Positions 1 through 41,516 of a stretch of DNA of 41,516 nt are shown one piece after another. A program made the position numbers and the translations under genes. How positions within the stretch are numbered: the first letter of the stretch is position 1; every line of letters begins with the position of its first letter. Origin of the DNA: Roseomonas mucosa (GTDB lineage: Bacteria > Pseudomonadota > Alphaproteobacteria > Acetobacterales > Acetobacteraceae); the NCBI GenBank assembly GCA_945878375.1, contig CAMDWG010000024.1:1-41516 (forward strand), in the 5' to 3' direction. Under the pieces are notes generated by a model. That model searched no databases. It saw nothing but the letters and a program-made list of their open reading frames with translations, and was not told the origin of the DNA.

Positions 1-26
1 GCCCGCCGCGGCGGGCGCGCCAAACC

Positions 27-311
27 TCAGCGCGGGGGCAGCTGCGTGTCGGCCCCGCCTTCATCCTCGTGCTCTTCGTCGCCGTCCATGTCCTCGGCGT
101 CTTCGTCCTCGTCATCCTCATCCATGTCGAAGGGGCGCGCGCCGTCGACGGCCATGCGGCACTCCGCATAGGCGTCGAGGACCCAGTCGCGGTCCACGCC
201 GGTCAGGGCACCCTCGGCGTCCAGCCTGCCTTCGGCCTGAAGCACCATCTGCAGCAGGGCAAGCGCCACGGCTTCCTTGCTGTCGCCCTCGATCTCAACC
301 TTGAACTTCAT
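27..311 (-). CDS. Small hypothetical protein with a highly acidic C-terminal tail
   Basis: A 94-residue protein. The ATG at 311 was chosen because it has a strong ribosome binding site (AAAGGAG, 7 nt spacing); the open frame continues further upstream but without such a signal. Residues 1-60 look like a compact alpha/beta domain starting MKFKVEIEGDSKEAV. Residues 62-88 form an acidic tail in which 19 of 27 residues are Asp or Glu. There is no signal peptide or membrane segment, so it is probably cytoplasmic. I do not recognise a family with confidence; a DNA-mimic or metal/cation-binding tail is only a guess. It is transcribed away from the penicillin acylase gene, leaving a divergent intergenic region at 312-563. 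Confidence 0.7.
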   Translation of the reverse strand: MKFKVEIEGDSKEAVALALLQMVLQAEGRLDAEGALTGVDRDWVLDAYAECRMAVDGARPFDMDEDDEDEDAEDMDGDEEHEDEGGADTQLPPR

Positions 312-468
312 CAGCACGCTCCTTTGCGATGGTGCCATGAGCCTGACGGCCGGTGAAATCCGCTCGGCATTCGGATGAATCTTCCGGGACACTTGAACAA
401 GATCCGGTCTGACTGAACCAGACAGGTCGGATATTGCTCTGGAAATCATGATCCTAGAGCATCTTATC

Positions 469-508
469 CCCGACCGGCGGAACCGCGAACCGGTTCCAAC
501 CGATCGGG
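469..508. repeat. Imperfect intergenic inverted repeat (REP-like hairpin)
   Basis: The left arm at 469-485 (CCCGACCGGCGGAACCG) pairs with the right arm at 491-508, whose reverse complement is CCCGATCGGTTGGAACCG. They differ by a few mismatches and one extra base. It lies in the divergent region and is preceded by CTAGAGCATCTTATCC, a wording common in short dispersed intergenic repeats of alphaproteobacteria. It may be a dispersed repeat or a transcript hairpin; only one copy is visible in this window. Confidence 0.45.
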
Positions 509-563
509 CGCTGCTGCACGCAACTGCTTCCAAAGCGCGCCGGGATGCGTCATCTGGTCGCCG

Positions 564-2900
564 ATGCGCTCTCTCCTCCGCTTCATCGGCCGGTTTGCCG
601 CCCTGCTCGCCGTGCTGGCGATGCTGGGCGGGTTCTTCGCGCTGGCCCTCATCTACACCTCCGTCCCCGAGGCGCGGGAGGAATTGGCGATCCCGAGCCT
701 GTCGGCGCCGGTCACGATCACGCTCGACCAGGACGGCATCCCGCGCATCGCCGCGCAGTCGGACCGCGACGCGGCGGTCGCGCTGGGCTGGCTGCATGCG
801 CGCGACCGCATGTTCCAGATGGAGATGATGCGGCGCGGCGCCGAAGGGCGATTGGCGGAGATCGCGGGGGGGAATGTCCTCCGCCTCGATCGCATGACGC
901 GCACCCTCGGCCTCGCGCAGCGGGCGCGGGACGATCTTCAACATCTCTCGCCCGCAGCGCGGGAGCTGCTCGACGCCTATGCGGAAGGCGCCAATGCACT
1001 GCTTGCGGTGCGCGGGCGGCTCGCCGCGCCGGAATTCCTGGTGCTGGGGGAACCGGAGCCCTGGAAGCCCGAAGATTCCCTGCTCTGGGGCAAGGTGATG
1101 GGGCTGTGGCTGTCAGGCGCCTATCGCCGCGACCTGGAACGCGCCCGGCTGGCGCAGCTGCTGCCGCCCGACCGCCTGCGGCTGCTGTGGCCGGAGGATG
1201 ACAGCCCCGGCCGCGCGGACCTCGCGCTGATCGCCCCGGATGCGATCGGGCGGCTTCTGGCCCAGATCCCGGTCTTCGGGGATGACGCGCCCTTGCCCGC
1301 CTCCGCCTCCAATGCCTGGGCGGTCGCGCCCCGTCGCTCGGCGTCAGGTGCGCCGCTGCTGGCGGCGGACCCGCATCTCGGCTTCCAGGCGCCGATCCTC
1401 TGGTACCTCGCGCGCATCGAGTTGCCGGATGGCCGCTTCCGCGCCGGCGCGACCGCGCCGGGCGTGCCGGCAGTGGTGATCGGCCGGAATGAGCGTCTGG
1501 CCTGGGGCTTCACCACCACCCATTCCGACACGCAGGACGTCTTCATCGAAAGGCTGGTCGGCGCCGACAGCTACGCCACCCCCGACGGCCCCCGCCCCTT
1601 CACGCTGCGGGAGGAACGGATCCGCGTGCGCGGGCGGGATGAACCCGAACGGCTGCTGGTGCGGGAGACGCGCCACGGCCCGGTCATCAGCGACCTCGAC
1701 CCGCAATCGGCACCCGGCCCCGGGCTGGTGCTGTCGGTCGCGATGGCAAACCTCGCGCCGCGCGACACGCCGGCAGATGGGCTGCTGGCGCTGAACCGCG
1801 CGACGAACCTCGCCGAGGCTCGCGCCGCCGCCGCGCTGCTCACCAGCCCGCCGCAGACCCTGCTGGTCGCGGATGCCGACGGCCGGATCGGGCAGTACCT
1901 GGCCGGCCGCACGCCGATCCGGCGCGGCGGCGATGGCGCGCTGCCGCAGCCGGGCTGGGATGGCGCGGCGGATTGGCTTGGCTTCGTGCCCTTCGACGCG
2001 ATGCCGCATATCGAGGACCCGGCCAGCGGCATCCTCGCCGCCGCCAATAGCCGCCCCGCGCCGCCCGGCCATCCGGTGTTCCTCGGGCGGGACTGGCAGG
2101 GCGATTGGCGGCTGCGCCGTATCTTCGAACTGCTCGGCGCGCGGGACCGGCACGATGCGGCCGGCTTCGCGGCGATGCAGAACGACATCGTCTCCCCCTT
2201 CGCGCGAGAGGTGCTGCCGACGCTGCTCGCGATCCAGCCCGGCGCGCAGGCGGCGCGGGCGCATGCGCTGCTCCGCGGCTGGGATGGCGCGATGCGCGCC
2301 GATGCGCCGCAGCCGCTGATCTTCCACACCTGGCTGCGCGCCTTCCGCCCACTTGCGCTGGAGGCCGGCGGCGCGCCGCCGACGGCGGAGACGGGGCCCG
2401 AATTCATGCGCCTGCTGCTGCACCCCGATGGCCGCGGCCGCGCCTGGTGCGGCGAGGATCTCTGCCGCCCCCTACTGGCCCGCGCGCTGGAGGATGCCGT
2501 GCGCAGCCTGTCGGAGACGCATGGCGCCGACCCCGCCGCCTGGCGCTGGGGGGCGGCGCATGTCGCACGCTTCGAGCACCCGCTGCTGCGCTTCATCCCC
2601 GGCATCGGCAAGCTGCTGCGGCTGGAGGTCGCGACGGGTGGCGATGGAGAAACCATCGCGCGCGGCGGTTTCCGGGATAGCGGCGCGGCTCCCTTCGCCC
2701 ATATGCACGGCGCGGGGCTTCGGCTGGTCGCCGATCTTGGCGATCCGGACGGGGTGCTGGCGATGATCGCGACCGGCCAGTCCGGCCATCCGCTGTCGGA
2801 CCACTGGGGCAGCCTGCTGCAACGCTGGCAGGATGGCAGCGTTCTGCGCCTCGGACGGACCGCGGAACGCGAAGCCGGCCGTATTCTGCTGACGCCCTGA
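564..2900 (+). CDS. Penicillin acylase family protein (Ntn hydrolase)
   Basis: A 778-residue protein of the penicillin G acylase/acyl-homoserine-lactone acylase family, which hydrolyses amide bonds of acylated small molecules. An N-terminal hydrophobic segment (residues about 10-32) suggests export or anchoring. The small-subunit motif DRDAAVALGWLHARDRMFQM (about 67-86) is typical of the family. The predicted self-cleavage site and nucleophile is Ser249 in SASNAWAV, which would separate the alpha and beta subunits. The following DPHLGF and GFTTTHSDTQDVF motifs (the beta-subunit oxyanion/active-site region) are present. Length matches the family. No clear ribosome binding site precedes the chosen ATG. 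The natural substrate (beta-lactam, AHL or other amide) cannot be told. Confidence 0.9.
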   Translation: MRSLLRFIGRFAALLAVLAMLGGFFALALIYTSVPEAREELAIPSLSAPVTITLDQDGIPRIAAQSDRDAAVALGWLHARDRMFQMEMMRRGAEGRLAEIAGGNVLRLDRMTRTLGLAQRARDDLQHLSPAARELLDAYAEGANALLAVRGRLAAPEFLVLGEPEPWKPEDSLLWGKVMGLWLSGAYRRDLERARLAQLLPPDRLRLLWPEDDSPGRADLALIAPDAIGRLLAQIPVFGDDAPLPASASNAWAVAPRRSASGAPLLAADPHLGFQAPILWYLARIELPDGRFRAGATAPGVPAVVIGRNERLAWGFTTTHSDTQDVFIERLVGADSYATPDGPRPFTLREERIRVRGRDEPERLLVRETRHGPVISDLDPQSAPGPGLVLSVAMANLAPRDTPADGLLALNRATNLAEARAAAALLTSPPQTLLVADADGRIGQYLAGRTPIRRGGDGALPQPGWDGAADWLGFVPFDAMPHIEDPASGILAAANSRPAPPGHPVFLGRDWQGDWRLRRIFELLGARDRHDAAGFAAMQNDIVSPFAREVLPTLLAIQPGAQAARAHALLRGWDGAMRADAPQPLIFHTWLRAFRPLALEAGGAPPTAETGPEFMRLLLHPDGRGRAWCGEDLCRPLLARALEDAVRSLSETHGADPAAWRWGAAHVARFEHPLLRFIPGIGKLLRLEVATGGDGETIARGGFRDSGAAPFAHMHGAGLRLVADLGDPDGVLAMIATGQSGHPLSDHWGSLLQRWQDGSVLRLGRTAEREAGRILLTP

Positions 2901-2965
2901 CGACGGGGCCGCGACGGTGGGTGGTTGATTCGCAACGCCACTCCGCCGAGACTGATTGAGGACCA

Positions 2966-3739
2966 ATGCTCCACCGCGCCGCCCGCCGACCGCAATTCTT
3001 CTACACCACCGCGCCCCTGCCCTGCCCGTATCTGCCGGGAAGGACGGAGCGGAAGATCGTGACCGAACTGGCGGGGGCCGAGGCCGAGGCGCTGCACGAC
3101 CGCCTCTCCCGCGCCGGCTTCCGGCGCAGCCACAATATCGCCTATTCGCCGGTCTGCCCCGGATGCCGGGCCTGCATCCCGATTCGCATCGTCGCCGGCG
3201 CCTTCCAGCCCGACCGTACCCAGCGGAAGGTGAACAAGGCCAATGCCGACCTCGCGGCCTATGAGATGCCGGCGCGCGCCACGGCGGAGCAGTTCGGGCT
3301 GTTCCAGCGCTACCAGACGGCGCGCCATGGCGATGGCGACATGGCGGCGATGGGCTTCTACGACTACCGCGCGATGGTGGAGGACACGCCGATCACCACC
3401 GGCATGGTCGAGTTCCGCGACCCGGCCGGGCGGCTGGTGGGCGCGTGCCTGACGGATCGGGTCTCGGACGGGCTCTCGGCCGTCTATTCCTTCTTCGAGC
3501 CGGATGAGGCGCGGCGCAGCCTCGGCACCTATGCGATCCTCTGGCTCGTCAGCCGCGCGCAGGGCTTCGGGCTTCCTTACGTGTACCTTGGCTACTGGGT
3601 CCCGGAGAGCCGGAAGATGAGCTACAAGGCCCGCTTCCGGCCGAGTGAGGCGCTATCCGGCGGTATCTGGCGCGTGTTGGCGGAACACGCCGACGCGCCG
3701 GCCGTCGCCGGTGCCGCCCTCAGCACCGTCCAGGCGTAG
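2966..3739 (+). CDS. bpt: Aspartate/glutamate leucyltransferase (bacterial protein transferase)
   Basis: A 257-residue cytoplasmic enzyme that moves Leu from leucyl-tRNA to N-terminal Asp or Glu of proteins, marking them for ClpS/ClpAP degradation in the N-end rule pathway. Recognised by the N-terminal CPYLPGRTERK segment, the Cys-rich RRSHNIAYSPVCPGCRACIPIRI motif split around residues 52-74, the RTQRK segment, and the C-terminal GxYxILW / YVYLGYWV / MSYKARFRP block. Length is typical of alphaproteobacterial Bpt. The ATG at 2966 has GAGG just upstream. It starts 65 nt after the penicillin acylase stop and could share its transcript. It ends convergently with the small gene at 3785-4024. Confidence 0.95.
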   Translation: MLHRAARRPQFFYTTAPLPCPYLPGRTERKIVTELAGAEAEALHDRLSRAGFRRSHNIAYSPVCPGCRACIPIRIVAGAFQPDRTQRKVNKANADLAAYEMPARATAEQFGLFQRYQTARHGDGDMAAMGFYDYRAMVEDTPITTGMVEFRDPAGRLVGACLTDRVSDGLSAVYSFFEPDEARRSLGTYAILWLVSRAQGFGLPYVYLGYWVPESRKMSYKARFRPSEALSGGIWRVLAEHADAPAVAGAALSTVQA

Positions 3740-3784
3740 CGCGGGGCCTTCGGGGCGCGGGGGGGCCTTCGAAGCGCCAGGCCT

Positions 3785-4024
3785 TCAGGCCGGTTGCAGG
3801 TCGACCATGCGCGGCCCACGGGCCATCCGCTCGGCCATCATGGCGTCCAGCGCCCGGGCGATCATCTGCCGCAGCTCAGGGCCAGGCTCGCCCTCCGGTG
3901 GTCCGAACAGCGCGACGAGCAGTTGCAAGGTCTCGGCCCTGGTCCGCACCAACGCATCGTCCGAATCGGGCGCCGCAGCCGCCATGGTATCAAGCAGGTC
4001 GCGGATCGAAGGCTGCATCCACAT
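3785..4024 (-). CDS. Small hypothetical protein
   Basis: A 79-residue protein if it starts at the ATG at 4024 (MWMQPSIRDLL), chosen for its ribosome binding site (GAAGGA, about 7 nt upstream). The frame remains open to a TTG at 4156, so a longer form is possible, but the extra sequence has no good start signal. The protein is mainly helical and soluble, with repeated Met/Ala/Arg near the end (ALDAMMAERMARGPRM). No family recognised. It lies downstream of parC on the same strand with a 182-nt gap that contains a perfect palindrome. Confidence 0.5.
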   Translation of the reverse strand: MWMQPSIRDLLDTMAAAAPDSDDALVRTRAETLQLLVALFGPPEGEPGPELRQMIARALDAMMAERMARGPRMVDLQPA

Positions 4025-4038
4025 GAAGGCTTCCTTCA

Positions 4039-4054
4039 CCGCCCTGAAGGGCGG
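4039..4054. promoter_or_regulatory. 16-bp near-perfect palindrome upstream of the small gene
   Basis: CCGCCCT-GA-AGGGCGG: two 7-bp arms that are exact reverse complements, with 2 bp between. It sits 15 nt upstream of the ATG at 4024, immediately before the ribosome binding site. This could be an operator or a small RNA hairpin limiting translation. It could also be chance in GC-rich DNA. Confidence 0.3.
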
Positions 4055-4206
4055 AGCGGGGGTAAGACACTTGCCTTCCTCGATCCAACGAGCCGCTGGA
4101 GGCTTGAAACCGCCGCCTTGCATCCCCAATAGCGCACGTCGCGAGGCTGGCGGCAAGTGAAACCATTGTGGTGCGTCGAACCTTTCCCCCGCGGGATGAG
4201 GCGCGG

Positions 4207-6441
4207 CTAAACCCCGAAGCGACGGCTGCGGGGGAAGCCGGGCGGGTGGGTCTTGCCAGCCTGGGCGCGCGCCCCGCGCCAGGCGCGAAGATCGGTTTCC
4301 ACGCGCACGCCACTCCCGTATGTCCAGCCGAGGCCTTCCTTCAGGGTGAAGACCTTGGCGTCTTTCAGCTCCCCATCCTTGATGGCGATCAGCTGCACGC
4401 CGCGACCGCGCGTCATCTCCGGCACCTGATCCAGCGGGAAGACCAGCAGGCGGGCCTCAGTGGTGGCGGCCACGCTGTCGCCCTGGGCCGGGGCGCAGAC
4501 CAGCGCCTCCCTCCCCCCTTCCACCAGCAGCACCTGCTTGCCGGTGCGCTTCTCGGCCAGCATGTCCTCGCCGCGCGCGACGAAGCCCTTGCCGTCGGTC
4601 GCGGCCAGCAGCCATTTCACGCCGTCCTGGTGGACGAACATGGCGACCACTGCATCCTCATTCGTCATCTCGACCATCAGTCGCAGGGGCTGGCCGTCGC
4701 CGCGGCCGCGCGGGATCGCGTCCGCCTTCAGCGTGTAGGCCTTGCCGCTGGTCGCGAACAACACGATGCGGTCGGTGGTCATCGCATGCACCGCCAGGTG
4801 CAGCGCATCGCCTTCCTTGAAGCGCAGCTCCGCATCCGCCGGCAGGTGGCCCTTTGCGGCGCGGATCCAGCCCTTCTCCGACAGGATGACGGTGATCGGT
4901 TCCTTCTCCACGAAGGCCATCTCATCCACCACGATCTCGGGCAGCGCGGCGCCGGGCGTGGTGCGACGGCGGCCGAGCGCGGTGTCGCCGCCGAATTTCT
5001 GCCGCGTCGCCTCGATCTCCTCGCCGATGGCGGCCCAGCGGCCGGCTTCGGACTTCATCAGCCCCTGCAGCTTCTTCTGTTCCGCGCTGAGCTTCTTGTG
5101 CTCCTTGCGGATCTCCATTTCCTCCAGCCGCCGCAGCGCGCGCAGCCGCATGTCGAGGATCGCGTTCGCTTGCACATCCGTCAGGCCGAAGGCCGCCATC
5201 AGCGCTTCCTTCGGCTTGTCCTCCTCGCGCACGATGCGGATCACCTCATCGAGGTTGAGGAAGACCACCAGATAGCCGTCCAGGATCTCGAGCCGCCGCG
5301 CGATGGCGGCCAGGCGATGCTCCGTGCGGCGGACCAGCACGACGTGGCGATGGTCGAGCCAGGCGCGCAGCACCTCCTTCAGCCCCATCACGCGCGGCGT
5401 GCGGTCCGCATCCAGCACGTTCATGTTCAGCGGGAAGCGGGTTTCCAGCGCGGTGGCGCGGAACAGCGTCTCCATCATCATCGCCGGATCGACGGTGCGC
5501 GCCTTCGGCTCCAGCACCAGGCGGACGACATCGGTGCTTTCGTCGCGCACATCGCCGACCAGCGGCAGCTTCTTCTCCTCCATCAGCTGCGCGATCTGCT
5601 CGATCAGGCGCGACTTCTGGACCTGGTAGGGGATCTCGGTGACGACGATCTGGAAGGTGCCGCCCTTCAGCTTCTCCACCTCCCACCGCGCGCGCAGGCG
5701 GAAGCCGCCGCGGCCGGTGGCATAGGCTTCGCGGATGGCTTCGCGGGATTCCACCAGGATGCCGCCGGTCGGGAAATCGGGGCCGGGCAGGTGCCGCAGC
5801 AGCGTATCGAGCGGCGCGTTCGGGTCACGCACCAACTCAAGCGCCGCCGCGCACAGCTCCCCCGCATTGTGGGGCGGGATCGAGGTCGCCATCCCCACCG
5901 CGATGCCGGCCGCGCCATTCGCCAGCAGGTTGGGGAAGGAGGCGGGGAGGACCAGCGGTTCCTTCTCCTCCCCATCATAGGTGGGGCGGAAATCGACAGC
6001 GTTCTCCTCGATGCCGTCCAGCAGGGCCTGGGCGACCTCGGTCAGCCGCGCTTCCGTGTAGCGCATGGCGGCGGCGTTATCGCCGTCGATATTGCCGAAA
6101 TTGCCCTGGCCCTCGACCAGCGGGTAGCGCGCGGCGAAATCCTGCGCCTGGCGCACCAGCGCCTCATAGATCGAGCTGTCGCCATGCGGGTGATACTTGC
6201 CCATCACGTCGCCGACGATGCGCGCGCATTTCTTGAAGCCCGCCACGGGGTCGAGCTTCAGCTGGTGCATGGCGTAGAGCAGCCGCCGATGCACCGGCTT
6301 CAGCCCGTCACGCACATCCGGCAGCGAACGGCTGACGATGGTGGACAGCGCATAGGCCAGGTAACGCTCCGACAGCGCGTCGGCGAGGTTGGTGTCGCGC
6401 GAGGCGCCGCCTTCCGGCAAGGCGATGATGTCGTCGGGCAT
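4207..6441 (-). CDS. parC: DNA topoisomerase IV subunit A
   Basis: A 744-residue type IIA topoisomerase subunit that cuts and rejoins DNA to decatenate daughter chromosomes, working with ParE. The catalytic tyrosine is Tyr128 in AAMRYTEAR. The quinolone-resistance region is [16 protein letters not shown], with Ser89 and Glu93 at the places of E. coli ParC Ser80 and Glu84, so no classical resistance substitution is seen. A coiled-coil arm (about 430-490) and a beta-pinwheel C-terminal domain (about 520-720, with GRGDG and TRGRG repeats) follow. I call ParC rather than GyrA from the domain length and the lack of a QRRGGKG-type GyrA box. It lies 34 nt downstream of recO and is probably co-transcribed with it. 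Confidence 0.93.
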
Positions 6442-6475
6442 GGTGATTCGTGGTTCGTTCCTATTGGCCGGGGGC

Positions 6476-7222
6476 TTAGCCCAACTCGGCCGGCGGCGCC
6501 ACCAGAACAGCCAACCGATCCACCAGCATCTCCCGCGCCGCCGGTAGCGGTCGGTGCTGGGTGCCGAAGACGTCGCGGGCCAGGAAGTGGCCCGTGAGCC
6601 GCAGCCCCGCCAGCCAATCGACAGGCCCCGACGGCCCCTGCCCCAGCAGGAAGGCCGGCAGCGGCAGCAGCCGGTCGCGCCAAGCCCCCGCCGCCTCCGC
6701 CGAGACCGCCCGGCCGCTGCGAGGGGAGACGTAGCGCAGGTCCTCTGAACCGCCGGTCACGGCGCAGCGCGCGAGATCGAGCCCATAGCCGAGATCGGCC
6801 AGCAGCTCCGCCTCCCACCGCACCAATTCGGGCAAGGCGGCCTCTGCCCCGCCCGCGAGCCGCGCAATGACGGCGACGAGGCCGTGGAACAGGCGGGGAT
6901 GTGCTTCCCGTTCCGGCAGCGCGCCTTCGGCCACGCCCGTCGCGGCGCGCAGCGTGGCGAGCGCCAGCGGGTCGTCCATCGCCAGCGCCGCAGCCGCATG
7001 GACCATCTCGCCCGAGACGGCGCCGAGTTGGTCGGCGAGCCGCCCGACCCACTTCGCCTCCACCAGATTGCCCGGCTGCCAGAGCGCCGCCTGCGCGCGG
7101 CTGGCGCCGCCCCGGGCGAAGCCGGCATGGCGGCCATGTTCCTCGGTCAGCAGCGTCACCACCACGCCCGTCTCGCCATGCGGGCGGATGTCGAGCACCA
7201 CGGCGGGGGCCTGCCATTCCAT
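6476..7222 (-). CDS. recO: DNA repair protein RecO
   Basis: A 248-residue recombination mediator that helps load RecA in the RecFOR pathway. The start at 7222 ([18 protein letters not shown]) was chosen over the upstream in-frame ATG at 7243 because it has GGGAGG 8 nt upstream and gives the normal RecO length. The N-terminal OB-fold is seen in [27 protein letters not shown], split over residues 4-30. The central helical part carries the [19 protein letters not shown] motif typical of alphaproteobacterial RecO. The parC gene follows on the same strand. Confidence 0.93.
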
Positions 7223-7391
7223 CGCCCAGCCCTCCCACGCCATGCGGCCATGTTCAAGCGCAAGCGTGGCGCGAATAGGCGGCGGCGCCTGCCTTCCCTT
7301 GCGACAAGCTGGATCGAATGTGAGGCCCAGCGCATCCCAACCGCGCGAGGCGCATTCGCCGCGCGGCGCCAAGGCCGATTAGTGCGCTGTC

Positions 7392-7967
7392 ATGCGACGC
7401 GCATTTCTGCTGGGCGGCGGCGCCGCCTTCGTCACCATCATCCTGCCGCGAGCGGGCCGGGCGAGCGCCCCGAAGCGCCTCGCGCTGCGCCATGCCGCGA
7501 CCGGCGCCACCTTCTCGGGGCCCTGGCATGACGGTGCCGCGCCCGATCCGGCGGCCATGCGCGACCTGTCCGCCGCGCTGGCCGATCCCGGATGCACCCC
7601 ACCCCTGCCCTTCGACCCGGCCACCATCGCCCTGGTGTGGGAGATCGCATCGCGCGCAGGGCTCGGCGAACTCGACATCCGGTCCGGCTACCGCACGCCG
7701 CAGGTGAACCGGCGCGTGCAGGGGGCGGGCGACAGCCTGCATCTTCGTGCCTCCGCCATCGATCTCGGCATACCGCGGGGCCGGCTGGGGATGGTGGCGG
7801 AGTTGGCGCAGCGCATCGGCCGCGGTGGCGTCGGGGTCTATGCGCGGCGCAGCTTCCTCCACCTCGACACCGGGGCGGTGCGGCGCTGGGGCGATGGGAG
7901 CCAAGCCAGCCGGCGGGAGGAAGCGCTGGCCCGCATCGCGGAGGCCTGGCGGCGCGGCGGACCCTGA
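7392..7967 (+). CDS. Exported DUF882/YcbK-like protein (M15-type peptidase fold)
   Basis: A 191-residue protein with an N-terminal hydrophobic leader (MRRAFLLGGGAAFVTIILP, then an Ala-rich site near residue 25), so it is probably periplasmic. The fold is that of the DUF882/peptidase M15A group, related to cell-wall D,D-peptidases. The residues expected to hold zinc are visible: SGYRTP at 98-103, SLHLRASAID with His117 and Asp124, and FLHLDTG with His157 and Asp159. A role in peptidoglycan trimming is inferred from the family. Divergent from recO. The next gene starts 57 nt downstream. Confidence 0.82.
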   Translation: MRRAFLLGGGAAFVTIILPRAGRASAPKRLALRHAATGATFSGPWHDGAAPDPAAMRDLSAALADPGCTPPLPFDPATIALVWEIASRAGLGELDIRSGYRTPQVNRRVQGAGDSLHLRASAIDLGIPRGRLGMVAELAQRIGRGGVGVYARRSFLHLDTGAVRRWGDGSQASRREEALARIAEAWRRGGP

Positions 7968-8024
7968 GAGACAGCGCCGAGACACCGTTGCGCTACCGGG
8001 ACTGATGGTCCGACACTCGCAGCC

Positions 8025-8633
8025 ATGCTCCCGCCCTTATCGCTCTCGACCGCCGCCCTGCTGCTGGCGAATCTGGTGCCGCTCGCGGGCGCCACCTTCT
8101 GGGGCTGGTCGGTCTATGAACTGCTGCTGCTGTTCTGGGCCGAGAATGTCGTGATCGGCCTGTTCCAGATCCTGCGGATGGGCAGCGTGGCGCTGCTGCG
8201 ACGGCGGCTTGGCCAGGCGGGGCTGATCCCCTTCTTCGCCCTCCATTACGGACTCTTCGCCTTCGCCCACGGCATGCTGGTGACGGGAAGCTTCGCGCCG
8301 CCGGACGAAGGCGGGTTGGCGCAGGCCATCGCGCTGCTCCTGTCCCCATCCGGCCAGCTTCTGGCGCTTTTGGCGCTCATGGCGAGCCACGGCTTCTCCT
8401 TCATGGTGCATTTCATCGGCGCGGGCGAGTGGCGCGAGGCGGAATTGCCGGTCCTGATGAAACAGCCCTATGCGCGGGTGGTCGTGCTGCACCTGGTGAT
8501 CCTGGGCGGCGGCGCGGCGGTGATGGCGCTGGGCGAGCCCCTTGTCGCGCTGCTCTTGCTCGTGGTGCTGAAGATTGTTGTCGATGTCGCTGCGCATCGG
8601 CGGGAACACGCGGCCATGGCGCCTGGCAGGTGA
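8025..8633 (+). CDS. Integral membrane protein, DUF6498-like
   Basis: A 202-residue very hydrophobic protein with about five or six membrane segments (roughly 7-27, 30-50, 66-90, 99-125, 145-170 and 173-190). The start of the mature domain, with GWSVYELLLLFWAENVVIG and later FFALHYGLFAFAHG, is characteristic of the DUF6498 family, whose function is unknown. It is probably in the inner membrane. It follows the DUF882 gene closely and ends 258 nt before the first phnD. I see no catalytic motif other than the conserved Trp-Ala-Glu-Asn and His residues in membrane segments. Confidence 0.7.
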   Translation: MLPPLSLSTAALLLANLVPLAGATFWGWSVYELLLLFWAENVVIGLFQILRMGSVALLRRRLGQAGLIPFFALHYGLFAFAHGMLVTGSFAPPDEGGLAQAIALLLSPSGQLLALLALMASHGFSFMVHFIGAGEWREAELPVLMKQPYARVVVLHLVILGGGAAVMALGEPLVALLLLVVLKIVVDVAAHRREHAAMAPGR

Positions 8634-8840
8634 CAGCTTCGAGCGGCAAAAGACCACTGATGGCCCAGGGGCCCATCGAAGCCGAACCCGGCCTGGTCAA
8701 CCGCACAGAGCCACGCGACCGAATGTGACCCGAGGCAGGCGCCCAATCCTGCGCCCCCAGTGCCGACCGCCTGCCATTTCCGCGCAACGATGCGCCCGCC
8801 GCGACCTTGCTTTCATCCGGCTGCAATCTCAGCGCCACCA

Positions 8841-8858
8841 CCGCTTCATGCGAAGCGG
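8841..8858. other. Perfect 7-bp hairpin upstream of the first phnD
   Basis: CCGCTTC-ATGC-GAAGCGG, a perfect stem with a 4-nt loop, ending 33 nt before the phnD start in the 258-nt leader (8634-8891). There is no U run, so it is not a standard terminator. It may be a leader-RNA structure or an operator. I see no other recognisable element or gene in this leader. Confidence 0.35.
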
Positions 8859-8891
8859 CTACGCGGGATCACCTGCAACCGGGAAGTCGCC

Positions 8892-9815
8892 ATGAAACTG
8901 TTCCTCCGTGCTCTCGCCCTGTCGGTCGGCCTCTCTGGCGCGGCAGCAGCGCAAGCTCCTGCACCCGCGCCGGATTGGCGTCAGCAGTTCCGCCAGATCA
9001 CCTTCGGTGTCGCCTCGGGCGAGAATCAGCAGGAGGGCAATCTGCGCTGGGCGCCGATGGCGCCCTATCTGCAGCGCTGCCTGGGGATCGAGCGGGTCAC
9101 CATCCGCGTCAGCAACGACTACTCCGCGATGATCGAAGCCATGGTCCAGGGTGATGTCCACCTCGCCTGGTACGGCCCCGCGCAATACGCGATCCTGTGG
9201 GACCTGACGCGCGGCGATGTCACGCCCGTGGCCGTGGATGTCTCTCCGCAGGGCGACATGGGCTACAAGTGGAACATCATCGTTCGCGCCGATAGCCCGA
9301 TCCGCACGCTTGAGGATCTGCGCGGCAAGTCGCTGGGCTGGGCGACGCCCACCTCGACCTCCGGCTACGTGCTGCCGATGCAGTTCTTCCGCGAGCGCGG
9401 CTGGGTGGATGAGCGCGGCCAGACCAACTTCTTCAGCCGCATGGTGCAGACCGGCTCGCATGACAACGGCATGGTCTCGGTCGTGCAGGGCCGCATCGAC
9501 GCGACGACGGGCTGGTACTACTCGCCGCAGTCGGGCGCGCATATCCGTGCCGCGGGTTCGGGCACCATCAAGCTCGAGGATATCCGGTTCATCCACGAAA
9601 GCCCGCAGATCCCCAACGCGCCCTTCACCACGCGCCTGAGCTACCCCGCGCCGATGCGCGCGAAGATGAGCGAGTGCCTGATCAACATGCGCTGGAGCGA
9701 TCCGCAGGCTTGGGAAACGGTCAGCCGCAACGTCTTCGGCGGCTTCGGCCTGATCTCCCATGAGGCCTATGAGCCCTTCATCGCGCTGCGTCAGGCCGAG
9801 CGCCGCCGGCGCTGA
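8892..9815 (+). CDS. phnD: PhnD-family ABC substrate-binding protein (system 1)
   Basis: A 307-residue periplasmic binding protein of the phosphonate/phosphite/phosphate-ester PhnD family. A clear signal peptide ([22 protein letters not shown]) supports the ATG at 8892, although the frame is open upstream. Family signs: [16 protein letters not shown] near the N-terminus, the YGPAQYAIL segment, and the anion-binding STSG motif in [17 protein letters not shown]. In known PhnD proteins this motif binds the oxyanion of the ligand. First gene of a D-C-E-E operon. Ligand unknown; the name phnD is by family, not proven substrate. Confidence 0.85.
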
Positions 9816-9819
9816 TCCG

Positions 9820-10575
9820 GTGCTCGAACTGCGGGGTCTCACTCGCCGCTTCGGGGAAGCCACCGCCGTGGACCGCGTGTCCGTGGCGGTGGCGGATGGC
9901 GAGATGGTCGCGGTGCTGGGGCGTTCCGGCGCCGGTAAATCCACGCTGCTGAACATGATCAATCGCCTGATCGACCCGAGCGAGGGCGAGATCCTCTACC
10001 ACGGGCGGGATATCGCGCGTCTGCGCGGGGCCGAACTGCTCGCCTGGCGTCGGCAGAGCGCGATGATCTTCCAGCGCTTCAATCTCGTCGGCCGCTTGTC
10101 GGTCCTGACGAATGTGCTGACCGGACGGCTGAACCACGCGCCACGGCTGCCCAAGCTCTTCGGTGTCTTCTCCGACCACGAGCGCGACATCGCCATCGAT
10201 GCGCTCGCAGGCCTTGACATGGATGGGCATGCGCTGAAGCGGGCGGACCAGCTTTCCGGCGGTCAGCAGCAGCGCGTCGCGATCGCCCGCGCCCTGGTGC
10301 AGGAACCGCGGCTGATCCTGGCGGATGAGCCGGTGGCCAGCCTCGATCCCGTGAACTCCCAGGCGGTCATGGAAGCGCTTCGCCGCATCAACCGTGAACG
10401 TGGCATCACCGTGCTGTGCAACCTGCATTCGGTGCCGCTTGCCCGTTCCTGGTGCGATCGCGCCATTGCGCTGTCCGCCGGCCGGGTGGTCTATGACGGC
10501 CCGGTCGATGGGCTCGACGAGGCGACCCTGCTCGGCATTTACGGCAGCGCCGCAGCCTTGACCGAGGCACATTGA
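9820..10575 (+). CDS. phnC: PhnC-type ABC transporter ATP-binding protein (system 1)
   Basis: ATPase of 251 residues if it starts at the GTG at 9820, 4 nt after the phnD stop. An upstream ATG at 9760 in the same frame would overlap phnD by 56 nt and add 20 residues with no family similarity. Walker A GRSGAGKS (residues 34-41), the Q-loop in [19 protein letters not shown], signature [15 protein letters not shown], and Walker [13 protein letters not shown] are all intact. The DEPVASLDP wording and the insert with [11 protein letters not shown] are typical of PhnC. It powers the two PhnE-like permeases that follow. Confidence 0.87.
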
Positions 10576-10577
10576 GC

Positions 10578-11480
10578 GTGGTCGACGGCAGCCTGGCAGC
10601 CGGCCCCATACCCGACCCTGCGCCACGCGCTCGTTTCGCAAAGGCCTGGGCCGCGCATCGGCGCGCGCGCCGCCTGCAATGGCTCACGGGCGCTGCGCTG
10701 CTGGCGCTGCTCATCGCGGTATCGGCTTGGCTCGGCGAAGTGAATCTCGCGCTGCTGTGGGAGAGGCTGCCGCGCTTCGGTTCCTACTTCGGCCGCATGG
10801 TGCCGGAACTGGCCTGGGCGACGCTGTGGGACGACCTTGCCTACTGGTACTGGAATGGCTGGCAATGGCTGGCCGCGCTCTGGCAGACGGTGCTGATCGC
10901 GATCTATGCGACGCTCTTCGGCGCGACCCTCGCCTATGTCTTCTCCTTCCTCGCAGCCCGCAACCTGACGCCGGCGCCCTGGGTCGGGGTTGCCGCGCGC
11001 CGCACGCTGGAACTGGCGCGCACGATCCCGGAACTCGTCTTCGCCGTGCTGTTCGTCTTCGCCTTCGGCATCGGCCCGCTCGCCGGCGTGCTGGCGATCG
11101 GGCTGCATTCCTTCGGTGCGCTCGGGAAGCTGTTCGGCGACGTGGCCGAGAACGCGGATCCGGAGCCGCTGCGCGGCGTGCGCGCCACCGGCGCGAACTG
11201 GGCGCAGACCATGGTCTATGGCGCAACGCCGCAGCTGGCGCCTGACTACCTCTCCTATGGTCTCATGCGGCTCGAGATCAATGTCCGCGCCGCTTCGATC
11301 CTGGGCTTCGTGGGCGCGGGCGGCATCGGGCAGGAGCTCTACCGGGCCATCAAGAACTTCGATCACACCGACATATCGGCCATCGCGCTCATGCTGATCG
11401 CGGCTGTCATGCTGATCGACGCGCTCTGCGGCTGGCTCCGCGGCCTGCTCATCGGGCGCGACGGGTTGCGCGCGCTGTGA
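10578..11480 (+). CDS. phnE: PhnE-type ABC permease (system 1, first)
   Basis: An inner-membrane permease of about 300 residues. The GTG at 10578 is preferred; a TTG at 10572 overlaps the phnC stop and is possible. Several membrane segments follow a long N-terminal cytoplasmic/periplasmic part. The coupling-helix (EAA) region is EPLRGVRATGANWAQTMVYG, and the family hallmark LGFVGAGGIGQELY follows it. TIPELVFAVLFVFAFGIGPLAG is also characteristic of PhnE. It overlaps the next permease by 4 nt, so the two are translated together. Confidence 0.87.
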   Translation: MVDGSLAAGPIPDPAPRARFAKAWAAHRRARRLQWLTGAALLALLIAVSAWLGEVNLALLWERLPRFGSYFGRMVPELAWATLWDDLAYWYWNGWQWLAALWQTVLIAIYATLFGATLAYVFSFLAARNLTPAPWVGVAARRTLELARTIPELVFAVLFVFAFGIGPLAGVLAIGLHSFGALGKLFGDVAENADPEPLRGVRATGANWAQTMVYGATPQLAPDYLSYGLMRLEINVRAASILGFVGAGGIGQELYRAIKNFDHTDISAIALMLIAAVMLIDALCGWLRGLLIGRDGLRAL

Positions 11481-12313
11481 GCGGCCCAGCTCCCACAGGC
11501 TGGCGGCACCGCCGGCCGGACCTCTATCCGCCGCGCGGCCTAGCGTTGTGGCGGCGCGCGGTGGCGGCCATGATCGGCTTTGGGCTGTTCCTATGGGGCC
11601 TGCATGCGCTGGAGGTGACGCCAGGTCGGCTGATCGACGGCATCGGGCAGCTCGGCCGGGTATTCATGCTGATGATGCCGCCCGCGATCACCGAACATGT
11701 CTGGGACTATGTACGCGCCATCGGCGAGACGCTGGCCATGGCCTTCCTCGGCACCCTGGTCGCCTCCCTGCTGGCGGTACCGCTCGCGCTGATGGGCGCC
11801 CGAAACATCATGCCGGTCGGGCCGGTACGGCTGCTCGTGCGGCGGTCGAGCGATGTGGTGCGCGGCATCGACAGTCTCGTCTGGGCGATCTTCTTCGTCA
11901 GCGTGGTCGGCCTCGGGCCCTTCGCGGGCATCCTCGCGATCGCGATCAATGACACGGGCGTGCTGACCAAGCTTTATGCGGAAGCCATCGAGAACACCGA
12001 CCGCGAGCAGGTGAAGGGCGTACGCGCCACCGGGGCGGGCCGGACGCAGACGATCGGGTTCGGCATCCTCCCGCAGGTCATGCCCGTGCTGCTTGGCAAC
12101 AGCCTCTACTTCCTCGAATCCAATGTCCGTTCGGCGACGATCCTCGGCGTGGTGGGGGCGGGCGGAATCGGCTTCTTCCTGATGGATCGCATGATGATCA
12201 ATGCGTGGCGGGAGGTGGCGCTGATCGTCATCATGGTGCTGATCACCGTTGCCTGCATCGACGCGCTGTCGCGGATTCTACGCAGCCGGCTGATCGGGCC
12301 TGTGACTCGATGA
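11477..12313 (+). CDS. phnE: PhnE-type ABC permease (system 1, second)
   Basis: A 278-residue permease, starting at a GTG inside the stop region of the previous permease (GTGA overlap). The coupling-helix segment is REQVKGVRATGAGRTQTIGFG and the hallmark is LGVVGAGGIGFFL. DSLVWAIFFVSVVGLGPFAG matches the PhnE family. Two different PhnE proteins after one PhnC are common in phnDCEE operons and suggest a heterodimeric membrane channel. Last gene of system 1; 175 nt of non-coding sequence follow before the metallophosphoesterase. Confidence 0.87.
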   Translation: MSGPAPTGWRHRRPDLYPPRGLALWRRAVAAMIGFGLFLWGLHALEVTPGRLIDGIGQLGRVFMLMMPPAITEHVWDYVRAIGETLAMAFLGTLVASLLAVPLALMGARNIMPVGPVRLLVRRSSDVVRGIDSLVWAIFFVSVVGLGPFAGILAIAINDTGVLTKLYAEAIENTDREQVKGVRATGAGRTQTIGFGILPQVMPVLLGNSLYFLESNVRSATILGVVGAGGIGFFLMDRMMINAWREVALIVIMVLITVACIDALSRILRSRLIGPVTR

Positions 12314-12488
12314 AGACCTGAACGAACCGGTACCGATGCGGCTTCTTCAAACATTCATGCGCATGCCATTCCGCTGAAGCGTGGCGGCATTCTACAGCAG
12401 CCTCCACACCGGGGCGGCCGACGAACCCGGACATCACGCTCCATCCGCTGCATCCGGCGCATGAGGGTTGAGGGAATCGAGGCTTGGC

Positions 12489-13322
12489 ATGACGCTCCGG
12501 GTCGTTCAGATCAGCGACACCCATCTGTCCGGTCGGAAGCCGCTGTTCCAGGCCAATTTCGACACCCTGTGCGCCTGGCTCCACGCCGACCCGCCGGAGC
12601 TGATCATCTGCAGCGGCGACCTGTCGCTGGATGGTGCGGACCGGGAGGAAGACCTCCGCTTCGCCGCGGAACAGCTCGCCCGCCTGCCCGCACGCTGCCT
12701 CGTCATTCCTGGCAACCACGATGTCGGGGACTTCGCGGAGCTGGAGACCTCTCAGGTGACCAACGCCGAGAGGCTGGCGCGCTGGCATGCGGTCCTTGGT
12801 CCGGACCATTTTGTGCAGGACGTGCCGGGGTGGCGCTTGATCGGGCTCAATACGCAAAGCCTGGGCAGCGGGCTGGCGGAGGAGGCCGCGCAGGCGGAGG
12901 CGTTGACCGGCGCCGTGGCCAGCGCCGAGGGGCGGGCCCTTGCCCTGTTCCTGCACAAGCCCCTTTGCCAGCACCGCCTCGATGAAGCCGATCTGAACTA
13001 CTGGTCCGTCCTGCAGCCCGCCCGCGATGCCTTGCTGGGCGCCTTCGGGTCCACGGCGCCGCGCTTCGTCGCCTCTGGCCATATCCACCAATGGCGCGAC
13101 CATGCGCCGTCCGGGCTGCGCCAGATCTGGGCGCCCGCCATATCCTTCATCGTGGGGGAGGAACAGCAGCCGAGCCTCGGCAGCAAGCTGCTCGGCGCGG
13201 TGGAGCATCTGCTTCATCCGGATGGCACCCATGCCAGCCGGCTGCTGACGCTGGATGGGCTCGCGCTCCACGACATCACGAAAATCCCCGGCCTCTACAG
13301 CCTGCCCGAGGCCGAGGGCTGA
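12489..13322 (+). CDS. Class III metallophosphoesterase (cyclic-nucleotide/glycerophosphodiester type)
   Basis: A 277-residue cytoplasmic phosphodiesterase of the calcineurin-like superfamily, nearest in layout to CpdA (Icc)/GpdQ. All five metal-binding blocks are seen: Asp10-x-His12 in QISDTHL, Asp44 in CSGDLSLDG, Asn76-His77 in PGNHD, His156 in LFLHKP, and His198/His200 in SGHIHQW. The ATG at 12489 is chosen; a TTG at 12468 would add seven unlikely residues. It is followed after 25 nt by the binding protein of an importer, so I infer it cleaves what that importer brings in, such as a phosphodiester or phosphonate ester. A cAMP phosphodiesterase role is the main alternative. Confidence 0.85.
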   Translation: MTLRVVQISDTHLSGRKPLFQANFDTLCAWLHADPPELIICSGDLSLDGADREEDLRFAAEQLARLPARCLVIPGNHDVGDFAELETSQVTNAERLARWHAVLGPDHFVQDVPGWRLIGLNTQSLGSGLAEEAAQAEALTGAVASAEGRALALFLHKPLCQHRLDEADLNYWSVLQPARDALLGAFGSTAPRFVASGHIHQWRDHAPSGLRQIWAPAISFIVGEEQQPSLGSKLLGAVEHLLHPDGTHASRLLTLDGLALHDITKIPGLYSLPEAEG

Positions 13323-13347
13323 TTCGAAACCGCACGGAGATACGCGC

Positions 13348-14355
13348 ATGAACCGTCGCCAACTGATGCTGTCCGGCCTCGCCGCCGGCCTTGCTGCCAG
13401 CCCCGCCGCCGCGCAGGCCGCGCGCGCCACCTGCTACAACTGCCCGCCGGAATGGGCGGATTGGGGCGGAATGCTCCGGCTGCTGCAGAGCCGGATCAGC
13501 CTGACCGTGCCGCCCGACAACAAGAATTCCGGCCAGGCCCTGGCCGCCCTCATTGCCGAACGCGCGCGCCCCGTGGCGGATGTCGTCTACCTGGGCGGCC
13601 AGGTGGGCCCGCAGGCCCGCCAGGCCGGGGTGCTCGCGCCCTACAAGCCGGCCCGGTTCGACCGGATCCCGGCGGGGCTGAAGGATGAGGAAGGCTACTG
13701 GTTCACCATCCACTCCGGCACGCTCGGCCTGTTCGTGAACACCCGCGCGCTCGGCAACCGGCCGGTGCCGCAGAGCTGGAACGACCTGCTGAACCCCGCC
13801 TATCGCGGGATGGTCGGCTATCTCGATCCGACCTCGGCGGCGGTTGGCCAGGTGGGCGTGGTCGCTGTCAACTTGGCGCTCGGCGGGACTTATGAGAATT
13901 TCGACCCGGCCATGGCGTTCTTCCGGCGCCTGCAGGCCAACCAGCCCATCGTGCCGAAGCAGACCGCCTATGCGCGCGTCCTGTCGGGCGAAATCCCCAT
14001 CCTGCTCGACTACGATTTCAACGCCTATCGCGCGCAGTACAGCGACGGCGCGCCGACCCGCTTCGTGATCCCGGCGGAAGGCACGCAGACGCTTCCCTAT
14101 GTCATGGGCCTCGTCGCCAACGGGCCCAACCCGGATAATGGCCGCCGCATGCTGGACTTCCTGCTGTCCGACGAAGGCCAGCGGCATTGGGCCGGCGCCT
14201 TCCTCCGCCCGGTCTTCCCGGAGCTGATGCCCGAAGCCGCCCAGGCGCGCTTCCTGCCGGCGGCGGATTATGCCCGCGCCGCGCCGCTCGATGTCCGCCG
14301 GCTGGCTGGCGCGGTGCGCGCGCTGTCCGACCGCTACCAGCGCGAGGTCGGCTGA
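13348..14355 (+). CDS. ABC substrate-binding protein, iron/2-aminoethylphosphonate type
   Basis: A 335-residue periplasmic protein with a signal peptide (MNRRQLMLSGLAAGLAASPAAAQA) and GGAG 8 nt before the ATG. It belongs to the large group of SBPs holding ferric-ion, spermidine, thiamine and 2-aminoethylphosphonate binders. Visible landmarks are ADVVYLGG, the GLFVNTRALG / PQSWNDLLNPAYRGMVGYLDP block, and SGEIPILLDYDFNAYR. It has no obvious Tyr pair of a ferric-binding protein, and its operon begins with a phosphodiesterase. An organophosphate or aminophosphonate ligand is therefore my preferred inference over iron. The stop overlaps the next start (TGATG). Confidence 0.78.
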   Translation: MNRRQLMLSGLAAGLAASPAAAQAARATCYNCPPEWADWGGMLRLLQSRISLTVPPDNKNSGQALAALIAERARPVADVVYLGGQVGPQARQAGVLAPYKPARFDRIPAGLKDEEGYWFTIHSGTLGLFVNTRALGNRPVPQSWNDLLNPAYRGMVGYLDPTSAAVGQVGVVAVNLALGGTYENFDPAMAFFRRLQANQPIVPKQTAYARVLSGEIPILLDYDFNAYRAQYSDGAPTRFVIPAEGTQTLPYVMGLVANGPNPDNGRRMLDFLLSDEGQRHWAGAFLRPVFPELMPEAAQARFLPAADYARAAPLDVRRLAGAVRALSDRYQREVG

Positions 14356-15146
14356 TGACGGACCGCCTGCGCGCGGCGCTGCTGATCGCGCCCGCGCTGG
14401 CGGTCTTCCTGGCCTTCTTCCTGGTGCCGCTCGGCCAGCTTGCGGTGGCCGGCGGCGCTGGCGGCTATGCCGCGATCCTGGCCGAGCCCCGCTACCTGCG
14501 CAGCCTCGGCTCCACCCTGCTGGTCGCGGCGGCGACAACCGCGATCACGCTCGTCGTTGCGACCGCCGTCGGGCTGTTCCTGGCGCGGGCGCGGTTTCGC
14601 GGGCGGGCGACGCTGCTGGCCCTGCTGACCCTGCCGCTGGCCTTCCCCGGCGTCGTCGTCGGCTATCTCGTCATCATGCTGGCGGGGCGGCAAGGGCTGG
14701 TGGCAGAGGTCTCGATGGCCCTGGGGGGCGAGCGCATCGTCTTCGCCTATTCGCTGGCCGGGCTGCTGCTGGGCTATGTGTATTTCTCGATCCCGCGCAC
14801 GCTGCTGACGGTCATGGCCGCGGCCGAGAAGCTCGACCCCCGGCTGGAGGAGGCCGCGCGTTCGCTCGGCGCATCATCCTTCGGCGTCCTGCGCGACGTC
14901 CTGCTGCCTGGGCTGGCGCCGGCGCTGACGGCGGCGGGCGCGATCTGCTTCGCCACGGCCACCGGCGCCTTCGGCACCGCCTTCGCGCTGGCCTCGCGCA
15001 TCGATGTGCTGCCGATGGTCATCTACACGGAGTTCACCCTGCAGGCGAACCTCGCCGTGGCGGCGGCGCTGTCCTTCATCCTGGGGCTGGCCACCTGGGC
15101 CGTGCTGGCCTTGGCGCGCGGCGCGAGCGGAGGTGCGGCGGCATGA
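14355..15146 (+). CDS. ABC permease, first subunit (with 13348 binding protein)
   Basis: A 263-residue inner-membrane permease with about six membrane helices, first at residues 7-30. The EAA coupling motif is EEAARSLGASSFGVLRDVLLPG. It is of the PotB/CysT type found in iron, spermidine and 2-aminoethylphosphonate importers. The ATG overlaps the stop of the binding protein by one base, and the gene ends overlapping the second permease by 4 nt. This is a tightly coupled SBP-permease-permease-ATPase operon with the upstream metallophosphoesterase. Confidence 0.85.
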   Translation: MTDRLRAALLIAPALAVFLAFFLVPLGQLAVAGGAGGYAAILAEPRYLRSLGSTLLVAAATTAITLVVATAVGLFLARARFRGRATLLALLTLPLAFPGVVVGYLVIMLAGRQGLVAEVSMALGGERIVFAYSLAGLLLGYVYFSIPRTLLTVMAAAEKLDPRLEEAARSLGASSFGVLRDVLLPGLAPALTAAGAICFATATGAFGTAFALASRIDVLPMVIYTEFTLQANLAVAAALSFILGLATWAVLALARGASGGAAA

Positions 15147-15940
15147 GGCGCGGCCTCGGCTTCTGGACCGGGCTTGGATTTACCTTGCTCATCTCGGCCT
15201 TCCTCATCCTGCCGGTCCTCGCTTCGGTGGTGGCGGGCGTGACAGCCAACCAGTTCGTCGGCCTGTCGAGCGGGCTGACCACCCGTTGGGTGCTGGAGGT
15301 CTGGGCGAATTACGGCGGCACGGTCCTGCTGTCGCTGCAGATCGCACTGGCGACCCTGGCGGCGAGCCTGCTGCTCGGCATCCCTGCCGCCTATGTGCTG
15401 GCGCGGCATGCAGGCGTCACCGCGCGCCTTGTGGAGGAAGCGCTGGTGATGCCGGTCGCCGTGCCGGGGCTTGCGACGGCGCTCGGGCTGATCCTGGCCT
15501 ATGGCGCGGCGGGCGACCTGCGGTCGTCCTGGCTGTTCATCCTGGTCGGCCACATCGTCTTCTGCCTGCCCTTCATGGTGCGCGCCGTGCTGGCCGTGCT
15601 GCTGGCGCTCGATCTCAAGGCGCTGGAGGATGCGGCGCGGGCCTGCGGCGCAAGCTGGACGCAGCGTTTCCTGGGCGTGGTCCTGCCGAATATCCGCGGC
15701 GGCGTGCTGGCCGGCAGCCTGATGGTCGTCACCCTCTCGCTCGGCGAATTCAACATGACCCTGCTGCTGCACACGCCCTTCACCCGAACCCTTCCGGTGG
15801 GCCTCGCCGATGCCTACACGGCGCTGCGTATCGAGATGGCATCGGCCTACACCCTTATTTTCTTCGTGCTGATCGTGCCGTTGCTGAGCCTGATGCAATG
15901 GGCGGCGAGCCGCGCGGAGCGCCTCGGGACCCTGCGATGA
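15143..15940 (+). CDS. ABC permease, second subunit (with 13348 binding protein)
   Basis: A 265-residue permease of the PotC type with about six membrane segments; the first is near residues 8-35. The EAA motif reads EDAARACGASWTQRFLGVVLPN. The conserved GEFNMTLLLHTPFTRTLPVGL region near the C-terminus is typical of the iron/AEP importer permeases. It overlaps both neighbours by 4 nt (ATGA junctions), consistent with translational coupling in a single mRNA. Confidence 0.85.
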   Translation: MRRGLGFWTGLGFTLLISAFLILPVLASVVAGVTANQFVGLSSGLTTRWVLEVWANYGGTVLLSLQIALATLAASLLLGIPAAYVLARHAGVTARLVEEALVMPVAVPGLATALGLILAYGAAGDLRSSWLFILVGHIVFCLPFMVRAVLAVLLALDLKALEDAARACGASWTQRFLGVVLPNIRGGVLAGSLMVVTLSLGEFNMTLLLHTPFTRTLPVGLADAYTALRIEMASAYTLIFFVLIVPLLSLMQWAASRAERLGTLR

Positions 15941-16938
15941 GCGTTGCGATCACCCTGCGCGGCTGCGGCAAGACCTGGCCGGGCGGAACCAAGGCGGTCT
16001 GGCCGCTCGACCTCGAGATCGCGGCGGGGGAGACGCTGGTGCTGCTCGGCCCCTCGGGCTGCGGCAAGACGACGCTGCTGCGGCTGATCGCGGGGCTGGA
16101 GGCGCCGGATGCCGGCGGCCAGGTGCTGTTCGATGGCGAGGACGTGACCCGCCTCCCGATCGAGCGGCGCAATGTCGGCATGGTCTTCCAGTCCTACGCG
16201 CTGTTCCCGAACATGGATGTGGCGGGGAACATCGCCTACGGGCTGCGCGTGCGCGGTGTGCCCCGGCCCGCCCTGCGCCAGCGTGTCGATGAGATGCTGG
16301 AGTTGATGCGCCTGACCGAGCTTCGCGGCCGACGCATCGAGGCCCTATCCGGGGGACAGCGGCAGAGGGTTGCCTTGGCCCGCGCCATCGCGCCCCGTCC
16401 AAGGGTGCTGCTGCTGGACGAACCGCTCTCGGCGCTGGATGCGCGCCTGCGCGACCAGCTGCGGCAGGAGATCGACAGCCTGCTGCGCAAGCTCGGCATC
16501 ACCGCGGTCTATGTCACCCACGATCAGGCCGAGGCGATGGCGCTTGGCGACCGGATCTGCGCCATGGATGGTGGCCTGATCGCGCAGATCGGCTCGGCGC
16601 GGGATCTGTACCACCGCCCGGCCAGCGATTTCGTCGCCGGCTTCGTCGGCGATACGAACAGGCTCTCGACCCGCGCCGGCGTGCTGCTGGTCAGGCCGGA
16701 AGACCTCGTGCTGCGGCCTTGCCCCGATGGCCCCTTCACCGTCCTCCGCGCCACCTTTCTCGGACCGGTCGTCCGGCTGCTCATCCGGCATGGGGCCGGG
16801 CAGGAGCTTCGCGCCGATGTGCCGGATCACGAGGCACCGGCGCCCGGCGCACGCCTTGCGCTGGGCCTTCGCAAGCCCGGCGCGGCGGAGGTGACGCCGC
16901 TCGATGCGGCCGGCGCGGAGTTCCTGCCGGGTCCCTGA
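15937..16938 (+). CDS. ABC transporter ATP-binding protein, PotA/FbpC type with TOBE domain
   Basis: A 333-residue ATPase driving the importer of 13348-15940. Walker A GPSGCGKTT (about 38-46), Q-loop MVFQSYALFPNMDVAGNIAYGL, signature [15 protein letters not shown], Walker B VLLLDEPLSALD and switch VTHDQAEAM are intact. A C-terminal extension of about 90 residues with LLVRPEDLVL is the TOBE-type regulatory domain of this subfamily. Ends 8 nt from the stop of the convergent phnC-type gene at 16947. Confidence 0.88.
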   Translation: MSVAITLRGCGKTWPGGTKAVWPLDLEIAAGETLVLLGPSGCGKTTLLRLIAGLEAPDAGGQVLFDGEDVTRLPIERRNVGMVFQSYALFPNMDVAGNIAYGLRVRGVPRPALRQRVDEMLELMRLTELRGRRIEALSGGQRQRVALARAIAPRPRVLLLDEPLSALDARLRDQLRQEIDSLLRKLGITAVYVTHDQAEAMALGDRICAMDGGLIAQIGSARDLYHRPASDFVAGFVGDTNRLSTRAGVLLVRPEDLVLRPCPDGPFTVLRATFLGPVVRLLIRHGAGQELRADVPDHEAPAPGARLALGLRKPGAAEVTPLDAAGAEFLPGP

Positions 16939-16946
16939 GCCGCCCG

Positions 16947-17705
16947 TTACGCGATAAGCCGTTCTTCCTCGGTCACGCCGTAGAGGGCACGAAAGGCGGC
17001 CTCGTCGAAGTCGGCCGCACGGCTGTCGAGCATATGGCGACCACCACGCAGGGCGACCACCCGGTCCGTGAAGCGGCGCGCGAGATCGACCTGGTGGAGG
17101 GCGCAGACCACCGCGATCCCATCCTCCCGCGCGATGGTCCGCAAGGCCCCGAGGACGTTCTCCGCCGATCGCGGATCGAGGCTGGCCACCGGTTCATCCG
17201 CCAGGACGAGGCGCGCGCGCTGCGTCAGCACCCGCGCGATGGCCACGCGCTGCTGCTGCCCGCCCGAAAGCCTGTCCGCGCGCTGATAGGCCTTGTCGAG
17301 CAGCCCGACGCGGTCGAGCGCGGCCAGGGCGAGTTGCCGGTCGGCCTGGGTGAAGCGGCGAAGGGCAACACGCCATGTCGGCGCATAGCCCATCCGCCCC
17401 GCCAGTACATTGTCGATCGCGGTGACGCGGCCGATCAGGTTGAATTGCTGGAAGATCAGCCCGATGTCGCGCCGCGCCGCGCGAAGCGCGCCGCCTCGCA
17501 AGCCCGCCATGTCCTGCCCGAGCACCTCGATCCGCCCCGCATCGGGGACGACCAGCCGCGTGATGCAGCGGAACAGGGTGGACTTGCCCGCGCCCGACGG
17601 GCCGAGCAGCGCCACCACCTCTCCGGGTGCGACCGAAAGCGAGACATCCTCAAGCGCCGCGACGGCGCCGAAGCGCTTTCCGAGCGCTTCCACCATCAAT
17701 GCCAT
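16947..17705 (-). CDS. phnC: PhnC-type ABC transporter ATP-binding protein (system 2)
   Basis: A 252-residue ATPase. Walker A GPSGAGKS (35-42), signature [15 protein letters not shown], Walker [14 protein letters not shown] and the GRMGYAPTWR insert identify the PhnC subfamily. It starts at the ATG at 17705 that overlaps the permease stop by one base (ATGA arrangement). An alternative ATG lies three codons later. In this cluster the ATPase comes last (D-E-C), different from the D-C-E order of the two other clusters in the window, so it is not a simple recent duplication. Confidence 0.87.
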   Translation of the reverse strand: MALMVEALGKRFGAVAALEDVSLSVAPGEVVALLGPSGAGKSTLFRCITRLVVPDAGRIEVLGQDMAGLRGGALRAARRDIGLIFQQFNLIGRVTAIDNVLAGRMGYAPTWRVALRRFTQADRQLALAALDRVGLLDKAYQRADRLSGGQQQRVAIARVLTQRARLVLADEPVASLDPRSAENVLGALRTIAREDGIAVVCALHQVDLARRFTDRVVALRGGRHMLDSRAADFDEAAFRALYGVTEEERLIA

Positions 17706-18520
17706 CAGACCAGCTTCCGCCGGAGCCAGGCCGAGAATTGATCGATCGCCGTCACCATCACCAGCACGATCAGCGACAGGGTCAGCAGCTTCGGGAAATC
17801 CAACAGGTCGATAGCCGCCTTGATTTCGATGCCGATGCCCCCCGCGCCGACGATGCCGAGAATGGTGGATGTCCGCACATTCGCTTCCCACACATAGAGC
17901 GAGACGGAAGCGAGATTGGGCAGCACGGTCGGCAGCATGGCGTAGGTGGCGATCTTGGTGCCGTTGGCACCGGACAGGGCAGCCGCTTCCAGCGGCGCCG
18001 AGGGCACGGTTTCCATCGCTTCCGCATTCAGCTTGGCGATGACGCCGAGAGAATGGACCACCATGCCGAGAACGCCGGCGAAGGGACCAAGGCCCACAGC
18101 GGCGACGAAGAGCAGCGCGAAGACCACCGTGTCGATGCCGCGGCATGCATTCACGAACCAGCGGATCGGCAGCGACAGCAGCGGCAAGGGCGCGACGTTG
18201 CGCGCGAGCATCACCGAGAGCGGGAAGGCCAGCAGCGTGGCCACCGCCGTGCCGACCGTCGCGATCGCCACCGTTTCCAGGCCACGAAGGATGAAGATGT
18301 CGAGGTCGAGCAGTTGTGGCGGCCAAGCCCGCGCTGCCCAGGCAAACAGCCGGGGCAGCCCCTCGATCAGCGCGACGGGATCGACTTCCGCGAGGCGGAC
18401 GCACAGGGCGAAGAAGGCACCGCCCAGCAAAAGCCCCCCCGCGAGGCCGAGGCTGCGGGGGGACATGAGCGAGGCGCGCGGCTCGGCATAGCCGCCGCCC
18501 GGCAACCGAACCGGCTGCAC
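17705..18520 (-). CDS. phnE: PhnE-type ABC permease (system 2)
   Basis: A permease of about 271 residues. The GTG at 18520 (one base after the phnD stop) is chosen because the longer frame would overlap phnD by about 60 nt. Membrane segments begin near residue 22 (LGLAGGLLLGGAFFALCV). The coupling segment is APLEAAALSGANGTKIATYA and the family hallmark is LGIVGAGGIGIEIK. GIDTVVFALLFVAAVGLGPFAG is again PhnE-like. Only one permease gene is present here, implying a homodimeric channel. Confidence 0.86.
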   Translation of the reverse strand: MQPVRLPGGGYAEPRASLMSPRSLGLAGGLLLGGAFFALCVRLAEVDPVALIEGLPRLFAWAARAWPPQLLDLDIFILRGLETVAIATVGTAVATLLAFPLSVMLARNVAPLPLLSLPIRWFVNACRGIDTVVFALLFVAAVGLGPFAGVLGMVVHSLGVIAKLNAEAMETVPSAPLEAAALSGANGTKIATYAMLPTVLPNLASVSLYVWEANVRTSTILGIVGAGGIGIEIKAAIDLLDFPKLLTLSLIVLVMVTAIDQFSAWLRRKLV

Positions 18521-18521
18521 C

Positions 18522-19385
18522 TCAGCCGCGCAACACGCCGAGATCGCGACCCATGCGTTCGAGGCCGACATAGGGCTCATGGGTCGCGGCCACGAAGCCG
18601 GTATAGGGCCAGGGGAGGGATTCCAGATCGGCCCGTGTCAGGGATGCGAAGACCGCGCCGATGCGCGCGGCGGTGTCCTGCTCCATGCCCTTGCGCACGA
18701 CGACGCATTCATTCGGCAGCGGATCGCTTTCCCAGATCACGCGGTTCGACGTCGCGTTGATCGTGCCGTTGCGGATCATGGTGTTGCGGTGCGTGTCCCA
18801 GCCGGTGGCGAGATCGACCTGACCATTCACCGTCGCCATCTGCGCCGCCGCGGCCGAAGCCCCTTCCGCGTAGCGGCCGAAGAAGCTCTGCGGCTCGATG
18901 CCGCGGCTGCGGAGGAAGTGGGTCGGCACGAGCCATCCGGAGGTCGAGCCGCGATCGAGCATCTGCATCGACAAGCCGCGCGCACCTTCGGGGAAGGCGG
19001 CGATCTGAAGGTTGGGACGGCCGACGATGATCGCCTTGTAGGTCGGAAGGTCGTTCACCAGCATCGTGTTGACGATGCGGGCGCCGCCATTCACATGGGC
19101 CAGGATGTAGCCCCAGGGGCCCATCTGCGCGACATCGATCTGCTCATTCACGATGGCGGTGGAGATGCCGGCCCAGTCATTGGCGACATTGATCGACAGG
19201 GTCAGCCCCATGCGCTCCGCAACGCGGCGATAGAGCGGCTCCCACACCCGGCGCGTGTCGGCCTGGGTGGGCTGCTGGGGGCCGAGCCCCACACGCAGCG
19301 TGCCGCGCGACTGCGCCTGCAGGGCGGGTGCGACCAGGACAGTTGCCGCACCGATAAGGGCCGCGCGACGGGTGGCGAGTGCCAT
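18522..19385 (-). CDS. phnD: PhnD-family ABC substrate-binding protein (system 2)
   Basis: A 287-residue periplasmic protein with a signal peptide (MALATRRAALIGAATVLVAP, cut near AQS). The PhnD landmarks are VGLGPQQPTQADTRRVWEPL, the QMGPWGYIL segment, and the anion-binding STSG motif in LDRGSTSGWLVPTHFL. Ligand unknown. Its ribosome binding site (GGAG, 10 nt upstream) falls inside an inverted repeat at 19393-19432. It heads the D-E-C operon. Confidence 0.85.
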   Translation of the reverse strand: MALATRRAALIGAATVLVAPALQAQSRGTLRVGLGPQQPTQADTRRVWEPLYRRVAERMGLTLSINVANDWAGISTAIVNEQIDVAQMGPWGYILAHVNGGARIVNTMLVNDLPTYKAIIVGRPNLQIAAFPEGARGLSMQMLDRGSTSGWLVPTHFLRSRGIEPQSFFGRYAEGASAAAAQMATVNGQVDLATGWDTHRNTMIRNGTINATSNRVIWESDPLPNECVVVRKGMEQDTAARIGAVFASLTRADLESLPWPYTGFVAATHEPYVGLERMGRDLGVLRG

Positions 19386-19392
19386 GGCGTGT

Positions 19393-19432
19393 GATCTCCG
19401 ATTGAGTATGCGTCGCGTCTACCGCGGAGATC
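19393..19432 (-). promoter_or_regulatory. Inverted repeat sequestering the phnD (system 2) ribosome binding site
   Basis: Read on the - strand, GATCTCCG (19432-19425) and CGGAGATC (19400-19393) are exact reverse complements, 24 nt apart. The downstream arm contains the GGAG Shine-Dalgarno sequence of the phnD at 19385. If formed in RNA, the stem would hide the ribosome binding site. If used in DNA, the 8-bp arms could be an operator. There is no sequence evidence for which, or for the signal. Confidence 0.45.
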
Positions 19433-19503
19433 TTACGCCTGCGTGATGCTGATCTTGCTACGCTGTGAAGCATGTGCCGCGGTCAGCGCGCCCGGCGTTC
19501 CGC

Positions 19504-20328
19504 TCAGTGCAGACCGCCCGCGAAGCCACGGCTCAGCGCCCGATGCACGACGCCCACCAGCACCAGCACCGGCAAGGACGCCAGGACGCCGATGGCGGAT
19601 AACTGCCCCCACAGCGTCTCGTCCTCATTGATCCGCGTGGCGATGAAGGTCGGCAGCGTGAAGTTGCTGGGCGACTGCACGAAGAGGAAGGCGAAGAGGA
19701 ACTCGTTCCAGGCCGTGATCGCCACCAGCACCGCCGTGGCGGCAAGCCCCGGTGCGAGCATGGGCAGGAGGATGTCGCGGAAGATCCGCGCAAGCCCGGC
19801 GCCATCCATGCGCGCCGCTTCCTCATAGATCGGCGGGATGTCCCGTACGAACCCAAGCAGCATCCAGATCGCGAAAGGAAGGGCGTAGATCTGCTGCACC
19901 AGAACAAGGCCCGCCAGGGTGTCGAGCAGCCCGAGCGCGCGCAGCACCTGATAGAGCGGGACCGCCAGCACGATCGGGGGCGTCAGCTTCACCAGCAGGA
20001 CGAAGACCAGGAAGGCGGCGTCGAGCCGACGTGGAAAGCGCAGCCGCGCCAGCGCATAGGCCGCCGGCACCGAGGCCGCGAGCGCGAGCAGCGTCGCACC
20101 CGCCGTCACGACGAAGCTGTTCCATGCGGCCCGGCCAACGCGCGCTTCCGCGACCGCGGCGTAGTGGGCCAGCGTCGGTGCGCTTGGCCAGAGCGTGGCC
20201 GGCGCGGCGATATACTCGCCTGTCGGCTTGACCGATGTGGCCACCATCCAGAGAAGCGGCACCGCGAACAGCGTCGCGACGGCCACTGCGGCCAGCACGC
20301 GCCCGACCCCGGCCGGAGGATCCGTCAT
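19504..20328 (-). CDS. ABC permease, MalG/UgpE type
   Basis: A 274-residue inner-membrane permease of the carbohydrate/glycerol-3-phosphate family with six membrane segments, first near residues 8-28. The EAA motif is EEAARMDGAGLARIFRDILLPM, typical of the MalG side. WNEFLFAFLFVQSPSNFTLPTFI near the C-terminus is also characteristic. The ATG at 20328 overlaps the stop of the upstream permease. No ATPase gene follows: downstream is the 118-nt gap before phnD system 2. Confidence 0.87.
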   Translation of the reverse strand: MTDPPAGVGRVLAAVAVATLFAVPLLWMVATSVKPTGEYIAAPATLWPSAPTLAHYAAVAEARVGRAAWNSFVVTAGATLLALAASVPAAYALARLRFPRRLDAAFLVFVLLVKLTPPIVLAVPLYQVLRALGLLDTLAGLVLVQQIYALPFAIWMLLGFVRDIPPIYEEAARMDGAGLARIFRDILLPMLAPGLAATAVLVAITAWNEFLFAFLFVQSPSNFTLPTFIATRINEDETLWGQLSAIGVLASLPVLVLVGVVHRALSRGFAGGLH

Positions 20329-21212
20329 GCCTGGGCCCTCATCATCCGGCGCACCTGCAGCGCCGCGAGAAGCCCGGCGCATATCACCATCACCAACGCC
20401 GCCGCGCTCGCCATGCCGATGTCGAAGAAGCGGAAAGCAAGGCGATGCACATGCATCGAGAGGGTTTCGGTGGCATTCCCTGGTCCGCCGCCGGTCATCG
20501 CATAGACCTTGTCGAACAGCTTGAAGCTGTCGAGGGTCCGCATCAGCGCCGCGACCAGCAGGTAAGGGGCCAGCAGCGGCAGCGTCACGTCGCGGAAGCG
20601 ACGCCATGCCCCGGCGCCATCCACCCGTGCTGCCTCGTACAATTCGGGCGGGATGGAGCGCAGGCCCGCATAGAGGATCAGGAAGCAGAAGGGCGTGGCC
20701 TGCCAGATATCCGCCAGGGCGATCGCGGGCAGCGCGAGTGTCGGGTCGAAAAGCCAAGCTACCCCGGGAAGGCCCACGGAACGCAGCGTCGCGTTCAGGA
20801 AGCCGAGATCGTAGTGGAACCAAGCTCGCCAGATCGCACCCACCACGATCGTGGACAGGACATAGGGCGCGAGCAGGACCAGCGTGACCAGACGCCGCCC
20901 TCGGAACGCGCGGTCGAGCAGCAGCGCCAGGCCGAGCCCGAGCAGCACCTCCGCGATGGTGGCCATCAGCGCGAAGACGATCGTGTTCCAGGCCGCGCGG
21001 CGAAATCCGCGCCCCTCCCAGAGCTCGACGAAGTTGTCCATCCCGACGAAGCGCGCATCGGCAAAGCCGTGGTCGGTCGCGGTGAACGACAACAGCAGCA
21101 CGCGGGCAAGCGGGTAGAGTGTCAGCAACGCGAAGAGCGTCAGGGCCGGCGCCAGGAGAAGGAAAAGAAGACGAGGCCGGAGCGGGCCGGCCTCGCCTGC
21201 GGCTTCCGTCAA
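20325..21212 (-). CDS. ABC permease, MalF/UgpA type
   Basis: A 295-residue inner-membrane permease starting with TTG at 21212, overlapping the binding protein stop (TTGA). The membrane segments begin at LLFLLLAPALTLFALLTLYPL. The EAA motif is YEAARVDGAGAWRRFRDVTLPLL, and the MTGGGPGNATETLSMHVHRLAF segment is typical of UgpA/MalF-type permeases. It pairs with the permease at 19504-20328. No better start codon exists close to the expected N-terminus. Confidence 0.87.
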   Translation of the reverse strand: MTEAAGEAGPLRPRLLFLLLAPALTLFALLTLYPLARVLLLSFTATDHGFADARFVGMDNFVELWEGRGFRRAAWNTIVFALMATIAEVLLGLGLALLLDRAFRGRRLVTLVLLAPYVLSTIVVGAIWRAWFHYDLGFLNATLRSVGLPGVAWLFDPTLALPAIALADIWQATPFCFLILYAGLRSIPPELYEAARVDGAGAWRRFRDVTLPLLAPYLLVAALMRTLDSFKLFDKVYAMTGGGPGNATETLSMHVHRLAFRFFDIGMASAAALVMVICAGLLAALQVRRMMRAQA

Positions 21213-22441
21213 CGCGCGAGCGCGCGCTGCACTTGCCGGTTCGCCTCCGCCAGCGCCTCACGCGGGCTCGCCTGGCCGATCAGCGCGATCTGAAGCTGTT
21301 CGCCCAGGATCGCCTCGACCCGGTTCCACTGCGTGATCCGCGGGCGGGGCTGCGCGGCTTCGAGCGCGGCGAGCTGGGCAGGGAACCAGCGGAAGCGCGC
21401 GACGAGGTCCGGATCGTTATAGAGCGCGGCCAGGGTGGGCGGATTGCCGGTCTCGATGGCGATGCGCTTCTGATTCTCGGCGGAGACCACGAAGCGGACG
21501 AAATCCGCCGCGCGGGCAGCGTTCGGGCTATCGGCCGCGACACCGAGCAGCCACGCGCCCAGCATCGGCGCGGGGCCGCGCGTCTCGCCTGGCGGCGAGA
21601 CGAGCGCGACCTGGCCCGCAACCCGCGAGCGACCGGCGTCATCCAGCGTGCCGGCCCAGCCGGGCCAATACTCCGTCGCGATGGCCAGGCGCCCCTGCTC
21701 CATCGCCTGGCGCACTTCGTTGGCGTTCCAGGTCTCGACGCCGCGCGGCAGCATCGGGCGCAGCGAGAGGAAGTACTCGAGCGCGGCCAGCGCCTGCGGC
21801 GTGTCCAGCGCGGCGCGGCCCTGCGCGTCCACCACCGCGCCGCCGAAGGCGCCCAGCACCGGCAGGAAGCCGGTGACGATCGGGTTGCCGCGCATGCCAC
21901 GGAAGGCGATCGGCGTCACCTGCGGCTCACGCTGCTGCAAGGTGCGGGCGGCGGCGGCGACTTCGGTCCAGCTGGTCGGCGCGGCGATGCCGTGGCGGGC
22001 CAGCAGGTCGGTGCGGTAGGCGAACATCGCGACATTGCCGACCATCGGCGCCGCGAAGCGCTGCCCGGCCGGGCCGCGCGAGACAGCATCCGCCGACCGC
22101 ACGAAGCCGCCGGGCACGCCGCCGAGCCGGTCGAGATCGGCCAGCCAGCCATTGGCCATGAATTCCGGCGCCCAGATGTCGTCCAGCATCAGGACATCGA
22201 GCGCGCGCGTCCGTTCCCGCGCATTCAGCGCCATGCGTTCATAGAGCGCGCCGCCCGGCAGCTCGAGCCGCTCGATGCGCAGCCCGGGGTTCCGGGCCTG
22301 ATAGGCTTCCACCATGGCGCCCAGGGCGGTGCCGAAGGCCGCGTCGCGACCAGCGATGACAAGGCGGTCCTGCGCCGCCGCCGGGGAGAGCCCGGCGAGG
22401 GCAAAGGCAGCAGCAAGGAGTGTTCGGCGGAGCGACAGCAC
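21209..22441 (-). CDS. ABC substrate-binding protein, sugar/glycerol-3-phosphate type
   Basis: A periplasmic protein of about 410 residues starting at the GTG at 22441 (GAGAGG just upstream); an ATG at 22468 would add nine residues. Signal peptide LRRTLLAAAFALAGLSPAAAQ. The family-1 SBP layout is seen in VEAYQARNPGLRIERLELPGG, LDVLMLDDIWAPEFMANGWL and AADFVRFVVSAENQKRIAIETGNPP. It heads an SBP-permease-permease operon with no ATP-binding gene; a shared MsmK/UgpC-like ATPase elsewhere would be needed. Glycerol-3-phosphate or another phosphate ester would suit the neighbours, but a sugar is equally possible by sequence. Confidence 0.85.
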   Translation of the reverse strand: MLSLRRTLLAAAFALAGLSPAAAQDRLVIAGRDAAFGTALGAMVEAYQARNPGLRIERLELPGGALYERMALNARERTRALDVLMLDDIWAPEFMANGWLADLDRLGGVPGGFVRSADAVSRGPAGQRFAAPMVGNVAMFAYRTDLLARHGIAAPTSWTEVAAAARTLQQREPQVTPIAFRGMRGNPIVTGFLPVLGAFGGAVVDAQGRAALDTPQALAALEYFLSLRPMLPRGVETWNANEVRQAMEQGRLAIATEYWPGWAGTLDDAGRSRVAGQVALVSPPGETRGPAPMLGAWLLGVAADSPNAARAADFVRFVVSAENQKRIAIETGNPPTLAALYNDPDLVARFRWFPAQLAALEAAQPRPRITQWNRVEAILGEQLQIALIGQASPREALAEANRQVQRALAR

Positions 22442-22484
22442 GGTGGCCTCTCGGGTCGGGGGATCCATACCGTCGCTCAGGATG

Positions 22485-22502
22485 ATGACAGGACGGGGTC
22501 AG
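22485..22502 (-). promoter_or_regulatory. Pho-box-like site upstream of the sugar/G3P-type binding protein
   Basis: On the - strand the 18 bp read CTGACCC-CGTC-CTGTCAT. The second 7-mer is an exact Pho-box half (CTGTCAT) and the first has about three mismatches, with the standard 4-bp spacer. It lies 44 nt upstream of the GTG at 22441 (17 nt from the alternative ATG). PhoB control of ugp-type operons is established in E. coli. Here the match is only half strong, so chance is possible. The rest of the 22442-22552 gap shows nothing else. Confidence 0.3.
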
Positions 22503-22552
22503 AGCCTTGGCGCATCGATGAAGACTGCCGCGCAGGCGCCTCGTTGCCGCTC

Positions 22553-23344
22553 CTAGCCGATGATGCGCCGGCGCGCGGCGCCCGAGGCCTGTTCCACCGC
22601 GATCACCAGCAACAGGATCGCGAGGATGGCCGCAGAGGCCTCCGCGTAATTGAACAGGTCCATCGACACCTTGAGCTCCATCCCGATGCCGCCCGCGCCG
22701 ACCAGGCCGAGCACCACGCCGCCGCGCGTTGCCTTCTCAAGACAGAACAGGCTGGTGGTGACCATGGACGGCATGGCGGCCGGCAGCACCGCCGCCATGA
22801 GCACGCCCATCCGGGGCGCGCCGGCCGCGGCCAGCGCTTCCTGCGGTCCCTTCTCCTGTTCTTCCATCGCATCGGCGAAGAAGCGCGCGGCATAGCCCAT
22901 CGTGTCCACCATGAGCGCCAGCGTGCCCGCGAAAGGGCCGAGGCCCACCGCCACCACGAAGATCAAGGCCCAAACGATGTCCGGCACGGTCCGGAAGACA
23001 GCGATCAGCGACCGCGCCGCCATCCGCAGCGGCCAGGATGCGGTAAGGGAGCGGCAGGCCAGCACCGCAAGCGGCACCGAGAGCAACACGCCGAGAACGG
23101 TCCCCGCGAGGGCCATGTGGAACGTCTCGAGCAGGGAGGAGAAAACGCGGTCCCAGCGATCATGGGAGGGTGGGATCATCTCGCCCAGGATGCGCGTCAT
23201 TTGCGGCAGGCCGGCGACAAGCTCGGAGATGGAGAATCCCACCCCCTGGAAGGAGGAAACGACCAGCGCCGCCGCGGCGACCAGTATGGCGAAGGCGATC
23301 GCCGAGGGGCGTTCGAGGCGGGGGGGCGCCGGGCGCTCAGTCAA
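22553..23344 (-). CDS. phnE: PhnE-type ABC permease (system 3)
   Basis: A 263-residue permease. The start chosen is TTG at 23344, which has GGAG at 7-nt spacing and overlaps the phnC stop; another TTG at 23383 would give a longer overlap. Membrane segments begin near residue 15 (SAIAFAILVAAAALVVS). The coupling segment is GPQEALAAAGAPRMGVLMAA and the hallmark is LGLVGAGGIGMELK. FRTVPDIVWALIFVVAVGLGPFAG is typical of PhnE. Last gene of the D-C-E operon. Confidence 0.85.
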   Translation of the reverse strand: MTERPAPPRLERPSAIAFAILVAAAALVVSSFQGVGFSISELVAGLPQMTRILGEMIPPSHDRWDRVFSSLLETFHMALAGTVLGVLLSVPLAVLACRSLTASWPLRMAARSLIAVFRTVPDIVWALIFVVAVGLGPFAGTLALMVDTMGYAARFFADAMEEQEKGPQEALAAAGAPRMGVLMAAVLPAAMPSMVTTSLFCLEKATRGGVVLGLVGAGGIGMELKVSMDLFNYAEASAAILAILLLVIAVEQASGAARRRIIG

Positions 23345-24122
23345 AGAACCGCTCCAGTTCCTCAGGTCTTGCAGCACCGGCAACCGAATCGAGCGCGACG
23401 GCGCCGGCGCGCAGCCCGACGATGCGATCGGCGAAGTGCAGCGCGTGCTCCATGTGGTGGGTGGTGAACAGGACGGTGATGTTGCGCTGGCGGGCGAGAT
23501 CGGCCAGCAGCGCCATCACCTCTCGGCCCGCGACGGGGTCGAGAGAGGCCACGGGTTCATCGGCCAGGATCAGGTCGGGCCGCTGCATCAGGGCCCGCGC
23601 GATGGCGACGCGCTGCGACTGTCCGCCGGACAGCGCATCGGCGCGCCTCAGGGCGATTGCGGCCAGCCCGACCTCATCCAGGCAGTGCATGGCTTCGGCA
23701 CGCAGGGTGTCGGGGGCCAGCAATTGGTGCCAAGCCCTCGCATGCGCGCGGGCGATCGCACCATGCGTCACATTCGACAGCGCGGACAGGCGCGGCACGA
23801 GGTTGTGGCGCTGAAAGACGAAGCCGACCCGCGCGCGGAGCCGGCGGAGGTCTCGCCCGCGCAATCGTCCCGGATCCTGTCCCAAGACCTGAACCGCGCC
23901 GCGATCCGGTTCCACGAGGCGCAAGAGGCAGCGCAGCAGCGTCGACTTCCCCGCGCCATTGGCCCCGATCAGCGCACACAATTCGCCACGCGGGACACGC
24001 AGCGCGACGCCCCGCAGGACATCCGTGGCGCCGAAGCGCTTCGTCAGCCCCACGACGTCGATGTCGTGGAGGCCGCCCCGCAGCTGCGACGGGGCGGCCT
24101 CGACCTGGAGTGCAGCGCTCAA
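23337..24122 (-). CDS. phnC: PhnC-type ABC transporter ATP-binding protein (system 3)
   Basis: An ATPase of about 261 residues. It begins at TTG 24122 overlapping the phnD stop (TTGA); the first 20 or so residues (before DIDVVGLTKRFG) have no family counterpart, so an internal start is possible. Walker A GANGAGKST, Q-loop FVFQRHNLVPRLSALSNV, signature [15 protein letters not shown], Walker [14 protein letters not shown] and switch LFTTHHMEHA are intact. Its GANGAGKS loop and LSGGQS signature set it apart from the PhnC of systems 1 and 2. Confidence 0.86.
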   Translation of the reverse strand: MSAALQVEAAPSQLRGGLHDIDVVGLTKRFGATDVLRGVALRVPRGELCALIGANGAGKSTLLRCLLRLVEPDRGAVQVLGQDPGRLRGRDLRRLRARVGFVFQRHNLVPRLSALSNVTHGAIARAHARAWHQLLAPDTLRAEAMHCLDEVGLAAIALRRADALSGGQSQRVAIARALMQRPDLILADEPVASLDPVAGREVMALLADLARQRNITVLFTTHHMEHALHFADRIVGLRAGAVALDSVAGAARPEELERFFD

Positions 24123-24991
24123 TTGCCGACGAAGTCGGAGAATTGCGGCTGGCCGATCGTGCGGTACATCGCCCGCACATAGTTGTAATCGGCATCGCGC
24201 GGCGCCGGAAGGAAGACGCCACCGACATACTTCTGGTTGTTGTTCGTGGCCGTCAGCGCGCGCCACATATCGGCGGAGTTGTCGACGAAGAGGCGCCGAA
24301 CCGCATCCACCGTCTCGGCCGGAACATGCGTGCCCGCCACCATCACATCGTCCGGCAGGTCGCGCCCGCGGCCAATCACCCGAAGGGTCAGGTCCGGGAA
24401 GCGCTGGCGGAACTGCACGATGTCGGTGTGATTGACGCCGAGCGCCGCGATATCGCCCCGGCGCAGCCCCTCGATCGCGACATTGCGGGCCACGTGCACC
24501 GCCTGGATGTCGCGTCGCGGATCAACGCCCAGATCCGCCAGGACCTGCATCGGACCGAGGTGACGGCTGGTCGAGCCGACATCGCCGAAGGCCACGCGCC
24601 GGCCACGCAGATCGGCCGCCACCTGGAACTCGCTGCGGGCGAGGACAACGATGTTGGAGAAGTAGTCGGGACGCTGGAAGGTCACCACCGGCACCGCGTT
24701 GGTCCGCTGGCGGAAGACGACGTATTCCGCCGGGCCCGTCAGCACGAAATCCACGCGCCGGGCGTTGAGCGCCTCGACAGCCGCGGTGCGGCTGCTCACC
24801 GCGAAGAAGCGCAGCTCGGCCCCCGAAAGGCGCTGGAACGCGTCGCGGAACGGACCGAAATCGCGCTGCACTTCCTCGAGCCCCGGGACATCCGTGATCG
24901 CCAGGGAAATGCTGCGCGGCTGCGCCGCGAGCTTAACCATGGGCAGGGCGGAAAGCGCCAGGGCGGCGCCGAGAACAGCACGACGATTCAT
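24119..24991 (-). CDS. phnD: PhnD-family ABC substrate-binding protein (system 3)
   Basis: A 290-residue periplasmic protein with a short signal peptide (MNRRAVLGAALALSALPMVKLAAQ). The PhnD-like core includes FVLTGPAEYVVFRQR and the oxyanion-binding STS motif in FGDVGSTSRHLGPMQVL, where Arg replaces the usual Gly after STS. This gene is more divergent than the first two PhnD genes. It is transcribed away from the phosphonate monoester hydrolase gene, with 335 nt between them, so the two units may share control. Confidence 0.83.
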   Translation of the reverse strand: MNRRAVLGAALALSALPMVKLAAQPRSISLAITDVPGLEEVQRDFGPFRDAFQRLSGAELRFFAVSSRTAAVEALNARRVDFVLTGPAEYVVFRQRTNAVPVVTFQRPDYFSNIVVLARSEFQVAADLRGRRVAFGDVGSTSRHLGPMQVLADLGVDPRRDIQAVHVARNVAIEGLRRGDIAALGVNHTDIVQFRQRFPDLTLRVIGRGRDLPDDVMVAGTHVPAETVDAVRRLFVDNSADMWRALTATNNNQKYVGGVFLPAPRDADYNYVRAMYRTIGQPQFSDFVGN

Positions 24992-25326
24992 GTGAAGAGG
25001 TCTTCCTTGCTGGAGCCAACAGGCGCTTAGGGGTTTTCTGTAGCCGTTGAGTGACTGGCCCGAGAATCTTCCATGGCAGCTTGCAGGTGCCGCGTCAGAT
25101 GATGGGCGGGAGCATGCCATCGGTGACGGCACGACCGACAGCGGAGCGCGAGCCACCCCGCATGGATGCTGCGAGAGCGTGCCGCGGGATCGAGCCGATC
25201 CAAGCGGCATCGGACGGGGGGCGCCCGCCCGGTGCGGCGAAGGGTGTCACGCAGGATCAGCGAAAGCGCCACACGTTTGTCGCCGCCCAAGGCTAAGACC
25301 GCGCACGGAAATTTCGGACCAGTGGA
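24992..25326. other. 335-nt divergent intergenic region between phnD (system 3) and the hydrolase operon
   Basis: No convincing gene: short frames on both strands lack family features and ribosome binding sites. Promoters for both divergent units should lie here. I could not pick clear -35/-10 boxes or a Pho box. GGAAATTTCGGACCAGTGGA precedes the hydrolase ATG, and no strong Shine-Dalgarno is seen. Confidence 0.5.
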
Positions 25327-26880
25327 ATGGCACGCAAGAACGTCCTGCTTATCGTCGTCGATCAATGGCGTGCCGATTTCGTCCCCGCCCTCGGGGCCGG
25401 CTTCCTGCGCACGCCGAATCTCGATCGCCTCTGCCGCGAGGGCGTGACCTTCCGGAACCATGTGACCAACGCGGTCCCTTGCGGTCCTGCGCGCGCAAGC
25501 CTGCTGACAGGGCTCTACCTGATGAATCATCGGGCGGTGCAGAACACGGTGCCGCTCGATGCGCGGCACACCAATCTCGGCAAGCAGCTGCGGCTGATCG
25601 GCTATGATGCCGCGCTGATCGGCTACACGACGACGACGCCCGATCCCCGCACCACCGGTCCCCGCGACCCGCGCTTCACCACCCTCGGCGACCTGATGGA
25701 TGGCTTCCGCAGCGTCGGCGCCTTCGAGCCGAACATGGATGGCTATTTCGGCTGGCTCGCCCATCAGGGCTACAAGCTGCCGCCCCGGCGCGAGGATATC
25801 TGGCTCCCGGAAGGCGAGGACGCGGTGCCCGGCGTGACGGATCGGCCCTGCCGCATCCCGAAGGACCTCTCGGACAGCACCTTCTTCACCGAACGTGCGC
25901 TGGCCTATCTGAAGGGCCGGGGCGACAAGCCGTGGTTCCTGCATCTGGGCTATTACCGGCCCCATCCGCCCTTCATCGCCCCGGCCCCATACCACGCCAT
26001 GTATGCGCCGGCCGACATGCCCGCGCCGATCCGCCAGCCACGCTGGGAAGATGAGGCGGCTCAGCATCCTCTCATGGAGTTCTACCTCCGCGGTATCAGC
26101 CAGGGCAGCTTCTTCCGTGGCGCCGGCGGTGCCGCAACCGCGCTGGAGGAAGCCGCGATCCGCCAGATGCGCGCCACCTATGCGGGCCTCATCACCGAGA
26201 TCGACGACTGCCTCGGCCGGGTCTTCGCGTATCTCGAGGAGACCGGGCAGTGGGAGGAGACGATGATCGTCTTCACCTCCGACCATGGCGAGCAGCTCGG
26301 CGATCATTGGCTGCTCGGGAAGGTCGGCTTCCATGACGAAAGCTTCCGCATCCCCCTGGTGGTGAAGGATGCCGGGCGCAGCCCACGCGCCGGCGCGATC
26401 GAGGACGCCTTCACCGAATCCGTCGACGTGATGCCGACCATCCTGCAGGCATTGGGCGGCTCCGCGCCACGGTCCAGCGATGGCCGGTCCATCCTGCCGC
26501 TGCTGGATGGGCCGCCGCCGGCCGATTGGCGCGATGCGCTGTTCTACGAATACGACTTCCGCGACGTGCATTACTCGCGCCCCGAAGCCGCGCTCGGCCT
26601 TGGCATGGATGAGAGCGCGCTCTGCGTCCTGCAGGATGCCCGCTACAAGTATGTGCATTTCGCGGCGCTGCCCCCGCTGTTCTTCGACCTCGCGCGCGAT
26701 CCGCACTGCTTCGAGAACCTGGCCGAGGACCCGGCGCATGCGGCGCTGGTCAGGGACTACGCTCAGAAGGCGCTTTCGAAGCGGATGCGCCATGCCGAGC
26801 GCACGCTGACCCATTTCCGCGCGACACCCCAGGGGCTGGAGGAGCGCGATGTCGCCTCCACCGCGCCCGCCGCCGATTGA
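25327..26880 (+). CDS. Phosphonate monoester hydrolase/phosphodiesterase (alkaline phosphatase superfamily, formylglycine enzyme)
   Basis: A 517-residue enzyme that cleaves phosphonate monoesters and phosphodiesters, as known for the R. leguminosarum and B. caryophylli PMHs, which are also promiscuous sulfatases. The formylglycine signature C-x-P-x-R is Cys52 in PCGPARASLLTG. From memory of the characterised R. leguminosarum PMH, the active site is matched with a constant shift of five: Asp12, Gln13, Cys52, Asn73, Tyr100, Thr102, His213, Asp319, His320 and Lys332. The DQWRAD start is also diagnostic. There is no signal peptide, so it acts in the cytoplasm on imported esters. It needs a formylglycine-generating enzyme not seen here. 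The stop is 19 nt before the first of four binding proteins, so it leads their operon. Confidence 0.92.
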   Translation: MARKNVLLIVVDQWRADFVPALGAGFLRTPNLDRLCREGVTFRNHVTNAVPCGPARASLLTGLYLMNHRAVQNTVPLDARHTNLGKQLRLIGYDAALIGYTTTTPDPRTTGPRDPRFTTLGDLMDGFRSVGAFEPNMDGYFGWLAHQGYKLPPRREDIWLPEGEDAVPGVTDRPCRIPKDLSDSTFFTERALAYLKGRGDKPWFLHLGYYRPHPPFIAPAPYHAMYAPADMPAPIRQPRWEDEAAQHPLMEFYLRGISQGSFFRGAGGAATALEEAAIRQMRATYAGLITEIDDCLGRVFAYLEETGQWEETMIVFTSDHGEQLGDHWLLGKVGFHDESFRIPLVVKDAGRSPRAGAIEDAFTESVDVMPTILQALGGSAPRSSDGRSILPLLDGPPPADWRDALFYEYDFRDVHYSRPEAALGLGMDESALCVLQDARYKYVHFAALPPLFFDLARDPHCFENLAEDPAHAALVRDYAQKALSKRMRHAERTLTHFRATPQGLEERDVASTAPAAD

Positions 26881-26899
26881 ACCCGAAGGAGCCACCGCC

Positions 26900-28516
26900 A
26901 TGATCCGTCGTCGTCACATCCTGGCCGCCCCGGCTGCGGCCCTGCTGCCGGCCCCTGCCCTCGGCCAGGCCGACAACCGCCCCTCCATCACCATCGCCGT
27001 GCAGAAGGTGGTGAACAGCAACACGCTCGAAGTGCTGCGCGAGCAGTCGAATGTGGGCGAGCGGGTCTTCTACAGCAGCCTGTGGGAGGGGCTGATCGGG
27101 CGCAACTGGCTCGGCACGCTGGAAAGCGTCCCGAGCCTGGCCACCGAATGGCGCCGGATCGACGACCGCACCGTGGAACTGAAGCTGCGACAGGGCGTGC
27201 GCTTCCACAATGGCGACGAGATGACGGCCGATGACGTCGTCTTCTCCTTCGGCGCCGAGCGCATGTTCGGCACCGGCAGCACCCAGGCGCAGGGCCAGCT
27301 GTTCGCGCGCATTCCGGGCCAGGGCTTCCAGGGCAAGGAACTGCCGGCGGAAGTGGTGGCCGTGGCGCGCCGCAACTGGCCGGCGATCGAGAAGGTGGAG
27401 GCGATCGACAAATACACGGTCCGCTTCGTCAACCGCACGCCGGACGTGACACTGGAAGGCCGTCTGGCGCGCTATGGCAGCGACATCTGCTCGCGCCGCG
27501 GCTTCGCCGAAGCCGCCACTTGGCTGGACTGGGCGCGCAAGCCCATCACCACCGGCCCCTACATGGTGGCGGAATTCCGCCCCGACGTGTCGCTGACCCT
27601 GGTGGCGCACGACCAGTATTGGGGTGGGCGGCCGCCGCTGCGCCAGATCCGCTTCGTCGAGGTGCCGGAAGTCGCCAGCCGCATCAATGGCCTGCTCTCC
27701 GGCCAGTATCAGTTCGCCTGCGACATCCCGCCCGACCAGATTGCCGCCATCGAGCGCAACCGCGCCTTCGAGGTCCAGGGCGGCACCATCCTCAACCACC
27801 GCCTGACGGTGTTCGACAAGAACCACCCGGTGCTGCGCGATGCGCGCATCCGCCGCGCCATGACGCACAGCATCGACCGGCAGGCGATCGTCGACAGCCT
27901 CTGGGCCGGCCGCACCGTGGTGCCGAAGGGTCTGCAATGGGACTATTACGGCCAGATGTTCCACTCCGACTGGTCGGTGCCCGCCTTCGACCTGGCCGAG
28001 GCGCGCCGCCTGCTGCGTGAGGCGAATTATCGCGGCGAGCCGATCCCCTATCGCCTGCTGTCCAACTACTACACCAACCAGAACGCCACCGCGCAGATCC
28101 TGGTGGAGATGTGGCGCGCCGCCGGGCTGAACGTGCAGATCAATGTGGTGGAGAACTGGGCCCAGATCTTCTCGCGCGAGACCCCGCGCGCGGTGCGCGA
28201 CTGGTCGAACAGCGCGCCCTTCAACGACCCCGTCTCCTCCATCGTCAACCAGCATGGCCCGAACGGCCAGCAGCAGCAGGTGGGCGAATGGACGAATGAG
28301 GAGTTCAACCGCCTGTCGGGCGAACTCGAGACCAGCACCGACCGCGCCCGCCGCCGCGCGGTGTTCCGCCGCATGCTGGAAATCGCCGAGCGCGAGGACC
28401 CCGCCTACACCGTGCTGCACCAGAACGCGACCTTCACGGCCAAGCGCCGCGACACCGCGTGGAAGGCGAGCCCGGCCTTCGCGATGGACTTCACGCCCGG
28501 CAATTTCGGGAGCTGA
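26900..28516 (+). CDS. Family-5 (Dpp/Opp type) ABC substrate-binding protein, copy 1 of 4
   Basis: A 538-residue periplasmic binding protein. The ATG at 26900 has AAGGAG 8 nt upstream and opens a signal peptide (MIRRRHILAAPAAALLPAPALGQA). SBP_bac_5 landmarks: GVRFHNGDEMTADDVVFSF, TTGPYMVAEFRPD, RIRRAMTHSIDRQAIV, and WTNEEFNRLSGELE. It shares with the three following proteins the phrases LREQSNVG and NYYTNQ and the ARRLLREANYRGEPIPYR block, showing tandem duplication. Ligand unknown: peptides are usual for the family, but nickel, heme, glutathione or other compounds occur. Confidence 0.88.
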   Translation: MIRRRHILAAPAAALLPAPALGQADNRPSITIAVQKVVNSNTLEVLREQSNVGERVFYSSLWEGLIGRNWLGTLESVPSLATEWRRIDDRTVELKLRQGVRFHNGDEMTADDVVFSFGAERMFGTGSTQAQGQLFARIPGQGFQGKELPAEVVAVARRNWPAIEKVEAIDKYTVRFVNRTPDVTLEGRLARYGSDICSRRGFAEAATWLDWARKPITTGPYMVAEFRPDVSLTLVAHDQYWGGRPPLRQIRFVEVPEVASRINGLLSGQYQFACDIPPDQIAAIERNRAFEVQGGTILNHRLTVFDKNHPVLRDARIRRAMTHSIDRQAIVDSLWAGRTVVPKGLQWDYYGQMFHSDWSVPAFDLAEARRLLREANYRGEPIPYRLLSNYYTNQNATAQILVEMWRAAGLNVQINVVENWAQIFSRETPRAVRDWSNSAPFNDPVSSIVNQHGPNGQQQQVGEWTNEEFNRLSGELETSTDRARRRAVFRRMLEIAEREDPAYTVLHQNATFTAKRRDTAWKASPAFAMDFTPGNFGS

Positions 28517-28520
28517 GCCC

Positions 28521-30089
28521 ATGCTGCGCCGCCGCAACCTGATCGCCGCGGCGCTGCTGCCTGCGCCGGCGCTGGCGCAGGCCGACCATCGCCCGGTGAT
28601 CACCATCGCCGTGCAGAAGATCTCCACCGCCGGCACGCTCGACATCATCCGCGAGGCGAGCAATGTCGGCACCCGCTGGTACAACCTGTACAAGGAACCG
28701 CTGATCGACACGGCCTGGACCGGCGACCTGTCGCTGCGCCCGGGCCTGGCCGAAACTTGGCGACGGATCGACGATCGCACGGTCGAGGTGGATCTGCGGG
28801 CCGGCGTGCGCTTCCATGACGGGCGCGAGATGACGGCCGAGGATGTGGCCTTCACCTTCGGCCCCGACCGCATGTTCGGTCGCGCCGGGCTGACCGGCCC
28901 CGCCGCCCCGCCGCCCGAGGCGGTGGCCGGCGCGCGCGGCACCTTCCCCGCCTTCGACAAGGTCGAGATCCTGGGCCGCCACAAGCTGCGCTGGGTGAAC
29001 CGGGCCGGCGACGTCACGCTGGAGGGACGCCTGTCGCACCGCGCGGGCTGCATCCTGCCGGCGCACGCCTTCTCCGCCGCCGGCGGCTGGACAGGCTTCT
29101 TCGCACGGCCCATCGGCACCGGGCCGTTCCGCGTGGTGGATTGGCGGCTCGACAATCGCCTGGTGCTGCAGGCCTTCGACGATTACTGGGGCGGCCGGCC
29201 GCCGGTGCGTGAAATCCGCTTCCTGGAGGTGCCCGAACTGGCTTCGCGCCTGAACGGGCTGTACGCCGGCGAGTATGATTTCGCCTGCGACATCACCCCC
29301 GACCAGATCGCGGTGATCGAACGCAACCCCCGCTTCGAGGTGGCGGGCGGCGTGATCATGAACCATCGCGTCACGCACATGGACGCGACGCACCCGGTGC
29401 TGGCCAACCCGCTGGTGCGCCGCGCGCTGACCCATGCGGTGGACCGCAACGCCATCGTGCAGAGCCTGTGGGCCGGCCGCACGGCGGTGCCGCCCGGGCT
29501 GCAATTCGGCTTCTTCGGCCAGATGCTGCGCAGCGGTTGGCAGCCCCCCGCCTTCGACCTGGCCGAGGCGCGCCGCCTGCTGCGCGAGGCGAACTACCGC
29601 GGCGAGCCGATCCCCTACCGGATGCTGAACAACTACTACACGAACCAGACCGCGACCGGGCAGATCCAGCTGGAGATGTGGCGCGCCGCGGGGCTGAACG
29701 TGCAGCTGCAGATGGTCGAGAACTGGGCGCAGGTGCAGGCGCGCGGCCCCGGGCGCGGGCTGTTCGAACATTCGGTCACCGCCTTCTTCAACGACCCCGT
29801 CTCCTTCGTCCCCACCACCTATGGGCCGCAGGGCAGCATGCAGCGCGGCGGCTACTGGACGAATGCCGAGTTCAACCGCCTGGTGCCGGAACTCGAGACA
29901 TCGACCGATCGCGCCCGCCGCGCCGCCGTCTGGGCGCGGATGCTGGCGATCATGGAGCGCGAGGATCCGGTGGTGAACGTGATCCACCAGACCGCGAACT
30001 TCACCGCCAAGCGGCGCGACATACGCTGGCGCCCCGCCCAGTCCTTCGTGATGGATTTCCGCGCCGCCAACTTCGCGCTCGGCGCCTGA
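28521..30089 (+). CDS. Family-5 ABC substrate-binding protein, copy 2 of 4
   Basis: A 522-residue paralog of the preceding protein, starting 4 nt after its stop. Signal peptide MLRRRNLIAAALLPAPALAQA. Conserved landmarks are GVRFHDGREMTAEDVAFTF, GTGPFRVVDWRLD, LVRRALTHAVDRNAIV, NNYYTNQTATGQIQLEMW and WTNAEFNRLVPELE. It is shorter than copy 1 in the region after the FGPDRMFG segment, where copies 1 and 4 have an insertion. The N-terminal ligand-pocket part (EASNVGTRWYNLYKEPL) differs most from the others, suggesting a different ligand preference. Confidence 0.88.
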   Translation: MLRRRNLIAAALLPAPALAQADHRPVITIAVQKISTAGTLDIIREASNVGTRWYNLYKEPLIDTAWTGDLSLRPGLAETWRRIDDRTVEVDLRAGVRFHDGREMTAEDVAFTFGPDRMFGRAGLTGPAAPPPEAVAGARGTFPAFDKVEILGRHKLRWVNRAGDVTLEGRLSHRAGCILPAHAFSAAGGWTGFFARPIGTGPFRVVDWRLDNRLVLQAFDDYWGGRPPVREIRFLEVPELASRLNGLYAGEYDFACDITPDQIAVIERNPRFEVAGGVIMNHRVTHMDATHPVLANPLVRRALTHAVDRNAIVQSLWAGRTAVPPGLQFGFFGQMLRSGWQPPAFDLAEARRLLREANYRGEPIPYRMLNNYYTNQTATGQIQLEMWRAAGLNVQLQMVENWAQVQARGPGRGLFEHSVTAFFNDPVSFVPTTYGPQGSMQRGGYWTNAEFNRLVPELETSTDRARRAAVWARMLAIMEREDPVVNVIHQTANFTAKRRDIRWRPAQSFVMDFRAANFALGA

Positions 30090-30107
30090 GGGATCGAGGA
30101 TCGCCCC

Positions 30108-31673
30108 ATGACACTCCCCCGCCGCGCCCTCCTCGCCGCGCCCGCCGCGGGGCTGCTCCCCGCGCCCGCGATCGCGCAGGCCGATGCCCGCCCGCAGGTG
30201 ACGGTGGCGGTGCAGGACATCAGCACCTCGAACACGCTCGAGATGCTGCGCGAACAGTCCAATGTCGGCACGCGCATCTTCCGCAACTTCGTGGAACCGC
30301 TGGTCGATACGGACTGGAACGGCGACATGTCGCTGATGCCGGGCCTCGCCACCGGCTGGCGGCAGATCGACCAGGTGACGGTGGAATTCGACCTGCGGCC
30401 GGGCGTCACCTTCCATGACGGCCAGCCCTTCACGGCCGAGGATGTCGCCTTCTCCTTCGGGGCGGAGCGCATGTGGGGCGGCGGCAGCCGCGAGGTGCCG
30501 GCCGTGGTGCCGCAGGCCGCCCGCCAGGCCTTCCCGGCCTTCGCCCGGATCGAGGTGGTGGGGCCGCACCGGGTGCGCCTGGTCAATAGCCGGCCCGACC
30601 CGGTGCAGGTGGGCCGCATGGCGCGCAGCATCGCGGTGATCGCGCCGCGCGGCGCCTTCATGGCCGCCCCGTCCTGGCTGGAATGGGCGCGCCGGCCGGT
30701 TGGCACGGGCCCGTACCGCATCGCCGAATTCCGCCCCGACCAGTCGCTGGTGATGGAACCGCATGACGCGCACTGGCAGGGCCGCCCGCCGCTGCGCCGC
30801 CTGCGCTTCCTGGAGGTGCCGGAAGTGGCCTCCCGCGTGAACATGCTGTTCTCGGGCGAGGCGGCCTTCGCCTCGGAGATCCCGCCCGACCAGATCGCCA
30901 GCATCGAGGCCGATCGCCGCTTCGAGGTGGTGGGCGGGCCGATCAACAATACCCGCTACCTGGTGTTCAACCAGGCGCATCCGGTGCTGGCGGACCCGCT
31001 GGTGCGCCGCGCGATGAGCCATGCGATCGACCGCGAGGCGATCATCGCGGCGCTCTGGGCCGGACGCACCAGCGTGCCGCGCGGGCTGCAATGGGAATTC
31101 TACGGCGCCTTCCACCTGGCCGATGTCGCGGTGCCGCGCTTCGACCCGGCCGAGGCGCGGCGCCTGCTGCGGGAAGCGGGCTATCGCGGCCAGCCCATCC
31201 CCTATCGCTGCCTGAACAACTACTACACCAACCAGACCGCGACGGCGCAGATCATGGTCGAGGGCTGGCGCGCCGCCGGGCTGAACGTGCAGCTGCAGAT
31301 GGTCGAGAATTGGGGCCAGATCCTGGGCGGCGAGGCGACCAGCCGCGGCGTGCATGACTGGTCGGCCGCCGCCGTGGTGCCCGACCCCTCGGTGCAGATG
31401 AGCGGCAGCTGGGGCCCGAACAGCGCGGTGTGGCGGCGCAACCAGTGGCGCAACGCCGAATTCGCCGCGCTGTCCGACGAGTTCGAAAGCAGCCTCGACC
31501 AGCCGCGCCGCCTGCAGATCTGGCGCCGCATGCTGCAGATCATCGAGCGCGAGGACCCAGCCTACGCGGTGTTGCACCGCAATGCCAGCTTCACCGCGAA
31601 GCGGCGCGACATCGCCTGGCGCGCCTCGCAGAGCTTCTTCATGGATTTCCGCGCCAGCAACTGGGGAGCCTGA
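30108..31673 (+). CDS. Family-5 ABC substrate-binding protein, copy 3 of 4
   Basis: A 521-residue periplasmic paralog. GAGG precedes the ATG at 30108. Signal peptide MTLPRRALLAAPAAGLLPAPAIAQA. Shares EMLREQSNVGTRIF, GVTFHDGQPFTAEDVAFSF, GTGPYRIAEFRPDQS, LVRRAMSHAIDREAII and CLNNYYTNQTATAQIMV with its neighbours. The stretch after NRTPD in copies 1 and 4 is changed here (NSRPDPVQVGRMARS). The ASEIPPDQIA segment replaces the ACDIPPDQIA wording, losing a Cys kept in the other three copies. Confidence 0.88.
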   Translation: MTLPRRALLAAPAAGLLPAPAIAQADARPQVTVAVQDISTSNTLEMLREQSNVGTRIFRNFVEPLVDTDWNGDMSLMPGLATGWRQIDQVTVEFDLRPGVTFHDGQPFTAEDVAFSFGAERMWGGGSREVPAVVPQAARQAFPAFARIEVVGPHRVRLVNSRPDPVQVGRMARSIAVIAPRGAFMAAPSWLEWARRPVGTGPYRIAEFRPDQSLVMEPHDAHWQGRPPLRRLRFLEVPEVASRVNMLFSGEAAFASEIPPDQIASIEADRRFEVVGGPINNTRYLVFNQAHPVLADPLVRRAMSHAIDREAIIAALWAGRTSVPRGLQWEFYGAFHLADVAVPRFDPAEARRLLREAGYRGQPIPYRCLNNYYTNQTATAQIMVEGWRAAGLNVQLQMVENWGQILGGEATSRGVHDWSAAAVVPDPSVQMSGSWGPNSAVWRRNQWRNAEFAALSDEFESSLDQPRRLQIWRRMLQIIEREDPAYAVLHRNASFTAKRRDIAWRASQSFFMDFRASNWGA

Positions 31674-31676
31674 GCC

Positions 31677-33281
31677 ATGCGCATCACCCGCCGAGCCACC
31701 ATCCTGGCGCCGACCCTGCTGGCCGCGCCGGCGCTGGCGCAGGCCGACCAGCGCCCGACCCTGACCATCGCGGTGCAGCGCCTGTCCAACTCCAACACCT
31801 TCGAACCGCCGCGGGAGCAGTCGAATGTCGGCTTCCGCCTGCACGGCCTCTACGCGGAACAGCTGATCGGCACCGACTGGCTGAACAATGCCGCCCTGGT
31901 GCCGGGCCTCGCCACCGAGTGGCGCCGGGTCGATGCGCGCACGCTCGACCTCAGGCTGCGCCCGGGCGTCCGCTTCCATGACGGCAGCGAACTCACGGCC
32001 GAGGATGTGGTGTTCTCCTTCCGCGAAAGGCTGTTCGGCACGCAGGGCGCGACGGGCGCCGGCCGGTCGACCGTGCTCGCCGGGACGGCGGGCAAGGAGC
32101 CACCGGCGGAGGTGGTGGCCGTCGGCCGCCGCACCTATCCGGGGCTGGACCGGATCGAGGTGCTGGACCGCCACACGGTCCGCTTCGTCAACCGCACCCC
32201 GGATGTGACGCTGGAGGGGCGGATCGCGCAGAGCGTCGGCGCCATCCTCTCCCGCTCCGCGTTCGAACGCGCCGAAAGCTGGCTCGGCTGGGGCCGCGCG
32301 CCGGTGGGCACGGGGCCGTATCGCATCGCCGAGTTCCGCCCGGACACGGTTTTGGTCCTCGAAGCCCATGATGCCTATTGGGGCGGCCTGCCGCCGGCAC
32401 GGCGGCTGCGCTTCGTCGAGGTGCCGGAAGTCTCCGGCCGGCTGAACGGGCTGTTCTCTGGCGAGTTCGACTTCGCCTGCGACGTGCCGCCCGACCAGAT
32501 CCCGGTGGTGGAGCGCAATGCCCGCTTCGAGGTGCTGGGCAGCCCGATCAACAACATCCGGAAACTGGCCTTCGACAAGACGCATCCGGTGCTGGCCGAT
32601 GCCCGCATCCGCCGCGCCATGACGCATGCGATCGACCGGCAGGTGCTGGTGGACGCGCTCTGGGCCGGGCGCACGCGAATCCCGCGCGGCATGCAGATGG
32701 AAAGCTATGGCCAGATGTACCTGGCCGATTGGGAGAACCCCCGCTTCGACCCGGCAGAGGCGCGACGCCTGCTGCGCGAGGCGAACTACCAGGGTCAGCC
32801 GATCCCCTATCGCCTGCTGAACAACTACTACACCAACCAGGTGGCCAACGCGCAGATCATGGTTGAGATGTGGCGCGCCGTCGGGCTGAACGTGCCCATC
32901 GAGATGAAGGAGAATTTCTCCCAGGTCACCGAACGCACGGCGGGCCGCGGCGTGCGCGATTGGTCCAACACCTCGGTCTTCGGCGATCCGGTGGCCGGCG
33001 TGCTGCGCGGCTATGGCCCGCGCACCGAGGCCGAGCGCACCGGCGAGTGGGCCAGCGAGGCGTTCAACCAAGTCTCCACCGCGCTGGAGGCCGAGACCGA
33101 CATCGCCCGCCGTCGCGACCTGTTCCGCCGCATCCTGACGATCCTGGAACGCGAGGATCCGGGCTACATCACGCTGCACCACGCGGCGGCCTTCACGGCG
33201 AAGCGGCGGGACATCGCCTGGCGCGCTTCCTCGGGCTGGGCGATGGTGTTCGGCCCCGGCAACCTTCGGGTCGGCGCGTGA
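31677..33281 (+). CDS. Family-5 ABC substrate-binding protein, copy 4 of 4
   Basis: A 534-residue periplasmic paralog starting 3 nt after copy 3. Signal peptide MRITRRATILAPTLLAAPALAQA. Landmarks are GVRFHDGSELTAEDVVFSF, VNRTPDVTLEGRIAQS, GTGPYRIAEFRPD, RIRRAMTHAIDRQVLV and LLNNYYTNQVANAQIMVEMW. The conserved LREQSNVG reads PPREQSNVG here. Like copy 1 it keeps the insertion before EVVAVGRR, so copies 1 and 4 look closest. Its stop overlaps the GTG of the ATPase gene, coupling it directly to the transporter. Confidence 0.88.
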   Translation: MRITRRATILAPTLLAAPALAQADQRPTLTIAVQRLSNSNTFEPPREQSNVGFRLHGLYAEQLIGTDWLNNAALVPGLATEWRRVDARTLDLRLRPGVRFHDGSELTAEDVVFSFRERLFGTQGATGAGRSTVLAGTAGKEPPAEVVAVGRRTYPGLDRIEVLDRHTVRFVNRTPDVTLEGRIAQSVGAILSRSAFERAESWLGWGRAPVGTGPYRIAEFRPDTVLVLEAHDAYWGGLPPARRLRFVEVPEVSGRLNGLFSGEFDFACDVPPDQIPVVERNARFEVLGSPINNIRKLAFDKTHPVLADARIRRAMTHAIDRQVLVDALWAGRTRIPRGMQMESYGQMYLADWENPRFDPAEARRLLREANYQGQPIPYRLLNNYYTNQVANAQIMVEMWRAVGLNVPIEMKENFSQVTERTAGRGVRDWSNTSVFGDPVAGVLRGYGPRTEAERTGEWASEAFNQVSTALEAETDIARRRDLFRRILTILEREDPGYITLHHAAAFTAKRRDIAWRASSGWAMVFGPGNLRVGA

Positions 33282-34255
33282 GCACGCTGGTCGCGCTCCG
33301 CGGCCTCAAGGTCTCCTTCGCCGGGCAGCCGGCGCTGCGGGGGATCGATCTGCGCGTTGCGCCCGGCGAGGCGCTCGGCCTGGTCGGCGAATCGGGCTGC
33401 GGCAAGTCCGTCACCTGGCTGGCCGCGCTCGGCCTGCTGCCCGCCCAGGCGCGGATCGAGGGCAGCGTCACGCTCGGCGGCGAGGAATTGATCGGCGCGC
33501 CAGCCAGCGTGCTGGAACGGGTGCGCGGCCGGCGGATCGCCATGATCTTCCAGGACCCGGCCAGCAGCCTGAACCCGGTGCATCGCGTGGGTCGGCAGAT
33601 TACGGAGGCACTCGCGCTGCACCGCGGGCTGACCGGCGGGGCGGCGCGCGCCGAGGCGAAGCGCCTGCTCGACCTGGTCGGCATCCCCGACGCAGCGCGG
33701 CGGCTGGATGCCTATCCGCACGAATTCTCGGGCGGGCAGAACCAGCGCGTGATGATCGCCATGGCGCTGGCTGGCCAGCCGGAGATGCTGGTGGCCGACG
33801 AGCCGACCACCGCGCTCGACGTGACGATCCAGGCGCAGATCCTCGACCTGCTGGGCAGCCTGAGGCGCGACTTCAACATGGCGCTGGTGCTCATCAGCCA
33901 TGATCTGGGCGTGGTGGCAGAAACCTGTGACCGGGTCGCGGTGATGTATGCCGGGCGCATCGTCGAGGAAGCGCCGGTGGCGCGGCTGTTCGACCACCCG
34001 GCGCATCCCTATACGCGCGGCCTGCTCGGCGCGCTGCCGCCGATCACCGGGCCGCGCCGGCGGCTGGCCGCGATCCCGGGCGGCGTGCCGGAACCCTGGG
34101 CAATGCCGAAGGGCTGCGCCTTCGCGCCGCGCTGCGGCGCGCGGGTCGACGCCTGCGAGGCGGGCGTCCCGGCCAGCACGGAACTCGTCCCCTTCCATGT
34201 CGCGGCGTGCCTGCGCGCCGATGAACCGGCTGCCCTGGAGATGGAACCGGCATGA
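33278..34255 (+). CDS. dppD: Dipeptide/oligopeptide-type ABC transporter ATPase (DppD-like)
   Basis: A 325-residue ATPase starting at a GTG that overlaps the stop of the fourth binding protein (GTGA). Walker [10 protein letters not shown]-loop [20 protein letters not shown], signature [15 protein letters not shown], Walker [14 protein letters not shown] and switch [13 protein letters not shown] are complete. The C-terminal oligopeptide-transporter domain with [12 protein letters not shown] and the Cys-bearing GCAFAPRC motif is present. First half of the ATPase pair. The symbol is by family; the cargo is not proven to be dipeptide. Confidence 0.86.
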
Positions 34256-35250
34256 GGCCCGACACACCGCTGCTGCAAGCAACGGGCCTCGTGCGCCGCT
34301 ATGAGATGCGTCGCGGCATCTTCGGCAGCCCGGTGGAGGTGCGCGCCGTCGATGGCGTGTCGCTGACGCTGGAGCGCGGCCGCACTCTGGGCCTGGTGGG
34401 AGAATCGGGCTGTGGCAAGTCCACAACCGGTCGGCTGGTGCTGGGCCTTGAGACGCCGGATGCGGGCAGCATCGCCTTCGAGGGCAAGCCGATGCCGCCG
34501 CCCGGCGGCGCACCCTGGCGGTCGCTGCGCGCGCGCATGCAGATGGTGTTCCAGGACCCGCTCGGTGCGCTGGACCGCCGCGTGACCATCGGCGCGCAAG
34601 TGCGCGAGCCACTCGACATCCACCAGATCGGCGACGCTCCGGCGCGCGTCGAGAAGGTCACGCGGTTGCTGGCCGCGGTCGGGCTGCGGCCGGACCAGGC
34701 GGCGCGCTACCCGCATGAACTGTCGGGCGGCCAGCGGCAGCGCGCCGTGCTGGCCCGGGCGCTGGCCACTGACCCCGCCCTGCTGGTGTGCGACGAGCCG
34801 ATCAGCGCGCTCGACGTCTCGATCCAGGCGCAGGTGATGAACCTGATGTTGGACCTCCAGGCGGAATTCGGGGTGGGAATGCTGTTCATCAGCCATGACC
34901 TGCGCGCGGTGCGGCAGGTGAGCCAGCGGGTCGCGGTCATGTATCTCGGCCGGATCGTCGAGGAAGGTGAGCCGGACGCGGTGCTGCACGCCCCTGCCCA
35001 CCCTTATTCGCAGGCGTTGGTGTCGGCCATCCCGCATCCGGGCAAGCAGGGGACTCGGATCGTTCTGCAGGGCGACCCGCCGAACCCGGCGGACCGGCCC
35101 TCGGGCTGCGCCTTCCATCCGCGCTGCGCCGCCGCCGTGGCGCGCTGCCGCGCCGAAAGCCCGGACCTGAAGGCGCGGCCCGACGGACGCCTGGTTGCCT
35201 GTCATGTCGCGCATGGCGAAGCCGAAACCGCCTTGCCGAGGGCCGCTTGA
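34252..35250 (+). CDS. dppF: Dipeptide/oligopeptide-type ABC transporter ATPase (DppF-like)
   Basis: A 332-residue ATPase, second of the pair, overlapping DppD by 4 nt. Walker [14 protein letters not shown]-loop [20 protein letters not shown], signature [15 protein letters not shown], Walker [14 protein letters not shown] and switch [13 protein letters not shown] are intact. The N-terminal [19 protein letters not shown] and the C-terminal [12 protein letters not shown] and GCAFHPRC motifs are typical of OppF/DppF. Its TGA overlaps the ATG of the permease that follows. Confidence 0.86.
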
Positions 35251-36188
35251 TGCTGCGCTTCGTCGCTTCCCGCCTGCTGCGCGCGGCGATCACCATCGTG
35301 ATGGTCGTCACCTTCGCCTTCGTGGTGCTGCGCCTGTCGGGCGATCCGGCGCAGATCATCATGGGCGCCGACGCGCCGCCCGAGGCGGTGGATGCGTTCC
35401 GCACCGCCTGGGGGCTCGATCAGCCGGTATGGCTGCAATATTTCCACTATTTCGGCGCGATCCTCTCGGGCGATCTCGGCCGGTCGATGCGCGACGGCCG
35501 GGACGCGATTGTGCTGGTGGTGGAACGGATCCCGGCGACGCTGGCGCTGACACTTCCGGCGCTGGCCATCAAGCTCGGGCTCGGCATTCCGGCCGGCATC
35601 TATGCCGCGCTGCACCGCGACTCACCGATCGACCGGACGCTGATGATCCTGGCCGTCGCGGGCTTCACGGTGCCCTCCTTCGTGCTCGGCCTCCTGCTGG
35701 TGCTGGTGTTCGCGGTGCAACTCGGCTGGCTGCCCTCGGGCGGGCAGGAAAGCTGGCGGCATGCGATCCTGCCCGTTGTCACGCTCGGCATCGGCGGTGC
35801 CGCGGTGCTGGCGCGCTTCACCCGCAGCGCCATGCTGGAAGTGCTGGGCCAGCCATACATCCGCACCGCCAGCGCCAAGGGCGTGACCTGGCGCAACGTG
35901 GTCTGGGGCCATGCGCTGCCGAATGCAGCGATCCCCACCGTGACCATCGTGGGCTTCATGGTCGGCAGCCTGATCGCCGGCGCGGTGGTGGTGGAGAGCG
36001 TCTTCTCCTGGCCCGGCGTCGGGCGGCTGCTGGTGGTGGCGGTGGCCAACCGCGACCTCGCCGTCGTGCAGTGTGTCCTGCTGCTGGTGGCGATAACCAT
36101 GGTGGCGGCCAACCTGACGGTCGATCTGCTCTATGGCGCGCTGGATCCCCGGCTGCGCACCGGCGCGCGCAAGAGCGGGGCCCATTGA
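35250..36188 (+). CDS. dppB: Dipeptide/oligopeptide-type ABC permease (DppB-like)
   Basis: A 312-residue inner-membrane permease with six membrane segments. The ATG at 35250 overlaps the DppF stop by one base; a TTG three bases earlier would add one residue. Family features: N-terminal FVASRLLRAAITIVMVVTFAFVVLRLSGDPA, the ARFTRSAMLEVLGQPYIRTASAKG coupling region and LPNAAIPTVTIVGFMVG. The order D-F-B-C (ATPases before permeases) is less common than B-C-D-F. Confidence 0.88.
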   Translation: MLRFVASRLLRAAITIVMVVTFAFVVLRLSGDPAQIIMGADAPPEAVDAFRTAWGLDQPVWLQYFHYFGAILSGDLGRSMRDGRDAIVLVVERIPATLALTLPALAIKLGLGIPAGIYAALHRDSPIDRTLMILAVAGFTVPSFVLGLLLVLVFAVQLGWLPSGGQESWRHAILPVVTLGIGGAAVLARFTRSAMLEVLGQPYIRTASAKGVTWRNVVWGHALPNAAIPTVTIVGFMVGSLIAGAVVVESVFSWPGVGRLLVVAVANRDLAVVQCVLLLVAITMVAANLTVDLLYGALDPRLRTGARKSGAH

Positions 36189-36190
36189 AG

Positions 36191-37063
36191 ATGCCGGAAG
36201 CCCCCTTGCCCGCGAGTCTGGCGCCGCCGCGCGCCCGGCGGCCGCTGCCGCCGCCCCTGGTCATCTTCGGCCTGACCTGGCTCGGCCTGATGCTGGCGGT
36301 GGCGATCCTGGCGGATCTGGTCAGTCCCTACAGCTACACGGCGCTCGATTTGCGCAATCGGCTCTCACCGCCGGTTGCGTTCGGCGGCACATGGCTGCAT
36401 CCGCTCGGTACCGACGAACTTGGCCGCGACGTGCTGGCGCGGCTGATCTATTCCATTCGCACGAGCCTGCTGATCGCCTTCGGCGCCACCATCATCGGCG
36501 CGCTGATCGGCACCAGCCTCGGCTTCCTCGCGGCGCATTTCCGCGGGCTGGTTGAGCAGGCTGTCCTGGCGCTCGTGGATTTCTCGGCGAGCCTGCCATT
36601 CCTGATCCTGGCGCTGGCGGTGCTTGCCTTCTTCGGCAATTCGATGGTGCTGTTCGTCTGCCTGCTCGGGCTGCATGCCTGGGAACGCTATGCGCGCATC
36701 GCACGCGGCCTTGCGATCTCGGCCGGCGCGCAGGGGTATGCGGCGGCGGTGCGGCAGCTCGGCGCCACCCCCTGGCGGATCTATGGGCGCCATGTGCTGC
36801 CGAACATCGCGTCCACCCTCATCGTCTCGATGACCTTGGCCTTCCCGGAGGTCATCCTGTTGGAAAGCGGCCTGTCCTTCCTCGGGCTCGGCGTGCAACC
36901 GCCAGAGACCTCGCTCGGCTCCATGGTCGGCTATGGGCGGGAATACCTCACCCGTGCCCCTTGGATCCTGCTGGCTCCCGCGTCCGTCATCGTCCTGACC
37001 ACCCTTTCGGTCTCCCTGATCGGCGATTGGCTGAGGGACCGTCTGGACCCCACGCTACGCTGA
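36191..37063 (+). CDS. dppC: Dipeptide/oligopeptide-type ABC permease (DppC-like)
   Basis: A 290-residue permease with six membrane segments, starting at the ATG 2 nt after the DppB stop. Features of the family: WLHPLGTDELGRDVLARLIY ahead of the first periplasmic domain, the coupling region AAVRQLGATPWRIYGRHVLPN, and ESGLSFLGLGVQPPETSLGSM at the C-terminal end. It completes one transporter serving the four upstream binding proteins. Confidence 0.88.
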   Translation: MPEAPLPASLAPPRARRPLPPPLVIFGLTWLGLMLAVAILADLVSPYSYTALDLRNRLSPPVAFGGTWLHPLGTDELGRDVLARLIYSIRTSLLIAFGATIIGALIGTSLGFLAAHFRGLVEQAVLALVDFSASLPFLILALAVLAFFGNSMVLFVCLLGLHAWERYARIARGLAISAGAQGYAAAVRQLGATPWRIYGRHVLPNIASTLIVSMTLAFPEVILLESGLSFLGLGVQPPETSLGSMVGYGREYLTRAPWILLAPASVIVLTTLSVSLIGDWLRDRLDPTLR

Positions 37064-37074
37064 GCCGGGCCGGA

Positions 37075-37104
37075 GACCCGTGGGCGCACGCGCCCGGCGG
37101 GGTC
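37075..37104 (+). terminator. GC-rich hairpin after dppC
   Basis: GACCC (37075-37079) pairs with GGGTC (37100-37104), and inside them GGGCG (37082-37086) pairs exactly with CGCCC (37091-37095) around a CACG loop. A CTTCTG stretch follows rather than a T run, so this could be a weak terminator, attenuator or mRNA-stability element between dppC and the downstream hydrolase. Confidence 0.35.
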
Positions 37105-37135
37105 CTTCTGCTCGCATACGACAAAGGCGCCAAAG

Positions 37136-38560
37136 ATGCCCCGTTTCGTCCTGATCGCGCTCGATGGCCTGCGGCCCGACATGATCTCCCCGCAGGCGAC
37201 GCCGCATCTCGCCGCGCTGGCCGCGGCAGGGACGCGCTTCGCCAATGCGCGCAGCGTCTTTCCATCCGAGACGCGCGTCGCAACGCCGTCGCTGGTTACC
37301 GGCTGCCGGCCCGGCGGGCACGGGATGGTGGCGAATACCCTGTTCGACCGTTCTGTCTCACCGGACCGGCTGCTCCGGACCAAGCTGGTCGCGGATGTCT
37401 TGGCGATGGCGCAGGGGCGTGAATCGCCATTGCTGAAACCAACGCTCGGCGAGCGGCTGGCCGAGGCCGGCCTGTCCTTCGCGCTGGTCAGCGCGGGCAC
37501 GGCCGGCGCGGCGCAGCTTCTGCATCCGGCTGCCGAGCGGCTCGGCCTGTTCCGCTGGAATGTCGAGGACATCGCGGGCCCGACGGCGGCGCTGATGCAG
37601 GACCGCTTCGGCCCGACCCCGCCCCAGGCCGTGCCGAACCTGCCCCGCCTTCGCCACACCGCGCGCGTCCTGCTGGAGCATGTCCTGCCGGAGCGCCGGC
37701 CCGACGTGACACTCGTCTGGCTGTCGGAACCGGACATCTCCTTCCACTGGGGCGGGCTTCTGGCGCCGCATTCGCGGGAGGCGCTGCGCGCGGCCGATGC
37801 CTTCCTCGGTGAGGTCGTCGCCTGGCGCGATGCGCAGCCCGACGCGGCGGAGATCGTGCTGGTGGTGCTGTCCGACCACGGCCATGTCACGGGCCGAGGC
37901 AAGCTCTCGCTGGCGGCGGAGTTGAACCGTGCGGGCTTCCGGGCGGGCACCGGGCTGTCGCCCGATGTGGATGTCGTGGTCGCGCCCGCGGCCGCGCCGG
38001 GTCTTTGGTTCCGCGATGTCGGACTTGCGCCGCAGGTGGCAACATGGCTGGCGTCGCAGCCCTGGTGCGGGCCGCTGCTGGCACGCGATCCGACGATCCT
38101 GCCCGATGGGATGGCACTTCCCCTCTCGCTGCTGGGCAGCGGCCACGCGCGCAGCGCGGACCTCGTGGTCACATTCGCTGGCAGCGAGGCCGCCGACGAA
38201 TGGGGCCTGCCCGGCCACGCGCCCTTCGACGCGCCGGATGTGCCGGAGGGTGGCGGCATGCATGGCGGCCTGCACCGAGCGGAACTCGCGACCGTGCTGG
38301 TCATGGACGGGGGGCCGCTGCGGCGTGGCGCCGTCGTCGAGGCGCCATGCGACCTGACGGACATCGCGCCGACCGTCCTGCATCTGCTCGGCCTTGGCTT
38401 GGATGGCATCGAAGGGCGCGCCTTGCACGAGGCCTGGAACGCGGCCGCCGACGCTCCGCCCTCTCCTGAAGCGGTGAGGCTGGCGCGGGGCTTCGTGTTG
38501 GACGTGATGCGCCCGGCCGCGGGCGGCAGGCTTTACCCAACCGCCCTACGGCGCACCTGA
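37136..38560 (+). CDS. Alkaline phosphatase superfamily hydrolase (nucleotide pyrophosphatase/phosphonoacetate hydrolase-like)
   Basis: A 474-residue enzyme of the type I phosphodiesterase/nucleotide pyrophosphatase group. Metal ligands are recognisable: Asp10 in LIALDGLRPD, Asp200 and His204 in EPDISFHWGG, Asp247-His248 in LSDHGH, and a late His in GGMHGGLHRAE. The nucleophile is probably Thr46 in SETRVATPSLVTG, at the same distance from the TG as in the PhnA-type T-x-P...TG motif. No signal peptide, so cytoplasmic. It lies 73 nt after dppC on the same strand and probably shares that operon, which also starts with a superfamily member. Substrate could be a phosphodiester, nucleotide or phosphonate. 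Confidence 0.85.
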   Translation: MPRFVLIALDGLRPDMISPQATPHLAALAAAGTRFANARSVFPSETRVATPSLVTGCRPGGHGMVANTLFDRSVSPDRLLRTKLVADVLAMAQGRESPLLKPTLGERLAEAGLSFALVSAGTAGAAQLLHPAAERLGLFRWNVEDIAGPTAALMQDRFGPTPPQAVPNLPRLRHTARVLLEHVLPERRPDVTLVWLSEPDISFHWGGLLAPHSREALRAADAFLGEVVAWRDAQPDAAEIVLVVLSDHGHVTGRGKLSLAAELNRAGFRAGTGLSPDVDVVVAPAAAPGLWFRDVGLAPQVATWLASQPWCGPLLARDPTILPDGMALPLSLLGSGHARSADLVVTFAGSEAADEWGLPGHAPFDAPDVPEGGGMHGGLHRAELATVLVMDGGPLRRGAVVEAPCDLTDIAPTVLHLLGLGLDGIEGRALHEAWNAAADAPPSPEAVRLARGFVLDVMRPAAGGRLYPTALRRT

Positions 38561-38646
38561 CGCCCTGATCGACGCCGAGACAGGGTCACGCCATCGGGCG
38601 TGCGCGGCAAACATCCCAACACCTGCGCCTTGGCGCCGCGGGGACC

Positions 38647-38672
38647 TGACCAGCCCCCATCGAGTGGTCCGG
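38647..38672. repeat. IS terminal inverted repeat (OrfB end)
   Basis: TGACCAGCCCCCATCGAGTG continues to GGTCCG; it matches the other end (reverse complement) with a few mismatches and one gap. Confidence 0.75.
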
Positions 38673-38681
38673 GCGGAATTT

Positions 38682-39557
38682 CTAGTGGGCGATCACAGCC
38701 GCACCTGCTCCAGAGCTAATCTGCGACCTGGCCATTGGCACCGTCTCCGGGGCAGGCGGGCGGTAGCCTAGTGACGCGTGCGGCCGGACCCGGTTGTAAT
38801 GCCGGCGCCAATCCTCGATCGGCACCTGGGCTTCACGGAGTGTGTTGAACACCTCGCCGTTCAGCAGATCGTCCGGCAGCTTGCCGTTGAAGCTCTCTAC
38901 GAAGCCGTTCTCCCACGGGCTCGCCTTCTCGATGTAGGCCGTCTGCGACCCGACACCGGGGATCCACGTCTTCACCGCATCCACGATGAACTCCGGCCCC
39001 TGGTCCGAGCGGATGTGCGTCGGCGTCCCATGCGCGACAAACAGGTCAGCCAGCGCATCGATCACGTCCGACGACGAGAGCTTCCGCGCCACCCGGATCG
39101 CCAGCGCCTCGCGCGTGAACTCGTCCACCACGCACAGCATCCGGAACCTCCGCCCGTCCCGGGTCCGATCCTCGACAAAGTCATAGGCCCAGACGTGGTT
39201 GCCACGCTCCGGCCGCAGCCGCACGCAGGACCCGTCGGCCAGCCACAGCCTGCCGCGCTTCGGCTGCCGCTGCGGCACCTTCAGACCCTCGCGACGCCAG
39301 ATCCGCTCGACGCGCTTCCGGTTCACCGACCAGCCCGCATCCCGCAGCAACGCCGTGATCCGCCGATAGTCATACCGCCCGTAGCGCTTCGCCAACTCAA
39401 CAATGTCCGCCGTCAGCGGCGCCTCGTCGTCCGGTCCTCGAGGCACCTACCGCTGCGTCGATCTGTGCTGCCCCAGCACCGCGCAGGCCTTGCGCTCCGA
39501 TACGCCGAGCTCGCGCACGACGGGCTCGACGCAGGCCCGCCGCCGCGCGGGGCTCAC
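38682..39557 (-). pseudogene. IS3-family transposase OrfB, interrupted by an in-frame amber codon
   Basis: The frame begins at GTG 39557, overlapping the OrfA stop, and encodes VSPARRRACVEP... as in IS407-group OrfB. At codon 37 (39447-39449) a TAG follows GQHRSTQR, where relatives usually have a Tyr or another sense codon; a single base change (TAC to TAG) would explain it. The rest is open to 38682 and holds the HTH_21 and integrase-core DDE domain: Asp in WAYDFVED, Asp in IRSDQGPEF, and Glu in ENGFVESFNGKL. Translation could restart at GTG 39446 and make a 254-residue protein lacking the N-terminal part. Unless the amber is read through, a full OrfB or OrfAB product is not made. Confidence 0.8.
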
Positions 39558-39835
39558 CACTTTCCCGAGGCGGCTTCCTTCAGAATGACCTTCTCAGGCG
39601 TCAGGTCCGACACCGCCTTCCGAAGCCACGCATTCTCACGCTCAAGTTCCCTCAACCGCGTCACCTGATCCAGCTTCAGACCGCCGAACTCCGTACGCCA
39701 GCGGTAGTACGTCGGCTCCGTCACCCCAATCGCCCGAACCGCATCCGCCACCGTCTTGCCCTGCCCAACCAGCACCTCCGCCTGATTGAGCTTTGCGACA
39801 ATCTCCTCCGGCGCATGCGCCTTCTTCCGCCCCAT
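39554..39835 (-). CDS. IS3-family transposase OrfA (HTH protein)
   Basis: A 93-residue protein starting at ATG 39835 (MGRKKAHAPEEIV); a GTG at 39844 would add three residues. It has the IS407-group HTH_Tnp_1 domain with GVTEPTYYRWRTEFGGLK, a leucine-zipper segment LRELERENAWLRKAVSDL, and the usual LKEAASGKW ending. It binds the inverted repeats and partners OrfB. The reading frame is intact. Confidence 0.88.
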   Translation of the reverse strand: MGRKKAHAPEEIVAKLNQAEVLVGQGKTVADAVRAIGVTEPTYYRWRTEFGGLKLDQVTRLRELERENAWLRKAVSDLTPEKVILKEAASGKW

Positions 39836-39874
39836 CCCCGTCACCCCGTCGCTGCCGCCGGACTACATTACCGG

Positions 39875-39900
39875 CGGACCGCTTCTACGGGGGCAGGTCA
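39875..39900. repeat. IS terminal inverted repeat (OrfA end)
   Basis: The reverse complement starts TGACCTGCCCCCGTAGAAGC and continues GGTCCG, matching the OrfB-side end. Confidence 0.75.
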
Positions 39901-39928
39901 CAGGTGCCTCAAGCCAAGGCGATCTGCC

Positions 39929-40498
39929 TCAGCTCACTGCGTCCACAGTGCCATTCAAGTCCATGATGCCCGCCACAACAGCGAGCGTGGGCTTCCTGCG
40001 TCGAACTTCGGCGGAGAAGATGCGCAGCGCCTCCGCATGAGCAGCGGTTTCTGCTTGCCGTGTCGCAACAGCTGCGTCACCGAAGGCATGCTTGGCTGCC
40101 CCGCAGTCCCTGTGGGTCAGTGCGACCACCCGCTTGATGCTGTGCAGCTGCGCCGTGATGTCCAAGTTGTCCCAGAACGTACCATGCCAGGGCGCAAAGC
40201 GCTGATGGACAGCTCCAATCGGACCGCCAGCGATGACAAATTGGCTGTACCGATCGCGCATGCCGTTGGTGGTCATGTATTGCAGGCTGTTGGTGGTGAA
40301 CCGAGGATCAATGCAGTTGACCAGCATAGCCTCATAATCGCCACTCGCCGCAGAGACTTGGCGACTCAGCAGGGCTGTGCCCATCAGGGCACCTGCTGCT
40401 GCGAACATGCTGCGTCGGGCCAAGCCTGGAGCAGTCTCGCCGCAGCCGCAAGCTGGGTGATGCACGGCGTGGGGAGCCGTGGATGTGCAATGCAACAT
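39929..40498 (-). CDS. Exported beta-carbonic-anhydrase-like protein
   Basis: A 189-residue protein if it begins at ATG 40498 (AGGA, 8 nt upstream); the frame is open to 40585, with other ATG codons. An N-terminal Tat-like leader (LARRSMFAAAGALMGTALL, then a cleavable Ala-rich end near residue 52) suggests export. The beta-CA zinc ligands are visible as Cys62 in NCIDPRF, His129 and Cys132 in LTHRDCGAAK, with the Asp64-Arg66 pair. Family enzymes interconvert CO2 and bicarbonate; activity here is inferred. It lies directly beside the IS3-family element, in DNA with a lower-GC leader than the rest of the window, so it may be a passenger or an acquired gene. Confidence 0.75.
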   Translation of the reverse strand: MLHCTSTAPHAVHHPACGCGETAPGLARRSMFAAAGALMGTALLSRQVSAASGDYEAMLVNCIDPRFTTNSLQYMTTNGMRDRYSQFVIAGGPIGAVHQRFAPWHGTFWDNLDITAQLHSIKRVVALTHRDCGAAKHAFGDAAVATRQAETAAHAEALRIFSAEVRRRKPTLAVVAGIMDLNGTVDAVS

Positions 40499-40831
40499 GC
40501 AGCCGTCCTTTCTTCTGACGAAGAGTTGCATACGCATTTCGGATCCAATTGGTAAGTTCCCAATGATTAAACTTCCCCTTCTCATCCAAACATTACTAAT
40601 ATTTAAATCTTTAGGCGCCCACCCGGAAACAAAATTGAAGCGAATTTAAGTTGCTGGTCCATCTGGAGGTTGGTGGGGGCGGATGTGGGGTAGCCCCACA
40701 AAACCTGACATTTGGCTCGGTTGAGTGACTGCTGTGCGATGAACTCAACCAGCGAGTGCATACGCAATCTGGAGTCGTGGCGGATGATATTGCAGTCGTC
40801 GAGTCAGTCGGGAGTTTGCTGAAGGATGGAG
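40499..40831. other. Intergenic region with AT-rich leader and two inverted repeats
   Basis: The first part (40560-40640) is unusually AT-rich for this window (ATTTAAAT at 40601-40608) and should hold the promoter of the carbonic-anhydrase-like gene. A perfect hairpin TGTGGGG-TAG-CCCCACA lies at 40684-40700, and GGTTGAGT/ACTCAACC (40719-40726 and 40743-40750) form an 8-bp inverted repeat. They may be ends of decayed mobile elements. No gene is supported here. Confidence 0.45.
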
Positions 40832-40963
40832 ATGTGCGTCGTAGACGAGCAGTTTCACGCCGCGCAGCCCGCGGCGGGCGGGGCTGCGCAGGAAGTCGAG
40901 CCAGAACGGCCCAGCTCCGGAGTTGCCGACCGCCAGGCCGAGGACCTCGCGGCTCCCATGACC
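40832..40963 (-). pseudogene. Fragment of IS256-family (mutator-type) transposase
   Basis: A 44-codon stretch on the - strand reads GHGSREVLGLAVGNSGAG, then FWLDFLRSPARRGLRGVKLL and YDAH. This matches the middle of mutator-type transposases, including the first part of the catalytic region (usually ...REVLGLxVG...FW..FL..L..RGLRGV.LVISDAHEGL). The expected Ser-Asp-Ala-His reads Tyr-Asp-Ala-His, and similarity stops on both sides, so this is a decayed remnant without a start or end. Confidence 0.75.
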
Positions 40964-41367
40964 GCGGTGGCCGCCCAGGGCGCTCCTCTCTGCTCAGCCA
41001 AGGGGCTTCGCTTCGCGCCCCGGTCCTCCCACACCACCACCCGGGACGCGACCGGCGCGCTGGCTAGGGCCACAATCGCCGAACCAAAAAGTGGGCGGCT
41101 CGATTGAGGGCACAAGCAGCCGTACTGAAGCGTTTGCTATTGAAGTTGAGAGAATCTAACGCCTTCCGAAAAACGCTCCGCGTCCCGTAAGGGATATCAT
41201 CCGACTGGGGGGCGGTCGAACCGCCAGTCCAGGTGCCCCCCGGATTCTAATGCTGGAGCGGCGATTGCGCGATCGTACGACGATAATGCATGCGCATTTA
41301 CGCCCATCGAAGGGGCAAACGCCTCACGCATGAGCCCCACCCCAAACCGAACGGGCGCACACAAGGC
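40964..41367. other. Non-coding stretch between transposase remnants
   Basis: No gene is supported in these 404 nt. A hairpin GGCGGT-CGA-ACCGCC occurs at 41211-41225, with a run of six G just upstream and CCCCCC 12 nt downstream. It does not fold as a tRNA. The sequence 41090-41360 has mixed composition and may be older mobile DNA. Confidence 0.4.
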
Positions 41368-41516
41368 GTAAGCGTGGACTGACGGCTACGGCGTCGGCGG
41401 CTTGACGCGGCTCAGATGGTGTCTGGCCGGAGGTTCCAGGGTGCGAGTTCGCCGATGCGATTGATTGGGTGGTCAGCGATGCGGTCGAGGAGCACGCTGA
41501 GGTAGGCCTGCGGATC
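41368..41516 (-). mobile_element. End of an IS66-family element, running off the window
   Basis: The end is placed at GTAAGCG (41368), the usual start of IS66-family terminal repeats, 44 nt downstream of the transposase stop. The element continues past 41516, so its other end and any 8-bp target duplication cannot be checked. Confidence 0.65.
41412..41516 (-). CDS. IS66-family transposase (TnpC), C-terminal part only
   Basis: The last 34 codons: DPQAYLSVLLDRIADHPINR, then IGELAPWNLRPDTI and stop. This is the typical IS66 TnpC C-terminal domain (DPxAYL..VL.RI..HP.NRI.EL.PWN). The window edge cuts the gene, so whether the rest is intact is unknown. Confidence 0.85.
   Translation of the reverse strand, partial: DPQAYLSVLLDRIADHPINRIGELAPWNLRPDTI

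Follow-up and report, generated by a model that had tools for sequence, protein, structure and literature searches.

A Dpp-type transporter operon of Roseomonas mucosa with four AccA-like receptors and two predicted hydrolases: a probable importer of phosphorus esters

Ten intact open reading frames lie head to tail on the plus strand between positions 25327 and 38560 of a contig of Roseomonas mucosa (CAMDWG010000024.1), of which we analyzed a stretch of 41,516 nucleotides, here called the window. The first gene encodes a PehA-type phosphonate monoester hydrolase/phosphodiesterase (PMH, 25327..26880) and is followed by four family-5 binding proteins (PF00496), SBP1 (26900..28516), SBP2 (28521..30089), SBP3 (30108..31673) and SBP4 (31677..33281). 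Next come two ABC ATPases with PF00005 and PF08352 (oligo_HPY) domains, DppD-like (33278..34255, GTG start) and DppF-like (34252..35250), and two permeases with PF00528 (BPD_transp_1), DppB-like (35250..36188, also BPD_transp_1_N) and DppC-like (36191..37063, also OppC_N). An NPP-type phosphodiesterase (37136..38560; PF01663, 104.8 bits, cut-off 23) closes the series. The spacing from PMH to DppC stays between -4 and 19 nt: gaps of 19 nt (PMH-SBP1), 4 nt (SBP1-SBP2), 18 nt (SBP2-SBP3) and 3 nt (SBP3-SBP4) are followed by overlaps of 4 nt (SBP4-DppD and DppD-DppF) and 1 nt (DppF-DppB) and by a gap of 2 nt (DppB-DppC). Reading frames and family models confirmed the gene set and order given by an earlier, sequence-only reading of this DNA, and its gaps of 19, 4, 18 and 3 nt and its overlaps also hold, but the 73 nt that it placed before the second hydrolase measure 72 (37064..37135). 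The predicted fold of this last gap has a raw value, without shuffle control, of -31.5 kcal/mol. A scan for promoters and terminators gave no signal above shuffled sequences, and neither Rfam families at gathering scores nor tRNA genes were found. Judged by eye from the translations, the receptors carry arginine-containing signal sequences (arginine-rich in SBP1) and none is apparent in PMH or NPP, so that ester cleavage would follow import.

The PMH belongs to the sulfatase superfamily (PF00884). It exceeds the cut-off of the PehA equivalog NF045661 (957 against 900 bits) and contains the formylglycine motif CxPxR as VPCGPAR; a possible formylglycine maturase is available in the genome, with two FGE-sulfatase (PF03781) matches above cut-off. 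Its best PDB matches are 2vqr (RlPMH from Rhizobium) and 2w8s (the Burkholderia PMH), and from its family it is predicted to hydrolyse phosphonate monoesters and phosphodiesters. PMHs are a much-used model of enzyme promiscuity and hydrolyse sulfate esters in vitro. In the open-licence literature that we searched, we found neither a statement on the natural substrate of PMHs nor a paper linking a PMH to an importer; a literature search for pRL90232 likewise returned no paper.

By both sequence and predicted fold, the four receptors are closest to AccA, the receptor for agrocinopines, which are sugar phosphodiesters. To compare them, we aligned 140 receptors of relatives, leaving out seven fragments shorter than 400 residues and loci repeating named ones. 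The residues with which AccA holds the phosphate and hydroxyl groups (N54, N284, Y375, Y376 and S419) are complete in all four window receptors and in 139 of the 140 relatives, compared with none of the 22 other family-5 receptors of the same genome, which served as controls. The sugar side looks different: Glu510, which binds the sugar in AccA, is replaced by F, F, F and W in SBP1 to SBP4, and both gate tryptophans are lost (W178 to Y, R, S and S; W423 to P, F, V and V). Because of these replacements, agrocinopines are unlikely ligands. Pocket columns beyond the phosphate contacts, split as in the AccA paper, diverge above average between the paralogs; pooled over all 18 named pocket residues, there was no excess divergence (p 0.48). 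A further "ring/gate" set of pocket residues was discarded as circular, its columns having been picked after seeing which ones vary. The alignment is unsure at residue 145. The title of a PDB entry names AccA mutants at positions 145 and 440.

Scanning the named genomes with the PMH protein, we kept the best 80 of 127 loci. In 72 of these 80, PMH, at least one receptor and DppD stand together on one strand, which argues against a chance assembly. Of the other eight, five (L041, L044, L062, L063 and L093) lie on short contigs or break off within the first receptor; the sequence of L068 ends before DppD, after six receptors, and L085 and L116 have a PMH without the operon despite full flanks. 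From other families of Alphaproteobacteria we chose 20 stretches, ten with a PMH of at least 742 bits and ten with weaker paralogs. The same transporter with one receptor accompanies five of the ten stronger PMHs, with PMH last in three of these; the other five include one locus cut by the contig end (L175) and one with a different Dpp-type set (L177). The operon's receptor occurs in none of the ten stretches with weaker paralogs. In Rhizobium johnstonii 3841, plasmid pRL9 is annotated with PehA, one receptor, two ATPases and two permeases on one strand. This PehA matches PDB 2vqr at 513 of 514 residues, the sole difference being an Ala in the crystal in place of the motif Cys; by this match, the pRL9 pehA operon is the genomic home of RlPMH. 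Judged from gene content, the core operon of PMH, receptor and DppDFBC is, in its single-receptor form, widespread in Alphaproteobacteria.

The number of receptors varies. Before DppD, the 72 loci from the best 80 of 127 have one receptor in 30 cases, two in 33, three in eight and four in one, where the counts for L052 (three) and L092 (two) each take two fragments of one gene as two. Four receptors, as in the window, are unusual. In a quick maximum-likelihood tree of 145 rows, each window receptor falls into its own clade. The SBP1 clade (77 rows) usually holds the first receptor after PMH, together with the single receptors of Rhizobiales loci; exceptions are the second of six receptors in L068 and a receptor before PMH in L082. 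The SBP2 clade has three rows, the other two from L068 and L132, and the SBP3 clade six. The SBP4 clade (24 rows) is placed last before DppD, which SBP4 adjoins in the window. A fifth clade (19 rows) is absent from the window. The order 1-2-3-5-4 is unbroken among the labelled receptors, and some receptors belong to no named clade. We infer that the ancestral form had one receptor and PMH and that further receptors arose by tandem duplication, mostly in Roseomonas-like Acetobacteraceae.

The second hydrolase tends to occur together with the additional receptors. In 13 aligned NPP sequences, D10, T46, D200, H204, D247, H248 and H376 are invariant; we take these residues to be the catalytic metal and nucleophile set. 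Of 67 loci with both PMH and DppC, 54 continue for 1.5 kb or more past DppC. In this set, 23 of the 28 multi-receptor loci have an NPP gene next to DppC, compared with none of the 26 single-receptor loci. The 23 adjoining NPPs differ in kind (68-80% or 34-38% identity to the NPP of the window), and 12 are codirectional and 11 convergent; in eight of nine codirectional relatives of the closer kind the gap after DppC is 4-24 nt, compared with 72 nt in the window. All five multi-receptor exceptions have an NPP of at least 544 bits further off in the genome. Among 21 single-receptor genomes searched (five of the 26 loci lie outside this set), one has an NPP that strong, five have weaker ones (312-427 bits) and 15 have none. 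Of the 13 multi-receptor loci that are too short after DppC, eight have an NPP of at least 676 bits, two a weaker one with an in-frame stop and three none. The NPP follows DppC after about 0.3 kb in L059, about 2.2 kb in L043 and about 6 kb in L042, L046 and L100, in the last three convergent. L070 deviates in having a strong NPP elsewhere in its genome despite a single receptor, and L040, L073 and L083 in lacking any genomic NPP match at E 1e-40 despite several receptors. On a tree of PMH, DppB and DppC, the receptor-number and NPP traits change seven and eight times. Seven independent pairs differ in NPP, of which about 4.6 point the same way and none the opposite way (sign test, median p 0.06), and the reverse pairing gives 3.8 of six pairs the same way and none opposite (p 0.125). 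Since these values are not significant, the coupling of receptor number to NPP presence is likely but unproven.

To look for a link to phosphorus, we searched the regions upstream of PMH for PHO boxes, with the consensus given in PMC3131613. The best matches averaged 9.87 of 14, whereas resampled sequence gave 7.82 and two control regions 7.7. Forty of 71 non-redundant upstream regions, counting that of the window, reached at least 10 of 14, and all of these matches start at -100 to -51. Two of 200 scrambled motifs reached the score of the real motif; with repeated letters, a scramble can restore the same word. In the relatives, phosphate starvation probably switches the operon on through PhoB. 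The window's own region before PMH has no recognisable box; the best match there, 7 of 14, does not exceed chance, so the window operon may be regulated differently from those of the relatives. Four weak matches in other parts of the window do not exceed chance either. Upstream of the operon, the window is filled with a metallophosphoesterase gene and with transport genes resembling PhnCDE, PhnSUVT and Ugp. Model cut-offs are exceeded by one PhnC match and three PhnE matches, and the PhnS-, PhnT- and Ugp-like matches fall below them. PhnD/PhnE-like or metallophosphoesterase-like genes are present within the stored flank of 13 of the best 80 of 127 loci.

Taken together, we consider it probable that the window operon scavenges phosphorus by importing phosphodiesters or phosphonate esters and hydrolysing them in the cytoplasm, and that extra receptors widen its range. 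The sequences show the order of the genes, the kinship of the receptors with AccA, their conserved anchor and diversified pocket, the association of receptor number with NPP and the PHO boxes of the relatives; we infer ligands, cytoplasmic cleavage, transporter sharing, regulation, evolutionary direction and the benefit of extra receptors. Four periplasmic AccA-like receptors would grip the phosphate or phosphonate ester group through the one conserved anchor, and the pocket residues that differ between paralogs would select the rest of the ligand. All four would deliver to the single DppB-C-D-F transporter. Once the intact ester is in the cytoplasm, its ester bond would be cut by PehA/PMH, joined in lineages with several receptors by the NPP-type enzyme; the products would be an alcohol or sugar together with a phosphomonoester, phosphate or phosphonate. 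The additional receptors would have been gained by tandem duplication together with the second hydrolase. Three proposals of the sequence-only reading find support here: several receptors for a single transporter, linked to hydrolases; ligands of the phosphodiester type, as the AccA-like receptors keep the phosphate anchor; and a range of ligands that grew with receptor duplication, in line with the pocket divergence and the association of NPP with receptor number.

A narrower version is possible, if rather unlikely: the substrates would be phosphonate monoesters such as alkylphosphonates esterified with a sugar or glycerol; PMH would release the phosphonate, and C-P lyase would then extract its phosphorus. 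Dissolved organic matter is known to contain sugar or polyol esters of alkylphosphonates. Just as tentatively, the operon could then be the missing uptake-and-hydrolysis step for esterified phosphonates, with a constant clamp, variable pockets, different esters split by PMH and NPP and C-P lyase to finish; if so, the PMH family would gain its natural role. PMH is named for such an activity, and in L042, L046 and L100 the stretch from DppC to NPP contains PhnS- and PhnT-like genes. Among the 81 genomes of the family with PMH (match at E 1e-150, with 60 above the PehA cut-off), 79 carry PhnJ of C-P lyase, as do all 27 genera with PMH, compared with 82 of 218 genomes without PMH; however, this association is confounded by kinship, and those 82 genomes have PhnJ but lack PMH. 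Work on marine bacteria had earlier suggested that PEH acts on phosphonate esters of polysaccharides, but it names phosphodiesters beside phosphonate monoesters as substrates and puts phosphate esters at about 80% of the organic phosphorus in the polysaccharides studied (PMC5649143).

It is improbable that the extra receptors are redundant copies which only raise receptor dosage. Tandem copies in one operon would fit this idea, as would the range of two to six copies in five genomes of the window's genus (G095 two, G231 three, window four, G195 five, G152 six; the counts leave out G262, and G287 lacks a strong PMH match). In contrast, the window paralogs are old, being 54-60% identical to each other, they have been kept as separate clades in fixed order and their non-phosphate pocket columns diverge beyond the average.

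Every transport part belongs to the Dpp/Opp superfamily; nevertheless, it is very unlikely that the operon is a normal importer of oligopeptides or opines beside which the esterases lie by accident. This idea is opposed by the joint occurrence of PMH, receptor and DppD in 72 of the best 80 of 127 loci and in five of ten high-PMH loci of other families, and by the conserved AccA-type anchor. The DppA equivalog NF043070 gives the window receptors 71-87 bits against a cut-off of 1005. At the column that matches DppA Asp408, according to PMC4526662, an Asp is found in none of the four window receptors and none of the 140 relatives, in comparison to five of 22 controls (seven of the 22 have a gap there). 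On pocket residues and model scores we rejected a peptide importer; the AccA type of the receptors and the lack of this Asp in the 140 relatives also speak against the phosphonopeptides suggested by the sequence-only reading. A sulfate-ester or choline-sulfate scavenging operon, to which the sulfatase superfamily membership of PMH and its action on sulfates in vitro could point, is the least probable reading, given the PHO boxes of the relatives, the phosphonate-type transporters nearby, the phosphate-contacting residues of AccA in the receptors and a choline-sulfatase model score of 176 bits against a cut-off of 433.

If the operon is a phosphorus-scavenging importer, its relatives would form a natural series in which one transporter stays constant, the receptors increase in number up to six and a second hydrolase joins them, a handle on how a phosphorus diet widens. 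The operon also points to the ligands of AccA-type receptors encoded beside PMHs, including RlPMH, as a clue to the PMH substrate.

Among known systems, the acc system of Agrobacterium comes closest. Its transporter is Dpp-like, with genes lettered AccBCDE, AccF is a glycerophosphodiesterase and AccR the acc regulator. According to PMC4526662, the acc system comprises the receptor AccA, an ABC transporter and the phosphodiesterase AccF. The window operon shares with it the combination of receptor, transporter and cytoplasmic phosphodiester hydrolase, and AccA is the nearest solved receptor with the same phosphate/hydroxyl anchor. In contrast to acc, the window has PMH and NPP instead of AccF, and four receptors, in which Glu510 and both gate tryptophans are replaced; family models found no AccF-like or AccR-like gene among the window genes scanned. 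With differing sugar-side residues, other hydrolases and multiplied receptors, it is not an agrocinopine system. The pRL9 pehA operon of R. johnstonii 3841 has the same order on one strand, but it has one receptor and no NPP-type gene annotated in the stretch examined, and its genome gave no NPP match at E 1e-40. The Borrelia Opp system also has several receptors (five oligopeptide-binding proteins) per Opp-type transporter but takes peptide ligands; it is not known to include a hydrolase. With the PhnCDE and PhnSTUV/C-P lyase systems, which are neighbours in the window and represented by PhnJ in the same genomes, the operon would share organophosphorus uptake, whereas its transporter is Dpp-type and theirs belong to other families. 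The claim of the sequence-only reading that no such system had been described is too strong, since the acc operon follows the same logic and the single-receptor form is widespread, including around RlPMH.

Upstream of the operon, positions 8760-25210 of the window are densely packed with further ABC transport genes of organophosphorus type. They comprise PhnD-C-E-E together with a metallophosphoesterase, and PhnS-UV-T-like genes. The minus strand adds two receptors of PhnD-like kind, along with PhnC/PhnE-like and Ugp-like parts. Directly beyond the operon, near the contig end, lies an IS3-type transposase gene (38682-39446, minus strand) with the domains HTH_21, rve and rve_3.

Paralogs of the phosphonate monoester hydrolase PMH with 43-48% identity to the window's enzyme are encoded at three further loci (L184, L185, L186). 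PhnT-like genes on the opposite strand are found near them in place of a Dpp-type transporter, accompanied at two of the three loci by PhnS/PhnUV-like genes, likewise on the opposite strand.

At L188 (contig G000:C44, 531-6037), the window's genome encodes a second receptor resembling the agrocinopine receptor AccA, which is followed by its own DppD-F-B-C genes and a transposase. Residue comparison with AccA revealed four of the five phosphate/OH-contacting anchor residues as well as AccA-like W178, T430 and E510. Another family-5 receptor of this genome (L154, contig G000:C20) also retains four of the five anchor residues. In Falsiroseomonas selenitidurans (L068), the first of six receptors, which precedes the clade-1 receptor, shares only 43% identity with SBP4, the last receptor of the window's operon, and forms a very long branch in the receptor tree.

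The operon of the crystallised Rhizobium enzyme RlPMH, located on pRL9 of R. johnstonii 3841 (L112 / L167), is adjoined by genes for a carbohydrate ABC transporter, a sugar-phosphate isomerase/epimerase and a Gfo/Idh/MocA oxidoreductase. These neighbors hint at a sugar or polyol as the alcohol set free.
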